Source: Liolophura sinensis
Taxonomy: Eukaryota > Mollusca > Polyplacophora > Chitonida > Chitonidae
Reading direction: 5' to 3'
Assembly: GCF_032854445.1 (NCBI RefSeq)
Contig: NC_088296.1
Coordinates: 26,221,448-26,285,447 of the forward strand
Length of the DNA: 64,000 nucleotides
Both the position numbers and the translations under genes were made by a program. Each line of letters begins with the position of its first letter. Within the stretch, counting starts at the first letter, position 1. This document shows positions 1 to 64,000 of the stretch, piece by piece. The notes below the pieces were generated by a model. The model made no database searches, was not told where the DNA came from, and saw nothing but the letters and a program-made list of their open reading frames with translations.

Positions 1-431
1 GGAAACGAGTGAAATTAGTATTTTAGTTTTAATCTCAAACATACACACACCATGTGGCTGACGGTGGAGAAAAATTAGCTGATGCAAATACCCGTCCAGT
101 AAAAAGCCGCTAATTGTTGGCGATATTTAGACTACAGAAAAGTCCAGGTCACATGTCACCACATATAAAGGTTAACACTTGAAAACTTTCTCTTACATCG
201 CGGTAAATACAGGAAGATCTGAACCGAGGCCATAGTGATGAAGTCTACAAATATCAATACCAATGAACGAAAAACATCAGAGTAAATAAATAAATACAAG
301 CAATCCTAAAATCTATAAAATATTTCTTCTAATAAATCAAAATAAGCAGCTATATCAATCATTACAATCACACATAAGGACATCAAATAATCAATAAGTT
401 AAGAAACTTAAAACAAACTGAAAATAGCCTC
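1..431. other. unique AT-rich sequence, no feature seen
   Basis: AT-rich single-copy sequence with no convincing exon, repeat or mobile element on either strand. Confidence 0.5.
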
Positions 432-525
432 AACTGTATGATACTACTGTATGATACTACTGTGTGATACAACTGTGTGATACAACTGTGTGATACAACT
501 GTGTGATACAACTGTGTGATACAAC
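432..525. repeat. 13-bp minisatellite
   Basis: About seven tandem copies of a 13-bp unit of the form CTGTGTGATACAA. The first two copies carry GTATGATACTACT variants. The minus-strand frames that run through it are repeat artefacts. Confidence 0.9.
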
Positions 526-1277
526 GAAGAAAGTTTAGAAGCACTGTTCTTCTTTTTTTCTGTGTTCTCTTTTGTGATCTCGTTAAAACGATGTAACTGA
601 ATACCAAAAAATTTGGAATGAATACTGCTTTGTCCTGACTTTGTCGATGCATCTGACATAGAATAGGCCTATCCCACACTGTGTTACAATTTATGCTGCC
701 TAACGAACCATCTCTATACAGTTCTATCACAAACCGTTTTAGCATAACAGATAGTTTCGTCCCCTTCCTATATAATCAGCCGTTACTATATAATTGCCTG
801 CAAGCCGTTTCTGACCACTCGACCACAGAAGGCTGGTTGACATTCTGTGATAGCACAGCGGAAGTCGATACGTCTTCACAGACACGCGTCTTAACAAGTG
901 ATATTCTTCATTATACCGTGTCAGCCATTATACCGTGGTGCCTGACACAGGCAGACCGAAAATGCTTGTCTTTTCTCGCGGGCTCTTTCAGACGACTCAC
1001 CAATGATTTATAGCAGGAGAATCTGTTTGCTAGGGGTGACTTCCTGTGTCTATGTGGGGCAAAATAATTTCTTTTGCAACACCTAGCGTGGGTTTTAGAA
1101 AAGCAGGAATAAAATGCTATGCTATAGCTGTGCTATGATGGGGGTAGTAATGTTCAAATATATTGCCTTATTTATAAGTAAACCAAAAATGTTCTCACTA
1201 TTTACACATTAAAAGACCTTTTCCTAACCCTTTAGATGGACACAACAGTTGATCAATATCCTTAGCCTTTAAATCAG
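526..1277. other. unique sequence, no supported gene
   Basis: A 110-codon open frame (681-1013, plus) lies here, but it lacks flanking splice signals and recognisable motifs, so I do not call it. No repeats are seen. Confidence 0.4.
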
Positions 1278-1414
1278 ATGCAGTGCTTTTACACCATTGA
1301 ATGGCATGAGCTGTATTTGAGGCCAGCAAAGATTTTGATGGTACTACTGGGAGGTAATTTTTGTTTGAACATGACAGAAGTCATCGTGTTAAATTTCCAA
1401 GCTAATATTGATTG
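1278..1414 (+). CDS. possible internal exon, unknown protein
   Basis: Seen: an open stretch of 45 codons plus two bases between an acceptor-like AAATCAG and a consensus donor GTGAGT at 1415-1420. The translation contains TIEWHELYLRPAKILMV and is hydrophobic in its middle, which would suit a membrane segment. I do not recognise a family. Its phase (2) does not match the preferred start of the next candidate exon at 1992, so if both are real either an exon is missing or the 1992 exon starts further upstream. Open runs of this length also occur by chance in AT-rich DNA. Confidence 0.2.
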
Positions 1415-1991
1415 GTGAGTGAAAGATGTATGCTGTTTCCTTTCTAGACAATATTTAGTTCTGATGGATGATTTAGTTTTTTTCTATACAAGCCCTTTTT
1501 GTCCCTAATTTGTTTCTTGGTTACCTGGGGATTGTTTAAGAAACCAACAATGACATTACATGGTTTAACTGTACAATTTACGACGAATGATTGGTAAAAA
1601 AGAATTTCCTGGATGCAACATACTATCCAGAGTTAGGTGAGTTCTGTATCAGGAGCTGTGAGTTTGCAATGTGCACCTCAGTGATGCTAAATTGACTACG
1701 TATTTTTTTACTGAACAGAAAGAGACTTTTTTTGTTTTCTTAAACTATACAAACTTGCAAACGTATTCTGTGCAGTCTGTATGCTGTACTATACTGTATT
1801 CCTCCATGATACAGGCCTATGCTGGTGGAGTAAGCATTTCCGAGGTCTAGACAGTTTGCATTGTTTCAATTGTGTGTTAAATGTGATGACAACACAGCAT
1901 TTTGAGTAATTTTAGACCAGTGACGTCTATTCAATTGCAATTAACATCACTGCATTTGTCCTACCAAATTCTGCTTAACGCATGCTCCCAG

Positions 1992-2125
1992 GTGGTGTGT
2001 AGATTGTTACTATCTATGCATCTACATGAACCGAATAAGACCTCAATTAGTGTCAAAGAGAGTTACGTGAGACAATTTTCCAACTATCACGCTGTCGTCG
2101 TTGTCATGGTTTTCGTCTCTGTGAT
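1992..2125 (+). CDS. candidate internal exon of a membrane protein, joins to 2451
   Basis: Seen: 44 codons plus two bases, from the acceptor TGCTCCCAG to a strong donor GTAAGT at 2126. The end of the exon encodes a hydrophobic run, AVVVVMVFVSV, likely a membrane segment. The split last codon (AT) joins with the first base of the exon at 2451 to give Met, so the two exons are phase-compatible. The frame stays open upstream to about 1898, so the true start may be earlier. The protein family is not recognised. This is probably the 3' part of a gene that begins to the left. Confidence 0.35.
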
Positions 2126-2450
2126 GTAAGTTTTTTTTATATTATTTATCAAATATGTCTCAGCTGTAACTCTAACGACATTTTTACACAGTTGTCATAA
2201 CATGCCCTGCTGTCAGCTGCTTGACAGTTTTGGACAGTATATGCCCAGAAGATACCTACATGTAGCTCCAGTCGCTTGTCTGGGTGAACATCCAACACTC
2301 TCTGCCAGTTACCTTGAAACTTTCATTCTTTTGTATTGCTCTTTAGTTTCTCTTAGTGATAATTTAAAGTAAAGTAAATAAAAACATACTAGCGGTAGGG
2401 ATGTTAGGCATTTATGCATTCTTGTTATTTTTCATTCCTTTTTGTTTAAG

Positions 2451-2544
2451 GTGGAACTTTGTTCCATCGCGCTATATCAACGAAGCTAAAGGGAAATTCC
2501 CATCGGCTACTGCTAGTTTAAGGCTTGGGAAGTTGTTCCAGTAA
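2451..2544 (+). CDS. candidate terminal exon, stop TAA at 2542-2544
   Basis: Seen: a long pyrimidine tract ending TTTGTTTAAG, then one base completing the codon from the 2125 donor, then 30 sense codons and TAA. The peptide begins WNFVPSRYINEAKGKFPSAT and ends LGKLFQ. Its composition, the good acceptor and the phase match with the previous exon argue for a real last exon. No AATAAA was seen close behind it; an interspersed repeat begins about 30 bp after the stop. The family is not recognised. Confidence 0.45.
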
Positions 2545-2574
2545 TACACCTAGGGCGTGGACATTTGGTCACAG

Positions 2575-3012
2575 ACTCCCATTACAACTTCCGTTTTTCG
2601 GGAGGGACGAATGTAATTCTGTGTATGTTAGGGTGTAAAGTTGTCTTTTGCTGCCAGCCTGCCGTTTTGGTGTACAGGTGCATGCTTGGTATCAAAATGA
2701 TGGATATTGTCTAAGCTTTGGGCAGGTATGAGTTTTAATGATGGAAGTTTGAAGTTTGAAATTCTGGGAGAGAGGACACAAAGAGACAGGTGGTGATGAG
2801 TCTGCGAGTGACGTCCCCTTGGCGTTGTTAGGCATCCCTCCCAGCTGCCGGCATAGAAAGGTCCAGATTTTGACGGTCAACCTATGTCAAGATTTTTATG
2901 GCTTCTTTCTCACAGGCTGGGCCAGGTATGCACCAAAGCTTACTGGCCAGTGATTGTTTGGAACTCAGCTACAACGCTAAACGGTAACACTGTCGCTTAT
3001 GGAAAACTAATG
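2575..3012. repeat. interspersed repeat, copy 1 (second copy near 43795)
   Basis: About 430 bp is shared with 43795-44208 in the same orientation, with scattered substitutions and small indels. The conserved core includes GACACAAAGAGACAGGTGGT, a stretch with CCTCCCAGCTGCCGGCAT, and a right end near CTTATGGAAAACTAATGGG. No tRNA head, terminal inverted repeat or coding motif was seen, so the class is unknown. Open frames inside it are not supported as genes. Confidence 0.75.
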
Positions 3013-3439
3013 GGCATCTGTGGGCATCAAGGGTTAAAATCTTTCACCAAATTACATTCCAGCAGCAGTCACATACTCATTAACCTGGACAGTCTTCGTC
3101 AAACACATCCCAAGCATCAGCCATATCGGCAATTTTGCCACTTCCCAATGGTTCACAGTGAGGACCGATTTGATGATTTTGGAAAAACATGCATTATTGG
3201 GTCTCTGTAGGACTTCATTTTACACTTTAGGGATGTATTTTCCCAGTATGGTCCACTAGTTAAACTGTAGATAGACGTGTCATTGCTCCATATATCCAAG
3301 CCCTATACCACTCGGCAGCCCCTTCCAACCCCGGGAATACGTCCTCTCCGTGTTTTATTTTCCAATATATTCTTGCTGTAATCAACCAATGGACAATTTT
3401 GGACAACTGGGCCATGATACGGTGAATAATGTGAGAAAT
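3013..3439. other. unique sequence, nothing seen
   Basis: Spacer between the interspersed repeat and the 120-bp array. No exon or mobile element could be supported. Confidence 0.4.
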
Positions 3440-4272
3440 GATAGGATATGGCAAGACATAGAGGGATGCGGTAGGATATGGCAGTACATTGTAGGATGTG
3501 GAAAGATATGGTAGGATATGGCAGTATATTGTAGGATGTGGTAGGGTATGGTAGGATATGACAGTACAGTGTAGGATATGCAAATATATGGTAGGATATG
3601 GCAGTTCATTGTAGGATGTGGAAAGATATGGTAGGATATGGCAGTATATTGTAGGATGTGGTAGGGTATGGTAGGATATGACAGTACAGTGTAGGATATG
3701 CAAATATATGGTAGGGTATGGCAGTTCATTGTAGGATGTGGAAAGGTATGGTAGGATATGGCAGTATATTGTAGGATGTGGTAGAGTATGGTAGGATATG
3801 ACAGTACAGTGTAGGATATGCAAATATATGGTAGGATATGGCAGTTCATTGTAGGATGTGGAAAGATATGGTAGGATATGGCAGTATATTGTAGGATGTG
3901 GTAGGGTATGGTAGGATATGACAGTACAGTGTAGGATATGCAAATATATGGTAGGATATGGCAGTTCATTGTAGGATGTGGAAAGATATGGTAGGATATG
4001 GCAGTATATTGTAGGATGTGGTAGGGTATGGTAGGATATGACAGTACAGTGTAGGATATGCAAATATATGGTAGGATATGGCAGTTCATTGTAGGATGTG
4101 GAAAGATATGGTGGGATAAGGCAGTATATTGTAGGATATGGTAGGATATGGTAGGAAATGACAGTACAGTGTAGGATATCCAAATACATGGTAGGATATG
4201 GCAGTACACTGTAGGATATGGAAAAATATGATAGGATACGGCGGTACTCTGTAGGGTAGGGTAGGATATGGC
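3440..4272. repeat. decamer-based minisatellite with 120-bp higher-order repeat
   Basis: Built from variants of GTAGGATATG. Between about 3481 and 4140 the variants recur with an exact 120-bp period (at least five copies, near identical), so the decamers are organised as a 12-unit block. As 120 is divisible by three, two minus-strand frames stay open for over 300 codons with a 40-residue repeat. These are not genes. The edges, especially 4141-4272, are more degenerate. Confidence 0.93.
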
Positions 4273-5086
4273 TTGACAATTTTCCACATAAGACCTACCG
4301 TCTCTGCTGTACTGGGGATGTTGGCTGAGGGCTGGTACGTCGTACATGGCTTAGGCCAACCCAGTAACGTCAGCATCGAGTCAATCTGCGTCATTTTGTA
4401 GCTTTTTCCGTGAAAATTATGATGGGAGCGAGGCGTAAAGACTGGCTCTCTGTCCAGGGTCGACGTCACGACTATAAATCTTTCCACTGAATACACTCTA
4501 CAGACAGGTCATTTGCCTTTACGTAGAGACTTTGGCCGGATCGGAGTTGAGATTGCACACTGTACCACGTGACTGTGACGAAGCATCGCTGGTCACTCGC
4601 CGTGTGTCTTAGTGTGGTTACAACCTCAACGAGTTTACCATGGCAACGTTTCTTGTCTGGAACACAGTTGTGTTTAATGCAATTCCGCGGGACATACCTT
4701 TGGGTCGAGGCTTACCTTAAGTAAAACACGCCTGTTAATTTCACCAAATGTGACCTGGCACCCAAGTAACCTCGAAACTCCTCAATATACATGTTACTGT
4801 ATGTTGTCTTTTATTACCTTTCGTCCGGGAAAGTCCTCCAGGACAACTGAAAATAGTTCCCAGTGTTTAAATGACATTTCCAGACCAGAATCAAGTCATT
4901 TAGTGTAACCCTGTGTCAGAATAAATCTGTTGTAAAGATCCCCACGTGGTTTGTTGTGAATCGATTAATGTGATATACGATGTATTTAAATCGCGAACAA
5001 CAAAATATTACTTTAATAATCACGCTTTGACACTGCAATACAGCACAGTCCCATAAACCCGATTTGTACATATCACCATAACTTAC
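4273..5086. other. unique, GC-richer flank with ambiguous exon-like signals
   Basis: On the minus strand, 4497 to about 4300 has a good acceptor (GACCTGTCTGTAG), an open frame containing SHHNFHGKSYKMTQIDSMLT, and a donor GTAGGT. It is out of phase with the candidate first exon at 5087-5200, because the in-phase frame stops after about 26 codons. I therefore do not call it as coding. The rest, 4500-5086, shows nothing. Confidence 0.3.
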
Positions 5087-5200
5087 CATACTGTTGCCAT
5101 AGCGTCTTGTTTGTTGGCCGCCAGAAAATGCAAATGTTTGATTCCGAGTGAAGACCCATTTCGGCCGATTTTGTGTGGAGCTAATATCATCTTTATTCAT
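5087..5200 (-). CDS. candidate first coding exon, unknown protein
   Basis: Seen: ATG at 5200, 38 codons, then a consensus donor GTAAGT at 5086 in phase 0. The peptide is polar and rich in N, Q, S and T; it contains NRPKWVFTRNQTFAFSGGQQ. Translation stays open into the intron, so the donor is the main evidence. I see no TATA box and no recognisable family. The next exon should lie below 5080, but the only candidate there is out of phase. This could be a chance ATG frame. Confidence 0.27.
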
Positions 5201-6952
5201 CTCTTCGCACCTTTGTTCTATATTTTCCGCTATATTATGTACGTCACACGGTCGTCATACTTTGTTCAGGAACATTGCCAAGTCTATTGACTTATAGATT
5301 TCATGGATCTATGTGTGTCCATAGCATCGATATAGGGATACATACATTTGTAATTGATCGTCATCGTCACTTGGATTTTGTGTTGACATCTAAGCCTCCA
5401 TTTCCGCTTCGGCCTGAAGATGGTCAATGGACAATGAACGCACATGGAAAATTTCCTGGCTTAGGTAACGCATGGTGACTGGCTAGTGACCGGTGAAAAC
5501 GTTCACTCTGTTTTTGAGGGTGGCGCTGTGTACATATTGATAGTGTCTGTAGTACGTCTGTCCATGCGATAGTTCACTTGTCAACCCATGCGTCCGTCCC
5601 GCGTCCGTCCATGCGTCCGTCCATGCGTCCTTCTATGCGTTCTTCTGTCACTGCGTCTATGCGTCAGTATTCGGCAGTTAACCAGTTCGCATACATCTAT
5701 TGTCCATGGCATACATGAGGTATACACATTTCCTTGAATATGTCTCTTGGTGAAAAAGTTTGTCAGATAAACAATTTTTATCAATTAGGTTTTCTTGTTG
5801 TCATGATTCTTATTTGTGTTTATTCTCTGACAGACAGCAAATATCCACACTGAGTGCACCTTTTGCGATTAAAATCGGGCGTTGTTGTATACGCACGAGG
5901 ACAAAAGATGTCAAAAGCAATAATTCGGCCTGAAGAGGTTGATGTAATCTCGTTCTCACGGTGAAAATGGTACATATAACGAAGATACTCCAATTCGTCA
6001 CGGTATACGTTTTCTGCTAGTAAAGGCTCCACCACCAATTTCTTGTAATCTCTTATTTAAATAAAAGCCTCTTTACTCACCTGTTTGATGATACATGTAA
6101 ATTACAAGTGCTTTTGAGTACATTTCCGAATTGATGCGCATGTCTTTAATTACAACCTGTGTACCATGCGGGAGGCTGTATTTTAATATGAATGGAGATT
6201 TTTATAAAGCTTTTGTCCCGTACAGGTGTCGTTTATCCAGCACCTAACTTTGGACCGTAACTCTCATCTTCACATAGGGCGCCACAGATTGCTATCTCGA
6301 ATAAAGCACTGACAGCCAACACTTATCTATATAGAAACCAATAAGCAGGCCACATCAAACCGAGAGGAGGTACTCAGGTTCAGATCATCACATTGTGTTT
6401 TCGCTGTTTATACTGTAACCTTAAACATAAATCTGTGCACACAAAACATGTTTATCTGATGAAATGTGAGAGCATTTCTCTTTGCCTAGGAAATTATTAG
6501 CCTGTTTATTTTGAATAACCATCGGTATACAAGCCCTGGGGTGGAGCTGTCGAGAGTGCTTCAGATGTCCTACACCAACTGACAGTCCATGTACAAGGAG
6601 TTCATCCACATCAGTTTTAGCATTTGAATACTCTTGGTATTTAGATGGACACATTATAGATGACTAGTAAGTGATACCAATAAAAGTAAAAATGAGAAGG
6701 GAAGACGCCTCTTAGAAAAAATCTAATGACAAAAATCTACTGTACAAAAAAGTCAAAAAATTTTGCCGCAGGTCGTAAATACATAGCACCGAGTGAACAA
6801 AAGACGTAATGGAACTCTTCTTCAAGAGTTATTTCATGTCTCAGCATGTCTTTGTGCACAAAACATCAGGCTTTATTATAAGTCTTACATTTATTTTGTA
6901 ATTTTTGCTTTTTTTGCTTGGAGATATGCAAGCCTTATCCATACCAACTTAT
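5201..6952. other. unique sequence with weak exon-like stretch
   Basis: Mostly featureless, with short CATGCGTCCGTC repeats at 5585-5640. On the minus strand, 6011-5820 is open after an acceptor-like TTTACTAGCAG. It reads NVYRDELEYLRYMYHFHREN and later CTQCGYLLSVRE, then stops. The composition is protein-like but there is no second exon to confirm it. A 77-codon minus frame at 6421-6654 has no splice context. Confidence 0.3.
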
Positions 6953-7235
6953 CATACATTTTTATTTATTTATTTGATTGGTGTTTTACGCCGTACTCAG
7001 GAATATTTCACTTATACGACGGCAACCAGCATTATGGTGGGAGGAAACCGGGCATATCCCGCTGGAAACCCACAACCAAACGCAGGTTGCTAGAAGACCT
7101 TTCCACATACGGCCGGAGAGGAAGCCAGCATGAGATGGACTTAAACTCACAACAAATGCATTGGTGAGAGGCTCCTGGGTCATTACGCTGCGGCAGCCCG
7201 CTAACCAATTGAACCACGGGGTCCCCCCCATACAT
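6953..7235 (-). mobile_element. SINE family A, near full length
   Basis: tRNA-derived SINE read on the minus strand: tRNA-like head at the right, 3' tail at 6960 made of ATTT repeats next to TTGGTGTTTTACGCCGTACT. It is flanked by a 7-bp direct repeat CATACAT (6953-6959 and 7229-7235), which fits a target-site duplication. The A box is mutated here. Elements with this body and tail are, from memory, common in mollusc genomes (V-SINE type); the exact family name is not assigned. Open frames inside it are spurious. Confidence 0.85.
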
Positions 7236-7274
7236 GGTTATTAAAAACGTTTAAGCGTTATTCTTGTAACCCTT

Positions 7275-7815
7275 GTCATGCTATGGTTCTCCGCCAGGGC
7301 GGTGTTTCCTCCTTCATGCTATGGTTCTCCGCCAGGGCAGTGTTTCCTCCGTCATGCTGTGGTTCTCCGCCACGGCAGTGTTTCCTCCGTCATGCTATGG
7401 TTATCCGCCAGGGCAGTGTTTCCTCCGTCATGCTATGGTTCTCCGCCAGGGCAGTGTTTCCTCCGTCATGCTGTGGTTCTCCGCCACGGCAGTGTTTTCT
7501 CCGTCATGCTATGGTTATCCGCCAGGGCAGTGTTTCCTCCGTCATTCTATTGTTCTCCGCCAGGGCAGTGTTTCCTCCGTCATGCTATGGTTATCCGCCA
7601 CGGCAGTGTTTCCTCCGTCATGCTATGGTTCTCCGCCAGGGCAGTGTTTCCTCCGTCATGCTATGGTTCTCCGCCAGGGCAGTGTTTCCTCCGTCATGCT
7701 ATGGTTCTCCGCCAGGGCAGTGTTTCCTCCGTCATGCTATGGTTCTCCACCAGGGCAGTGTTTCCTCCGTCATGCTATGGTTCTCCGCCACGGCAGTGTT
7801 TCCATGCTGTGTCTC
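7275..7815. repeat. 38-bp minisatellite
   Basis: About 14 copies of a 38-bp unit containing CATGCTATGGTTCTCCGCCA. Variants (CCAGGG/CCACGG, CTATGG/CTGTGG) recur in a mixed order. As 38 is not a multiple of three and no frame meets a stop, all three forward frames are open for about 180-217 codons. These are not genes. Confidence 0.95.
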
Positions 7816-8378
7816 TCTGTGTGTTGCCATAAAAACGTTACATTCTCTCAATATTTTCTGTGTTCAAAATATTTTGGACGGCGAATCTTTATACTGAGTG
7901 TTTACAGAACTGATGTGTATCTCTGACTTTTTCCTCTCTGGAATTTCCTTTTGTGCAGCTTTATGTTAATACTCATTCGTGCAGAACTCACACCGTACTT
8001 CTGTGTGTGTATCAGATGAGTAGACTATGTCAATGACAACAAACTAGTGTATCATGTACACGTTAATACTTATGGCCCCTGTTCGTTTGGTGCTCCTGCC
8101 TCTGTAACACAATCGCGCTATGGACAGTCCTTGTACAAAACCGGTCTATGTACTCAGCAAAACAATGCGCGGTTCTGACTGCATTGTTTTTAATTCAGAG
8201 GTACATGTAAATACAGGACTATTACAACCTGTGATATGTCAGTCCCAGGGTAAACTAATGAAGAGCTGTTGTAAATTTAATTACAAATTCACTTTGTTCT
8301 TTACGTGTATCAGATGCTCTGTAGTGCTATAGGAAGTAGTTTATTTGTCCTGTCTTTTCTTCGCTGGAGCGGACGTTT
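7816..8378. other. unique sequence, nothing seen
   Basis: Between the 38-bp array and the LINE remnant. A 70-codon frame at 8120-8332 has no supporting signal. Confidence 0.4.
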
Positions 8379-8765
8379 ATGTCTCAAGGTTTCTCCAATC
8401 ACTCTGGAATACCTGGCAATGAACAGGCAGATAGTCTGGCCGAACTGGCATTAAGACTGAGTAATATCTCATCTGATGTCTGACTGGCCATATCCACATT
8501 TCTTATATGAAGTGGCACCTTTCTGGATTCTGCAATGGCAAACCCACTGGGTCGGTTCATACAATGGTTGTTTTCATCGCTCATTTACCCCAGTATTGGC
8601 CTTTTCAACCATAAACGTCTTGTGTTTCCAGCATTGGTCGAGTTATCTCCCAGTCATTGTTTAGAACAGTTCAGCAGAAGCAATTCAGATTAATGACATG
8701 TCTGCCACGTGCAGAGGAGACCGTTAAGCACGTTTTACTGGTTTGCAAATGGGAGATCATTGTTT
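8379..8765 (+). pseudogene. non-LTR retrotransposon remnant: RNase H end and C-terminal Cys/His motif
   Basis: In the plus frame from 8388 the translation reads GFSNHSGIPGNEQADSLAEL, the signature of the RNase H domain end in LINEs (consensus H-x-GIxGNExAD-xLA). That frame hits TGA soon after. Around 8695-8755, in another frame, TCLPRAEETVKHVLLVCKW matches the C-terminal Cys...E-T-x-x-H-x-L-x-x-C pattern of such elements. Stops and frame changes between the two show decay. No reverse transcriptase was seen upstream, so this is a truncated copy. Confidence 0.75.
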
Positions 8766-9344
8766 TTTTCAGGTCTTCCAGAGGCTAAAATTGTAGACTC
8801 TGGGAAGTGAACTTTGTCTGAGTAATGTGGAAGTTTAGGTTTTAAGGTATAGAGAAATATCTATACAGACTGAGTCAGTTGACTATTGTTGATTAGTATG
8901 ACCTTAATCCGTGAAACAATGTATTGCCTTGGAGAACCTATGACTTTTCTGATGCGGAAAAATGACTGAGTGAAAATAAAATTGGTCGTTTTTCAACTTA
9001 CCACAATTTTGCATTCCTACAGTAGTTCTTACGTGGTATAACAGTCAGCCAGGCTTTTTATACGAGCATGTCCCCACGGAGCAAACGGTCACTGGGACAC
9101 TAAATTTTCAAGTACATTATGACATATCATTGTGAACAGCTATGCACCGAAAGAGATAAAAAAAGAGCCCACCTGTCTGTCTGTCTAACTTTACATAAAC
9201 AAGTACGGAGTTATTTATATTAAACTGGGGACACTTTGTGGCTCTGAAGCAATCAACGTCTGTCCGCGAGCATTCTGTTAAAAAGTCTGACAGCCAGCAT
9301 TCTGTTATAGGTCTGTCAGCAAGTATTCTGTTACACATCTGTCA
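8766..9344. other. unique sequence; short 33-bp triplication at its end
   Basis: Nothing gene-like. At about 9260-9340 a motif containing GCATTCTGTTA and GTCTGTCAG recurs three times at roughly 33-bp spacing. Confidence 0.4.
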
Positions 9345-9445
9345 GTGGGGAGAGCCCCGAAGAAATCCAGGACAATTCACAAGTTGCTGGCACACTTTTC
9401 TAAGTACGACTGGCGAGGGAGCCAGCAGGAGATGGACTTTAAGGA
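9345..9445 (-). mobile_element. degenerate fragment of SINE family A
   Basis: Weak but ordered similarity to the SINE A body: GAGAGCCCCGAAGAAATCC, then AAGTTGCTGGCA, then GGCGAGGGAGCCAGCAGGAG and GATGGACTT, in the same order as in the copies at 6960 and 28578. Both ends are missing. Confidence 0.4.
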
Positions 9446-9719
9446 AGGCAAGCAAACTGCATGTCAAACTTTTCTGTCAACGATAGAACTATACTCCTTG
9501 GAGGCTTGACTCTAAAATAAACAGCGTATTGTCACATTCAACAAATCGCACTGGGTACGCTTGTCGTTATAGCCCCATAGCCGTCAGACCGTCGTCTAGT
9601 CGGACATGTCAGAAATAGCCAGTTGATCACATATTACATGTAACAATGAGGGGTTTAACGATCTGCCAGAATTCCCCCCATCTCCTAAGTCGTATAGCAG
9701 CTGAATTCTTCGCACAGTC

Positions 9720-11130
9720 CAATCCATACCTAATTAAACGACGACATGACACACGACCCAACATACATCACAAACACCCACCCCGCAAGTTCATTTTGGT
9801 GAAACAACGACATGACAAATTGCTCTGCATACACCACACGCGTCCACACACCGTGTTAATTTGGTGAATAGACATGACAAACGGTCCTACATACATCACA
9901 CAGGCCCACACCCCGTGTTAATTTGATGAAACGACGACGTGAAAAAGTGCCCTACCTCCATCACACAGGCAAACACCCCGTGATAATATGGTAACACGAC
10001 GACACGACAAACTGCCTTACATACATCACAAACGCTCACACCCAATGTTGATTTTGGTAAAACGACGCCACGACAAACTGCCTTACATACATCACAAACG
10101 CTCACACCCAGTGTTGATTTTGGTAACACGACGACACAACAAACTACTCTACATACATCACAAACGCTCACACCCAATGTTGATTTTGGTAACACGACGA
10201 CACAACAAACTACTCTACATACATCACAAACGCTCACACCCAATGTTGATTTTGGTAACACGACGACACGACAAACTGCCTTACATACATCACAAACGCT
10301 CACACCCAATGTTGATTTTGGTAACACGACGACACAACAAACTACTCTACATACATCACAAACGCTCACACCCAATGTTGATTTTGGTAACACGACGACA
10401 CGACAAACTGCCTTACATACATCACAAACGCTCACACCCAATGTTGATTTTGCTAAAACGACGACACAACAAACTACTCTACATACATCATAATCGCCCA
10501 CACCGAATGTTACTTTGATGAAACGACGACATGACAAAGTGCACTATATCCATCACATAGGCCCACAACCTTTGTTAATTTGGTAAAAGGATAACACAAA
10601 AAACTGCCTTACATAAATTACAAACGCTCACACAACATGTTAATTGTTGTCAAACGACGATATGACAAACGGTCCTACATACATCACACAGGCCCTCACA
10701 CCGTGTTAATGACAAACGTTCATAGGGATATATAACAAACACCCTCACCCCATGTTAATTTGATGAAGCAACGACATGACAAACTGCCTTACCTACATCA
10801 CAAACGCTCACACCCTATGCTATCTTGGTGAAAGGACGACTGGACAAACAGCTCTATAGACATCACAAACGCCCATGGCACACGACCAAACATACATCAC
10901 AAACACCCACACCGCAAGTAATTTTGGTGAAACGACATGACAAACTGCTCTGCATACAACACGCGCCCACACACCGTGTTAATTTGGTGAAAAAACATGA
11001 CAAACGGCCCTACATACATCACACACGCCCAAACTCTATGTTAATTTGGTGAAACGACGACACGACAAACGGTCTTACATACATCACAAACGCCCACACC
11101 CCGTGTTAGTTTGGCGAAACGACGACACGA
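9720..11130. repeat. 66-bp minisatellite with degenerate flanks
   Basis: The core, 9990-10500, is regular with a 66-bp period and the motif CATACATCACAAACGCTCAC. Two variant types (CACGACAAACTGCC and CACAACAAACTACT) partly alternate. Flanking copies to 9720 and 11130 are progressively diverged and vary in length. The period is a multiple of three, which explains the long open frames on both strands. Confidence 0.93.
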
Positions 11131-11146
11131 CAGACCGTCCCTCAGA

Positions 11147-11560
11147 GGGCGAGGAGGTAGGACGGCTTGTTTATAAGGGGTGAAGTCGAGTTAGAGAATG
11201 AAGACGGATTAGAAGGTGAAGACAGCTTTAAAGCGCGAACACGGCTTAGAGGGTGACGGCGGAATATAGAGTGAAGATTGCTAAGAAGGTTGACCGGTGA
11301 GAAGGTAGAAGGTGGATTAGGGGGCTAAGACGGCTATAGAGTGTGAAGACGGATTAGAGGGTGAAGACGGATTAGAGAGTGAAGATGGCTAAGAAGGTTG
11401 ACCGGTGAGAAGGTAGAAGGCGGATTAGGGGGCTTAGACGGCTATAGAGTGTGAAGACGGCTTAGATGGATAAACAGGTGGGAAAGTAGAAGACTAAGTC
11501 GATGGTGAAGACGAGTTATAGGGTGAAGTCGAATTAGAGGTTGGAAGGCTGGTTAGCAGA
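11147..11560. repeat. degenerate short-unit array with internal duplication
   Basis: Irregular units of about 17-20 bp based on GTGAAGACGGATTAGAGG. A block of roughly 120 bp containing TAAGAAGGTTGACCGGTGAG occurs twice (about 11280-11350 and 11388-11460), pointing to a recent internal duplication. Confidence 0.8.
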
Positions 11561-11619
11561 GGGTGTAGAGACATAAAAAATGTCGTTTGTCACACTATTA
11601 TAAGACCAAGCTCTTCTTT

Positions 11620-11728
11620 GTAAACAACATATGTCCATTATTATAGACAAAAACATACATCCACTATTATAGACAACAACATATGTCCATTATTATAGAC
11701 AACAACATATGTCCATTATTATAGACAA
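11620..11728. repeat. 26-bp tandem repeat, four copies
   Basis: Four adjacent copies of a unit containing ATATGTCCATTATTATAGAC; the second copy has an ATACATCC variant. Confidence 0.9.
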
Positions 11729-11829
11729 CCTGTACGTAAACATAAGTCGACAAGATGTCGATTTCTTGTTACTCTTTTTTATTTTGTGTCTGCTTTGAAA
11801 TTTGCGGAGTGGGCAGATTGAAGTCAAGT

Positions 11830-12181
11830 GAGTGAGTGCTTGGGGTTTAAGGTCGTATTTAACAATTTTTTAGTCATTTGACGACGAAGGAATCATTAGA
11901 GAGCATGTAATGTACCTCCTTGTTGCAGGACGGATTTCCACCGCTGTTTTATTTAGTGCTGCCTTACTGAAACGCCTTTTCGAAGGCAAGTGATCCGCCC
12001 CACCGGATCCATTATACTGATGTGGGTCAACCAGTCGTTGCAATATCCCCTTCAAGCCGAACTCCAAGCGAGAAAGTTACAACTTCCTCTTTTAAGGTCT
12101 TAGGTGTAACTCGACCCAGGATTGACCCGGAATCTATCGCTCCTGAAGCGGATGCTCTACCAACTGTCCTATCGGGGCCGG
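11830..12181 (-). mobile_element. SINE family B, near full length
   Basis: tRNA-derived SINE on the minus strand, very similar to the plus-strand copy at 63517. The tRNA-like head is at the right (A-box-like GGACAGTTGGTAGAGC, B-box-like GGGTCAATCCTGG, read on the minus strand). The body contains GCAGCACTAAATAAA, and the 3' end is a (CACT) run at 11830. A possible short duplication, GAAGTC, lies on each side. Open frames within it on both strands are spurious. Confidence 0.85.
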
Positions 12182-12499
12182 GAGAAGTCGAGATAATAAC
12201 TTACGAAGAAAAACTCTGAACATTTTGTGTGTCATGGAAAGTTGAATTTACTTGGGAAAAAAAGCTGGACCACACATACATGTGCCCAAATAACAAAGGA
12301 ATTAACCAAATCTGGGACATGGGAAACGAGTACCTACTCCATGATAGACGCAGTAATATTTAACATTACAAATATACGGAAAATGTAAAAAAAACACAAA
12401 ATAAAAGCTGTTGTAAAAAGCATACTTTAACTTCTATAATGTTAAATATATGTCAAACTCTTTACTGTGGAAACTATTGAATAAGAAATATTTATTCCC
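12182..12499. other. AT-rich spacer
   Basis: No gene, repeat or mobile element could be supported between the SINE and the 32-bp array. Confidence 0.4.
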
Positions 12500-14052
12500 T
12501 CCTAAACACAATATGTTATGTCCTCACCTTAAACAGAACACAATAGGTTATGCCCTCGACGTGGACGAAACACAACAGGTTATGCCCTTACCTTAGACAA
12601 AACACAAAATGCTATGTCCTCACCTTAGACAAAGCACACAATGTTATGTCCTCGCCTTAGACAAAACACAAAATGTTATGTCCTCACCTTAGAGAAAACA
12701 CAAAATGTTATGTCCTCACCTTAGACAAAACACAATATGGTATGTCCTCACCTCAGACAAAACACTATATGCTATGTCCTCACCTTAGAAAAAACACAAT
12801 ATGTGATGCCTTCACCTCAGACAAAACACGATATGTTATGTCCTCACCTTAGACAAAACACAAAATGCTATGTCCTCACCTTAAATAAAACACAACATGT
12901 TATGTCTTTACCTTAGACAAAACACAAAATGTTATGTCCTTACCTTAGAGAAAACACAATATGTTATGTCCTCACCTCAGACAAAACACAATATGTTATG
13001 TCTTCAACTTAGATAAAACACTATATGTTATGTCTTCATCTTAGACAAAACACAATATGTTATGTCCTCAATTTAGACAAAACGCAATATGTTTTGTCCT
13101 CAACTTAGACAAAACACAAAATGTTATGTCCTCACCTCAGACAAAACACAATACGTTATGTCCTCATCTCAGACAAAACACAATATGTTTTGTCCTCACC
13201 TTAGACAAAATACAATATGCTAATTCCTCACCTTAGACAAAAGACAATATGTTATGTCCTCAATTTAGACAAAACACAATGGGTTATGTCGTCACCTTAG
13301 ACAAAACAAAATAGGTTATGTCCTCGCCTCAGACAAAACACAATATGGTATGTCCTCACCTCAGACAAAACACAACATGTTATGTCTTCATCTTAGACAA
13401 AACACAAGAGGTTATGTCCTCACCTTAGACAAAAAATGCAATATGTTATGTCCTCAATTTAGACTATACGCAATGGGTTATGTCCTCAACTTAGACAAAA
13501 CACAATAGGTTATGTCCTCACCTTAGACAAAACACAATATGGTATGTCCTCATCTTAGACAAAACACAATATGTTATGTCCTCATCTTAGACAAAACACA
13601 AGAGGTTATGTCCTCACCTTAGACAAAACACAATATGTTATGTCCTCAATTTAGACTAAACACAATGGGTTATGTCCTCAACTTAGACAAAACACAATAT
13701 GTTTTGTCCTCACCTTAGACAAAACACAATATGGTATGTCCTCACCTTAGACAAAACACAATACGGTAAGTCCTCACCTTAGCCAATACACAATAGGTTA
13801 TGTCCTCACCTCAGACAAAACACAATGAGTTATGTCCTCAACCTAGACAAAACGCAATATGGTGTGTCCTCACCTCAGACAAAAATCAATAGTTTATGTC
13901 CTCACATTAGGCAAAACACAAGATGTTATGTCTTCACCTTAGACAAAACACGAGAGGTTATATCCTCACCTTAGACAAAACATAATATGTTTTTTCCTCT
14001 CCTTAGACAAAACACAATAGGTTATGTCCTCACCTTAAACAAAACACAAACA
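12500..14052. repeat. 32-bp minisatellite, about 48 copies
   Basis: Units contain ATGTCCTCACCTTAGACAAA with frequent point variants and occasional indels. The period is close to 32 bp throughout. Copies differ enough that the array looks old or poorly homogenised. Confidence 0.95.
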
Positions 14053-15689
14053 CGTATCATTAAAAAGTCTAAATACGACACATTAGCTATATACGAAAAG
14101 GGAGACAAATATCAGCAGCATATTGGCGATAAAACAAATATTACGCATAGCATTTTCTAACAAAGCAGAAAGCCACATTGTATTTACTGAAAAAAATATA
14201 CGATGGTATTTTCAACACGTTACATGGGTAAGCTGAGAAATGTTAACACACGCTAAAACACCAACAATTCGTCAAATTTAAAAAAAAATGGCGAATGTTG
14301 AAATGATAAAATGCTACTGTTTGTAATATCTTGAAGAGTGCAAAATGGCACATGTACATCAAACCCAGTCGGTGTAGAATGAAGTCGTGATAGCCTATCC
14401 GCCTGGCTTTCAGATTTGGAGTAGCGACTTAACCAGCCACGGGTGGATTCGAACCTTTCACCTCACTGGCCAAGATACATTCGCCGAAGATCCGAACTTT
14501 TCACTGTTGTGGAATGTCCCATATAAATGTAGAAATTCCGCTGATAGTCATTTTGTGTTAAATTCAAATACGGATTTAAGAGTTAGTATCTTTATAGTAT
14601 TGGCGGTGATTTGCTGTATTTGTTTTACAGATACTCATAGACTAGCCTGTGTATCTGGCCTTTAGATTATATACCTCGGATTAGATTATCGCCAATACCC
14701 ATGCCAAGCATGCTAAGTTTACAGCATATTTACTAACTAGCAGTAAGACCACAGATTGACAGGGACGTCATGACCTTTGCCACCAGGTATTTACAGTAGA
14801 CACCTATTTTAATGATCACTTTATCCCTGATGACTATGTGCGACGAGCGTGTTAAGGAAAAGTACATCAACATTCGGTCCGAGCAAATTCTGTGACTTCA
14901 GGTATGGCGTAAATATTAAACAAAGGTGCATCTTGGCTAAGACTGTGATACAATTTTGAAACCAATTAAGACAAATTCTGAAATATGGCGTTACTTGTAG
15001 CATTGTGGGACTGTGAGCACAATAACACGTTGACATAGATGGTGTGCACACTTTCTTCCGTGATTCCTCACAACTTAATAATAGCTTTCTAAATAGCAGA
15101 TCCAAATTCTTACGTTCACCAACCTTGGTGGGGCTTAACGCCTTGTATGCCACACAAATGGTTCACTTTGATCGTGAGGAAAATCTGATTATATATGGGT
15201 TTGTTGCTTGTGACAAATGAAGACAATACTTTGGACATTAACGGGAGATTGATTGAGACGGTTAGACTCGGCAAACGGACTAATGAGCGCCATTACCCGA
15301 GAATGGTTAGTTTGACACTCCCAAAATGTTCTGTCCAACACAAGGATTGAAACTCCACCTTGATGGGCCCAGTCACTGAAAAGACAAACGTCATTCGGCC
15401 ACAGTCCGCTGCCTATTATGATGGAGACAGATAATAATCTTAAGTTTGGGTTGGTCCAGAAAAGCAACGGTCAAATGAGTCGATAGAGGACTTTAAGGAC
15501 GTTTGGCTATTGTCCGATGGGATAAGGTCACTGTGATGGTCTGACCTTATTTACTCATGGACACTGGGGTGTGCTCACTCAAGAAAAAATACTTTTAAGA
15601 TCAAGAAAATAAAAACCAGCCTTCGAAGACCATTGTCCATGTACCAGTGAGGTCACAGTCCTGATTACAAACTTGGAAATGTCGTCCCT
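14053..15689. other. unique sequence with two tRNA-like relics, no supported gene
   Basis: On the minus strand, GGTTCGAATCC near 14446-14456 and GTTTCAATCCTT near 15340-15351 resemble Pol III B boxes. About 50-60 bp upstream of the second is GTGGCCGAATGAC, like a Ser/Leu-type A box. They may be decayed heads of a third SINE family. A 20-codon exon-like run ending at a GTAAGC near 14227 and the 92- and 110-codon frames here lack further support. Confidence 0.3.
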
Positions 15690-16712
15690 CTCAAATATTT
15701 GTATTAGCCCAGTTCTCACCTCTCAAACGTTTGTAGTCACCCAGTTCTCTCCTCCCAAATGTTTGTAGTCGCTCAGTTCTCACCTCTCAAATGTTTGTAG
15801 TCCACCAGTTCTCACCTCTTAAATCTTTGTAGTCGCTCAGTTCTCACCTCTCAAATGTTTGTAGTCACTCACTTCTCTCCTCTCAACTGTTTGTAGTCCA
15901 CCAGTTCTCACCTCTTAAATCTTTGTAGTCGCTCAGTTCTCACCTCTCAAATGTTTGTAGTCACCCACTTCTCACTTCTCAAACGTTTGTAGTCGCTCAG
16001 TTCCCTCCTCTCAACTGTTTGTAGTCGTCCAGTCCTCACCTCTCAAATGTTTGTAGTCGCCCAGTTTTCACCTCTCAAATGTTTGTAGTCCACCAGTTCT
16101 CACCTCTTAAATCTTTGTAGTCGCTCAGTTCTCACCTCTCAACTGTTTGTAGTCGCTCAGTTCCCTCCTCTCAACTGTTTGTAGTCGTCCAGTTCTCACC
16201 TCTCAAATGTTTGTAGTCGTCCAGTTCTCACCTCTCAAATGTTTGTAGTCCACCAGTTCTCACCTCTTAAATCTTTGTAGTCGCTCAGTTCTCACCTCTC
16301 AACTGTTTGTAGTCGCTCAGTTCCCTCCTCTCAACTGTTTGTAGTCGTCCAGTTCTCACCTCTCAAATGTTAGTAGTCGCCCAGTCCCCACCTCTCAAAT
16401 GTTAGTAGTCGCTCAGTTCCCTCCTCTCAAATGTTAGTAGTCGCTCAGTTCCCTCCTCTCAAATGTTTGTAGTCGTCCAGTTCTCACCTCTCAAATGTTA
16501 GTAGTCGCCCAGTCCTCACCTCTCAAATGTTAGTAGTCGCTCAGTTCCCTCCTCTCAAATGTTTGTAGTCGTCCAGTTCTCACCTCTCAAATGGCTGTAG
16601 GCGCTCAGATCTCTCCTGTCAAATGTTAGTAGTCGCCCAGTCCTCACCTCTCAAATGTTTGTAGTCGCCCAGTTTTCAGCTCTCAGATGTTTGTAATCGC
16701 TAAGTTTTCAGC
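15690..16712. repeat. 32-bp minisatellite, about 32 copies
   Basis: Units contain CACCTCTCAAATGTTTGTAG followed by TCGCCCAGTT or TCCACCAGTT variants. Variant blocks recur in order at spacings of several units, suggesting local higher-order duplications. It is unrelated in sequence to the 32-bp array at 12.5 kb. Confidence 0.95.
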
Positions 16713-16984
16713 ATCAAAGCCTGAAATAAGACAACGTAAGTAATAAAAAAATCATTTACCATGATTTACAGCAATAAGAAAACAACATCGCCTTTAGTTT
16801 CTCGTGAAACTCTCTCTCGTAGTTTATTTTAGGAATGCTACATTGATTTCTTTTGATATGCATCGATAACATCTCGATAAAAATCCCATAACAACGACAG
16901 CCGTGTGGTTCCATGATATAAAATAGGGTAAACGCGATGCGAAAAACGGGCAAAGTCAGTAGCTCTCAAGAAAATGTCAGTTCA

Positions 16985-17728
16985 AAAAACATTCAACTCA
17001 TCCGACAAGGCGGCATGCGTGAGTAATGGATTCCAGCCATACAATGTATTAAAAATCATCACTTCAACCGGCAGGGCGACATGCGTGAGTAATGGATGCC
17101 AGCAATACAATGGTACCAATAAACATCACTTCACCCGGCAGGGCCACATGCGTGAGTAATAGATTCCAGCAATACAATGTATAAATAAACATCACTTTAC
17201 CCGGCAAGGCCACATGCGTGAGTAATGGATTCCAGCAATACAATATATCAAAAATCATCACTTCACCTGGTAGGGCCACATGCGTGAGGAATGAATTCCA
17301 GCAATACAATGTATCAAAAATCATCGCTTCACCCAGTAGGGCAACATGCGTGAGTAATGGATTCCAGCAATAAAATGTATAAATAAACATCACTTCACCC
17401 GGCAGGGCCACATGCGTGAGTGATGGGCAGGGCCACATGCGTGAGTAATAGATTCCAGCAATACAGTGTATAAATAAACATCACTTCACCTGGCAGGGCC
17501 TCATGCGTGAGTAATGGATTCCAGCAATACAATGTATCAAAAATCATCACTTAACCCAGTAGGGCAAAATGCGTGAGGAATGGATTCCAGCAATACAATG
17601 TATCAAAAATCATCACTTCACTCGGTAGGGCAACATGCGTGAGGAATGGATTCCAGCAATACAATGTTTTAAAAATCATCACTTCCCCTGGCATGGCCAC
17701 ATGCGCGAGTAATGAATTCCAGCAATGT
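16985..17728. repeat. 66/67-bp minisatellite, about 11 copies
   Basis: Units contain CACATGCGTGAGTAATGGAT and CCAGCAATACAATG. Two subtypes differ at TATCAAAAATCATC versus TATAAATAAACATC. One truncated copy occurs near 17420. The 124-codon minus frame here is a repeat artefact. Confidence 0.93.
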
Positions 17729-17864
17729 TTTTTCTTAACATAGATAAATATTTACAGATTTTAATTGTCATTCCGTTGAAATTACACCATGAAATATCAC
17801 AATCATAAAGGTGCATAAGCAGCTGTCAACTCGTTGTAGTCTCACACGGTTGTTACGGGGTTGT

Positions 17865-18556
17865 ACATGTGCTCCTAGTTAGAGTATCCACAACAACAGA
17901 GGCCTACTTATACACTAAGTTGTCACGTTGTTGTAGCCATATATAGAACACCCAGCATAATATACGCCTACTTATACCCTGAGTTGTCACGGTGTTGTAC
18001 CTATAATCAGAATGTCCAGTACTATGTGGGCCTACTTATGCCCTGAGGTGTCACGGTGCTGTTTCTGTATTTAGAATGTCCAGTACCATGTGGGCCTACT
18101 TATTCCTTGAGTTGTCACGGTACTGTGTCCGTATTTAGAATGTTCAGTACAATGTGGGCCTGCTTATTGCCTGAGGTGTCACTGTGCTGTGTCCGTATTT
18201 AGAATGTCCAGTACCATGTGGGCCTACTTATGCCTTGAGGTGTCACGGTGCTGTGTCCGTATTTAGAATGTCCAGTACCATGTGGGCCTACTTGTTCCCT
18301 GAGTTGCCACGCTGTTGTGTCCATATTTAGAATGTCCAGTACCATGTGGGCCTACTTATGCCTTGAGGTGTCACGGTGCTGTGTCCGTATTTAGAATATC
18401 CAGTACCATGTGGGCCTACTTATTCCCTGAGGTCCCACGGTGCTGTGTCCGTATTTAGAGTGTCCAGTACCATGTGGGCCTACTTATGCCTTGAGGTGTC
18501 ACGGTGCTGTGTCCATATTTAGAATATCCAGTACCATGTGGGCCTACTTATTCCCT
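17865..18556. repeat. 64-bp minisatellite, about 11 copies
   Basis: Units contain GTCCAGTACCATGTGGGCCT and GTGTCACGGTGCTGTGTCC. The left copies are more diverged than the right ones. The array is followed within about 10 bp by a SINE A fragment. Confidence 0.92.
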
Positions 18557-18561
18557 GAATA

Positions 18562-18722
18562 AGAGCCAGGGGATCTGCAGGTTGTTAGCAGACCGTCCCA
18601 TTTACGGCCCCAGAGGAAACTAGCATGGGCTGGACTTGAACTCACAGTAATCGCATCGGTGAGAGACTCCTAGGTCATTGCGCCTTGTTGACATGCAAGC
18701 CCAGTCAGCCTTGGATGCCTCC
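18562..18722 (-). mobile_element. SINE family A fragment, head portion
   Basis: Aligned to the copy at 28578, this keeps the section from the GAGCC...GGTTG region through GGACTTGAACTCACAG (B-box complement) to a diverged head ending GGATGCCTCC. The 3' tail is missing, and the break lies next to the 64-bp array. Confidence 0.75.
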
Positions 18723-18884
18723 AATTACGCTTTGAGATGTCGCTGTCATGGACATACAGGTTGATTGATCACTATGTTATATTTCATGCGTACACATAAC
18801 TACCTTCTACTCACTATCTGAGTCGTTGCTTACACTTGTCAGGGAAGAGGTGAAGCTACTCCTGTTAATCTGTTCCATCAAACC

Positions 18885-21800
18885 ATCCAGTGTTGTAGGG
18901 AAGGCTAAACAACAGAGGGAAAGGTTACTCAGGGAATGTCGAGTGTTGTAGGGAAGGCTAAACAACAGAGGGATAGGTTACTCAGGGAATGTCGAGTGTT
19001 GTAGGGAAGGCTAAACAACAGAGGGAAAGGTTACTCAGGGAATGTCGAGTGTTGTAGGGAAGGCTAAACAACAGAGGGAAAGGCTAGTCAGGGAATGTCG
19101 AGTGTTGTAGGGAAGGCTAAACAACAGAGGGAAAGGTTACTCAGGGAATGTCGAGTGTTGTAGGGAAGGCTAAACAACAGAGGGAAAGGTTACTCCGGGA
19201 TTGTCGAGTGTTGTGGGGAAGGCTAAACAACAGAGGGAAAGGCTAGTCAGGGGATTTCTAGTGTTGTGGGGAAGGCTAAACAACATAGGGAAAGGTTACC
19301 CAGGGAATGTCGAATGTTGTGGGGAAGGCTAAACAACATAGGGAAAGGTTACCCAGGGGATTTCTAGTGTTGTAGGGAAGGCTAAACAACAGAGGGAAAG
19401 GTTACCCAGGAGATTTCTAGTGTTGTAGGGAAGGCTAAACAACAGAAGGATAGGTTACCCAGGGGATTTCTAGTGTTGTAGGGAAGGCTAAACAACAGAG
19501 GGAAAGGCTACTCAGGGGATTTCTAGTGTTGTAGGGAAGGCTAAAGAACATAGGGAAAGGTTACCCAGGGAATGTCGAGTGTTGTGGGGAAGGCTAAACA
19601 ACAGAGGGAAAGGTTACCCAGGGAATGTCGAGTGTTGTGGGGAAGGCTAAACAACAGAGGGAAAGGTTACTCAGGGAATGTCGAGTGTTGTAGGGAAGAC
19701 TAAACAAACGAAAGGAAACGCTACACAGGGAATGTCGAGTGTTGTAGGGAAGACTACACATACGAAGGGAAAGGCTACACAGGGAATTTCCAGTGCTGTG
19801 AAATAAACAAAGGGAATGATATTGAGAAAACCTCCAGCGTTGTAGGGATTGTTAAACACACAAAGGGAAAGGTTACTCAGGAAATGTCTAATATTGAAGG
19901 GAAGGCGAAACAAACCGAGGGAAAAGTTACTTAGCAAATGTTCAGTGTTGTAGGCAAGGCTAAACAACAGAGGGAAAGGTTACTCAGGGAATGTCGAGTG
20001 TTGTGGGGAAGGCTAAACAACAGAGGGAAAGGCTAGTCAGGGGATTTCTAGTGTTGTGGGGAAGGCTAAACAACATAGGGAAAGGTTACCCAGGGAATGT
20101 CGAATGTTGTGGGGAAGGCTAAACAACATAGGGAAAGGTTACCCAGGGGATTTCTAGTGTTGTAGGGAAGGCTAAACAACAGAGGGAAAGGTTACCCAGG
20201 GGATTTCTAGTGTTGTAGGGAAGGCTAAACAACAGAGGGATAGGTTACTCAGGGGATTTCTAGTGTTGTAGGGAAGGCTAAACAACAGAGGGAAAGGCTA
20301 GTCAGGGGATTTCTAGTGTTGTGGGGAAGGCTAAACAACATAGGGAAAGGTTACCCAGGGAATGTCGAATGTTGTGGGAAAGGCTAAACAACATAGGGAT
20401 AGGTTACCCAGGGGATTTCTAGTGTTGTAGGGAAGGCTAAACAACAGAGGGAAGGGTTACCCAGGGGATTTCTAGTGTTGTAGGGAAGGCTAAACAACAG
20501 AGGGATAGGTTACCCAGGGGATTTCTAGTGTTGTAGGGAAGGCTAAACAACAGAGGGAAAGGCTACTCAGGGGATTTCTAGTGTTGTAGGGAAGGCTAAA
20601 CAACAGAGGGAAAGGCTACTCAGGGGATTTCTAGTGTTGTAGGGAAGGCTAAACAACAGAGGGAAAGGTTACCCAGGGAATGTCGAGTGTTGTGGGGAAG
20701 GCTAAACAACAGAGGGAAAGGTTACCCAGGGAATGTCGAGTGTTGTGGGGAAGGCTAAACAACAGAGGGAAAGGTTACTCAGGGAATGTCGAGTGTTGTA
20801 GGGAAGACTAAACAAACGAAAGGAAACGCTACACAGGGAATGTCGAGTGTTGTAGGGAAGACTAAACATACGAAGGGAAAGGCTACACAGGGAATTTCCA
20901 GTGCTGTGAAATAAACAGAGGGAATGATATTGAGAAAACCTCCAGCGTTGTAGGGATTGTTAAACACACAAAGGGAAAGGTTACTCAGGAAATGTCTAAT
21001 ATTGAAGGGAAGGCGAAACAAACCGAGGGAAAGGTTACTTAGCAAATGTTCAGTGTTGTAGGCAAGGCTAAACAACAGAGGGAAAGGTTACTCAGGGAAT
21101 GTCGAGTGTTGTGGGGAAGGCTAAACAACAGAGGGAAAGGCTAGTCAGGGGATTTCTAGTGTTGTGGGGAAGGCTAAACAACATAGGGAAAGGTTACCCA
21201 GGGAATGTCGAATGTTGTGGGGAAGGCTAAACAACATAGGGAAAGGTTACCCAGGGGATTTCTAGTGTTGTAGGGAAGGCTAAACAACAGAGGGAAAGGT
21301 TACCCAGGGGATTTCTAGTGTTGTAGGGAAGGCTAAACAACAGAGGGATAGGTTACTCAGGGGATTTCTAGTGTTGTAGGGAAGGCTAAACAACAGAGGG
21401 AAAGGCTAGTCAGGGGATTTCTAGTGTTGTGGGGAAGGCTAAACAACATAGGGAAAGGTTACCCAGGGAATGTCGAATGTTGTGGGGAAGGCTAAACAAC
21501 ATAGGGATAGGTTACCCAGGGGATTTCTAGTGTTGTAGGGAAGGCTAAACAACAGAGGGAAGGGTTACCCAGGGGATTTCTAGTGTTGTAGGGAAGGCTA
21601 AACAACAGAGGGATAGGTTACCCAGGGGATTTCTAGTGTTGTAGGGAAGGCTAAACAACAGAGGGAAAGGCTACTCAGGGGATTTCTAGTGTTGTAGGGA
21701 AGGCTAAAGGACATAGGGAAAGGTTACCCAGGGAATGTCGAGTGTTGTGGGGAAGGCTAAACAACAGAGGGAAAGGTTACCCAGGGAATGTCGAGTGTTG

Positions 21801-24800
21801 TGGGGAAGGCTAAACAACAGAGGGAAAGGTTACTCAGGGAATATCGAGTGTTGTGGGGAAGGCTAAACAACAGAGGGAAAGGTTACTCAGGGAATGTCGA
21901 GTGTTGTAGGGAAGACTAAACAAACGAAGGGAAACGCTACACAGGGAATGTCGAGTGTTGTAGGGAAGACTAAACATACGAAGGGAAAGGCTACACAGGG
22001 AATTTCCAGTGCTGTGAAATAAACAGAGGGAATGATATTGAGAAAACCTCCAGCGTTGTAGGGATTGTTAAACACACAAAGGGAAAGGTTACTCAGGAAA
22101 TGTCTAATATTGAAGGGAAGGCGAAACAAACCGAGGGAAAGGTTACTTAGCAAATGTTCAGTGTTGTAGGCAAGGCTAAACAACAGAGGGAAAGGTTACT
22201 CAGGGAATGTCGAGTGTTGTGGGGAAGGCTAAACAACAGAGGGAAAGGCTAGTCAGGGGATTTCTAGTGTTGTGGGGAAGGCTAAACAATATAGGGAAAG
22301 GTTACCCAGGGAATGTCGAATGTTGTGGGGAAGGCTAAACAACATAGGAAAAGGTTACCCAGGGGATTTCTAGTGTTGTAGGGAAGGCTAAACAACAGAG
22401 GGAAAGGTTACCCAGGGGATTTCTAGTGTTGTAGGGAAGGCTAAACAACAGAGGGAAAGGCTACTCAGGGGATTTCTAGTGTTGTAGGGAAGGCTAAAGA
22501 ACATAGGGAAAGGTTACCCAGGGAATGTCGAGTGTTGTGGGGAAGGCTAAACAACAGAGGGAAAGGTTACCCAGGGAATGTCGAGTGTTGTGGGGAAGGC
22601 TAAACAACAGAGGGAAAGGTTCCTCAGGGAATATCGAGTGTTGTGGGGAAGGCTAAACAACAGAGGGAAAGGTTACTCAGGGAATGTCGAGTGTTGTAGG
22701 GAAGACTAAACAAACGAAAGGAAACGCTACACAGGGAATGTCGAGTGTTGTAGGGAAGACTAAACATACGAAAGGAAAGGCTACACAGGGAATTTCCAGT
22801 GCTGTGAAATAAACAGAGGGAATGATATTGAGAAAACCTCCAGCGTTGTAGGGATTGTTAAACACACAAAGGGAAAGGTTACTCAGGAAATGTCTAATAT
22901 TGAAGGGAAGGCGAAACAAACCGAGGGAAAGGTTACTTAGCAAATGTTCAGTGTTGGACTCAAGGCTAAACAACAGAGGGAAAGGTTACCCAGGGAATGT
23001 CGAGTGTTGTGGGGAAGGCTAAACAACAGAGGGAAAGGCTAGTCAGGGGATTTCTAGTGTTGTGGGGAAGGCTAAACAACATAGGGAAAGGTTACCCAGG
23101 GAATGTCGAATGTTGTGGGGAAGGCTAAACAACATAGGGAAAGGTTACCCAGGGGATTTCTAGTGTTGTAGGGAAGGCTAAACAACAGAGGGAAAGGTTA
23201 CCCAGGGGATTTCTAGTGTTGTAGGGAAGGCTAAACAACAGAGGGATAGGTTACTCAGGGGATTTCTAGTGTTGTAGGGAAGGCTAAACAACAGAGGGAA
23301 AGGCTAGTCAGGGGATTTCTAGTGTTGTGGGGAAGGCTAAACAACATAGGGAAAGGTTACCCAGGGAATGTCGAATGTTGTGGGGAAGGCTAAACAACAT
23401 AGGGATAGGTTACCCAGGGGATTTCTAGTGTTGTAGGGAAGGCTAAACAACAGAGGGAAGGGTTACCCAGGGGATTTCTAGTGTTGTAGGGAAGGCTAAA
23501 CAACAGAGGGATAGGTTACCCAGGGGATTTCTAGTGTTGTAGGGAAGGCTAAACAACAGAGGGAAAGGCTACTCAGGGGATTTCTAGTGTTGTAGGGAAG
23601 GCTAAAGAACATAGGGAAAGGTTACCCAGGGAATGTCGAGTGTTGTGGGGAAGGCTAAACAACAGAGGGAAAGGCTAGTCAGGGGATCTCTAGTTTTGTG
23701 GGGAAGGCTAAACAATATAGGGAAAGGTTACCCAGGGAATGTCGAATGTTGTGAGGAAGGCTAAACAACATAGGGAAAGGTTACCCAGGGGATTTCTAGT
23801 GTTGTAGGGAAGGCTAAACAACAGAGGGAAAGGTTACCCAGGGGATTTCTAGTGTTGTAGGGAAGGCTAAACAACAGAGGGATAGGTTACCCAGGGGATT
23901 TCTAGTGTTGTAGGGAAGGCTAAACAACAGAGGGAAAGGCTACTCAGGGAATGTCGAGTGTTGTGGGGAAGGCTAAACAACAGAGGGAAAGGTTACCCAG
24001 GGAATGTCGAGTGTTGTGGGGAAGGCTAAACAACAGAGGGAAAGGTTACCCAGGGAATGTCGAGTGTTGTGGGGAAGGCTAAACAACAGAGGGAAAGGTT
24101 ACTCAGGAATATCGAGTGTTGTGGGGAAGGTTAAACAACAGAGGGAAAGGTTACTCAGGGAATGTCGAGTGTTGTAGGGAAGACTAAACAAACGAAGTGA
24201 AAGGTTACTCAGGGAATGTCGAGTGTTGTAGGGAAGACTAAACATACGAAGGGAAAGGCTACACAGGGAATTTCCAGTGCTGTGAAATAAACAGAGGGAA
24301 TGATATTGAGAAAACCTCCAGCGTTGTAGGGATTGTTAAACACACAAAGGGAAAGGTTACTCAGGAAATGTCTAATATTGAAGGGAAGGCGAAACAAACC
24401 CGAGGGAAAGGTTACTTAGCAAATGTTCAGTGTTGTAGGCAAGGCTAAACAACAGAGGGAAAGGTTACTCAGGGAATGTCGAGTGTTGTGGGGAAGGCTA
24501 AACAACAGAGGGAAAGGCTAGTCAGGGGATTTCTAGTGTTGTGGGGAAGGCTAAACAACATAGGGAAAGGTTACCCAGGGAATGTCGAATGTTGTGGGGA
24601 AGGCTAAACAACATAGGGAAAGGTTACCCAGGGGATTTCTAGTGTTGTAGGGAAGGCTAAACAACAGAGGAAAGGCTAGTCAGGGGATTTCTAGTGTTGT
24701 AGGGAAGGCTAAACAACAGAGGGATAGGTTACTCAGGGGATTTCTAGTGTTGTGGGGAAGGCTAAACAATATAGGGAAAGGTTACCCAGGAATGTCGAAT

Positions 24801-27800
24801 GTTGTGGGGAAGGCTAAACAACATAGGAAAAGGTTACCCAGGGGATTTTCTAGTGTTGTAGGGAGGCTAAACAACAGAGGGAAAGGTTACCCAGGGGATT
24901 TCTAGTGTTGTAGGAAGGCTAAACAACAGAGGGAAAGGCTACTCAGGGGATTTCTAGTGTTGTAGGGAAGGCTAAAGAACATAGGGAAAGGTTACCCAGG
25001 GAATGTCGAGTGTTGTGGGGAAGGCTAAACAACAGAGGGAAAGGTTACCCAGGGATTGTCGAGTGTTGTGGGGAAGGCTAAACAACAGAGGGGGGAAAGG
25101 TTCCTCAGGGAATATCGAGTGTTGTGGGGAAGGCTAAACAACAGAGGGAAAGGTTACTCAGGGAATGTCGAGTGTTGTAGGGAAGACTAAACAAACGAAA
25201 GGAAACGCTACACAGGGAATGTCGAGTGTTGTAGGGAAGACTAAACATACGAAGGGAAAGGCTACACAGGGAATTTCCAGTGCTGTGAAATAAACAGAGG
25301 GAATGATATTGAGAAAACCTCCAGCGTTGTAGGGATTGTTAAACACACAAAGGGAAAGGTTACTCAGGAAATGTCTAATATTGAAGGGAAGGCGAAACAA
25401 ACCGAGGGAAAGGTTACTTAGCAAATGTTCAGTGTTGGACTCAAGGCTAAACAACAGAGGGAAAGGTTACTCAGGGAATGTCGAGTGTTGTGGGGAAGGC
25501 TAAACAACAGAGGGAAAGGCTAGTCAGGGGATTTCTAGTGTTGTGGGGAAGGCTAAACAACATAGGGAAAGGTTACCCAGGGAATGTCGAATGTTGTGGG
25601 GAAGGCTAAACAACATAGGGAAAGGTTACCCAGGGGATTTCTAGTGTTGTAGGGAAGGCTAAACAACAGAGGGAAAGGTTACCCAGGGGATTTCTAGTGT
25701 TGTAGGGAAGGCTAAACAACAGAGGGATAGGTTACTCAGGGGATTTCTAGTGTTGTAGGGAAGGCTAAACAACAGAGGGAAAGGCTAGTCAGGGGATTTC
25801 TAGTGTTGTGGGGAAGGCTAAACAACATAGGAAAAGGTTACTCAGGGAATGTCGAATGTTGTGGGGAAGGCTAAACAACATAGGGATAGGTTACCCAGGG
25901 GATTTCTAGTGTTGTAGGGAAGGCTAAACAACAGAGGGAAGGGTTACCCAGGGGATTTCTAGTGTTGTAGGGAAGGCTAAACAACAGAGGGATAGGTTAC
26001 CCAGGGGATTTCTAGTGTTGTAGGGAAGGCTAAACAACAGAGGGAAAGGCTACTCAGGGGATTTCTAGTGTTGTAGGGAAGGCTAAAGAACATAGGGAAA
26101 GGTTACCCAGGGAATGTCGAGTGTTGTGGGGAAGGCTAAACAACAGAGGGAAAGGCTAGTCAGGGGATCTCTAGTTTTGTGGGGAAGGCTAAACAACATA
26201 GGGAAAGGTTACCCAGGGAATGTCGAATGTTGTGAGGAAGGCTAAACAACATAGGGAAAGGTTACCCAGGGGATTTCTAGTGTTGTAGGGAAGGCTAAAC
26301 AACAGAGGGAAAGGTTACCCAGGGGATTTCTAGTGTTGTAGGGAAGGCTAAACAACAGAGGGATAGGTTACCCAGGGGATTTCTAGTGTTGTAGGGAAGG
26401 CTAAACAACAGAGGGAAAGGCTACTCAGGGGATTTCTAGTGTTGTAGGGAAGGCTAAAGAACATAGGGAAAGGTTACCCAGGGAATGTCGAGTGTTGTGG
26501 GGAAGGCTAAACAACAGAGGGAAAGGTTACCCAGGGAATGTCGAGTGTTGTGGGGAAGGCTAAACAACAGAGGGAAAGGTTACTCAGGGAATATCGAGTG
26601 TTGTGGGGAAGGTTAAACAACAGAGGGAAAGGTTACTCAGGGAATGTCGAGTGTTGTAGGGAAGACTAAACAAACGAAGGGAAAGGTTACTCAGGGAATG
26701 TCGAGTGTTGTAGGGAAGACTAAACATACGAAGGGAAAGGCTACACAGGGAATTTCCAGTGCTGTGAAATAAACAGAGGGAATGATATTGAGAAAACCTC
26801 CAGCGTTGTAGGGATTGTTAAACACACAAAGGGAAAGGTTACTCAGGAAATGTCTAATATTGAAGGGAAGGCGAAACAAACCGAGGGAAAGGTTACTTAG
26901 CAAATGTTCAGTGTTGTAGGCAAGGCTAAACAACAGAGGGAAAGGTTACTCAGGGAATGTCGAGTGTTGTGGGGAAGGCTAAACAACAGAGGGAAAGGCT
27001 AGTCAGGGGATTTCTAGTGTTGTGGGGAAGGCTAAACAACATAGGGAAAGGTTACCCAGGGAATGTCGAATGTTGTGGGGAAGGCTAAACAACATAGGGA
27101 AAGGTTACCCAGGGGATTTCTAGTGTTGTAGGGAAGGCTAAACAACAGAGGGAAAGGTTACCCAGGGGATTTCTAGTGTTGTAGGGAAGGCTAAACAACA
27201 GAGGGATAGGTTACTCAGGGGATTTCTAGTGTTGTAGGGAAGGCTAAACAACAGAGGGAAAGGCTAGTCAGGGGATTTCTAGTGTTGTGGGGAAGGCTAA
27301 ACAACATAGGGAAAGGTTACCCAGGGAATGTCGAATGTTGTGGGGAAGGCTAAACAACATAGGGATAGGTTACCCAGGGGATTTCTAGCGTTGTAGGGAA
27401 GGCTAAACAACAGAGGGAAAGGTTACCCAGGGGATTTCTAGTGTTGTAGGGAAGGCTAAACAACAGAGGGATAGGTTACCCAGGGGATTTCTAGTGTTGT
27501 AGGGAAGGCTAAACAACAGAGGGAAAGGCTACTCAGGGGATTTCTAGTGTTGTAGGGAAGGCTAAAGAACATAGGGAAAGGTTACCCAGGGAATGTCGAG
27601 TGTTGTGGGGAAGGCTAAACAACAGAGGGAAAGGTTACCCAGGGAATGTCGAGTGTTGTGGGGAAGGCTAAACAACAGAGGGAAAGGTTACCCAGGGAAT
27701 GTCGAGTGTTGTGGGGAAGGCTAAACAACAGAGGGAAAGGCTAGTCAGGGGATTTCTAGTGTTGTGGGGAAGGCTAAACAACATAGGGAAAGGTTACCCA

Positions 27801-28385
27801 GGGAATGTCGAATGTTGTGGGGAAGGCTAAACAAACAGAGGGAAAGGTTACTCAGGGAATTTCTAGTGTGATAGGGAAGGCTAAACACACAGAGGGAAAG
27901 GTTACACAGGGAATTTCTAGTGTTGTAGGGAAGGCTAAACAAACAGAGGGAAAGGTTACTCAGGGAATTTCTAGTGTGATAGGGAAGAATAAACAAACAG
28001 AGTGAAAGGTTACCCAGGGAATTTCTAGTGTTGTAGGGAAGGCTAAACAAACAGAGGGAAAGGTTACTCAGGGAATTTCTAGTGTGATAGGGAAGGCTGC
28101 ACACAGACGGAAAAGTTACTAGTGTTATAGGGAAGGCTAAACAAACAGAGGGAAAGGTTACTCAGGGAATTTCAAGTGTTACAGGGAAGACTAAATAAAT
28201 ATAGGGAAAAGTTACTGGGGAAACTTTTAATGTTGTAAAAAGTTCTAAACAGAAGCAGGAAGGTTTTACTGGGGAAACTTCAAATGCTGTAGGGAATGCC
28301 AAACACAAAATGGGAGTGTTGTAGCGGATACTAAACAAATAGAGAGAAAAAGTTACTGATGAAACTTCCAGTGTTGTAAGGACAA
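18885..28385. repeat. 53/54-bp satellite array, about 9.5 kb, with higher-order structure
   Basis: Roughly 179 monomers sharing GTTGTAGGGAAGGCTAAACA. Most interior monomers are 53 bp (AAACAACAGAGGG). Those in a divergent cassette and at the right edge (27825-28160) are 54 bp (AAACAAACAGAGGG). The cassette, about 297 bp and marked by GAAATAAACAGAGGGAATGA, recurs seven times, starting near 19671, 20779, 21887, 22677, 24154, 25158 and 26637. Intervals of 1108, 1108, 790, about 1477, 1004 and 1479 bp differ by near multiples of 53. Interior copies are almost identical, while the 28100-28385 edge is decayed. The 98-codon minus frames in each cassette arise because its 54-bp monomers preserve frame; they are not genes. 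Confidence 0.97.
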
Positions 28386-28569
28386 ACAGAGGGGACATAT
28401 ATGGGGAAAGGAGAAAACTCCAGAAAATTCCAGGAATGCATGAACTGATTAATACATTTTAAAGGCCCAATAAATTAACTTAACTCCATTTTTTTACCAA
28501 ATTCGTCATAAGCCATGGTGATAGGGTATGCCTAAGAAGCTACCCTTTAACATTTACATGCGCAGTTTG

Positions 28570-28842
28570 AATCAAATCTTATTTATTTATTTAGTGGGTG
28601 TTTTACGCCGTACTCAAGAATATTTCACGTATACGACGGCGGTCAGCATTATGGTGAGAAGAAACCGGGCAGAGCCCGGGGAAACCCACGACCATCTACA
28701 GGTTGCTGGAAGACCTTCTCACGTACGGCCGGAGTGGAAGCCAGCATGAGCTGGACTTGAACTTTCATTGGTGAGAAGTTCTTGGGTCATTACGCTGCAG
28801 TAGCGCGCTAACCAACTGAGCCACGGAGGCCCCCAATCAAAT
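28570..28842 (-). mobile_element. SINE family A, full length with 8-bp target-site duplication
   Basis: Best copy in the window. Minus strand head at the right with intact A box (TGGCTCAGTTGG) at about 28815-28826; the CGCTAACCAACTGAGCCACG complement is visible on the plus strand. The B-box region GTTCAAGTCCAGC reads on the minus strand. The 3' tail of TTTA repeats is at 28580. Direct repeats AATCAAAT flank it at 28570-28577 and 28835-28842. Confidence 0.9.
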
Positions 28843-28949
28843 TATAATCTAAGTAAAGGCTAGCCCAGCGATCTGTATCTTGGAACTGAAGCGTAAAGTT
28901 TAAAGATGTTTAAATGAGATATAATTGGTATTGTATGCGAATAATAACA

Positions 28950-29215
28950 CAGGACAATACTCTGAACAATACCTCGAACAATGCCCCTAGCAATATCTCG
29001 AACAATGCCCCGAGCAATGCCCTGAACAATGCCCCGAACAATACCCCGAACAATACCCCGAACAATACCCGGAACAATGTACAATACCCCGAACAATACC
29101 CTGAACAATGTACAATACCCTAAACAATACCCTGAACAATGTGCAATACCCTGAACAATGCCCCGAACAATGTCCCAAACAATAGCCCCGAACAATGCCC
29201 CGAAGAACGGCCAGA
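28950..29215. repeat. 12-bp minisatellite
   Basis: Units of the form AATACCCCGAAC / AATGCCCTGAAC, with occasional inserted AATGTAC. The four-codon period gives a spurious minus frame rich in GIVRGIVR. Confidence 0.93.
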
Positions 29216-29381
29216 AATGGTTAAAAAATGGCCCAACGTTGAGAACAGTCGCAAAAATCCTAGCATAGTTGACGGCTTTTTTCGGGGGTTTTAAAAGCAC
29301 AAATCACCTTTGGAGCCAATTGGAACCTTCAGTGTGGACGCCCTGGACAGTTCCTCGTCACTCAGTCCTGCAGTGGGGAAT

Positions 29382-29545
29382 AAGAATATAAACATTTACA
29401 GGAGGAGGGACATAGAAATACACGTGTACAATCTGTTGATCGGTCGGATCTGAATCTGAGCATGAGAATATAAACATTTACAGGAGGAGGGACATAGAAA
29501 TACACGTGTACAATCTGTTGATCGGTCGGATCTGAATCTGAGCAT
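29382..29545. repeat. 82-bp tandem duplication plus diverged third copy
   Basis: Two essentially identical 82-bp units containing ACATTTACAGGAGGAGGGAC, followed by a partial diverged third copy from about 29546 to 29605. Confidence 0.9.
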
Positions 29546-29813
29546 GAGAATATAATCATTTATAAAAGGCGCTACATAGTATTACAAATGTACAATCTGT
29601 TCATTGCTGAGTTCTGCAGCTGGGAAGTAAACATTAAGAGCACAATATCATTAAGAAGTTGGCTGAATGATAAACTTAACTTCATAAACTTGAACAAGAA
29701 TAAAAAACGGTGGTTCTTAATTTATAAATTTGGCCTCTGCTCACAAATGCAAGCATCATTATCGAGATGTTGTTACGCTAAGTAATTGCTCTTGTTCCTG
29801 TTTAATTTTTCAG

Positions 29814-29982
29814 TCCAGTTATCGCTGTGAATTCTTACCGCCCTTCAGCAGACTTGGAGTATTACGTGTTACCTGAGGGACTAGAGATTCGTTTGTCCGT
29901 TCTCGCCATACCAGCTCTGAGATACGGCACATCCAAGGAACCTGTGGTATCCAAGAACATGACACCAACATCCAGTGTCTAG
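29814..29982 (+). CDS. candidate terminal exon of an unknown gene, stop TAG at 29980-29982
   Basis: Seen: a strong acceptor (CCTGTTTAATTTTTCAG), one base completing a split codon, then 55 sense codons and TAG. The peptide contains SYRPSADLEYYVLPEGLEIR and LSVLAIPALRYGTSKEPVVS. The composition is protein-like and GC is higher than in the flanks. There is no ATG near its start, as expected for a last exon. Upstream exons were not identified; the preceding 16 kb is mostly satellite, so any intron would be large. The family is not recognised. Confidence 0.42.
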
Positions 29983-30329
29983 GACATGACCAGTGTGAGA
30001 TTCTACATGATTGTGCACGTATCTATTTACCGAAACAGATTTATTTGTTCTTTTCCTCTGTAGGATGAGTTGTCAACTGTTGGCCTTGAATATACATGTA
30101 CTTGTCTTTCCCGTTGCAGGTACTGCTGTTTACAGGATATTGTTTATGACACGTAATGAAGTCATTTTACACCAGTAAAATCGAATAATCAGAAATTAAC
30201 ATGATTTCTGTTTATTTAAGTATAATCGGCGGGAAAAAACAACAGGTGTTTGTTTAACGTGGATGGAGAATTAGTGTGCTTGCCTTGATTTGGGGATATT
30301 ATGGGTGGAAAACAATGCATTGGTTTTGT
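29983..30329. other. 3' flank of the candidate exon
   Basis: Two further acceptor-like sites (CCTCTGTAG near 30063, CCCGTTGCAG near 30119) lie here and bracket a 56-bp open stretch; I cannot decide whether they are used. Otherwise nothing. Confidence 0.3.
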
Positions 30330-31022
30330 GTGTACTGTAACATGCCATATGTGATACTGTAGCCTGTGATATTCGATACTGTAGCATGCCATGTGTAGTA
30401 TTGCAGCTTTCTATGTGTGATACTGTAGCGTGGTAAGTGTGTACTGTAACATGCTATGTGTTGCACTGTAGCATGTTATGTGTGATACTGTAGCATGCTT
30501 TGAGTGCTACTCTAACATATTATGTCTGATATTGTAACATGTTATGTGTGATGCTGTAGCATGCGATGTGTGATACTGTAGCATGCCTTGTGTGATACTG
30601 CACCATGCTTTGTGTGATAGTGTTGCCTGTTATGCGTGTACTGTAGCACGGTATGTGTGATACTGTAGCCTGTTATCTGTGTACTGTAGCATGATTTGTG
30701 TGCTACTGTAACATGCTATGTCTGATACTGTAACATGCTGTGTGATACTGTAGCGTGGTATGTGTCTACTGTAACATGCTATGTGTGACATTGTAGCATG
30801 TTATGTGTGATACCGTAGCATGCTTTGTGTGATGCTGTAGCATGCGATGTGTGCTACTCTAACATGCTATGTCTGATACTGTAGCATGTTCTGTGTGATA
30901 CTGTAGCATGCTATGCGTGATACTATAGCCTCTTATGTGTGATACTGTAACATGCTATGTGTGATACTGTAGCTTGCCGTGTGTGATACTGCAGCATGCT
31001 ATGTGTGACACTGTAGCATGTT
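30330..31022. repeat. 22-bp minisatellite, about 31 copies
   Basis: Units contain GATACTGTAGCATGCTATGT with many point variants and some 20- or 21-bp units. A GCATGC core palindrome is present in many copies. Confidence 0.93.
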
Positions 31023-31506
31023 CCTATTGACAAACACTTAAAAGTGCTCATCACAAGAAGATTGTGAATTTCTAATTTGAGCTTTTAAGAGATAACCTCA
31101 GTTTGTGTAGTAACAGTCTAACAACTGAAATTCTCATACCCACACATGTGCGACGCTAAACTTAACGATTGGTTCCCATTAACTCAATACAGACAGGAAA
31201 CTGGTACTTACTGTGAGAGCGGCCGACAGGAAGGCGGACTCGCGATCTCAACATAGAACCTGTCATAAACATGGCATTTCACTCTGTACGTTGGAAATAC
31301 TACTAAAGCTTTAATAACAAGATCTAATACAAATTAACATGTTTTCTGTTCAATTAAAATAAAATATTTCGTTTAATTTTTGTAATTGTTGCCCTTATTT
31401 TTCAATGAACAGAATGATTGTATTGTGCATCTGGGTAACGACTGCCATGGATTAAATAGAATTACACCAGTTGCCAAATTTTATTTATAACAGTTAAAGC
31501 GGTTTA
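31023..31506. other. unique sequence, nothing seen
   Basis: AT-rich; no exon or repeat could be supported. Confidence 0.4.
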
Positions 31507-31624
31507 CAATGGCTTACATTACACGTACATGCACCCTAATGATTCCTTCGTCGTCATATGACTGAAAAATTGTTGAGAACGACGTTAAACCCCAAGCACT
31601 CACTCACTCACTCAATGGCTTACA
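31507..31624 (+). mobile_element. SINE family B, 5'-truncated, with 12-bp target-site duplication
   Basis: Only the last 94 bp of the SINE B body is present (31519-31612, GCACCCTAATGATTCCTTCG to the CACT tail). It is bounded by perfect direct repeats CAATGGCTTACA at 31507-31518 and 31613-31624. Loss of the head together with an intact duplication indicates truncation at insertion, as in LINE-driven retrotransposition. Confidence 0.9.
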
Positions 31625-31790
31625 ACAGATTAGAATTAAGATTTTCACTTGAGTTTCGAATCCTGTAAAATTATCCTATACATATCCATCGGTGTGGTAA
31701 GCCATTATTGCATCTTGGTTGATGGCTGGTATACGAATGCCTGTTTCGAAGACATAGATTCTACCGTTAACATTTTCTGCTAGCCAAAGA

Positions 31791-31798
31791 TGGAAATA

Positions 31799-31897
<99 letters not shown>

Positions 31898-31923
31898 TAT
31901 ATTAAATATATTAAATATTTCCA
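31791..31923. repeat. (TA)n tract inside a large inverted repeat
   Basis: About 45 TA units flanked by arms TGGAAATATTTAATATA and its reverse complement TATATTAAATATTTCCA. The whole block could fold into one long hairpin or extrude as a cruciform. Its right arm joins directly to the first monomer of the 81-bp satellite. Confidence 0.9.
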
Positions 31924-31987
31924 TTACAAAACAGTGCTGAACAGCTCGGAATGTTATGACGTAAACACTTTATCCGTCAGAGCCGTG

Positions 31988-32078
<91 letters not shown>

Positions 32079-33475
32079 GTATAACATAAAACAACAGTGG
32101 TGAACCGTGTATGTATACGTATAACATAAAACAACAGTGGCGAACAGCTTGGAATGTGATGCTTAAACACTTTATCCGTCAGAGCCATGTATTCGTACAT
32201 ATAACATTACAAAACCGTGTTGAACAGCTCAGAATGTGATGACGTAAACACTTTATCCGTCAGAGCCATGTATGTGTAGCCTACATATAACATTTCAAAA
32301 CAGTGCTGAACAGCTGGGAATGTGATGACGTAAACACTTTATCCGTCAGAGTCGTGTTTGTCTACATGTAACATTACGCAACAGTGCTGAACAGCTCGGA
32401 ATGTGATAACGTAAACACTTTATCCGTCAGAGCCGTGTATGTGTACATATAACATTACAAAACAGTGCTGAACAGCTCGGAATGTTATGACGTAAACACT
32501 TTATCCGTCAGAGCCGTGTATGTATACGTATAACATAAAACAACAGTGGCGAACAGCTTGGAATGTGATGCTTAAACACTTTATCCGTCAGAGCCATGTA
32601 TGCGTACATATAACATTACAAAACCGTGTTGAACAGCTCAGAATGTGATGACGTAAACACTTTATCCGTCAGAGCCATGTATGTGTAGCCTACATATAAC
32701 ATTTCAAAACAGTGCTGAACAGCTGGGAATGTGATGACGTAAACACTTTATCCGTCAGAGTCGTGTTTGTCTACATGTAACATTACGCAACAGTGCTGAA
32801 CAGCTCGGAATGTGATAACGTAAACACTTTATCCGTCAGAGCCGTGTATGTGTACATATAACATTACAAAACAGTGCTGAACAGCTCGGAATGTTATGAC
32901 GTAAACACTTTATCCGTCAGAGCCGTGTATGTGTACATATAACATTACAAAACAGTGCTGAACAGCTCGGAATGTGATGCTTAAACACTTTATCCGTCAG
33001 AGCCATGTATGCGTACATATAACATTACAAAGCAGTGTTGAACAGCTCAGAATGTGATGACGTAAACACTTTATCCGTCAGAGCCATGTATGTGTAGCCT
33101 ACATATAACATTTCAAAACAGTGCTGAACAGCTGGGAATGTGATGACGTAAACACTTTATCCGTCAGAGTCGTGTTTGTCTACATGTAACATTACGCAAC
33201 AGTGCTGAACAGCTCGGAATGTGATAACGTAAACACTTTATCCGTCAGAGCCGTGTATTCGTACATATAACATTACAAAACAGTGCTGAACAGCTCGGAA
33301 TGTTATGACGTAAACACTTTATCCGTCAGAGCCGTGTATGTGTACATATAACATTACAAAACAGTGCTGAACAGCTGGGAATGTGATGACGTAAACACTT
33401 TATCCGTCAGAGCCGTGTATGTGTACACATAACATTACAAAACAGTGCTGAACAGCTCGGAATGTGATGACATAA
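31924..33475. repeat. 81-bp satellite with 409-bp higher-order repeat
   Basis: About 18 monomers containing AAACACTTTATCCGTCAGAG and ACAGTGCTGAACAGCT. A marker monomer starting CATTTCAAAACAGTG recurs at 32291, 32700 and 33109, a period of 409 bp or five monomers. A (TA)n tract interrupts one monomer at 31994-32077. Confidence 0.95.
31994..32077. repeat. (TA)n microsatellite expanded within a satellite monomer
   Basis: About 40 TA units sit exactly between GCCGTGTATGTG and CGTATAACATAAAAC, the position where other monomers have TACATATAACATTAC. This suggests local expansion of the monomer's own TATA stretch. Confidence 0.9.
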
Positions 33476-33505
33476 ACATTGTATTAGTTGAAAGCCGTAG
33501 CTTAC

Positions 33506-33558
33506 CGTTACAAATTGAAGCTAAATCAGCTAGAGCCAGGTCAACTTCCTGTTGTTGC
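33506..33558 (-). CDS. possible 53-bp microexon
   Basis: On the minus strand a pyrimidine-rich acceptor (TTTGTTTGTTTTGGCAG) is followed by 53 bp and a donor GTAAGC. The one open frame reads QQQEVDLALADLASICN with a split codon at each end. The signals are good but so short an exon cannot be confirmed, and no neighbouring exon was found. Confidence 0.2.
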
Positions 33559-33934
33559 CTGCCAAAACAAACAAACAGTTTAAACAAATGAGTGCGAAAG
33601 CAGAAATAGAAGAATTCATAATTTTTCAGCGGGAGTATCAAGCTGTAGTTTTACATATGACACAGATAACTACCAGCTACCGTGCGCCTCAGCATGGCCA
33701 GTAAGTATACACCGGATTTTTGAGTTTTACATGTGATAATGAATTATTATAGCTGCACGTTATTTTGCCACTGTTGCATTCAGGTGGCAAACAGGCAGGT
33801 TTGTTATCACAGTGTTTTACCATAATGTGTTATCACAGTGTGTTATAAGTTGATCTGATCATCAAAGACAGAAGGTTATTCAGCCAAATTTCCGCTTTGG
33901 TATGTTAATAAATCTTTTACATGCACATCAAATA
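33559..33934. other. unique sequence, nothing firm
   Basis: A plus-strand GTAAGT at about 33700 follows a short open run, but no supported exon. Confidence 0.35.
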
Positions 33935-34284
33935 TATATGTATGTATAAATATCCCTAGCTTTCCTTTGATGCCGACGTATGTATAAATATCCCTAGCTA
34001 ACCTTTGATGTCGATGTATGTACAAATATCCCTAGCTAACCTTTGATGTCGATGTATGTATAAATATCCCTAGCTAACCTTTGATGCCGATGTATGTATA
34101 AATATCCCTAGCTAACCTTTGATGGCGATGTATGTATAAATATCCCTAGCTAACCCTTGATGCCGATGTATGTATAAATATCCCTAGGTTTCCTTTGATG
34201 ATGATGTATGTATAAATATCCCTAGCTAACCTTTGATGCTGATGTATGTATAAATATCCCTCGCTAACCTTTGATGCCGATGTA

Positions 34285-35815
34285 TGCTATCCAAAAGAAG
34301 AAACGCATAACCCGGTTTTTTGCGGAGGTGATGCAGTCTTTTCAATTATGCATAACTAAATAAGAATTGCTATTCTGCAAATGTTTTTTTACACAGATTA
34401 AGGAAGGGTCCATATCTAGACAACAAGGCCATCAACTTGAGGTAAGACACTCACAATGAGTCTCCCACTTGAGTGGAATGTCAGTATCTCTTGTGACCAC
34501 CACGGGCACGAATAACAGTTCTGACACGCCTTGTCATGGACTGGATGAGACGCTGGATAGAGGCCTGGGGAATGTTCTGCCACTCCTCCTGCAAACATGC
34601 AACTTGCTCTTGAAGTGTTTGGGGTTGAGGTTGACGTTGGCGTAGACGTCGATCAAGTTCATCCCACAGATGCTCATTTGGGTTAAGATCCGGGGAACGG
34701 GACTGCCAGGGTAGCACATTTACATTGTTTTCGGCGAGGAAGTCCCTTGTGACACGTGCCGTGTGCGGTCTGGCGTTGTCCTGCTGGAAGAACTCCCGCT
34801 GAACGTCAATGACAGGTAAGCGGTGTGGCTGCAGGATGGTGTCTCGGTAGCGTACGGCCGTAAGATTTCCGTGAACGTGGACAAGATTTGTTCGACCAGT
34901 ATACGATATTGCTGCCCACATCATCACACTCCCTCCACCAAATCTGTCCACTTGGCGTACGCAGTTAGGGGCATAACGTTCGTGAGCACGTCTGTAAACC
35001 CGGTTTCTACCATTACGTCTCTGCAATAGGAATCTGGACTCATCACTGAAGCAAATGCGTCGCCAGTTGCGTAGATTCCATGCAGTCACGTTGTTACACC
35101 ATCGGAGGCGATTGGCGGGATGGTGAGAACGCAACACGATCCCAACATAGGGCCTCCTGGCTCTCAGTCCATGTTCCTTCAGCCTGTTCCGCACTGTCTG
35201 ACCTGATATCCTCCTCAGTCCCGGTATGCTGGCTGCTGTGCTTTCAGCTGTAGCACAACGGTCACGCAAATGGAGGACCCTTATGTAGCGATTGGGCTGC
35301 TGTAGTGACACGTGGTCGACCTGAACGCCGACGGTCATTTGTTGTCCCAGTATTGTTGTAGGGGGCAGCAAGCCGTGAAATCGTGCTCTGGCTGATGTGT
35401 AGACGCCTAGAAATGGACGATCGGGACTCTCCAGCTTGAAGTCTTCCAATGGCAATATTTCTTGTGACAGTGTCAAGAGGTGGCATGTTGAATCAGCTTG
35501 AAAACACCACTTGAAAGACGCCGATTTCCGGCCCGAAGTTGCGGGTTTATAGTCACACACTGCATGCTTTCCATGCGTAAGTTCGGCGTGTAAGACTGCA
35601 CGTGATGCAGTGTGGTGCTGTATTTCTTACTTCTTCCAAAAACGGCCTCCAAACCCAACATTTTCAACCAAGAAATGTTTTGAGGAATAAAAAGTGTGCT
35701 AACTGTGACTATTAACACTATTAAAACGCATTTTGCTCATGAAATGCAGACAAAATGTATTTATTTCATTTTAAAATAAAACAAAACACCTATGGGTTTC
35801 TGTTTTTGGATAGTA
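34285..35815 (-). mobile_element. Tc1/mariner DNA transposon, 1531 bp
   Basis: Terminal inverted repeats begin TGCTATCCAAAAGAAGAAAC at the left and TACTATCCAAAAACAGAAAC at the right (read inward). A TA dinucleotide target duplication lies on each side (34283-34284 and 35816-35817). It holds one transposase frame on the minus strand, broken by a frameshift. Both ends, the TA duplication and the enzyme type agree with the Tc1/mariner superfamily. Insertion was into an existing 38-bp minisatellite. Confidence 0.95.
34481..35486 (-). pseudogene. Tc1-type transposase with one frameshift
   Basis: From ATG at 35486 to TGA at 34481 there are 1006 nt, one more than a multiple of three, matching a protein of about 334 residues, the usual Tc1 size. 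The first frame carries the DNA-binding helix-turn-helix region (SRRLHISQSTISRL, then RRRSGRPRVTT). Near 35285-35300 homology moves to another frame, which continues RYIRVLHLRDR, the second binding domain (TVRNRLKEHGL) and the catalytic core: Asp in FSDESRF, Asp in FQQDNARPH, and Glu in DLNPNEHLWDE with 34 residues between the last two (DD34E). The catalytic triad is intact, so the frameshift appears to be the main lesion. The frame from 35560 covering the core reads through non-homologous sequence before it. Confidence 0.95.
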
Positions 35816-36329
35816 TATGTATAAATATCCCTAGCTAACCTTTGATGCCGATGTATGTATTAATATCCCTAGCTAACCTTTGATGCCGACGTATGTATAA
35901 ATATCCCTAGCTAACCTTTGATGCCGATGTATGTATAAATATCCCTAACTAACTTTTGAAGCCGATGCATGTATAAATATCCCTTGCTAACGTTTGAAGC
36001 CGATGCATGTATAAATATCCCTAGCTAACCTTTGATGCTGGTATATGTATAAATATCCCCAGGTTTCCTTTGATGCTGATGTATGTATAAATATTCCTAG
36101 CTAACCTTTTATGCCGATGCATGTATAAATATCCGTAGCTAATCTTTGATGCCGATGCATGTATAAATATCCCTAGCTAGCTATTGATGCCAATGCATGT
36201 ATAAATATCCCCAGCTAACCTTTGATGTCGATGTATGTATAAATATTCCTAGCTAACCTTTGATGCCGATGCATGTATAAATATCCCTTGCTAACGTTTG
36301 ATGTCGATGTATGTATAATGTTTTGTCAT

Positions 36330-37375
36330 GTCTTCAAACATTACCCATAGCCTAATGAGTTTTACCATGCTAACAACACTGATACACCATTATCTTTAAC
36401 CATGCTCAGAACACTAAACACCTATTATCTTTAACCATTCCGGGAAAACTAAGGGTCCATTGATCCTAACCCTTGATCAGAACAGTATGGGCCCATTTTT
36501 TACAAACCATGCTCAAAACACTGTTAACCTATTGTATGTTTATCTTGCTAAGAACACTGTCAGCCTGTTCCACTTAACCACACTTAGAACAGTGAGGGCA
36601 CATTGCTTTTAACCATGTTGAGAACACTAAGGGTCTATCGCACTTAACCATGCTAAGAACACTAAAAATCTTAACCATGCCAAGGATAATGATGACCTGT
36701 TGAGTTTAACCATGCTCAGGACAACGAGGGCCTTTGTGTTTAACCATGCTAAGGACAACGAGAACCTGTTGTATTTAACCATGCTGATGGCCTGTTGTCT
36801 TTGACCATGCTCAGAACACCGATGACCTGTTGTATTTAACCATGCTAAACCACTGATGGCCTGTTGTCTTCGACCATGCTCAGAACAACGAGGACCTGTT
36901 GTATTTAACCATGCTAAACCACTGATGGTCTGTTGTCTTTGACCATGCTCAGAACAACGAGGACCTGTTGTATTTAACCATGCTAAACCACTGATGGCCT
37001 GTTGTATTTAATCATGCTAAACCACTGATGGCCTGTTGTCTTCGACCATGCTCAGAACAACGAGGACCTGTTGTATTTAACCATGCTAAGCCACTGATGG
37101 CCTGTTGTCTTCGACCATGCTCAGAACAACGAGGACCTGTTGTATTTAACCATGCTGATGGCCTGTTGTCTTTGACCATGCTCAGAATACTAAATACCCA
37201 TGCTCAGACTATTGAGTGTACAATGTCTTTAACCATGCTCTAAACACTGATAAGCTGTTTAACCATGCTCAGGAGACTGAAGGGGTATTGTTTTAACCAT
37301 GCTCAGAAGACTGAAGGGGTATTTTTTTAACCATGCTCAGAAGACTGAAGGGGTATTGTTTTAACCATGCTTTGA
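36330..37375. repeat. degenerate minisatellite, about 35/70-bp period
   Basis: Units contain TTTAACCATGCTCAGAACAC. In the middle (36700-37200) a dimer of about 70 bp with GGCCTGTTGTCTTCGACCAT recurs with high identity, while both ends are diverged single units. Confidence 0.9.
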
Positions 37376-38045
37376 GCTAAGAAACTGTTTTGTAGCAAGT
37401 ATTAGATACAAATGCCTACCTTATTAATTGTTCCGCTGTAAAAGTTTGACATTCAAAGAACATAGTGAGCAAAGGCAAAATTATCCATAATTTACTTGGA
37501 CAAACATTACAAGTGGAACTGATATTTTCGAAAAAATATTTGTAAGATGGACATTCAATATGTACAACAATTATCAAAACCATATGTCACAATATAATCT
37601 AAAAGCTGAAGGTGTTTATGGCAAAAGTACACAGGCAAAATTGTCATACAAAACACAGAGCACAAATGTTTGCTGCACTAATTGCTTCTAATGTTACATT
37701 TACGTTGGCAATAATCTAACCGTTAGAATCAAAACATTTGACTGATTAGGTCTTCGCCACTCACATATCTGGAACAAAATCCACATGCAATCAAAAAAGA
37801 CCCTTCAACCGTTCATATATATACCATTTCACTGACTAATCAACTTAAAACGTATTTTCACGTGGATTTCGATACAGATTTTGAACAAAGCAATGCAACA
37901 GTCGAAGTGGTGCTCGTCAGAATTCTGTAAACGGTTTTAAGACTTGTAACTAACTGAACAACAGCGCACTCTGTACTTAATTGACAAACAATGCCAGTGA
38001 TTTCAGTAACAATACAATTGATCGGGGTAATCATAACTGGTATTG
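37376..38045. other. 3' flank of the Ig-domain gene
   Basis: Unique AT-rich sequence expected to hold the 3' UTR of the minus-strand gene. I did not find a clear AATAAA on the minus strand here, so the transcript end is not placed. Confidence 0.4.
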
Positions 38046-38200
38046 TTATCTAAGAAGGTTAGATTGTATCTTTGTCTTGCCTTTTGTTTTCTGTCTGAAG
38101 ACATACAGACACACGATGATGAGAAACACAACCACGAGGACAGCACTGACGATGGCAGCTGTTTTTAGTGGACCTAAACCACCATCTGTCTCGCTTGGCA
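38046..38200 (-). CDS. Ig gene exon 7: membrane helix and short tail
   Basis: 155 bp, acceptor GATTTTTGCAG, stop TAA at 38046-38048. Encodes a short juxtamembrane linker, the helix TAAIVSAVLVVVFLIIVC continuing LYVF, and a 16-residue tail starting RQKTKGK. The basic residues after the helix fit type I topology. No ITAM/ITIM tyrosine motif, PDZ-binding end or kinase domain, so signalling would need partners. Confidence 0.87.
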
Positions 38201-41200
38201 CTGCAAAAATCAAATGGACAATGACAAAATGATGACGATGTTTTTGCAATGGGAACACCAATTATATGGATTTTAGTTCCGGCGTACTTTTCTACGGCTT
38301 AAGATCTATATTTTCTTTCTAAATATAGTACCTTCACACAGCGTCAGCCGTACGCTGGAAGATCCCACGCTGTTAGTTACTGTGAGGGTAAAACTGTCGG
38401 ACAGGCCATCGGGAAAATCCCACACTACAGCCTGACCCAGGATAGTGGCTTTACGGACAGTTCCACGAACAGTCATTTCTACGATGACGTTCTCCATCTC
38501 TTCAAGAGTTGTGTTAACATGAGTGGTCTCCCCTGAATCAGTCTGCCACAGTGTGTTGGTGAAGTTTGGGTAAGCGTAGAAGGGGACAGCGATACTAGTC
38601 TTGTTACTAATACATTTCCTGAAAGCACCATCACCAATAAGGGGTTTACCTATAACAAATAACAGAGTTTTTAAGGAGTCATCACAAATCCCTTGGAACC
38701 ACAAATCCGCGTCATATATGTAGCCTGTCGTGACCAATCCGTGTCATGTGTAGCCTGTCATGAGCAATCCGCTTTATATATGTAGACTTAGAGTGGCATG
38801 ACCAATCCGTGTCATATATGTAACCAGTCGTGACCAGTCCGTGACAGATATGTAACCAGTCGTGACCAATACGTATCATGTATGTGGCCATACGTTAGCA
38901 ATACGTGTCATATATGTCGCCTGACGTGACCAATAAGTGCCATATATGTAGCCTGTCCTAACCAATCCGTGTCATACCTGTAGTCTGTCATCACCAATCC
39001 GTGTCATAAATGTAGCTTGTCATCACCAATCCGTGTCATAAAGGTTGCCAGTCGTGGCGATTCCGTGTAATATATGTAGTCAGTCCTGACCAATCCGTGT
39101 CATATGTGTAGCCTGTCCTGACCAATCCGTGTCATAAAGGTTGCCAGTCGTGGCGATTCCGTGTCATATGTGTAACCTGTCGTGGCCAATCCGTGAAGGT
39201 TAACAATGGCTGGTGTGGTTGAGTACACATTTGTAGCTGCCGTTTGCACATGAATCTGGAAATGTCTCCTGATAGTATTTACACTGTTAAAAATCTTCAC
39301 AAGAAATCTAATAAAGCTCAGCATCTATACACATCAGATTACTCTGATCTTCGCTCAACATATTCATTCTCAGATGAAAATGTCCTTTTAATTTAGTTAA
39401 GATAGGCTTTCAAATTCCTTGCTTATATCCTCAACAGTTATAGGGTGTGTATCTGCAAACCACAACGCACTGGACAGAAAAATCTCCCATTGTCACTGTT
39501 TGTGAGGAACTGGTGACAGTCTAATGATAGGTGAAGAAGGGCGTTCGTTGTACTCGCTGACAGCCACTTCATAACCACCAATAATTACCTGAAAGTTTTA
39601 TGCTAAACGTGGGAAATGAAGGGGATTGCTGACTATGATCAGTACTTCCTCTTGATACTCGCCCAATGGATGTAGTTGCACCGATATCTAAATACACCAG
39701 CAGGAACAGATTCCTAATAAATGTATTAGATTAACTTACAGTTTGGTCTATGGAAGAATTCCCCTCTGGCCGTTCCGTGAGTATTTCCTACTATACAGAC
39801 GTATAATCCCATCGTGTTACAGTTCTCAGGAAGAAATAATCTATAGATATTCTCATCCTGTCTTTCCCCAGGAATCAGGCTTAGAGTTACCTCCCCTAAC
39901 CGCTGTTCCCACGGCCTAAAGTAGAATTTCCGAGGCATCCCGTCAACCGAGCATTCCAGGGCCTGAAGACCATTGTTGTAAAAAACAGAGGCGACAGGTG
40001 GATCTACAGGTGAGGCAGAAAAAAAACATGTTATGATACTCCACGTGATACAGACCCAAAGCCTAATTTCTGATAACGGCGTTTCTAATTGTGGTGGAGA
40101 TGTAGAAGATCTGTGACATAAGGAGAGTATTTAATTCATGATTTTGTGAATAAAATAGAAAAAAACTTTCTCGTTGATCAGAGCCCATCATGAATTAACG
40201 GCTTTAGAGGACAGGGTGGTGAATAATCCTCGCCATGATCTCAAAGCTTGTCCATCAACTGAGCACATGTACACATGCATCGGACCATTGGTGTACCAGT
40301 TTCCAGGACTAATTACAGCGTCACCATAACAGGAAACTGAGCGATGATCCATGGCAAGAAGCGCATGCAATCGCCAGTGCCTTTGCAAAGGTCAGTTATT
40401 TACTCTTAAAATCTGCTGCATTTAACAGAAAGTCTGTTGTATGAGTGATGCTAGAATGTGTTATGTTATTGTAGCAGATTACTCCGTTAAATATAGCACA
40501 ACTCATTCTATTAAATCAATGTAGAGGCTATATATTAGACCAACAGGAGGCTATGTCCAATAGCTTTATGTTGTTATGACCGAAGACATTCTAGTATTAC
40601 TCAGGTAACAGGTTTTGTGCTAAAATAAACTGATTATTTCTTGCGTCTTTACCGGGCATGTCGCTGTCCTTGGCCTGTAAAATCAACCAACATCGTAAAA
40701 TACCAAAAGAAGTAGGCCACAGACAGTTTGTGTTCTGGGTCAGGGCTTTCTAGTGCATCTTAATTATCATTACCACGAAAGTCAAGCATCTCAACACTGC
40801 AACATTAGCCAGATTCACAATTCTGATTGCAAAGGGACTCGTAATTCAAGCTAACCAAAATCTTGTAAAAGCCTCAACAACTTAAAGTAAAATATTTTTC
40901 ATTTACTGAGTTAGATGCTGTGAAATGTTGGAATTATAAGGTGGGCTTTATGAACCATTTTGTCAGATATGTATCGTCATATTGACCTCTCGTTAACAGA
41001 CTCACCTTACTTTATTCACAATGTTGGCATGAAGTTTATCCTTAACACGTGGGTGCAGAAATCATTTTTTTCACGTCATTGGCGATATACTTGATCAGTG
41101 GGCTAATGTCCATAACGCCCATAATATCTGAATGCATTTATTCAATGTAAAATATCTAAAATAAAATAAGGGCATTTTAAGACAAGATTTTATTTGGGCT

Positions 41201-44200
41201 CTCTACTGATTTTATGTTTCTGTTCCTTTAAGGAGAACAGATAAATTAATCAAAGTACTTGAAAATAGTCAAAATATTGAAATGTGTGTTAACCATACAC
41301 TCACATTCAACGATCATCTCCACAGATACTGTTCTGTTACCAGCATCGTTCCTGCCTCTACATTCATAAGTGCCCGCCTGTGAGCGATTTACTGACACTA
41401 CACTGTAGATGGCGCTGTTCTCAGGAAGTCGTTCTGATTGGTCGCCGTGCATTCTCCACCAGGAGAAAGATGGTGGTGGGTTTCCTGTGATGTTGCACCT
41501 CAAGTCAACACTTCGGTTTTCTGATACTGATATGGATGATTGTACTGACGGACTGATATCTGCAGGGGAAGAGACATCTGTACGGATATGAACATTTTCA
41601 AAAGAAATCCTTGTTTTGTGTGTAAAAAGGTCAAATTTTTCTATAACAATCATACAAAAAAACATACAATGTATGACCTTCTATTTCATGCCAGGTCAGT
41701 CGGCCAGTTATGCCTGCAGAAACTCCCAAATATGAAAGAGGTAATTAAGGGCTAAACCAAAGGAGAATCTTGGAAAATAAACAATGGTTAAGTGTAAATG
41801 GTAAGAATTCCAAAGAAGATCAGTTCCAACGTGGACGAAGCTGCATTTTATCGTACTAGACCAAGGTATCGATCATAAAAATTTACCTGTGTTCGCATGT
41901 TCACGAGTCTCAATATTTGGAGAGAAAGAACTCATGGCCTAAGGCAGCAAAGTGTGTCGGAGATTTAATCCGAGTTATTCATAGAAAAATATGAAATGGT
42001 TAGAATCTGTTATGTAAGACCAGTTACATAGTGGCATAGTATTATGTGTTCATTTTTGCAAAATTGTTGATAAACTTTACGACGGCAAACATGAAACTGT
42101 CATCAATTATTGATTATTTAATCAGTCCTTGCATTTTAAGCCTACTGACGATGATGAAACCTTTCACCGCATAGCCTAGCATGTCTAATGCTACCAATAT
42201 TTTTCTAAATATAATTAAAGACATGCAACACAGAGGATAACACCACAACAGCGTCGACATTGTGATAACTGGCAAACGGGCACACCTGTCCGGTGAAATG
42301 TAGCCTCTCGCCAATTTACTTCAGCGAGGCTTCATTCTAACTGTCCATGCAAGTGTCTATGTAACAAGTTGCACGCCCTTAATACCATGGCTTAAACGGT
42401 AACAAGTTGCACGCCCCTTAACACCATGATTTAAACAGTTACAAGTTATACGCCACCTAATACTATGACTTAAACAGTAACAAGTTACACGCCCCTTAAC
42501 ACCATGATTTAAACAGTAACAAGTTGCACGTCCCCTAATACCATGTCTTAAACAGTAACAAGTTGCACGTTCCCTAACAGCATGGCTAAACAGTAACAAG
42601 TTGCACGTCCCCTAATGCCATGTCTTAAACAGTAACAAGTTAAACAGTCCCCTAACACCATGGCTTAAACAGTAACAAGTAGACTTAAACAGAATTAAGT
42701 AAAAATATGCAGTGATTTTGAATGCAGTTTTTTAGGTGTACTTCACCCTTATTACTTACACAGAACGTTGAGGATGGTCTGTTCCGTCTTAGCCCCTTGT
42801 GGATACCTAACTTTACACTCCAGTATTGACCCGTTGTGATATTCCTCCACTTTCAGTGTTACAGCACTTTGTGCCCCGTGTGATCTGTTCAGCACACAGT
42901 CATTTAAAGTCCAGGTAAAGTTGAACTCCGGAAAGCTGGAGTCTGACTTACACAAGACCGGTAATGGCTTGCCCTTGGTCACGTTGAGGAAAAGGTTACC
43001 TCCCTTTGTGAAGGTGTTTGACAGTGTGAGTTTGGTTGGGCTTGGATCTGCAAGACATTTAGATCTTTGTTCAACATTTATTTTTCTTTGGGACGTAGTA
43101 TTATTTGATAATCAATGAGTTTCTTCTTTATTCACTTTAATCAATCAATCCATTTCCGTTTTAAAACATTTTTCAATCATTTTTATTTTAAAAAAATCTT
43201 AGCAGTTTAATTTTCATTTCACTTATCAGTTAACATGACCATGGTTAAGCACACTGTTTTTCGTTTATGGTGGCTGTTTAGTAAAAGTCGATGCATTTTG
43301 GTATGTATGGCAGCCAATCTCTCGCATTGTACGACTGACACTCTCTACTGATCCAGTCTGGTGTCTTTGACACGATGATATAGTGAGGAAGTATTGCTAC
43401 AATATGCATGTCTGCATTAAGGTCAGCCTTCCGCTGCGATATGATTAAAGTGATACAACATAGTTGTTAGAACAAATAAAGCACAAGGTTCGGAGACCTG
43501 GGAACAAACCAGGGTCAGAACATTAAAAATGGTACTTGTAGCTGACTCGACGTTCAGCGCTGAGAGGGCAGTACAATTATTAAGATGCACTTTTGGCTTT
43601 TCGCGGCCCAACAGACTACGTGACTCGAAAATTCTCACTACAGCAATGTTCCAATATTATAAATCTTGTGTGATAATACATGAAAAACGGATAGTGCACC
43701 TAGCTTGAAACAGGGCTGGTAGACCCACTGTCAGCAAAATATTTCTGCATAGGGTGTCATGTTAGGTGTGTAGGGCAAGGTACTCGTCCTGTCACAAGAA
43801 AGACATTGATAGGACACAGACCTCCATGACAACTTCCGTTTTGTAGTTCTATGTATTTTAGGGTGTAAAGTCTTTTCTTACTGCGAGCATGATGGAAATT
43901 GTCTAAGCGTTGGGCAGGTATGAGTTTTAATGATGAAAGTTTGAAATTCTGGGCCAGAGGACACAAGGAGACAGGTGGTGATGAGACTGCCAGTGACGTT
44001 CCCTTGGCGTTGCTAGGCACCCCTCCCAGCTGCCGGCATGGAAAGGTCCAGATTTTGACGGACAACCTATGTCAAGAATTTTATGGCTTCTTTCTCACAG
44101 GCTGGGCCAGGTATGCACCAAAGCTCACTGGCCAGAGAATGTTTGGGACTGAGCTACAGCGCTAAACGTTAACATTGTCACTTATGGAAAACTAATGGGG

Positions 44201-47200
44201 GTCTGTGGCCAGTATATGCACATACCGTAAGACTCCTCGCCGTCACAAGACTGCAAACTGTGTATGTAGTACGTAAAAAACCAAATATACATGCATACTT
44301 ACATGTACATGCAAACACACAAACCCGCACACACGCAAGCATATACATAGATATACATACCAACCAAGACTGTTCTACTAAAAAGAATACATATGTTAAC
44401 CTTACACTATTGACATCAGACTCAGACTTCGTATATTGCATGTACTGTTTTGTACTTTAAACACAGTAAACACTCACAAACTGTCAGCTCCACCTCTGTT
44501 GACAGCCCACCATTGTCACACCGAAAACTTCCATTATGCAGTTTGTAGTCCAGCCTCAATATATGCAAACTTCCGTCACCATCCATCGTGATGTTCCTGT
44601 TATACTGTGATGAATGTGCAGAATATTTAACGTCTCCATTTACCAGCATTGTGGCAATCACATTTCGTTTGAGGTGGTTTGACCAATGCCAGGTAACATC
44701 ATTGCCCGCTATACTTCCTTCGCATTTGAGAACCATGGACTCACCCTCTTTTCCGTTCATCTTTATAACACTGGCAGTCACAGGCTGCATTTCTCTGTTT
44801 TGAAACACCACTGTGTGCAATAGGACAAAAAAACCCTCATTATTAACGTGACCGATATCTATACACAGCGTAGCTGTTCGGTCTCATAACATACTCACAA
44901 GTCAAAATCATAGATGGAAAAATCGCCATTTCAGAAATAGAAGACCTCTGCCAGGAATAAAACAAACTAATCTGTGAAACACAGATACAGGACAAGAAGT
45001 ATCGACAAGTAAAGCCTTACCTTAGTAAGGAATATGAGCGACAATAACCAACCTGGGGACAAGGTATAATGCTTTTGAAACTTTACTTCCAACCTTACTG
45101 ACCTTTACTGTGATTTAAGACCGGTGTTTTTGCTTAGTTCACCAATAACAAATTCGATTGATCACCCTTGTGAAATACCGTTTTCTTGTCAAGAGAATCT
45201 GAAGTCAGGTTTTATGTAAAATTAGTAAACCTAAAACAGGCTTGTCAAATATAGTCATGATATCAACAATATAACGAAAAACTGAGAAAGTATTAAATGT
45301 TAATACATTTTACCATGTCTATTGGTGTAGTATTCATTCAACTTACACGTGACGTATTTGCTAACAAATGTATTACAACATTTATTCAGTAATGAGATAT
45401 TTATTAACCACACATTGCCGTACAACAGTCACTTCAATCAGCAATAACACAGCACCAACCAGCAGTCACACAGTGCCAATCAGCAGTCACACGGTACCAA
45501 TCAGCAGTTGTACAGTACCAATCAACAGTCACACGGTATCAATCAGCAGTCACACAGTACCTGTCAGTGTTACACACATTGGCAATCAGCAGTCACACAG
45601 TACCAATCGCCAAGCACACAGTATCAACCGGCAGTCCCACAGTACCAACCAGCAGCCACACAGTGGCAATCAGCAGTCACACAGTACATATCAGCAGTCA
45701 CACAGTACCAGTCAGCAGATATACAGTAGCAGTCACACAGTATCTATCAGAATTACACACAGTTGCAATCAGCAGTCACACAGTACCAATCAGGAGTCAC
45801 ACAGTACAAACCAACAGACACACAGTACCAATCATTAGTCACACAGTACCAATCACCAGTCACACAGTACCAATCACCAGTCACATAGTACCAACAAGAA
45901 GTCGCACAGTACCAATCAGCTGTCACACAGTATTAATCTGCAGTCACACAGTGCCAATCAGCAATCACACTGTACAAACCAGCAGAAGAAGAGTACCAAT
46001 CAGCAGTCACACAATACCAATCACCAGATACACAGTACCAATCATTAGTCACACAGTGCCAATGAGCAATCACTCACTTCCAATCAACAGTCACCCACTA
46101 CCAATCAGGAGTTGCACAGTACTAATCAGCAGATACACAGTAGCAGTCACACAGTACCTCTCAGAACTACACACAGTGGCAATCAACAGTCACACAGTAC
46201 CAATCGCCAAGCACATAGTATCAACAAGCAGTCACACAGTACCAACTAGCAGTCACACAGTACCAATCGCCAGCCACACAGTACCAATCAGCAGTCACAC
46301 AGTATGAACCAGGAGTGGCACAGTACCAATCAGCAGTCACACAGTACCAGTCAGCAGATACACAGTGGCAGTCACACAATACCTATCAGAATAACACACA
46401 GTACCAATCGGCAGTCACACAGTACCAATCGCCAGCCACACAGTTCCAATCGGCAGCCACACAGTACCAACCAGCAATTATGCAGTAGCAGTAACACGGT
46501 ACCTATCAGAATTACACACAGTGGCAATCAGCAGGAACACAGTACCAATCAGCAGTCACACAGTACCAATCAGCGGACACACATTACCAATCAACAGTCA
46601 CACAGTACCAATCAGCAATCACACAGTACCAATCAGCATTCACACAGTACCAATCAGCAGTCACACAGTATTAATCAGCAGTTACACAGTACAAACCAAC
46701 AGAAACACACAGTACCAATCAGCATTCACACAGTACTAATCGGCAGTCACGCAGTACCAATCAGCAGTCACACAGTACCAATCACCAGTCACACAGTGCC
46801 AATCAGCAGTCACACAGTACGAATCAGCTGTCACACAGTACAAATCAGCAGTCACGCAGTACCAATCAGCAGTGACACAGTACCAATCAGCAATCCCACA
46901 GTATGAATTAGCAGTCACACAGTGCCTATCAGCAGATACACAGTACCAATAAGCAGTCACACAGTGCCAATCAGCAGTCACACAGTGCCATTCAGCAATC
47001 ACGCAGAAGCAATCAGCAGTTGCACAGTGCCATTCAGCAGATACACAGTGCCAATGAGCAGTCACACAGTGCCAATGAACAATCACATATTATCAATAAA
47101 CAGTCGCACAGTACCAACCAGCAGTCACACAATACCAATCAGCAGTAACACAGTACCAATTAGGAGTCACACAGTACCAGTCAGCAGACTCACAGTACCA

Positions 47201-50200
47201 ATCAGCAATCACACAGTACAAATCAGCAGTCACACAGTATCAATCAGCAGTCAGACAGTACCAATCAGATGTCACACAGTACCAAGCAGCAATCACACAG
47301 TACTAATTGCCAGCCACACAGTACCAATCAGCAATTACACAGTACCAATCAACAGTTACACAGTATCAATCAGCAGTCACACAATACCAATCAGTTGTTG
47401 CACAGTTCCAATCAGCTGTCAAACAGTACCAATCTGCAGCCACACAGTGCCAATCAGCAGTCACACAGTACAAACCAACAGACACACAGTACCTATCACC
47501 AGTCAAACAGTGCCAATCACCAGTCACACAGTACAAATCAGCAGTCACATAGTACCAACAAGAAGTCGCACAGTACCAATCATTAGTCACACAGTACCAA
47601 TCAGCAGTCACACAGTGCCTATCAGCAGTCGCACAGTACAAACCAGCAGACGAAGAGTACCAATCAGCAGTCACACAGTACCAATCAGCAGTGACACAGT
47701 AACAATCAGCAACCCCACAGTATCAATCAGCAGTCACACAGTGCCAATCACCAGATACATAGTACTAATCATTAGTCACACAGTGCCAGTGAGCAATCAT
47801 TCACTTCCAATCAGCAGTCACCCAGTACCAATCTGTAGTTGCACAGTACTAATCAGCAGATACACAGTACCAATCACCAGTCACACAGTATTAATCAACA
47901 GTCACACAGTACAAACCAACAGACACACACAGTACCAATCAGCAGTCACACAGTATCAATCAGCAGTCACACGGTGTCAATCACCAGATACACAGTACCA
48001 ATCATTAGTCACACAGTGCCAATGAGCAATCACTCACTTCCAATCAACAGTCACCCAGTACCAATCAGTAGTTGCACAGTACTAATCAGCAGATACACAG
48101 TAGCAGTCACACAGTACCTCTCAGAACTACACACAGTGGCAATCAACAGTCACACAGTACTAATCGCCAAGCACATAGTATCAACAAGCAGTCACACAGT
48201 ACCAACTAGCAGTCACACAGTACCAATCGCCAGCCACACAGTACCAATCAGCAGTCACACAGTATGAACTAGGAGTGACACAGTACTAATCAGCAGTCAC
48301 ACAGTACCAGTCAGCAGATACACAGTGGCAGTCACACAATACCTATCAGAATAACACACAGTACCAATCGGCAGTCACACAGTACCAATCGCCAGCCACA
48401 CAGTTCCAATCGGCAGCCACACAGTACCAACCAGCAATTATGCAGTAGCAGTAACACGGTACCTATCAGAATTACATGCAGTGGCAATCAAGAGTAACAC
48501 AGTACCAATCAGCAGTCACACAGTACCAATCAGCAGTCACACAGTACTAATCAGCGGACACACAGTACCAATCAACAGTCACACAGTACCAATCAGCAAT
48601 CACACAGTACCAATCAGCAGTCACACAGTACCAACCTGCAGTCACACAGTACCAATTAGCAGTCACACAGTACAAACCAACAGACACACACAGTACCAAT
48701 CAGCATTCACACAGTACCAATCACCAGTCACGCAGTACCAATCAGCAGTGACACAGTACCAATCAGCAGTCACACAGTACCAATCAGCGGACACACAGTA
48801 CCAATCAACAATTACACAGTACCAAACATCAATCACACAGTACCAATCAACAGTCACACAGTACCAATCAGCAGTCACACAGTACCAATCAGCAGTCACA
48901 CAGTGCAAACTAACAGACACACACAGTACAAATTAGCATGCACACAGTACAAAGTAGCAGTCACACAGTATCAATCAGCAGTCAAACAGTACCAATTAGA
49001 TGTCACACAGTACCAATCAGCAATCACACAGTACTAATTGCCGGCCACACAGTACCAATCAGCAATTACACAGTACCAATCAACAGTCACACAGTACCAA
49101 TCGGCAGTCACACAGTACCAATCAGCAGTCACACAGTGCAAACTAACAGACACACACACTGTCAGTACAAATTAGCATGCACACAGTACAAAGTAGCAGT
49201 CACACAGTATCAATCAGCAGTCAAACAGTACCAATCAGATGTCACACAGTACCAATCAGCAATCACACAGTACTAATTGCCGGCCATACAGTACCAATCA
49301 GCAATTACACAGTACCAATCAACAGTTACACAGTATCAATCAGCAGTCACACAGTACCAATCAGTTGTTGCACAGTTCCAATCAGCTGTCACACAGTACC
49401 AATGACCAATCACACCGTATCAATGAACAGTCGCACAGTACTAATCAACAGTCACACAATACCAATCAGCAGTCACACGGTACCAAGCAGCAATCACACT
49501 GTACCAATTAGCAGTGACACAGTACCAATCAGGAGTCACACAGTACAAATCAGCAGTCACACAGTACCAATGAGCAGTCACACAGTGCGAATCAGCAGTC
49601 ACGCAGTACCAATCAGCAGTGACACAGTACCAATCAGCAATCTTACAGTATGAATTAGCAGTCACACAGTGCCAATCAGCAGATACACAGTACCAATGAG
49701 CAGTCACACAGTGCCAATCAGCAGTCACACAGTACCAATCAGCAATTCCACAGTATGAATTAGCAGTCACACAGTGCCAATCAGCAGATATACAGTAAGA
49801 AAAAGCAGTCACGCAGTACCATTCAGCAGTGACACAGTACCAATCAGCAATCCCACAGTATGAATTAGCAGTCAAACAGTGCCAATCAGCAGATACACAG
49901 TACCAATAAGCAGTCACACGGTACCAATCAGCAGTCGCACAGTACCAATCATTAGTCACACGGTACCAATCAGCAGTCACACAGTACCGATCAGCAGTCA
50001 CACAGTACTAATCAGTAGACACACAGTACCAATCAGCAATCACATAGAACCAATTACAGTCACACAGTATCAATCAGCAGTCAAACTGTACCAATCTGCA
50101 GTCGCACAGTACCAAAAAGCAACCACACAGTACCAATCAGCAACCACACCGTACGAATTAGCAGTCACACAGTACCAATCAGCAGTCGCACAGTACCAGT

Positions 50201-50631
50201 AAGCAGCCACACAGTATCAACCAGCAGTCGCACAGTATCAATCAGGAGTCACACAGTACCAATCAGGAGTCACACAGTACCAATCAGCAGACACACAGTA
50301 CCACTCAGCAGTCGCACATTACCACTCAGCAGACACACTTTATCGGACAATCCTCTTTCGTCCAGCATCGCCTAACACATGCATACGTGACAAATTTGTT
50401 TAATACGACTAAGCACGAGTGAAATGAACCAAGTCACCTCATAGATGCCCTCTGTACATGTGGATAGAGGTGTATTGCCCATCTTGTATAACCCTAACAG
50501 GCGAACTCACAACCACTACTAACAATGAAATACATATGTATAAGTAATCCATATTAGTATTTATAGACATTCCAAGGCCAAAGTTGTCTATACTTACGCC
50601 AAAGTAACACCGTCCATAGGAAAACGTCCAT
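38046..50631 (-). CDS. type I membrane protein with five Ig-like domains (seven exons, complete)
   Basis: Predicted cell-surface recognition or adhesion protein. Coding exons on the minus strand: 50631-50598, 44810-44478, 43047-42760, 41577-41305, 40003-39740, 38649-38332, 38200-38046. Every intron is GT-AG and phase 1, and the exons sum to 1665 nt = 554 residues plus stop, strong internal support for the model. Residues 1 to about 18 form a signal peptide; Ig-like domains lie at about 22-122, 124-218, 220-309, 311-397 and 399-503; a membrane helix is at 517-538, followed by a 16-residue basic tail without obvious signalling motifs. Many N-x-S/T sites suggest glycosylation. One domain per phase-1 exon is the classic Ig-superfamily layout and allows exon shuffling. 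The specific family is not recognised. Intron 1 (about 5.8 kb) contains the 21-bp minisatellite array. Confidence 0.85.
38332..38649 (-). CDS. Ig gene exon 6: fifth, atypical Ig-like domain
   Basis: 318 bp, acceptor TTTGTTATAG, donor GTACTA (weak after position 4). The end reads SFTLTVTNSVGSSSVRLTL, a beta-sandwich F-G hairpin, but the usual F-strand Cys is replaced by Val, so the canonical disulfide is missing. Cys410 and Cys502 may pair instead. It could also be read as a fibronectin-III-like or degenerate Ig fold. Confidence 0.82.
38700..39190. repeat. 32-bp minisatellite in an intron of the Ig gene
   Basis: About 15 degenerate copies of a unit containing ACCAATCCGTGTCATATATG and GTAGCCTGTCGTG, lying in the intron between exons 5 and 6. 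Some adjacent pairs are nearly identical, suggesting ongoing local duplication. Confidence 0.9.
39740..40003 (-). CDS. Ig gene exon 5: fourth Ig-like domain
   Basis: 264 bp, acceptor CTCACCTGTAG, donor GTAAGT. Cys327 (QALECSVDG) and Cys379 (LYVCIVGN) form the expected pair, with Trp341 further along than usual. An extra Cys371 lies in the E-F loop. The start of this domain resembles the decayed exon near 40.2-40.3 kb. Confidence 0.82.
40188..40345 (-). pseudogene. decayed Ig-domain exon in the Ig gene
   Basis: A minus-strand frame reads WYTNGPMHVYMCSVDGQALR, resembling the start of exon 5 (FYNNGLQALECSVDG). It lacks the second half of the domain, runs to a stop (LSSKAVNS), has no donor, and its nearest acceptor is in the wrong phase. 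It looks like a tandem duplicate of exon 5 that lost function. Confidence 0.55.
41305..41577 (-). CDS. Ig gene exon 4: third Ig domain (I-set-like)
   Basis: 273 bp, acceptor TCCGTACAG, donor GTGAGT. The clearest Ig domain: Cys246 (VDLRCNITGNPPPSFSWW, Trp258), then SQAGTYECRGRNDAG with Cys291. The D-strand to F-strand pattern is typical of I-set domains in hemicentin- or titin-like and cell-adhesion proteins. Confidence 0.92.
42357..42685. repeat. 38/39-bp minisatellite in an intron of the Ig gene
   Basis: About eight copies of a unit containing AAACAGTAACAAGTTGCACG and CCCTAATACCATG, between exons 3 and 4. Confidence 0.92.
42760..43047 (-). CDS. Ig gene exon 3: second Ig domain
   Basis: 288 bp, acceptor ATGTCTTGCAG, donor GTAAGT. 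Cys155 (PVLCKSD), Trp168 (FNFTWTL) and Cys200 (SILECKV) form the Ig core; an extra Cys173 lies just after the C strand. It resembles C2-type domains. Several N-x-S/T sites are present. Confidence 0.87.
43795..44208. repeat. interspersed repeat, copy 2
   Basis: The counterpart of 2575-3012, same orientation, lying in the intron between exons 2 and 3 of the Ig gene. It shares GACACAAGGAGACAGGTGGT, GCTGCCGGCATGGAAAGGTC and the CTTATGGAAAACTAATGGG end. Differences are spread along its length, so the copies are not recent. Open frames here are not genes. Confidence 0.75.
44478..44810 (-). CDS. Ig gene exon 2: first Ig domain (V-like)
   Basis: 333 bp, acceptor TTGCACACAG, donor GTGAGT. Ig landmarks: Cys41 (MVLKC), Trp52 (VTWHW), a long middle section, then LHILRLDY and Cys109 (GSFRC). 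The spacing of about 68 residues between the cysteines fits a V-type domain. The F strand has Phe in place of the usual Tyr before the second Cys. Confidence 0.85.
45430..50340. repeat. 21-bp minisatellite array, about 4.9 kb, in intron 1 of the Ig gene
   Basis: About 230 copies of a 21-bp unit with core CACACAGTACCAATCAG. Many variants (AACCAGCAG, AGATACACAG, CAATTAGC) recur in the same order in distant segments; for example 46064-46520 and 48030-48490 match closely, indicating block duplications of hundreds of bases. The 7-codon period keeps several frames open on both strands (up to 367 codons of SHTVPIS-like repeats); none is a gene. The array lies entirely between exon 1 and exon 2. Confidence 0.97.
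50598..50631 (-). CDS. Ig gene exon 1: start codon and signal peptide
   Basis: ATG at 50631, 11 codons (MDVFLWTVLLW) and one base, then a perfect donor GTAAGTAT. Joined to exon 2 it gives MDVFLWTVLLWLVFQN, a convincing hydrophobic signal peptide. This exon is far too short to be found by ORF length; it was placed by donor, phase and hydrophobicity. Upstream untranslated sequence is not delimited. Confidence 0.8.
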
Positions 50632-51036
50632 GTTTAAACCAAACCCTGTTGTATTACAGCAGACGCGCTCATATGGAGTAAACTGCTCTAACTTCCTCAT
50701 ATGCGCCCAAATCACATGACAAGGACATACTTGTCCGAGAAGAGGAAGATTTTAATTAGCATAACGCAGTAATTATGTATAGTCATACATCAGCTGTGTC
50801 GTGTGCTTGGATATACTGCCATATAGTTTGTCTTTTAACACAGAATTCAGATCTGTATGTACATTAACATTAGCTGATGAACATTGGCTGTGAGAGTGTA
50901 CCTCTTAATTACCTCGATATTGCGGACCAGCACTCGCTGGTGACGTCACCTACAAGGGTATGACAAACCAGCAGTCACCAATGACGTTTCGTAGATGTAT
51001 ACCGGTTTTACGGACCAGTAAAAACAAGTGACGTCA
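50632..51036 (-). promoter_or_regulatory. putative upstream regulatory region of the Ig gene, two CRE palindromes
   Basis: Full cAMP-response elements TGACGTCA lie at 50941-50948 and 51029-51036, about 310 and 400 bp upstream of the start codon. No clear TATA box was recognised. The two sites come from a duplicated segment (see next entry), so their pairing may be a by-product of that duplication. A regulatory role is inference. Confidence 0.35.
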
Positions 51037-51110
51037 CCTACAACGGTTTGAGTAAGCAGCAGGCACCAATGACGGTATAACGGCTTACGGACCAGCAAAA
51101 ACCAGTGACA
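50922..51110. repeat. about 88-bp imperfect tandem duplication carrying CRE sites
   Basis: The sequence GCGGACCAGCA...GTGACGTCACCTACAAGGG...CAGTCACCAATGACG is repeated as CGGACCAGTAAAA...GTGACGTCACCTACAACGG...CAGGCACCAATGACG, followed by a partial third copy without CRE. Confidence 0.7.
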
Positions 51111-51129
51111 GACCAACACAGACCAGTGA

Positions 51130-52068
51130 CGTTATTTTTAACATTATCATACCGCTATGCATGCTGGGCAGGGTATACGTACTGGGAAAACGTCCTTTCC
51201 TGACTTTATAGCAAGTTTGTTGTCCAGCGCTGAGACAAGGTTGGCATTTCAACAGTGGAGTGCATTTATACTCTACCCGTTTCAACCTGTTTTTCTTGCT
51301 GACCAGAGTTACACACTGCTTGATTCAAGTGACATCACCTGTTGACGAGAGGGCTGTTACGCCGGCCTAATCACCATTACGTCTCATGCTGATGGCATAC
51401 GCCGCCTTTGTATTTGCGACCGGCGTACCGTTGTGAATCCTTTGAGAAACAACCGCCCATGGCTCTCTTCTAGTCATTTCATCTAATTACTCTTGATGAT
51501 TGGAGTTACACTGTGTTCATTTCATGTGTTTCCTCTTGTCGAGCGGAGTTATACCCTAGCTGTTTCAAGTAATTGTGTTTGTTCACTAGAGTTATACTCT
51601 AATTATTTTATCTAATTCCAGTTGTCAACCGGACTTACGCCCTGGCACTTTCAAATTAGTTCATTTGTTGACCAAAGATAAGAATCTTCATTGCAAATCC
51701 GCTGGGTGCACCACAATCAAAGCAGTAGTTTTTCTGTTTCAGATAAGTTTATTTGTGGAACGGATCTAAGAATTAGGGGTCTATTCCAGCCATAGCTGAC
51801 TTCAGTCAAATTGAACACTTCTTCACAATGCTTTTCCTTTGATGGTAGAAGTTCAAGTTTGGACACTATTGTCTTAAGATGATAATGATTAGGTGGACAA
51901 AATTTTAATTTCGCACGCCGAAAAATGATTTTTAAGGTCGCATTTTAAATTTTATCTGAAGTCAGAAATGAGATTGAGGAATCGGCCCCTGTTCATTCCA
52001 AACCGCTGAGAATACTACGATCAAGGCAGTAGTTTTCCTGTTTCAAATGATTTTATATGTGGACCAAC
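51130..52068. other. unique to weakly repetitive sequence
   Basis: From 51260 to 51660 a degenerate motif of about 60 bp (GAGTTACAC / GAGTTATAC followed by TTTCAAGTAATT) recurs four or five times. The segment CAGTAGTTTTTCTGTTTCAG at about 51723 is echoed near 52028. This looks like a very old tandem repeat. No gene is supported. Confidence 0.4.
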
Positions 52069-52299
52069 GGAGGCTCCGTGGCTCAGTTGGTTAGCGCGTT
52101 AAACGCCTCTCACCAATTCAGTCTCTTATGCTGACTTCCTCTCAGATCGTACATGGATAGATCTGTCAGCAGTTTGCGGATGGTCGTGGGTTTGCCTTGG
52201 GGATATCCCGGTTTCCTCCAACCATAACGCTGACCGCCGTTGTACAAGTGAAATATTCTTCATTACGGCATAAAACACCAATGAAATAAATAAATAAAT
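52069..52299 (+). mobile_element. SINE family A, plus orientation, internally deleted head
   Basis: Begins GGAGGCTCCGTGGCTCAGTT with an intact A box, and ends CGGCATAAAACACCAATGAA and an (AAAT) tail. About 25-30 bp including the B box are missing between GCGCGTTAAACGCC and TCTCACC. The MITE-like element begins directly after its tail. Confidence 0.85.
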
Positions 52300-52300
52300 C

Positions 52301-52666
52301 ATTTCTATTCTAGCAAACTATTGAGAAGTCATATGACTTTGTTTTTAAAATTCAAAATAGAAATCATGATATATGTGTGATACATGTAATAGAGAGAATA
52401 CTCATATTGTCCGTGGTTGTGAATATATTAGTTTGGAACAGAACAAACATAACATGAGTGGATGGATACCTGGAAGGGGTTGTAATAAGATGTTAGTTTT
52501 AAGGCACGGCACAAAATGTGGCTGGAAAACCCGATACACTGAAAGAATTCCCAGATATTTACATGTGTATAAATGGCAGTTGCAGGATAACTACTGCCTT
52601 GGTCTTTTTTTTTAAATTTTAAAATCAAAGTCACAATACTTCTCAATAGTTTGCTAGAATAGAAAT
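52301..52666. mobile_element. MITE-like element, 366 bp, with about 60-bp terminal inverted repeats
   Basis: Left end ATTTCTATTCTAGCAAACTA matches the reverse complement of the right end; the arms continue ...TTGAGAAGT...TGACTTTG.TTTTAAAATT over about 60 bp with one mismatch cluster. The interior (about 240 bp) has a chance 80-codon frame but no transposase motif, so it would be non-autonomous. No clear target duplication was seen, partly because the left flank is the SINE tail. The family is not known to me. Confidence 0.8.
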
Positions 52667-55234
52667 TAAAGGTAGTTTGAAACTCATGTTCAAAGCAACG
52701 TGTTCACATAACGCACAGCTGACGTTGTCATCTTTTATAGGAGGACTTTGACCGGTAAGCCTTATCAGGCCGACAAGCTTAGTCGCCGGAAAACCATCAA
52801 GCTATCATAGAAAATCAAGGAACTATTGTATAGCCTTGTAGGAAACCTTTAGTAACCAGAAAAACAACACAACAGTTAAGCTTTTAAGAAACCTACAACT
52901 TAAAGTCACAGGAAAAAAATATTCATATGCTGGGTCACCGAGAAATTGCTTTCCCAGAGCAATGAAACTTTGCAAAAAAGAACCGAAAGCACTAGAGGCA
53001 GTCATGACAACGTATGTATAGGGATTTTATTACGTATAGCGATTTTATTACATATAGGGATTTTATGAAACATGGCGAATATTTACATGGCAGATGTGGA
53101 AAAATGGCACCATGGCACCTCAGCGTTCCTCTCTTAGTATGTAGGATTGGAATACATGTGAGAGACGAGGGTTGAGATTAGAGAATGAGTTAACAGGTAT
53201 TTGCAGTAATAGTTGTATTACAGATAGACGACGTTTACGTACAGTGATAGTACGTGTTCAGATATGTAAAGGGGAACACACATCAAGTTTCCTATCAAAA
53301 TATCTAACACGTCTGTGTTTCAGACAGCCATGAGTCAGGAGTTCAGTACTTCAGACAAGTAACAGCAGAACAAATGTAACCAAAACGTTAGTCATATCTA
53401 ATACACAGCACCAGGTTAGAATAATAAAACAATCAAAGTGCAAGCGATGCACTCAGCGTATAGTATGAGAGGGTTGTTTCTGAAAAGTTTCTTAATTTTT
53501 CAAAGGCGTAAGGCATTCACGAGGGACCAACATTTTAGCTATGCCGGTTTCTCAAAGCACGTCTTAGAACTCAACCTATTATCTCGGCTGTGAACTTTTA
53601 ATACCGGGTTAGACGTTGATCACTGCCAGGTTAAATATTGGTATTTAGGAACAGCAAAAATCTGTGCAAAAGGAACCAACACCTGCATTAACCAGGTAAA
53701 ACTCCACGAAATTATGTTCACCAAGACATTATCTGTTCCTCTGCCATTTTGCCCCACATTCTGTAGCCTTTACGAGCAGTAAATCCAAGATAATTTACAG
53801 TTGTGAATTTCCCTCACATGCTGTGTCGACATCGTGGCCTAAACTATCCGGTTGTTGCTTCCCGCGCATGCGTTGTAGACCATTCACGACGTCAATATGT
53901 TTTGATCAGCTGACTTTCAGTTTTGACAGACAGAAAGCCATGTTACTGCAGAGGAGCGAATTTGCAACTGACTGAAGGTTACGGAGCAGAAAAGCGGACC
54001 CCACAGTTCGTGCGAACTGTCAAATTAAGTTTGCAGTAAACACGGGGTGTTATTATCGGCATCCGTCCCATTATTAATTTCACAGAAAGGTCAACCGCTG
54101 CTGCGAATGCATGCCTCGCTGACTCAGATTTTAAAAACGTGGCAGCTCACGACGGTCTTCTAAATATGAGCCTATTTTACACGTCTGCTAAGGTTTACAG
54201 GAGAATGGTGATGTAAAGGCAAGAAGGAATTGTGGCAAAACGTGCGTAAATATTTTAGCTTTTAGAAAGGCCGTGCTATATGTGTATTGGTAAAAACTGA
54301 CCTACAGGACTACAAGATTTGTTTAAAATGTAGTTAGTCTAAAGTACTAATATCTTACGAGCATGAACATTATTGATTCAATGGCTCAATCAATCAATCA
54401 ATCAATCAATGAAGGTTGTGAAAATGTAACAAATATTTTGCAATTTCTATATTTTGAAATGCATACTAAAAATTGTAAAAGGACATTGGTATCTAAAACA
54501 TACCTGAAAGATTTTCACATGTAATTAAATTCTACTCATACATCAATGTGGCAGTGAATTTGAACCTTATAAAATTGTTCACACCAATTTCAAAAATAAT
54601 ACTGTCATCTTATTTCACGTAGGTGTTTAATTCTTCGTGCGTCATGTGAAAACTTTCTTCAACCGCAAAAAATGCACAATTATCCAGCAAATGCGTTCAC
54701 GTATTGTGTACAGCATAGCTACCATTGTGTGCCCTTTACCTGTATCTAGGTTAAGAACTGTAAGCATATTTTCATATCTTCAAGTTGTTTATAGTCGCTG
54801 ATTTCTCGTTAACATCTTGAACACGTCTTTTCGTCAAGGCACCACCCAGTGACCATAGGTGGAAGTTTGACTGCCGACGGGCCAACAGAAGCTCGCCCGT
54901 TCATGTACGGTAGTGACTTCAGCATAGGTTCTTCACTTGCCCTCGTCCCTGGCGTTTCCGCGGCACAGTGATGGGGGCTTTCTAAAACATTGGACATGCA
55001 TTGTGCACTGTGCGGAGTAGATCGTTCAAGTAATAGGACAACTTACCTATATGTATGACCTACCAAGTTGTAACTGTTGGTTGAAGGATATGTGTAACTG
55101 TTTATCAAATTATAGTAAAAGTTCAAAATCGTTGACGTTTTTACATGTACGCTTTCGAAACAAACGTTTGGATATATGTGCTGTTGTATTAAAAAAGACA
55201 TTTATGGTGTAGTATTAAAAAAACTTCAGCTTTA
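52667..55234. other. largest unique interval; no gene firmly supported
   Basis: Contains a 17-bp triplet repeat (GGGATTTTATTACGTATA, 53020-53070), an NRF1-like CGCGCATGCG near 53856, and an (ATCA)n run near 54385-54410. On the minus strand 54997-54809 encodes 62 codons (LKSLPYMNGRASVGPSAV inside) with distinctly higher GC than the flanks. It may be an exon, but its flanking splice signals do not give a consistent model. Confidence 0.35.
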
Positions 55235-57525
55235 TTGTAAGAATAATGCCTTACCTATTACCCCACAAAAATCAGAATAATGTCTTACCTATGACCCCGC
55301 ACAAATAACAAACATGCCTTACATATGACCCCACACAAATAAGAATAATGTCGTACCTATGACCCGACACAAAGCAGAAATATGTCTTACCCATGACCCC
55401 ACTCATATAAGAATAATATCTTACCTATGGCCCCGCACAAATCAGAATAATGTCTTACCTATGACCCCACACAAATCAGAATAATATCTTACCTATGACC
55501 CCACACAAATCAGAATAATGTCTTACCTATTACAGCTGACAAATAAGAAACATGTCTTACATATGACCCCATATAAATAAGAGACATGTCTTACATATGA
55601 CCCCATATAAATAAGAGACATGTCTTACATATGACCCCACACAAATAAGGAACATGTCGTACTTATAACCCCACACAAATCAGAATATTGTCTTATCTAT
55701 GACCCCACACAATTAAGAATAATGTCTTACCTATTACAACTTACAAATAAGAAACATATTTTACATATGACCCCATATAAATAAGAGACATATCTTACAT
55801 ATGACCCCACACAAATAAGGAACATGTCGTACTTATAACCCCACACAAATCAGAATAATGTCTTATCTATGACCCTACACAAATAAGGATAAGGTCCTAC
55901 CTATAGCCCCTTACAAATAAGAATATTGTCTTATCTATGACCCCACACAAATCAGAATAATGTCTTACCTATTACAACTTACAAATAAGAAACATATCTT
56001 ACATATGACCCCATATAAATAAGAGACATATCTTACATATGACCCCACACAAATAAGGAACATGTCGTACTTATAACCCCACACAAATCAGAATAATGTC
56101 TTATCTATGACCCTACACAAATAAGGATAAGGTCCTACCTATAGCCTCTTACAAATAAGAATATTGTCTTATCTATGACCCCACACAAATTAGAATAATG
56201 TCTTACCCATGACCCCACACAAATAAGAATAATGTCTTACCTATGACCCCGCACAAATAAAAGTTATGTCTCACCTATGGCAACGCAGAAATAAGAATAA
56301 TGTCTTACACCGCACAAAAAAGAATAATGCTTTACCTATGACACCACACAAATAAGAAACATGTCTTACATATGACTCCACACAAATAAAAAGCATGTCT
56401 TACCTATGACCCCACATAAATAAGAAACATGTCTTCCATATGACCCTACACAAATAACTATAATGTCGTACCTATGACCCCACACAGATCAAAAAAATTT
56501 CTTACCTATGATCCCACACAAATAAGAATGATGTCTTACCTATAGCCCCCCACAGATAAGAATAAGGTCTTACCTATAGCCCCACACAAATAAGAGTAAT
56601 GTCTCACCTATGGCAACGCACAAATAAGAATAATGCCTTACACCGCACAAATAAGAATAATGCCTTACCTATGACACCACACAAATAAGAAACATGTCTT
56701 ACCTATGACCCCATATAAATAAGAATATCGTCTTACCTGTGACGCCATACAAATCAGAATAATATCTTACCTATGACCCCGCACAAATGAGAATAATGTC
56801 TTACCTATGAAACACACAAATCAGAATAATATTTTATCTACAGCCCCACACAAATAAGAAACATGTCTTACATATGACACCACACAAATCAGAATAATGT
56901 CTTACCTATGACCGCACACAAATCAGAATAATGTCTTACCTATGACCGCACACAAATCAGAATAATGTCTTACCTATGACACCACACAAATCAGAATAAT
57001 GTCTTACCTATGACCGCACACAAATCAGAATAATGTCTTACCTATGACACCACACAAATCAGAATAATGTCTTACCTATGACCGCACACAAATCAGAGTA
57101 ATGTCTTACCTATGACCCCACACAAATCAGAATAATGTCTTACCTATGACCCCACACAAATCAGAATAATGTCTTACCTATGACCCCACACAAATCAGAA
57201 TAATGTCTTACCTATGACCCCACACAAATCAGAATAATGTCTTACCTATGACCCCACACAAATCAGAATAATGCCTTACCTATGACCCCACAAAAATCAG
57301 AATAATGTCTTACCTATTACAACTTACAAAAAGAATAATGTCTTACATATAACCCCACATAAATAGGAAACATGTCTTACATATGACCTCACACAAATCA
57401 GAATAATGTCTTACCTATGACCCCACACAAATCAGAATAATGTCTTACCTATGACCGCACACAAATCAGAGTAATCTCTCAAGTATGATCCCATGAAAAT
57501 AAGAATAATGTCTAACCTATGACCC
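55235..57525. repeat. 34-bp minisatellite, about 67 copies
   Basis: Units contain AATGTCTTACCTATGACCCC and ACACAAATCAGAAT. The region 56880-57300 is the most uniform. Elsewhere blocks of several units recur; for example 55700-55900 and 55935-56150 match closely, showing block duplication. Confidence 0.95.
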
Positions 57526-57536
57526 CACACAAACAA

Positions 57537-57622
57537 ATCTTTCACTTATACAACAGCGGTTAGCATTATGGTGGGAGGAAAGCGGGGCAGTGGCCCTTGT
57601 AAGCCCATGACCATGTACTGGT
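57537..57622 (-). mobile_element. SINE family A fragment, 3' half
   Basis: Shares TTTCACTTATACAACAGCGG, CAGCATTATGGTGGGAGGAA-like sequence and the GGGCAG...CCATGACCATGTACTGGTT segment with full copies. Tail and head are missing. It sits at the right edge of the 34-bp array. Confidence 0.7.
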
Positions 57623-57989
57623 TCTCACTCAAATTGTGATACAGAACGTATATTAGGTCACTCGTTATGCAAATGACGTCATCAAATCTTTATCCAAATT
57701 TAGTTCCAACAACAGCTTCAAACAGACAGATACATTTTTGCATTTACCTTAAATGTGTGTTGTGAAACTAAAATTTCTGATCAAGTTTAGTTGTTTTAAA
57801 AGCTGGTAGGATTTAATCATGTGTTTTGCCCTGAAAAACTGGCAAAGAGTACATACGTGTTCTCTCTCGACACCAGACTACGGCTCGTTGTAACTGACAG
57901 CAGGAACAAATCGTCAAGCCGATGACACTGGTGACAACACCAGATGTTCCGATACACCCTGGTAAAACAGCAAAGACGATAGACTCTGA
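57623..57989. other. unique spacer
   Basis: Nothing seen between the SINE fragment and the first diverged 27-bp units. Confidence 0.4.
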
Positions 57990-60900
57990 TAACACAATCT
58001 GATAACACAATGATAACAAAGTGAAAGCGATACACCTTGATAACGCAGTAAAAATTATACATCATGATAACACAGTGAAGGCAATACATCCAGAAAACCC
58101 AATGGAGACGTACACCCTGAAAACACAGTGAAGACTAATGACAGTGAGCACTATAAACCCTGATAATACGGTAAAGGTGATACACCCTGATAACACAGTA
58201 AAGACGACACACCCTGACAACACAGTAAAGATAAACGCCCTGATAACACTGTGGAGACGACAAACCCTGATAACACAGTGGAGGTGACACACCCCGATAA
58301 CACAGTAGAGATGATGCACCCTGAAAATACAGAAAAGACGACCCGCCCCAATAACATTTAAAGGCGGTACACCCGGATAACATAGTAAAGTGATACACGC
58401 CGATAAAAGAGTAAAGACGACACACCGTAATAACACAGTAAAAGCAATACACTCTAACAACACTGTAAAGACGAAACACCCACATAGAACATAAAGGCGA
58501 TGCACCCTGATAACACAATAAAGGTAATGCACCGTGATAAGACATACAAAGCGATACACCCGAATAATGCAGTAAAGGCCACACACCCTAATGACACAAT
58601 AAAGACGACACACCCTGATAAGACATACAAAGCGATACACCCGGATAATACAGTAAAGGCCACACACCCTAATGACACAGTAAAACGACACACCCTGATA
58701 AGACATACAAAGCGATACACCTGGATAATACAGTAAAGGCCACACAGCCTAATGACACAGTAAAACGACACATCCTGATAAGACATACAAAGCGATACAC
58801 CTGGATACTACAGTAAAAGTCACACACCCTATCGACACAGTAAGACGACACATCCTGATAAGACATACAAAGCGATACACCCAGATAATACAGTAAAGGC
58901 CACACACCCTAATGACACAGTAAGACGACACATCCTGATAAGACATACAAAACGATACACCCGGATAATACAGTAAAGGCCACACACCCTAATGACACAG
59001 TAAAGACGACACATCCTGATAAGACATACAAAGCGATACACCTGGATAATACAGAAAAGGTCACACACCCTAATGACACAGTAAAGACGACACACCCTGA
59101 TAAGACATACAAAGCGATACACCTGGATAATACAGTAAAGGTCACACACCCTAATGACACAGTAAAGACGACACACCCTGATAAGACATACAAAACGATA
59201 CACCCGGATAATACAGTAAAGGCCACACACCCTAATGACACAGTAAAGACGACACACCCTGATAAAACATACAAAGCGATACACCTGGATAATACAGTAA
59301 AGGTCACACACCCTAATGACACAGTAAAGACGATACATCCTGATAAGACATACAAAAAGATACACCTGGATAATACAGTAAAGGCCACACACTCTAATGA
59401 CACAGTAAAGACGATACACTCTAATAAGACATACAAAACGATACACCCGGATAATACAGTAAAGGCCACACAACCTAATGACACAGTAAAGACGACACAC
59501 CTTGATAAGACATACAAAGCGATACACCTGGATAATACAGTAAAGGCCACACACCCTAATGACACAGTAAAGACGATACACCCTGATAAGACATACAAAA
59601 AGATACACCTGGATAACACAGTAAAGGCCACACACCCTAATGACACAGTAAGACGACACATCCTGATAAGACATACAAAACGATACACCCGGATAATACA
59701 GTAAAGGCCACACAACCTAATGACACAGTAAAGACGACACACCCTGATAAGACATACAAAGCGATACACCTGGATAATACAGTAAAGGCCACACACCCTA
59801 ATAACACAGTAAAGACGACACATCCTGATAAGACATACAAAACGATACATCCGGTAATACAGTAAAGGCCACACAACCTAATGACACAGTAAAGACGACA
59901 CACCCTGATAAGACATACAAAGCGATACACCCGGATAATACAGTAAAGGCTACACACCCTAATGACACAGTAAAGACGATACACCCTGATAAGACATACA
60001 AAGCGATACACCTGGATAATACAGTAAAGGTCACAAACCCTAATGACACAGTAAAGACGACACACCCTGATAAGACATACAAAACGATACACCCGGATAA
60101 TACAGTAAAGGCCACACACCCTAATGACACAGTAAAGACGACACATCCTAATAAGACATACAAAGCGATACACCTGGATAATACAGTAAAGGTCACACAT
60201 CCTAATGACACAGTAAAGACGATACACCCTGATAAGACATACAAAAAGATACACCTGGATAATACAGTAAAGGCCACACACCCTAATGACACAGTAAGAC
60301 GACACATCCTGATAAGACATACAAAACGATACACCCGGATAATACAGTAAAGGCCACACAACCTAATGACACAGTAAAGACGACACACCCTGATAAGACA
60401 TACAAAGCGATACACCTGGATAATACAGTAAAGGCCACACAACCTAATGACACAGTAAAGACGACACATCCTGATAAGACATACAAAACGATACTCCCCG
60501 GTAATACAGTAAAGGCCACACACCCTAATGACACAGTAAAGACGACACACCCTGATAAGACATACAAAGCGATACACCCGGATAATACAGTAAAGGCCAC
60601 ACACCCTAATGACACAGTAAAGACGACACACCCTGATAAGACATACAAAGCGATACACCTGGATAATACAGTAAAGGTCACACACCCTAATGACACAGTA
60701 AAGACGACACACCCTGATAAGACATACAAAACGATACACCCGGATAATACAGTAAAGGCCACACACCCTAATGACACAGTAAAGACGACACACCCTGATA
60801 AAACATACAAAGCGATACACCTGGATAATACAGTAAAGGTCACACACCCTAATGACACAGTAAAGACGATACACCCTGATAAGACATACAAAAAGATACA

Positions 60901-63160
60901 CCTGGATAATACAGTAAAGGCCACACACTCTAATGACACAGTAAAGACGATACACTCTAATAAGACATACAAAACGATACACCCGGATAATACAGTAAAG
61001 GCCACACAACCTAATGACACAGTAAAGACGACACACCTTGATAAGGACATACAAAGCGATACACCTGGATAATACAGTAAAGGCCACACACCCTAATGAC
61101 ACAGTAAAGACGATACACCCTGATAAGACATACAAAAAGATACACCTGGATAACACAGTAAAGGCCACACACCCTAATGACACAGTAAGACGACACATCC
61201 TGATAAGACATACAAAACGATACACCCGGATAATACAGTAAAGGCCACACAACCTAATGACACAGTAAAGACGACACACCCTGATAAGACATACAAAGCG
61301 ATACACCTGGATAATACAGTAAAGGCCACACACCCTAATAACACAGTAAAGACGACACATCCTGATAAGACATACAAAACGATACATCCGGTAATACAGT
61401 AAAGGCCACACACCCTAATGACACAGTAAAGACGACACACCCTGATAAGACATACAAAGCGATACACCCGGATAATACAGTAAAGGCCACACACCCTAAT
61501 GACACAGTAAAGACGATACACCCTGATAAGACATACAAAGCGATACACCTGGATAATACAGTAAAGGTCACACACCCTAATGACACAGTAAAGACGACAC
61601 ACCCTGATAAGACATACAAAACGATACACCCGGATAATACAGTAAAGGCCACACACCCTAATGACACAGTAAAGACGACACATCCTAATAAGACATACAA
61701 AGCGATACACCTGGATAATACAGTAAAGGTCACACACCCTAATGACACAGTAAAGACGATACACCCTGATAAGACATACAAAAAGATACACCTGGATAAT
61801 ACAGTAAAGGCCACACACCCTAATGACACAGTAAAGACGACACACCCTGATAAGACATATAAAACGATACACCCGGATAATACAGTAAAGGCCACACAAC
61901 CTAATGACACAGTAAAGACGACACACCTTGATAAGACATACAAAGCGATACACCTGGATAATACAGTAAAGGCCACACACCCTAATGACACAGTAAAGAC
62001 GACACATCCTGATAAGACATACAAAACGATACACCCGGATAATACAGTAAAGGCCACACACCCTAATGACACAGTAAAGACGACACACCCTGATAAGACA
62101 TATAAAACGATACACCCGGATAATACAGTAAAGGCCACACACCCTATCGACACAGTAAAGACGACACATCCTGATAAGACATACAAAACGATACACCCGG
62201 ATAATACAGTAAAGGCCACACACCCTAATGACACAGTAAAGACGACACACCCTGATAAGACATACAAGGCGATACAGCCAGATAATACAGTAAAGTCCGC
62301 ACACCCTAATGACACAGTAAAGACGTTACACCCTGATAAGACATACAAAACGATACACCCGGATAATGCAGTAAAGGCCACACACCCTAATGACACAGTT
62401 AAACGACACACCCTGATAAGACATACAAAGCGATACACCCGGATAATGCAGTAAAGGCCACACACCCTAATGACACAGTAAAGACGACACACCCTGATAA
62501 GACATACAAGTCGATACACCCAGATAATACAGTAAAGTCCGCACACCCTAATGACACAGTAAAGACGTTACACCCTGATAAGACATACAAAACGATACAC
62601 CCGGATAATGCAGTAAAGGCCACACACCCTAATGACACAGTTAAACGACACACCCTGATAAGACATACAAAGCGATACACCCGGATAATACAGTAAAGGC
62701 CACACACCCTAATGACACAGTAAAGACGACACACCCTGGTAAGACATACAAGGCGATACACCCAGATAATACAGTAAAGGCCACACACCCTAATGACACA
62801 GTAAAGACGACACACCCTGATAAGACATACAAAATGATACACCCGGATAATACAGTAAAGGCCACACACCCTAATGACACAGTAAAGACGACACACCCTG
62901 ATAAGACATACAAAGCGATACACCCGGATAATACAGTAAAGGCCACACACCCTAATGACACAGTAAAGACGATACACCTTGATAATACAGTAAAAGGTGA
63001 TTCACTCTGGTAACACAATCAAGACTATACACCTTGATAAGACAATTAAGACGACACATTCTGATAACAAAGTAGATACGATACACCTTGATAACACAGT
63101 GAAGACGATACAGTCTGATCACTAAGTAAAGACGACACATCCGGATAACACATTGAAGGG
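57990..63160. repeat. 27-bp satellite organised as 81-bp trimers, about 5.2 kb
   Basis: The core 58490-62990 holds about 55 copies of an 81-bp unit made of three diverged 27-bp subunits, one containing CACACCCTAATGACACAGTA, one GATAAGACATACAAAGCGAT, one CCCGGATAATACAGTAAAGG. Both edges (57990-58490 and 62990-63160) hold single, diverged 27-bp units without the trimer order. Larger blocks also repeat: about 59.7-60.3 kb resembles 61.2-61.8 kb. As 27 and 81 are multiples of three, minus frames up to 537 codons stay open, rich in Cys, Tyr, Val and Leu. They change frame without loss of openness and I treat them as artefacts. Confidence 0.97.
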
Positions 63161-63502
63161 GATACACAAAGCAGGGTCAAAAAGCACCAAACCCACGACA
63201 CTCTTGACGACGCCTGCTGTCTTAATACATTCTGATAATAGTAGTGAAGTGCAGAGGCGTTATGGATGTGTCACTTTACAGGGCGGACATATTGGCCAAA
63301 AAATGGCTACCTTATTAATACAGACAGGAAATTTTGGAAAAAAGCCGTTTGGAAGGTAACAAAGCTTCTTTCTGCGTGAGCCTGTTGTCTGCCTTGGGTG
63401 AGAACTATGCATGTGGGTCTACACATACAGGCAGGAACGAGCCAAGTGGTCACGCTAAATAGTACCAAGCTTACTCAATCAGGTATGCACAATCAGGAGG
63501 CT
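63161..63502. other. unique spacer with one weak start-exon signal
   Basis: ATGGCTACC at about 63303, with favourable AAAAAATGG context, opens 17 codons (MATLLIQTGNFGKKPFG) and meets a donor-like AAGGTAACA. It could be a first exon of a gene running beyond the window, but there is no second line of evidence. Confidence 0.2.
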
Positions 63503-63886
63503 TCAAAGAGTGGTGACCGGCCCGGATAGCACAGTTGGTAGAGCGTCCGCTTCGGGACCGGTAGATCCAGGATCAATCCTTTGTCGAGTCACACCTAAGA
63601 CTTTAAAAGAGGAAGTTGTAACTTCCTCGCTTGGCGTCCAGCATGAAGGGGATGGCGCAACGACTGGTTGACCCGTATCAGTATAATGGCTCGGGCGGGG
63701 CGGCTTACTTGCCTTCGGTAAGTAGTCTCAGTGATGCAGCACTAAATAAAAGAGCGGTGGAAATCCGTCCTGCAACAAGGAGGCACATTACACGTGCATG
63801 CACCCTAATGATTCCTTCGTCGTCATATGACTGAAAAATTGTTGAGTACGACGTTAAACCCCAAGCACTCACTCAAAGAGTGGTGA
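63503..63886 (+). mobile_element. SINE family B, full length, 14-bp target-site duplication
   Basis: Element at 63517-63872, flanked by perfect direct repeats TCAAAGAGTGGTGA at 63503-63516 and 63873-63886. The tRNA-like head has an A box AGCACAGTTGGTAGAGCG and a B-box-like GGATCAATCC. The body contains GAGGAAGTTGTAACTTCCTC (a short inverted repeat) and GCAGCACTAAATAAA. The tail is CACTCACT. The long, perfect duplication suggests a recent insertion. Confidence 0.93.
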
Positions 63887-64000
63887 GTGGAAAGGGGAGA
63901 TAACTCGTCTGGACAAACTGACACAGGCTGTGGAAAAGCGGCCATCAATAACACATTAGTTATCTGATCCTGTTTTCATAGCGTTATTAAAAAACCCAAT
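63887..64000. other. unique sequence to the window end
   Basis: Nothing seen. Confidence 0.4.

Follow-up and report, generated by a model that had tools for sequence, protein, structure and literature searches.

The gene that occupies positions 38046 to 50631 of the window, on the minus strand, codes for a new protein of a very common kind, since it has a textbook build and diverged relatives in its own genome. (The window is the whole stretch analysed, 64,000 nucleotides of the chiton Liolophura sinensis.) The favoured reading, with a probability of roughly 0.8, is a type I membrane glycoprotein of the immunoglobulin superfamily (IgSF) that would act through its outer part. Its architecture is very probably a signal peptide, five Ig domains, one membrane helix and a basic tail of 16 residues. 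The first domain would be V-like, the next two carry clear Ig profiles, the fourth is divergent and the membrane-proximal one lacks the usual cysteine pair. The sequence-only reading had proposed an Ig-superfamily receptor, and a type I receptor of this superfamily is the probable reading here too; the helix is clear and a signal peptide is predicted by hydrophobicity.

The exon chain and its first exon

The features are as follows.

50598..50631, minus: exon 1 (34 nt), probable start codon and signal-peptide core MDVFLWTVLLWL (hydrophobicity; donor GTAAGT, 5.3 bits)
44899..44929, minus: rival first exon (31 nt, MAIFPSMILT; donor 6.7 bits; found in both candidate scans)
44478..44810, minus: exon 2, Ig domain 1 (D1), weakly V-set-like (Pfam V-set E 0.036, under cut-off)
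42760..43047, minus: exon 3, Ig domain 2 (D2) (Pfam Ig_2 8.4e-8, above cut-off)
41305..41559, minus: exon 4, Ig domain 3 (D3, I-set) (Pfam Ig_3 1.6e-12 and I-set 1.1e-11, above cut-off; acceptor scores)
39740..40003, minus: exon 5, Ig domain 4 (D4) (no Pfam match of its own; matches to relatives' exons)
38332..38649, minus: exon 6, Ig domain 5 (D5), without the usual B-F cysteine pair (no Pfam match of its own; a relative's exon)
38046..38200, minus: exon 7, stalk, membrane helix (about residues 511-532), 16-residue basic tail and TAA (hydropathy peak 3.27)
45435..50338: 21-bp minisatellite, about 236 copies, most of intron 1 (Tandem Repeats Finder)
42361..42680: 39-bp minisatellite, intron 3 (Tandem Repeats Finder)
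38704..39195: 32-bp minisatellite, intron 5 (Tandem Repeats Finder)
43812..44211: interspersed repeat copy, intron 2 (43889-44211 is 90% identical to 2697-3026)

The gene is genuine. Its exons are separated by GT-AG introns, and at all six junctions the cumulative length leaves a remainder of 1 on division by 3; that is, the introns are phase 1 throughout, as had been claimed. The spliced frame has no internal stop and ends, also as claimed, in the TAA at 38046. The description of a complete seven-exon gene thus stands for the chain, the intron ends, the phases and the open frame, but its first exon is not proven and the start of exon 4 has been moved. The length first given, 1665 nt and 554 residues, is reproduced only if exon 4 begins at 41577, an in-frame acceptor that adds 6 residues; the phase is kept with either acceptor. 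On a generic weight matrix, the acceptor at 41559, 18 nt downstream, reaches 10.0 bits and so ranks in the top 0.23% of the window's AGs, while 41577 has 5.8 bits (top 14.28%); exon 4 is therefore taken to start at 41559, and a length of 1647 nt and 548 residues is likelier.

A scan of the non-repeat DNA of the window, both strands, for open phase 1-1 exons, 240-345 nt long and bounded by an acceptor and a donor, returned none on the plus strand and 10 on the minus strand, all 10 at the five Ig exon loci; this is a specificity check and no blind test, as the thresholds were set just below the gene's weakest sites. At the 3' end, AATAAA is absent over 2.28 kb, and an AGTAAA lies 549 nt past the stop codon. 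Elsewhere in the window, six-frame Pfam searches covering 1-3.4, 4.3-9.7 and 51.5-55.2 kb turned up five matches, all under cut-off (E 0.023-0.23); a viral contig search gave no match, and the Rfam and tRNA scans were empty.

The start of the gene admits two accounts. Exon 50631-50598, with the start context TTAAACATGG, is probably the first exon: when candidates were ranked with a donor cut of 4.5 bits and a second hydrophobicity scale, it came first of six and was the most hydrophobic. It was not among the six candidates of an initial scan requiring a donor of at least 6 bits, because its own donor falls under that cut. The alternative is that translation begins elsewhere, at exon 44929-44899 or at an exon farther away, the rest of the model being unchanged. 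Exon 44929-44899 has the stronger donor (6.7 against 5.3 bits), would leave an intron 1 of just 88 bp and appears in both scans, where its competitor appears in one; however, it is less hydrophobic and has a proline within the core. A start other than 50631-50598 is somewhat unlikely. The signal peptide claimed earlier is a prediction from hydrophobicity.

Five probable Ig domains and one membrane helix

The earlier count of five Ig-like domains fares unevenly: D2 and D3 are recognised by Pfam, D4 and D5 through relatives, and D1 is weakly supported. Membership of the superfamily calls for at least one domain recognised as Ig, with a cysteine pair and a core tryptophan, and both D2 (Cys 155/200, Trp 168) and D3 (Cys 240/285, Trp 252/253) provide these; the cysteine pairings are putative. 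A cysteine pair is present also in D1 (41/109) and D4 (321/373) and is absent from D5. All five domains are class 1-1 modules in the sense of Patthy, with domain borders at exon borders and phase 1 on both sides. One domain per exon with phase-1 introns is a general rule, according to PMC8001218.

For the domains without a Pfam assignment, exons of relatives provide the evidence. D1 aligns with a relative's exon at 27% identity over 90 aa (E 4.9e-7, 8-kb search), and that exon is likewise under the Pfam cut-offs. D4, which like D5 has no Pfam match, is 31% identical to an exon on contig C1 (Ig_3 1.2e-5, yet under cut-off) and 25% identical to one on contig C3 that is above the I-set cut-off; in the alignment, D4 and three relatives have an FxxWExR stretch in common. 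D5 matches C1:88034118-88034486 at 28.6% over 91 aa (E 3.3e-6, 1.2-kb search), and this exon too is above the I-set cut-off. By these alignments, D5 reads as an Ig domain that lacks the customary pair of cysteines.

Among PDB sequences, the best 60 of 188 matches all carry the names of Ig-domain proteins, including titin, MDGA1, contactins, DCC, Robo and nectins, and most of them align with D3. Queried singly against these sequences, D1, D4 and D5 gave no significant match. When D4 and D5 were modelled singly, the predicted structures were of too low quality for use, and no family was prominent in the structure matches. Contactins, MDGA1, IgLONs and nectins have consecutive Ig domains as here, with significant matches mostly at D3, but differ in how many domains they have and how they are anchored. 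When the five domains were compared with one another by BLAST, the best E was 0.40, which argues against recent internal duplication. An F-strand motif was found 3 times, against 0.0034 expected per shuffle, a count of little weight because the motif was written after seeing the sequence.

Further Ig exons were sought by running Pfam over 38.0-45.4 and 50.3-52.0 kb in the three frames of the minus strand; Ig matches fell solely in the frame of known exons, the best at D3. Neither these frames nor the spliced protein gave a fibrinogen match, so that within this range the gene does not fit a molluscan FREP, which has a C-terminal fibrinogen domain.

The single helix and very short tail described earlier were both confirmed (peak hydropathy 3.27; 16 residues). 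The tail is free of tyrosine and the helix of charged residues; any signal would therefore be relayed by a partner protein. There are 13 N-glycosylation sequons. The protein would sit at the cell surface and use its outer part to bind either a ligand or a similar molecule carried by another cell, and for adhesion or recognition without signalling of its own the chances appear about even.

Relatives in the genome and rival readings

Relatives were searched in the species' own genome (609 Mb, 632 contigs) and fall at C1:88.03, C1:92.49, C1:95.28, C2:23.2-28.3 and C3:2.2-2.55 Mb; those at C1:92.49, C1:88.03, C2:24.13, C2:23.23 and C3:2.47 Mb were partly read. Like the gene, they carry a single Ig domain per exon, in phase 1-1 where scanned, and share its domain order where at least two domains were read; their identity to it is 25-37%. 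Their phase 1-1 exons resemble D1 and D3, D3 and D4, or D5; at C1:88.03 Mb a D4-like exon is followed by a D5-like one. The exon lists omit low-complexity candidates (RREFPDSLALIVTIS..., taken as minisatellite translations), the candidate 23225137-23224883 and overlapping alternative borders of one exon. The two C2 copies are near-identical, and no full D4-like or D5-like exon was found in their stretches. On contig C3, D3- or D4-like matches merge into 14 places, spaced mostly at 7-17 kb; the merge did not include one minus-strand match (E 0.03). The whole-genome search gave nine D1-range matches, weak one by one, and the window's own contig has all of them. Beyond the gene itself, no match better than E 0.2 lies in the surrounding 304 kb; the nearest D1-range match, C2:26426211 (E 0.87), is outside it, about 141 kb past the window. 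The lineage-specific origin and the immune or recognition role raised in the sequence-only reading are both putative; the diverged relatives fit a duplicating receptor family.

A rival reading makes the gene a copy within a receptor family that has decayed or is not expressed. The introns contain large minisatellites and a repeat, Pfam misses D4 and D5, and a few matches of relatives contain stops; but every exon is open, the phases agree at six junctions and D4 and D5 retain Ig-type residues, so that this reading is quite improbable. Lower still stands a signalling immune receptor of the type of oyster CgIgIT2, formed through an alternative, longer 3' exon. The likeness is in layout: CgIgIT2 of the Pacific oyster has five extracellular Ig domains and a membrane helix, as here (PMC11999971). 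That review gives it an ITAM, and a title cited there calls it an inhibitory receptor; the present tail, 16 residues with no tyrosine, holds no tyrosine-based motif of the ITAM/ITIM type. Moreover, of the GTs within exon 7 just one reaches the level of the exon 6 donor (38182; 3.9 against 3.8 bits, the others 2.4 or less), and it precedes the helix; splicing there would therefore cost the protein its helix without making the tail any longer.

Meaning for the family

The membrane glycoprotein reading, as a single gene, has value mainly in the correct annotation of a split gene with large intronic minisatellites. The nine D1-range matches on its own contig, the near-identical C2 copies and the 14 places on C3 give some ground for a larger, though unlikely, suggestion: that the gene is one of many in an IgSF receptor system restricted to its lineage, in which the V-like first domain evolves fast. 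If so, such genes could work in immune or self-recognition, and their membrane-proximal Ig domain would lack the usual cysteine pair. The gene is an entry point here: its relatives make it testable whether Ig receptors with a changing first domain have expanded into a family in this species, and whether the members share a fifth Ig domain that lacks the usual cysteine pair.

Exon chain and the ends of the gene

The gene is real, and the sequence-only reading interpreted it well. Rebuilt from splice sites, it has seven exons on the minus strand, from 50631 down to 38046.

Exons of the window gene
50631-50598, minus, exon 1, 34 nt (probable start and signal-peptide core)
44810-44478, minus, exon 2, 333 nt (Ig domain D1)
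43047-42760, minus, exon 3, 288 nt (D2)
41559-41305, minus, exon 4, 255 nt (D3)
40003-39740, minus, exon 5, 264 nt (D4)
38649-38332, minus, exon 6, 318 nt (D5)
38200-38046, minus, exon 7, 155 nt (stalk, membrane helix, short tail, TAA)

The earlier claim that all introns are phase 1 was borne out at all six junctions, with GT-AG ends throughout. The total of 1665 nt given with it is reproduced only if exon 4 begins at 41577, but the acceptor at 41559 is stronger (10.0 versus 5.8 bits, on a generic weight matrix) and gives 1647 nt, or 548 residues. As neither breaks the frame, both may be in use. Taken singly, the splice sites are ordinary to weak: on the same matrix the exon 2 acceptor falls no higher than the top 24%, and the donor of exon 6 is within the top 11%. 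Non-repeat window DNA was scanned on both strands for open phase 1-1 exons, 240-345 nt long and with a splice site at each end; there were no candidates on the plus strand and ten on the minus, 10/10 at the five Ig exon loci. Thresholds were placed just under the gene's weakest sites, so the result speaks for specificity and does not amount to a blind test.

For the first exon two readings compete. When candidate first exons were required to have a donor of 6 bits or more, six came out; the 34-bp exon proposed earlier was absent, because its donor scores 5.3 bits. At a cut of 4.5 bits, with a different hydrophobicity scale, it came first of six upstream of exon 2. This second scan found eight candidates in the non-repeat DNA of the whole window, both strands; by chance alone, the 6.7 kb of such DNA upstream should thus yield about one. 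The first exon could instead be 44929-44899 (minus strand), which is listed in both scans, has a stronger donor (6.7 bits) and needs an intron of just 88 bp; the first rank of 50631-50598 at the lower cut speaks against it.

Exon 7 is probably terminal, because the best GT inside it (38182, 3.9 bits, matching the exon 6 donor at 3.8) precedes the helix and the others reach at most 2.4 bits. AATAAA was not found within 2.28 kb downstream of the stop; AGTAAA lies 549 nt downstream.

Repeats in the window

Tandem repeats cover about 54% of the 64,000-base window (34,851 bases, by a hand-made list of 21 merged stretches), and three interspersed repeat families are present.

Repeats
18889-28237, tandem, 53 bp x 177
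58153-63167, tandem, 81 bp x 62
45435-50338, tandem, 21 bp x 236
2567-3026 and 43812-44211, interspersed family 1 (second copy inside intron 2)
6961-7227, 28579-28834 and 52074-52298, interspersed family 2
11827-12181, 31516-31608 and 63517-63875, interspersed family 3

An open Tc1-like transposase frame (34484-35626, minus strand; DDE_3 and HTH_Tnp_Tc3_2 over cut-off) is bracketed by short inverted repeats at 34287-34309 and 35791-35813 (23 bp, 87%, E 0.55). The element lies within a 38-bp minisatellite, and the repeat unit runs on at either side (33938-34286 and 35816-36318).

Domains and the relatives that support them

Five Ig domains had been claimed. Pfam places D3 (Ig_3 1.6e-12, I-set 1.1e-11) and D2 (Ig_2 8.4e-8) over cut-off, but D1 matches V-set alone, at 0.036, and D4 and D5 find no Pfam match in the spliced protein. 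In a PDB sequence search the 60 listed of 188 matches all bear names of Ig-domain proteins, and most of them align at D3; searched singly, D1 and D4 gave matches all with E > 0.5, and D5 none.

The window is C2:26221448-26285447 of a 609-Mb genome (C1, C2 and so on being its contigs). Searching this genome with the spliced protein gave at least 78 matches, six of them the gene itself (96 candidates, 79 scored; all counts are lower bounds). At C1:92.49 Mb a D3-like (36%) and a D4-like (31%) exon, phase 1-1, follow each other as they do in the window gene; the D4-like exon reaches 1.2e-5 with Ig_3, yet is under the curated cut-off (26.2 versus 30 bits). Upstream, a further Ig-like open stretch seen by eye (C1:92494612-92494394, minus strand; PYASYSWMVDNG...) is perhaps the D2 of this relative. 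A D3-like and D4-like pair recurs in a copy on C3 (36% and 25%), where the D4-like exon is over the I-set cut-off (24.6 versus 23.7 bits). In alignment, F-x-x-W-E-x-R is common to the D4 copies.

The relative at C1:88.03 Mb shows a stretch resembling D4 (28%; Ig_3 27.7 bits, under cut-off) and, after it, a phase 1-1 exon resembling D5, with 28.6% identity across 91 residues. This exon passes the I-set cut-off (29.8 versus 23.7 bits, best stretch in the profile's second half). In both D5 sequences other residues hold the usual cysteine-pair positions; D5 is therefore most likely an Ig domain lacking that pair. Against this, a genome search with D5 alone gave weak E values (0.38 for C1:88.03, 0.157 to 0.967 for the three other matches), so the evidence for D5 depends on its position next to the D4-like stretch.

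Probable mode of action and the receptor family

As claimed, there is a single strong membrane helix, at about residues 511-532, followed by a very short tail of 16 residues (RQKTKGKTKIQSNLLR); the helix has no charged residue, the tail no tyrosine. N-glycosylation sequons number 13. From this architecture we infer a receptor that would work outside the cell, in adhesion or recognition, and would not signal by itself: with a tail too short for known tyrosine motifs and a helix without a charged docking residue, any signalling would require another partner.

The gene adds a member to a known kind of protein. Unusual Ig domains are known from the histocompatibility genes of Hydractinia. FREPs require a fibrinogen domain; Pfam finds none in the spliced protein or in the three minus-strand frames of 38.0-45.4 and 50.3-52.0 kb. 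The nearest described layout found is oyster CgIgIT2, likewise five Ig domains and a helix, which differs in having a tyrosine-based motif (PMC11999971). Shuffled extracellular modules as a rule have a separate exon for each domain, introns in phase 1, and a surplus of such introns close to signal-peptide cleavage sites (PMC8001218); uniform phase 1 is thus expected.

Nine matches cover the D1 range, each weak (E 0.1 to 6.3), and nine of nine lie on C2, which holds <5% of the genome. Parts of two of these loci were read. At C2:24.13 Mb three Ig exons, all phase 1-1, are arranged as in the window gene. The first is D1-like (27%) and the third D3-like (29%); the one between them is D2-like by place and Ig profile (C2-set_2 1.6e-11) but hardly by sequence. 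At C2:23.23 Mb, where the D1-range match falls just outside the stretch read, the second exon differs from that copy at 3/91 residues and the third at 5/88 (counted by eye). The two loci (C2:24131200-24139200 and C2:23222500-23232499), 0.9 Mb apart, also have in common a low-complexity stretch between Ig exons; with their near-identity, this is probably a recent duplication.

On C3, merging sixteen matches (E 2.7e-8 to 0.32) leaves 14 places between 2.22 and 2.55 Mb, with one further minus-strand match (E 0.03) set aside; most are 7-17 kb apart, with one 183-kb gap. Within 120 kb either side of the window, only the gene itself matches better than E 0.2. Stops occur inside a few matches of the genome search; some relatives may lack function as genes. 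Dense runs of I-set matches at C4:19.00-19.36 Mb and C13:17.51-17.57 Mb are perhaps giant titin-like genes or clusters. More interesting than the gene alone is its place in a duplicated family, of which parts were read.
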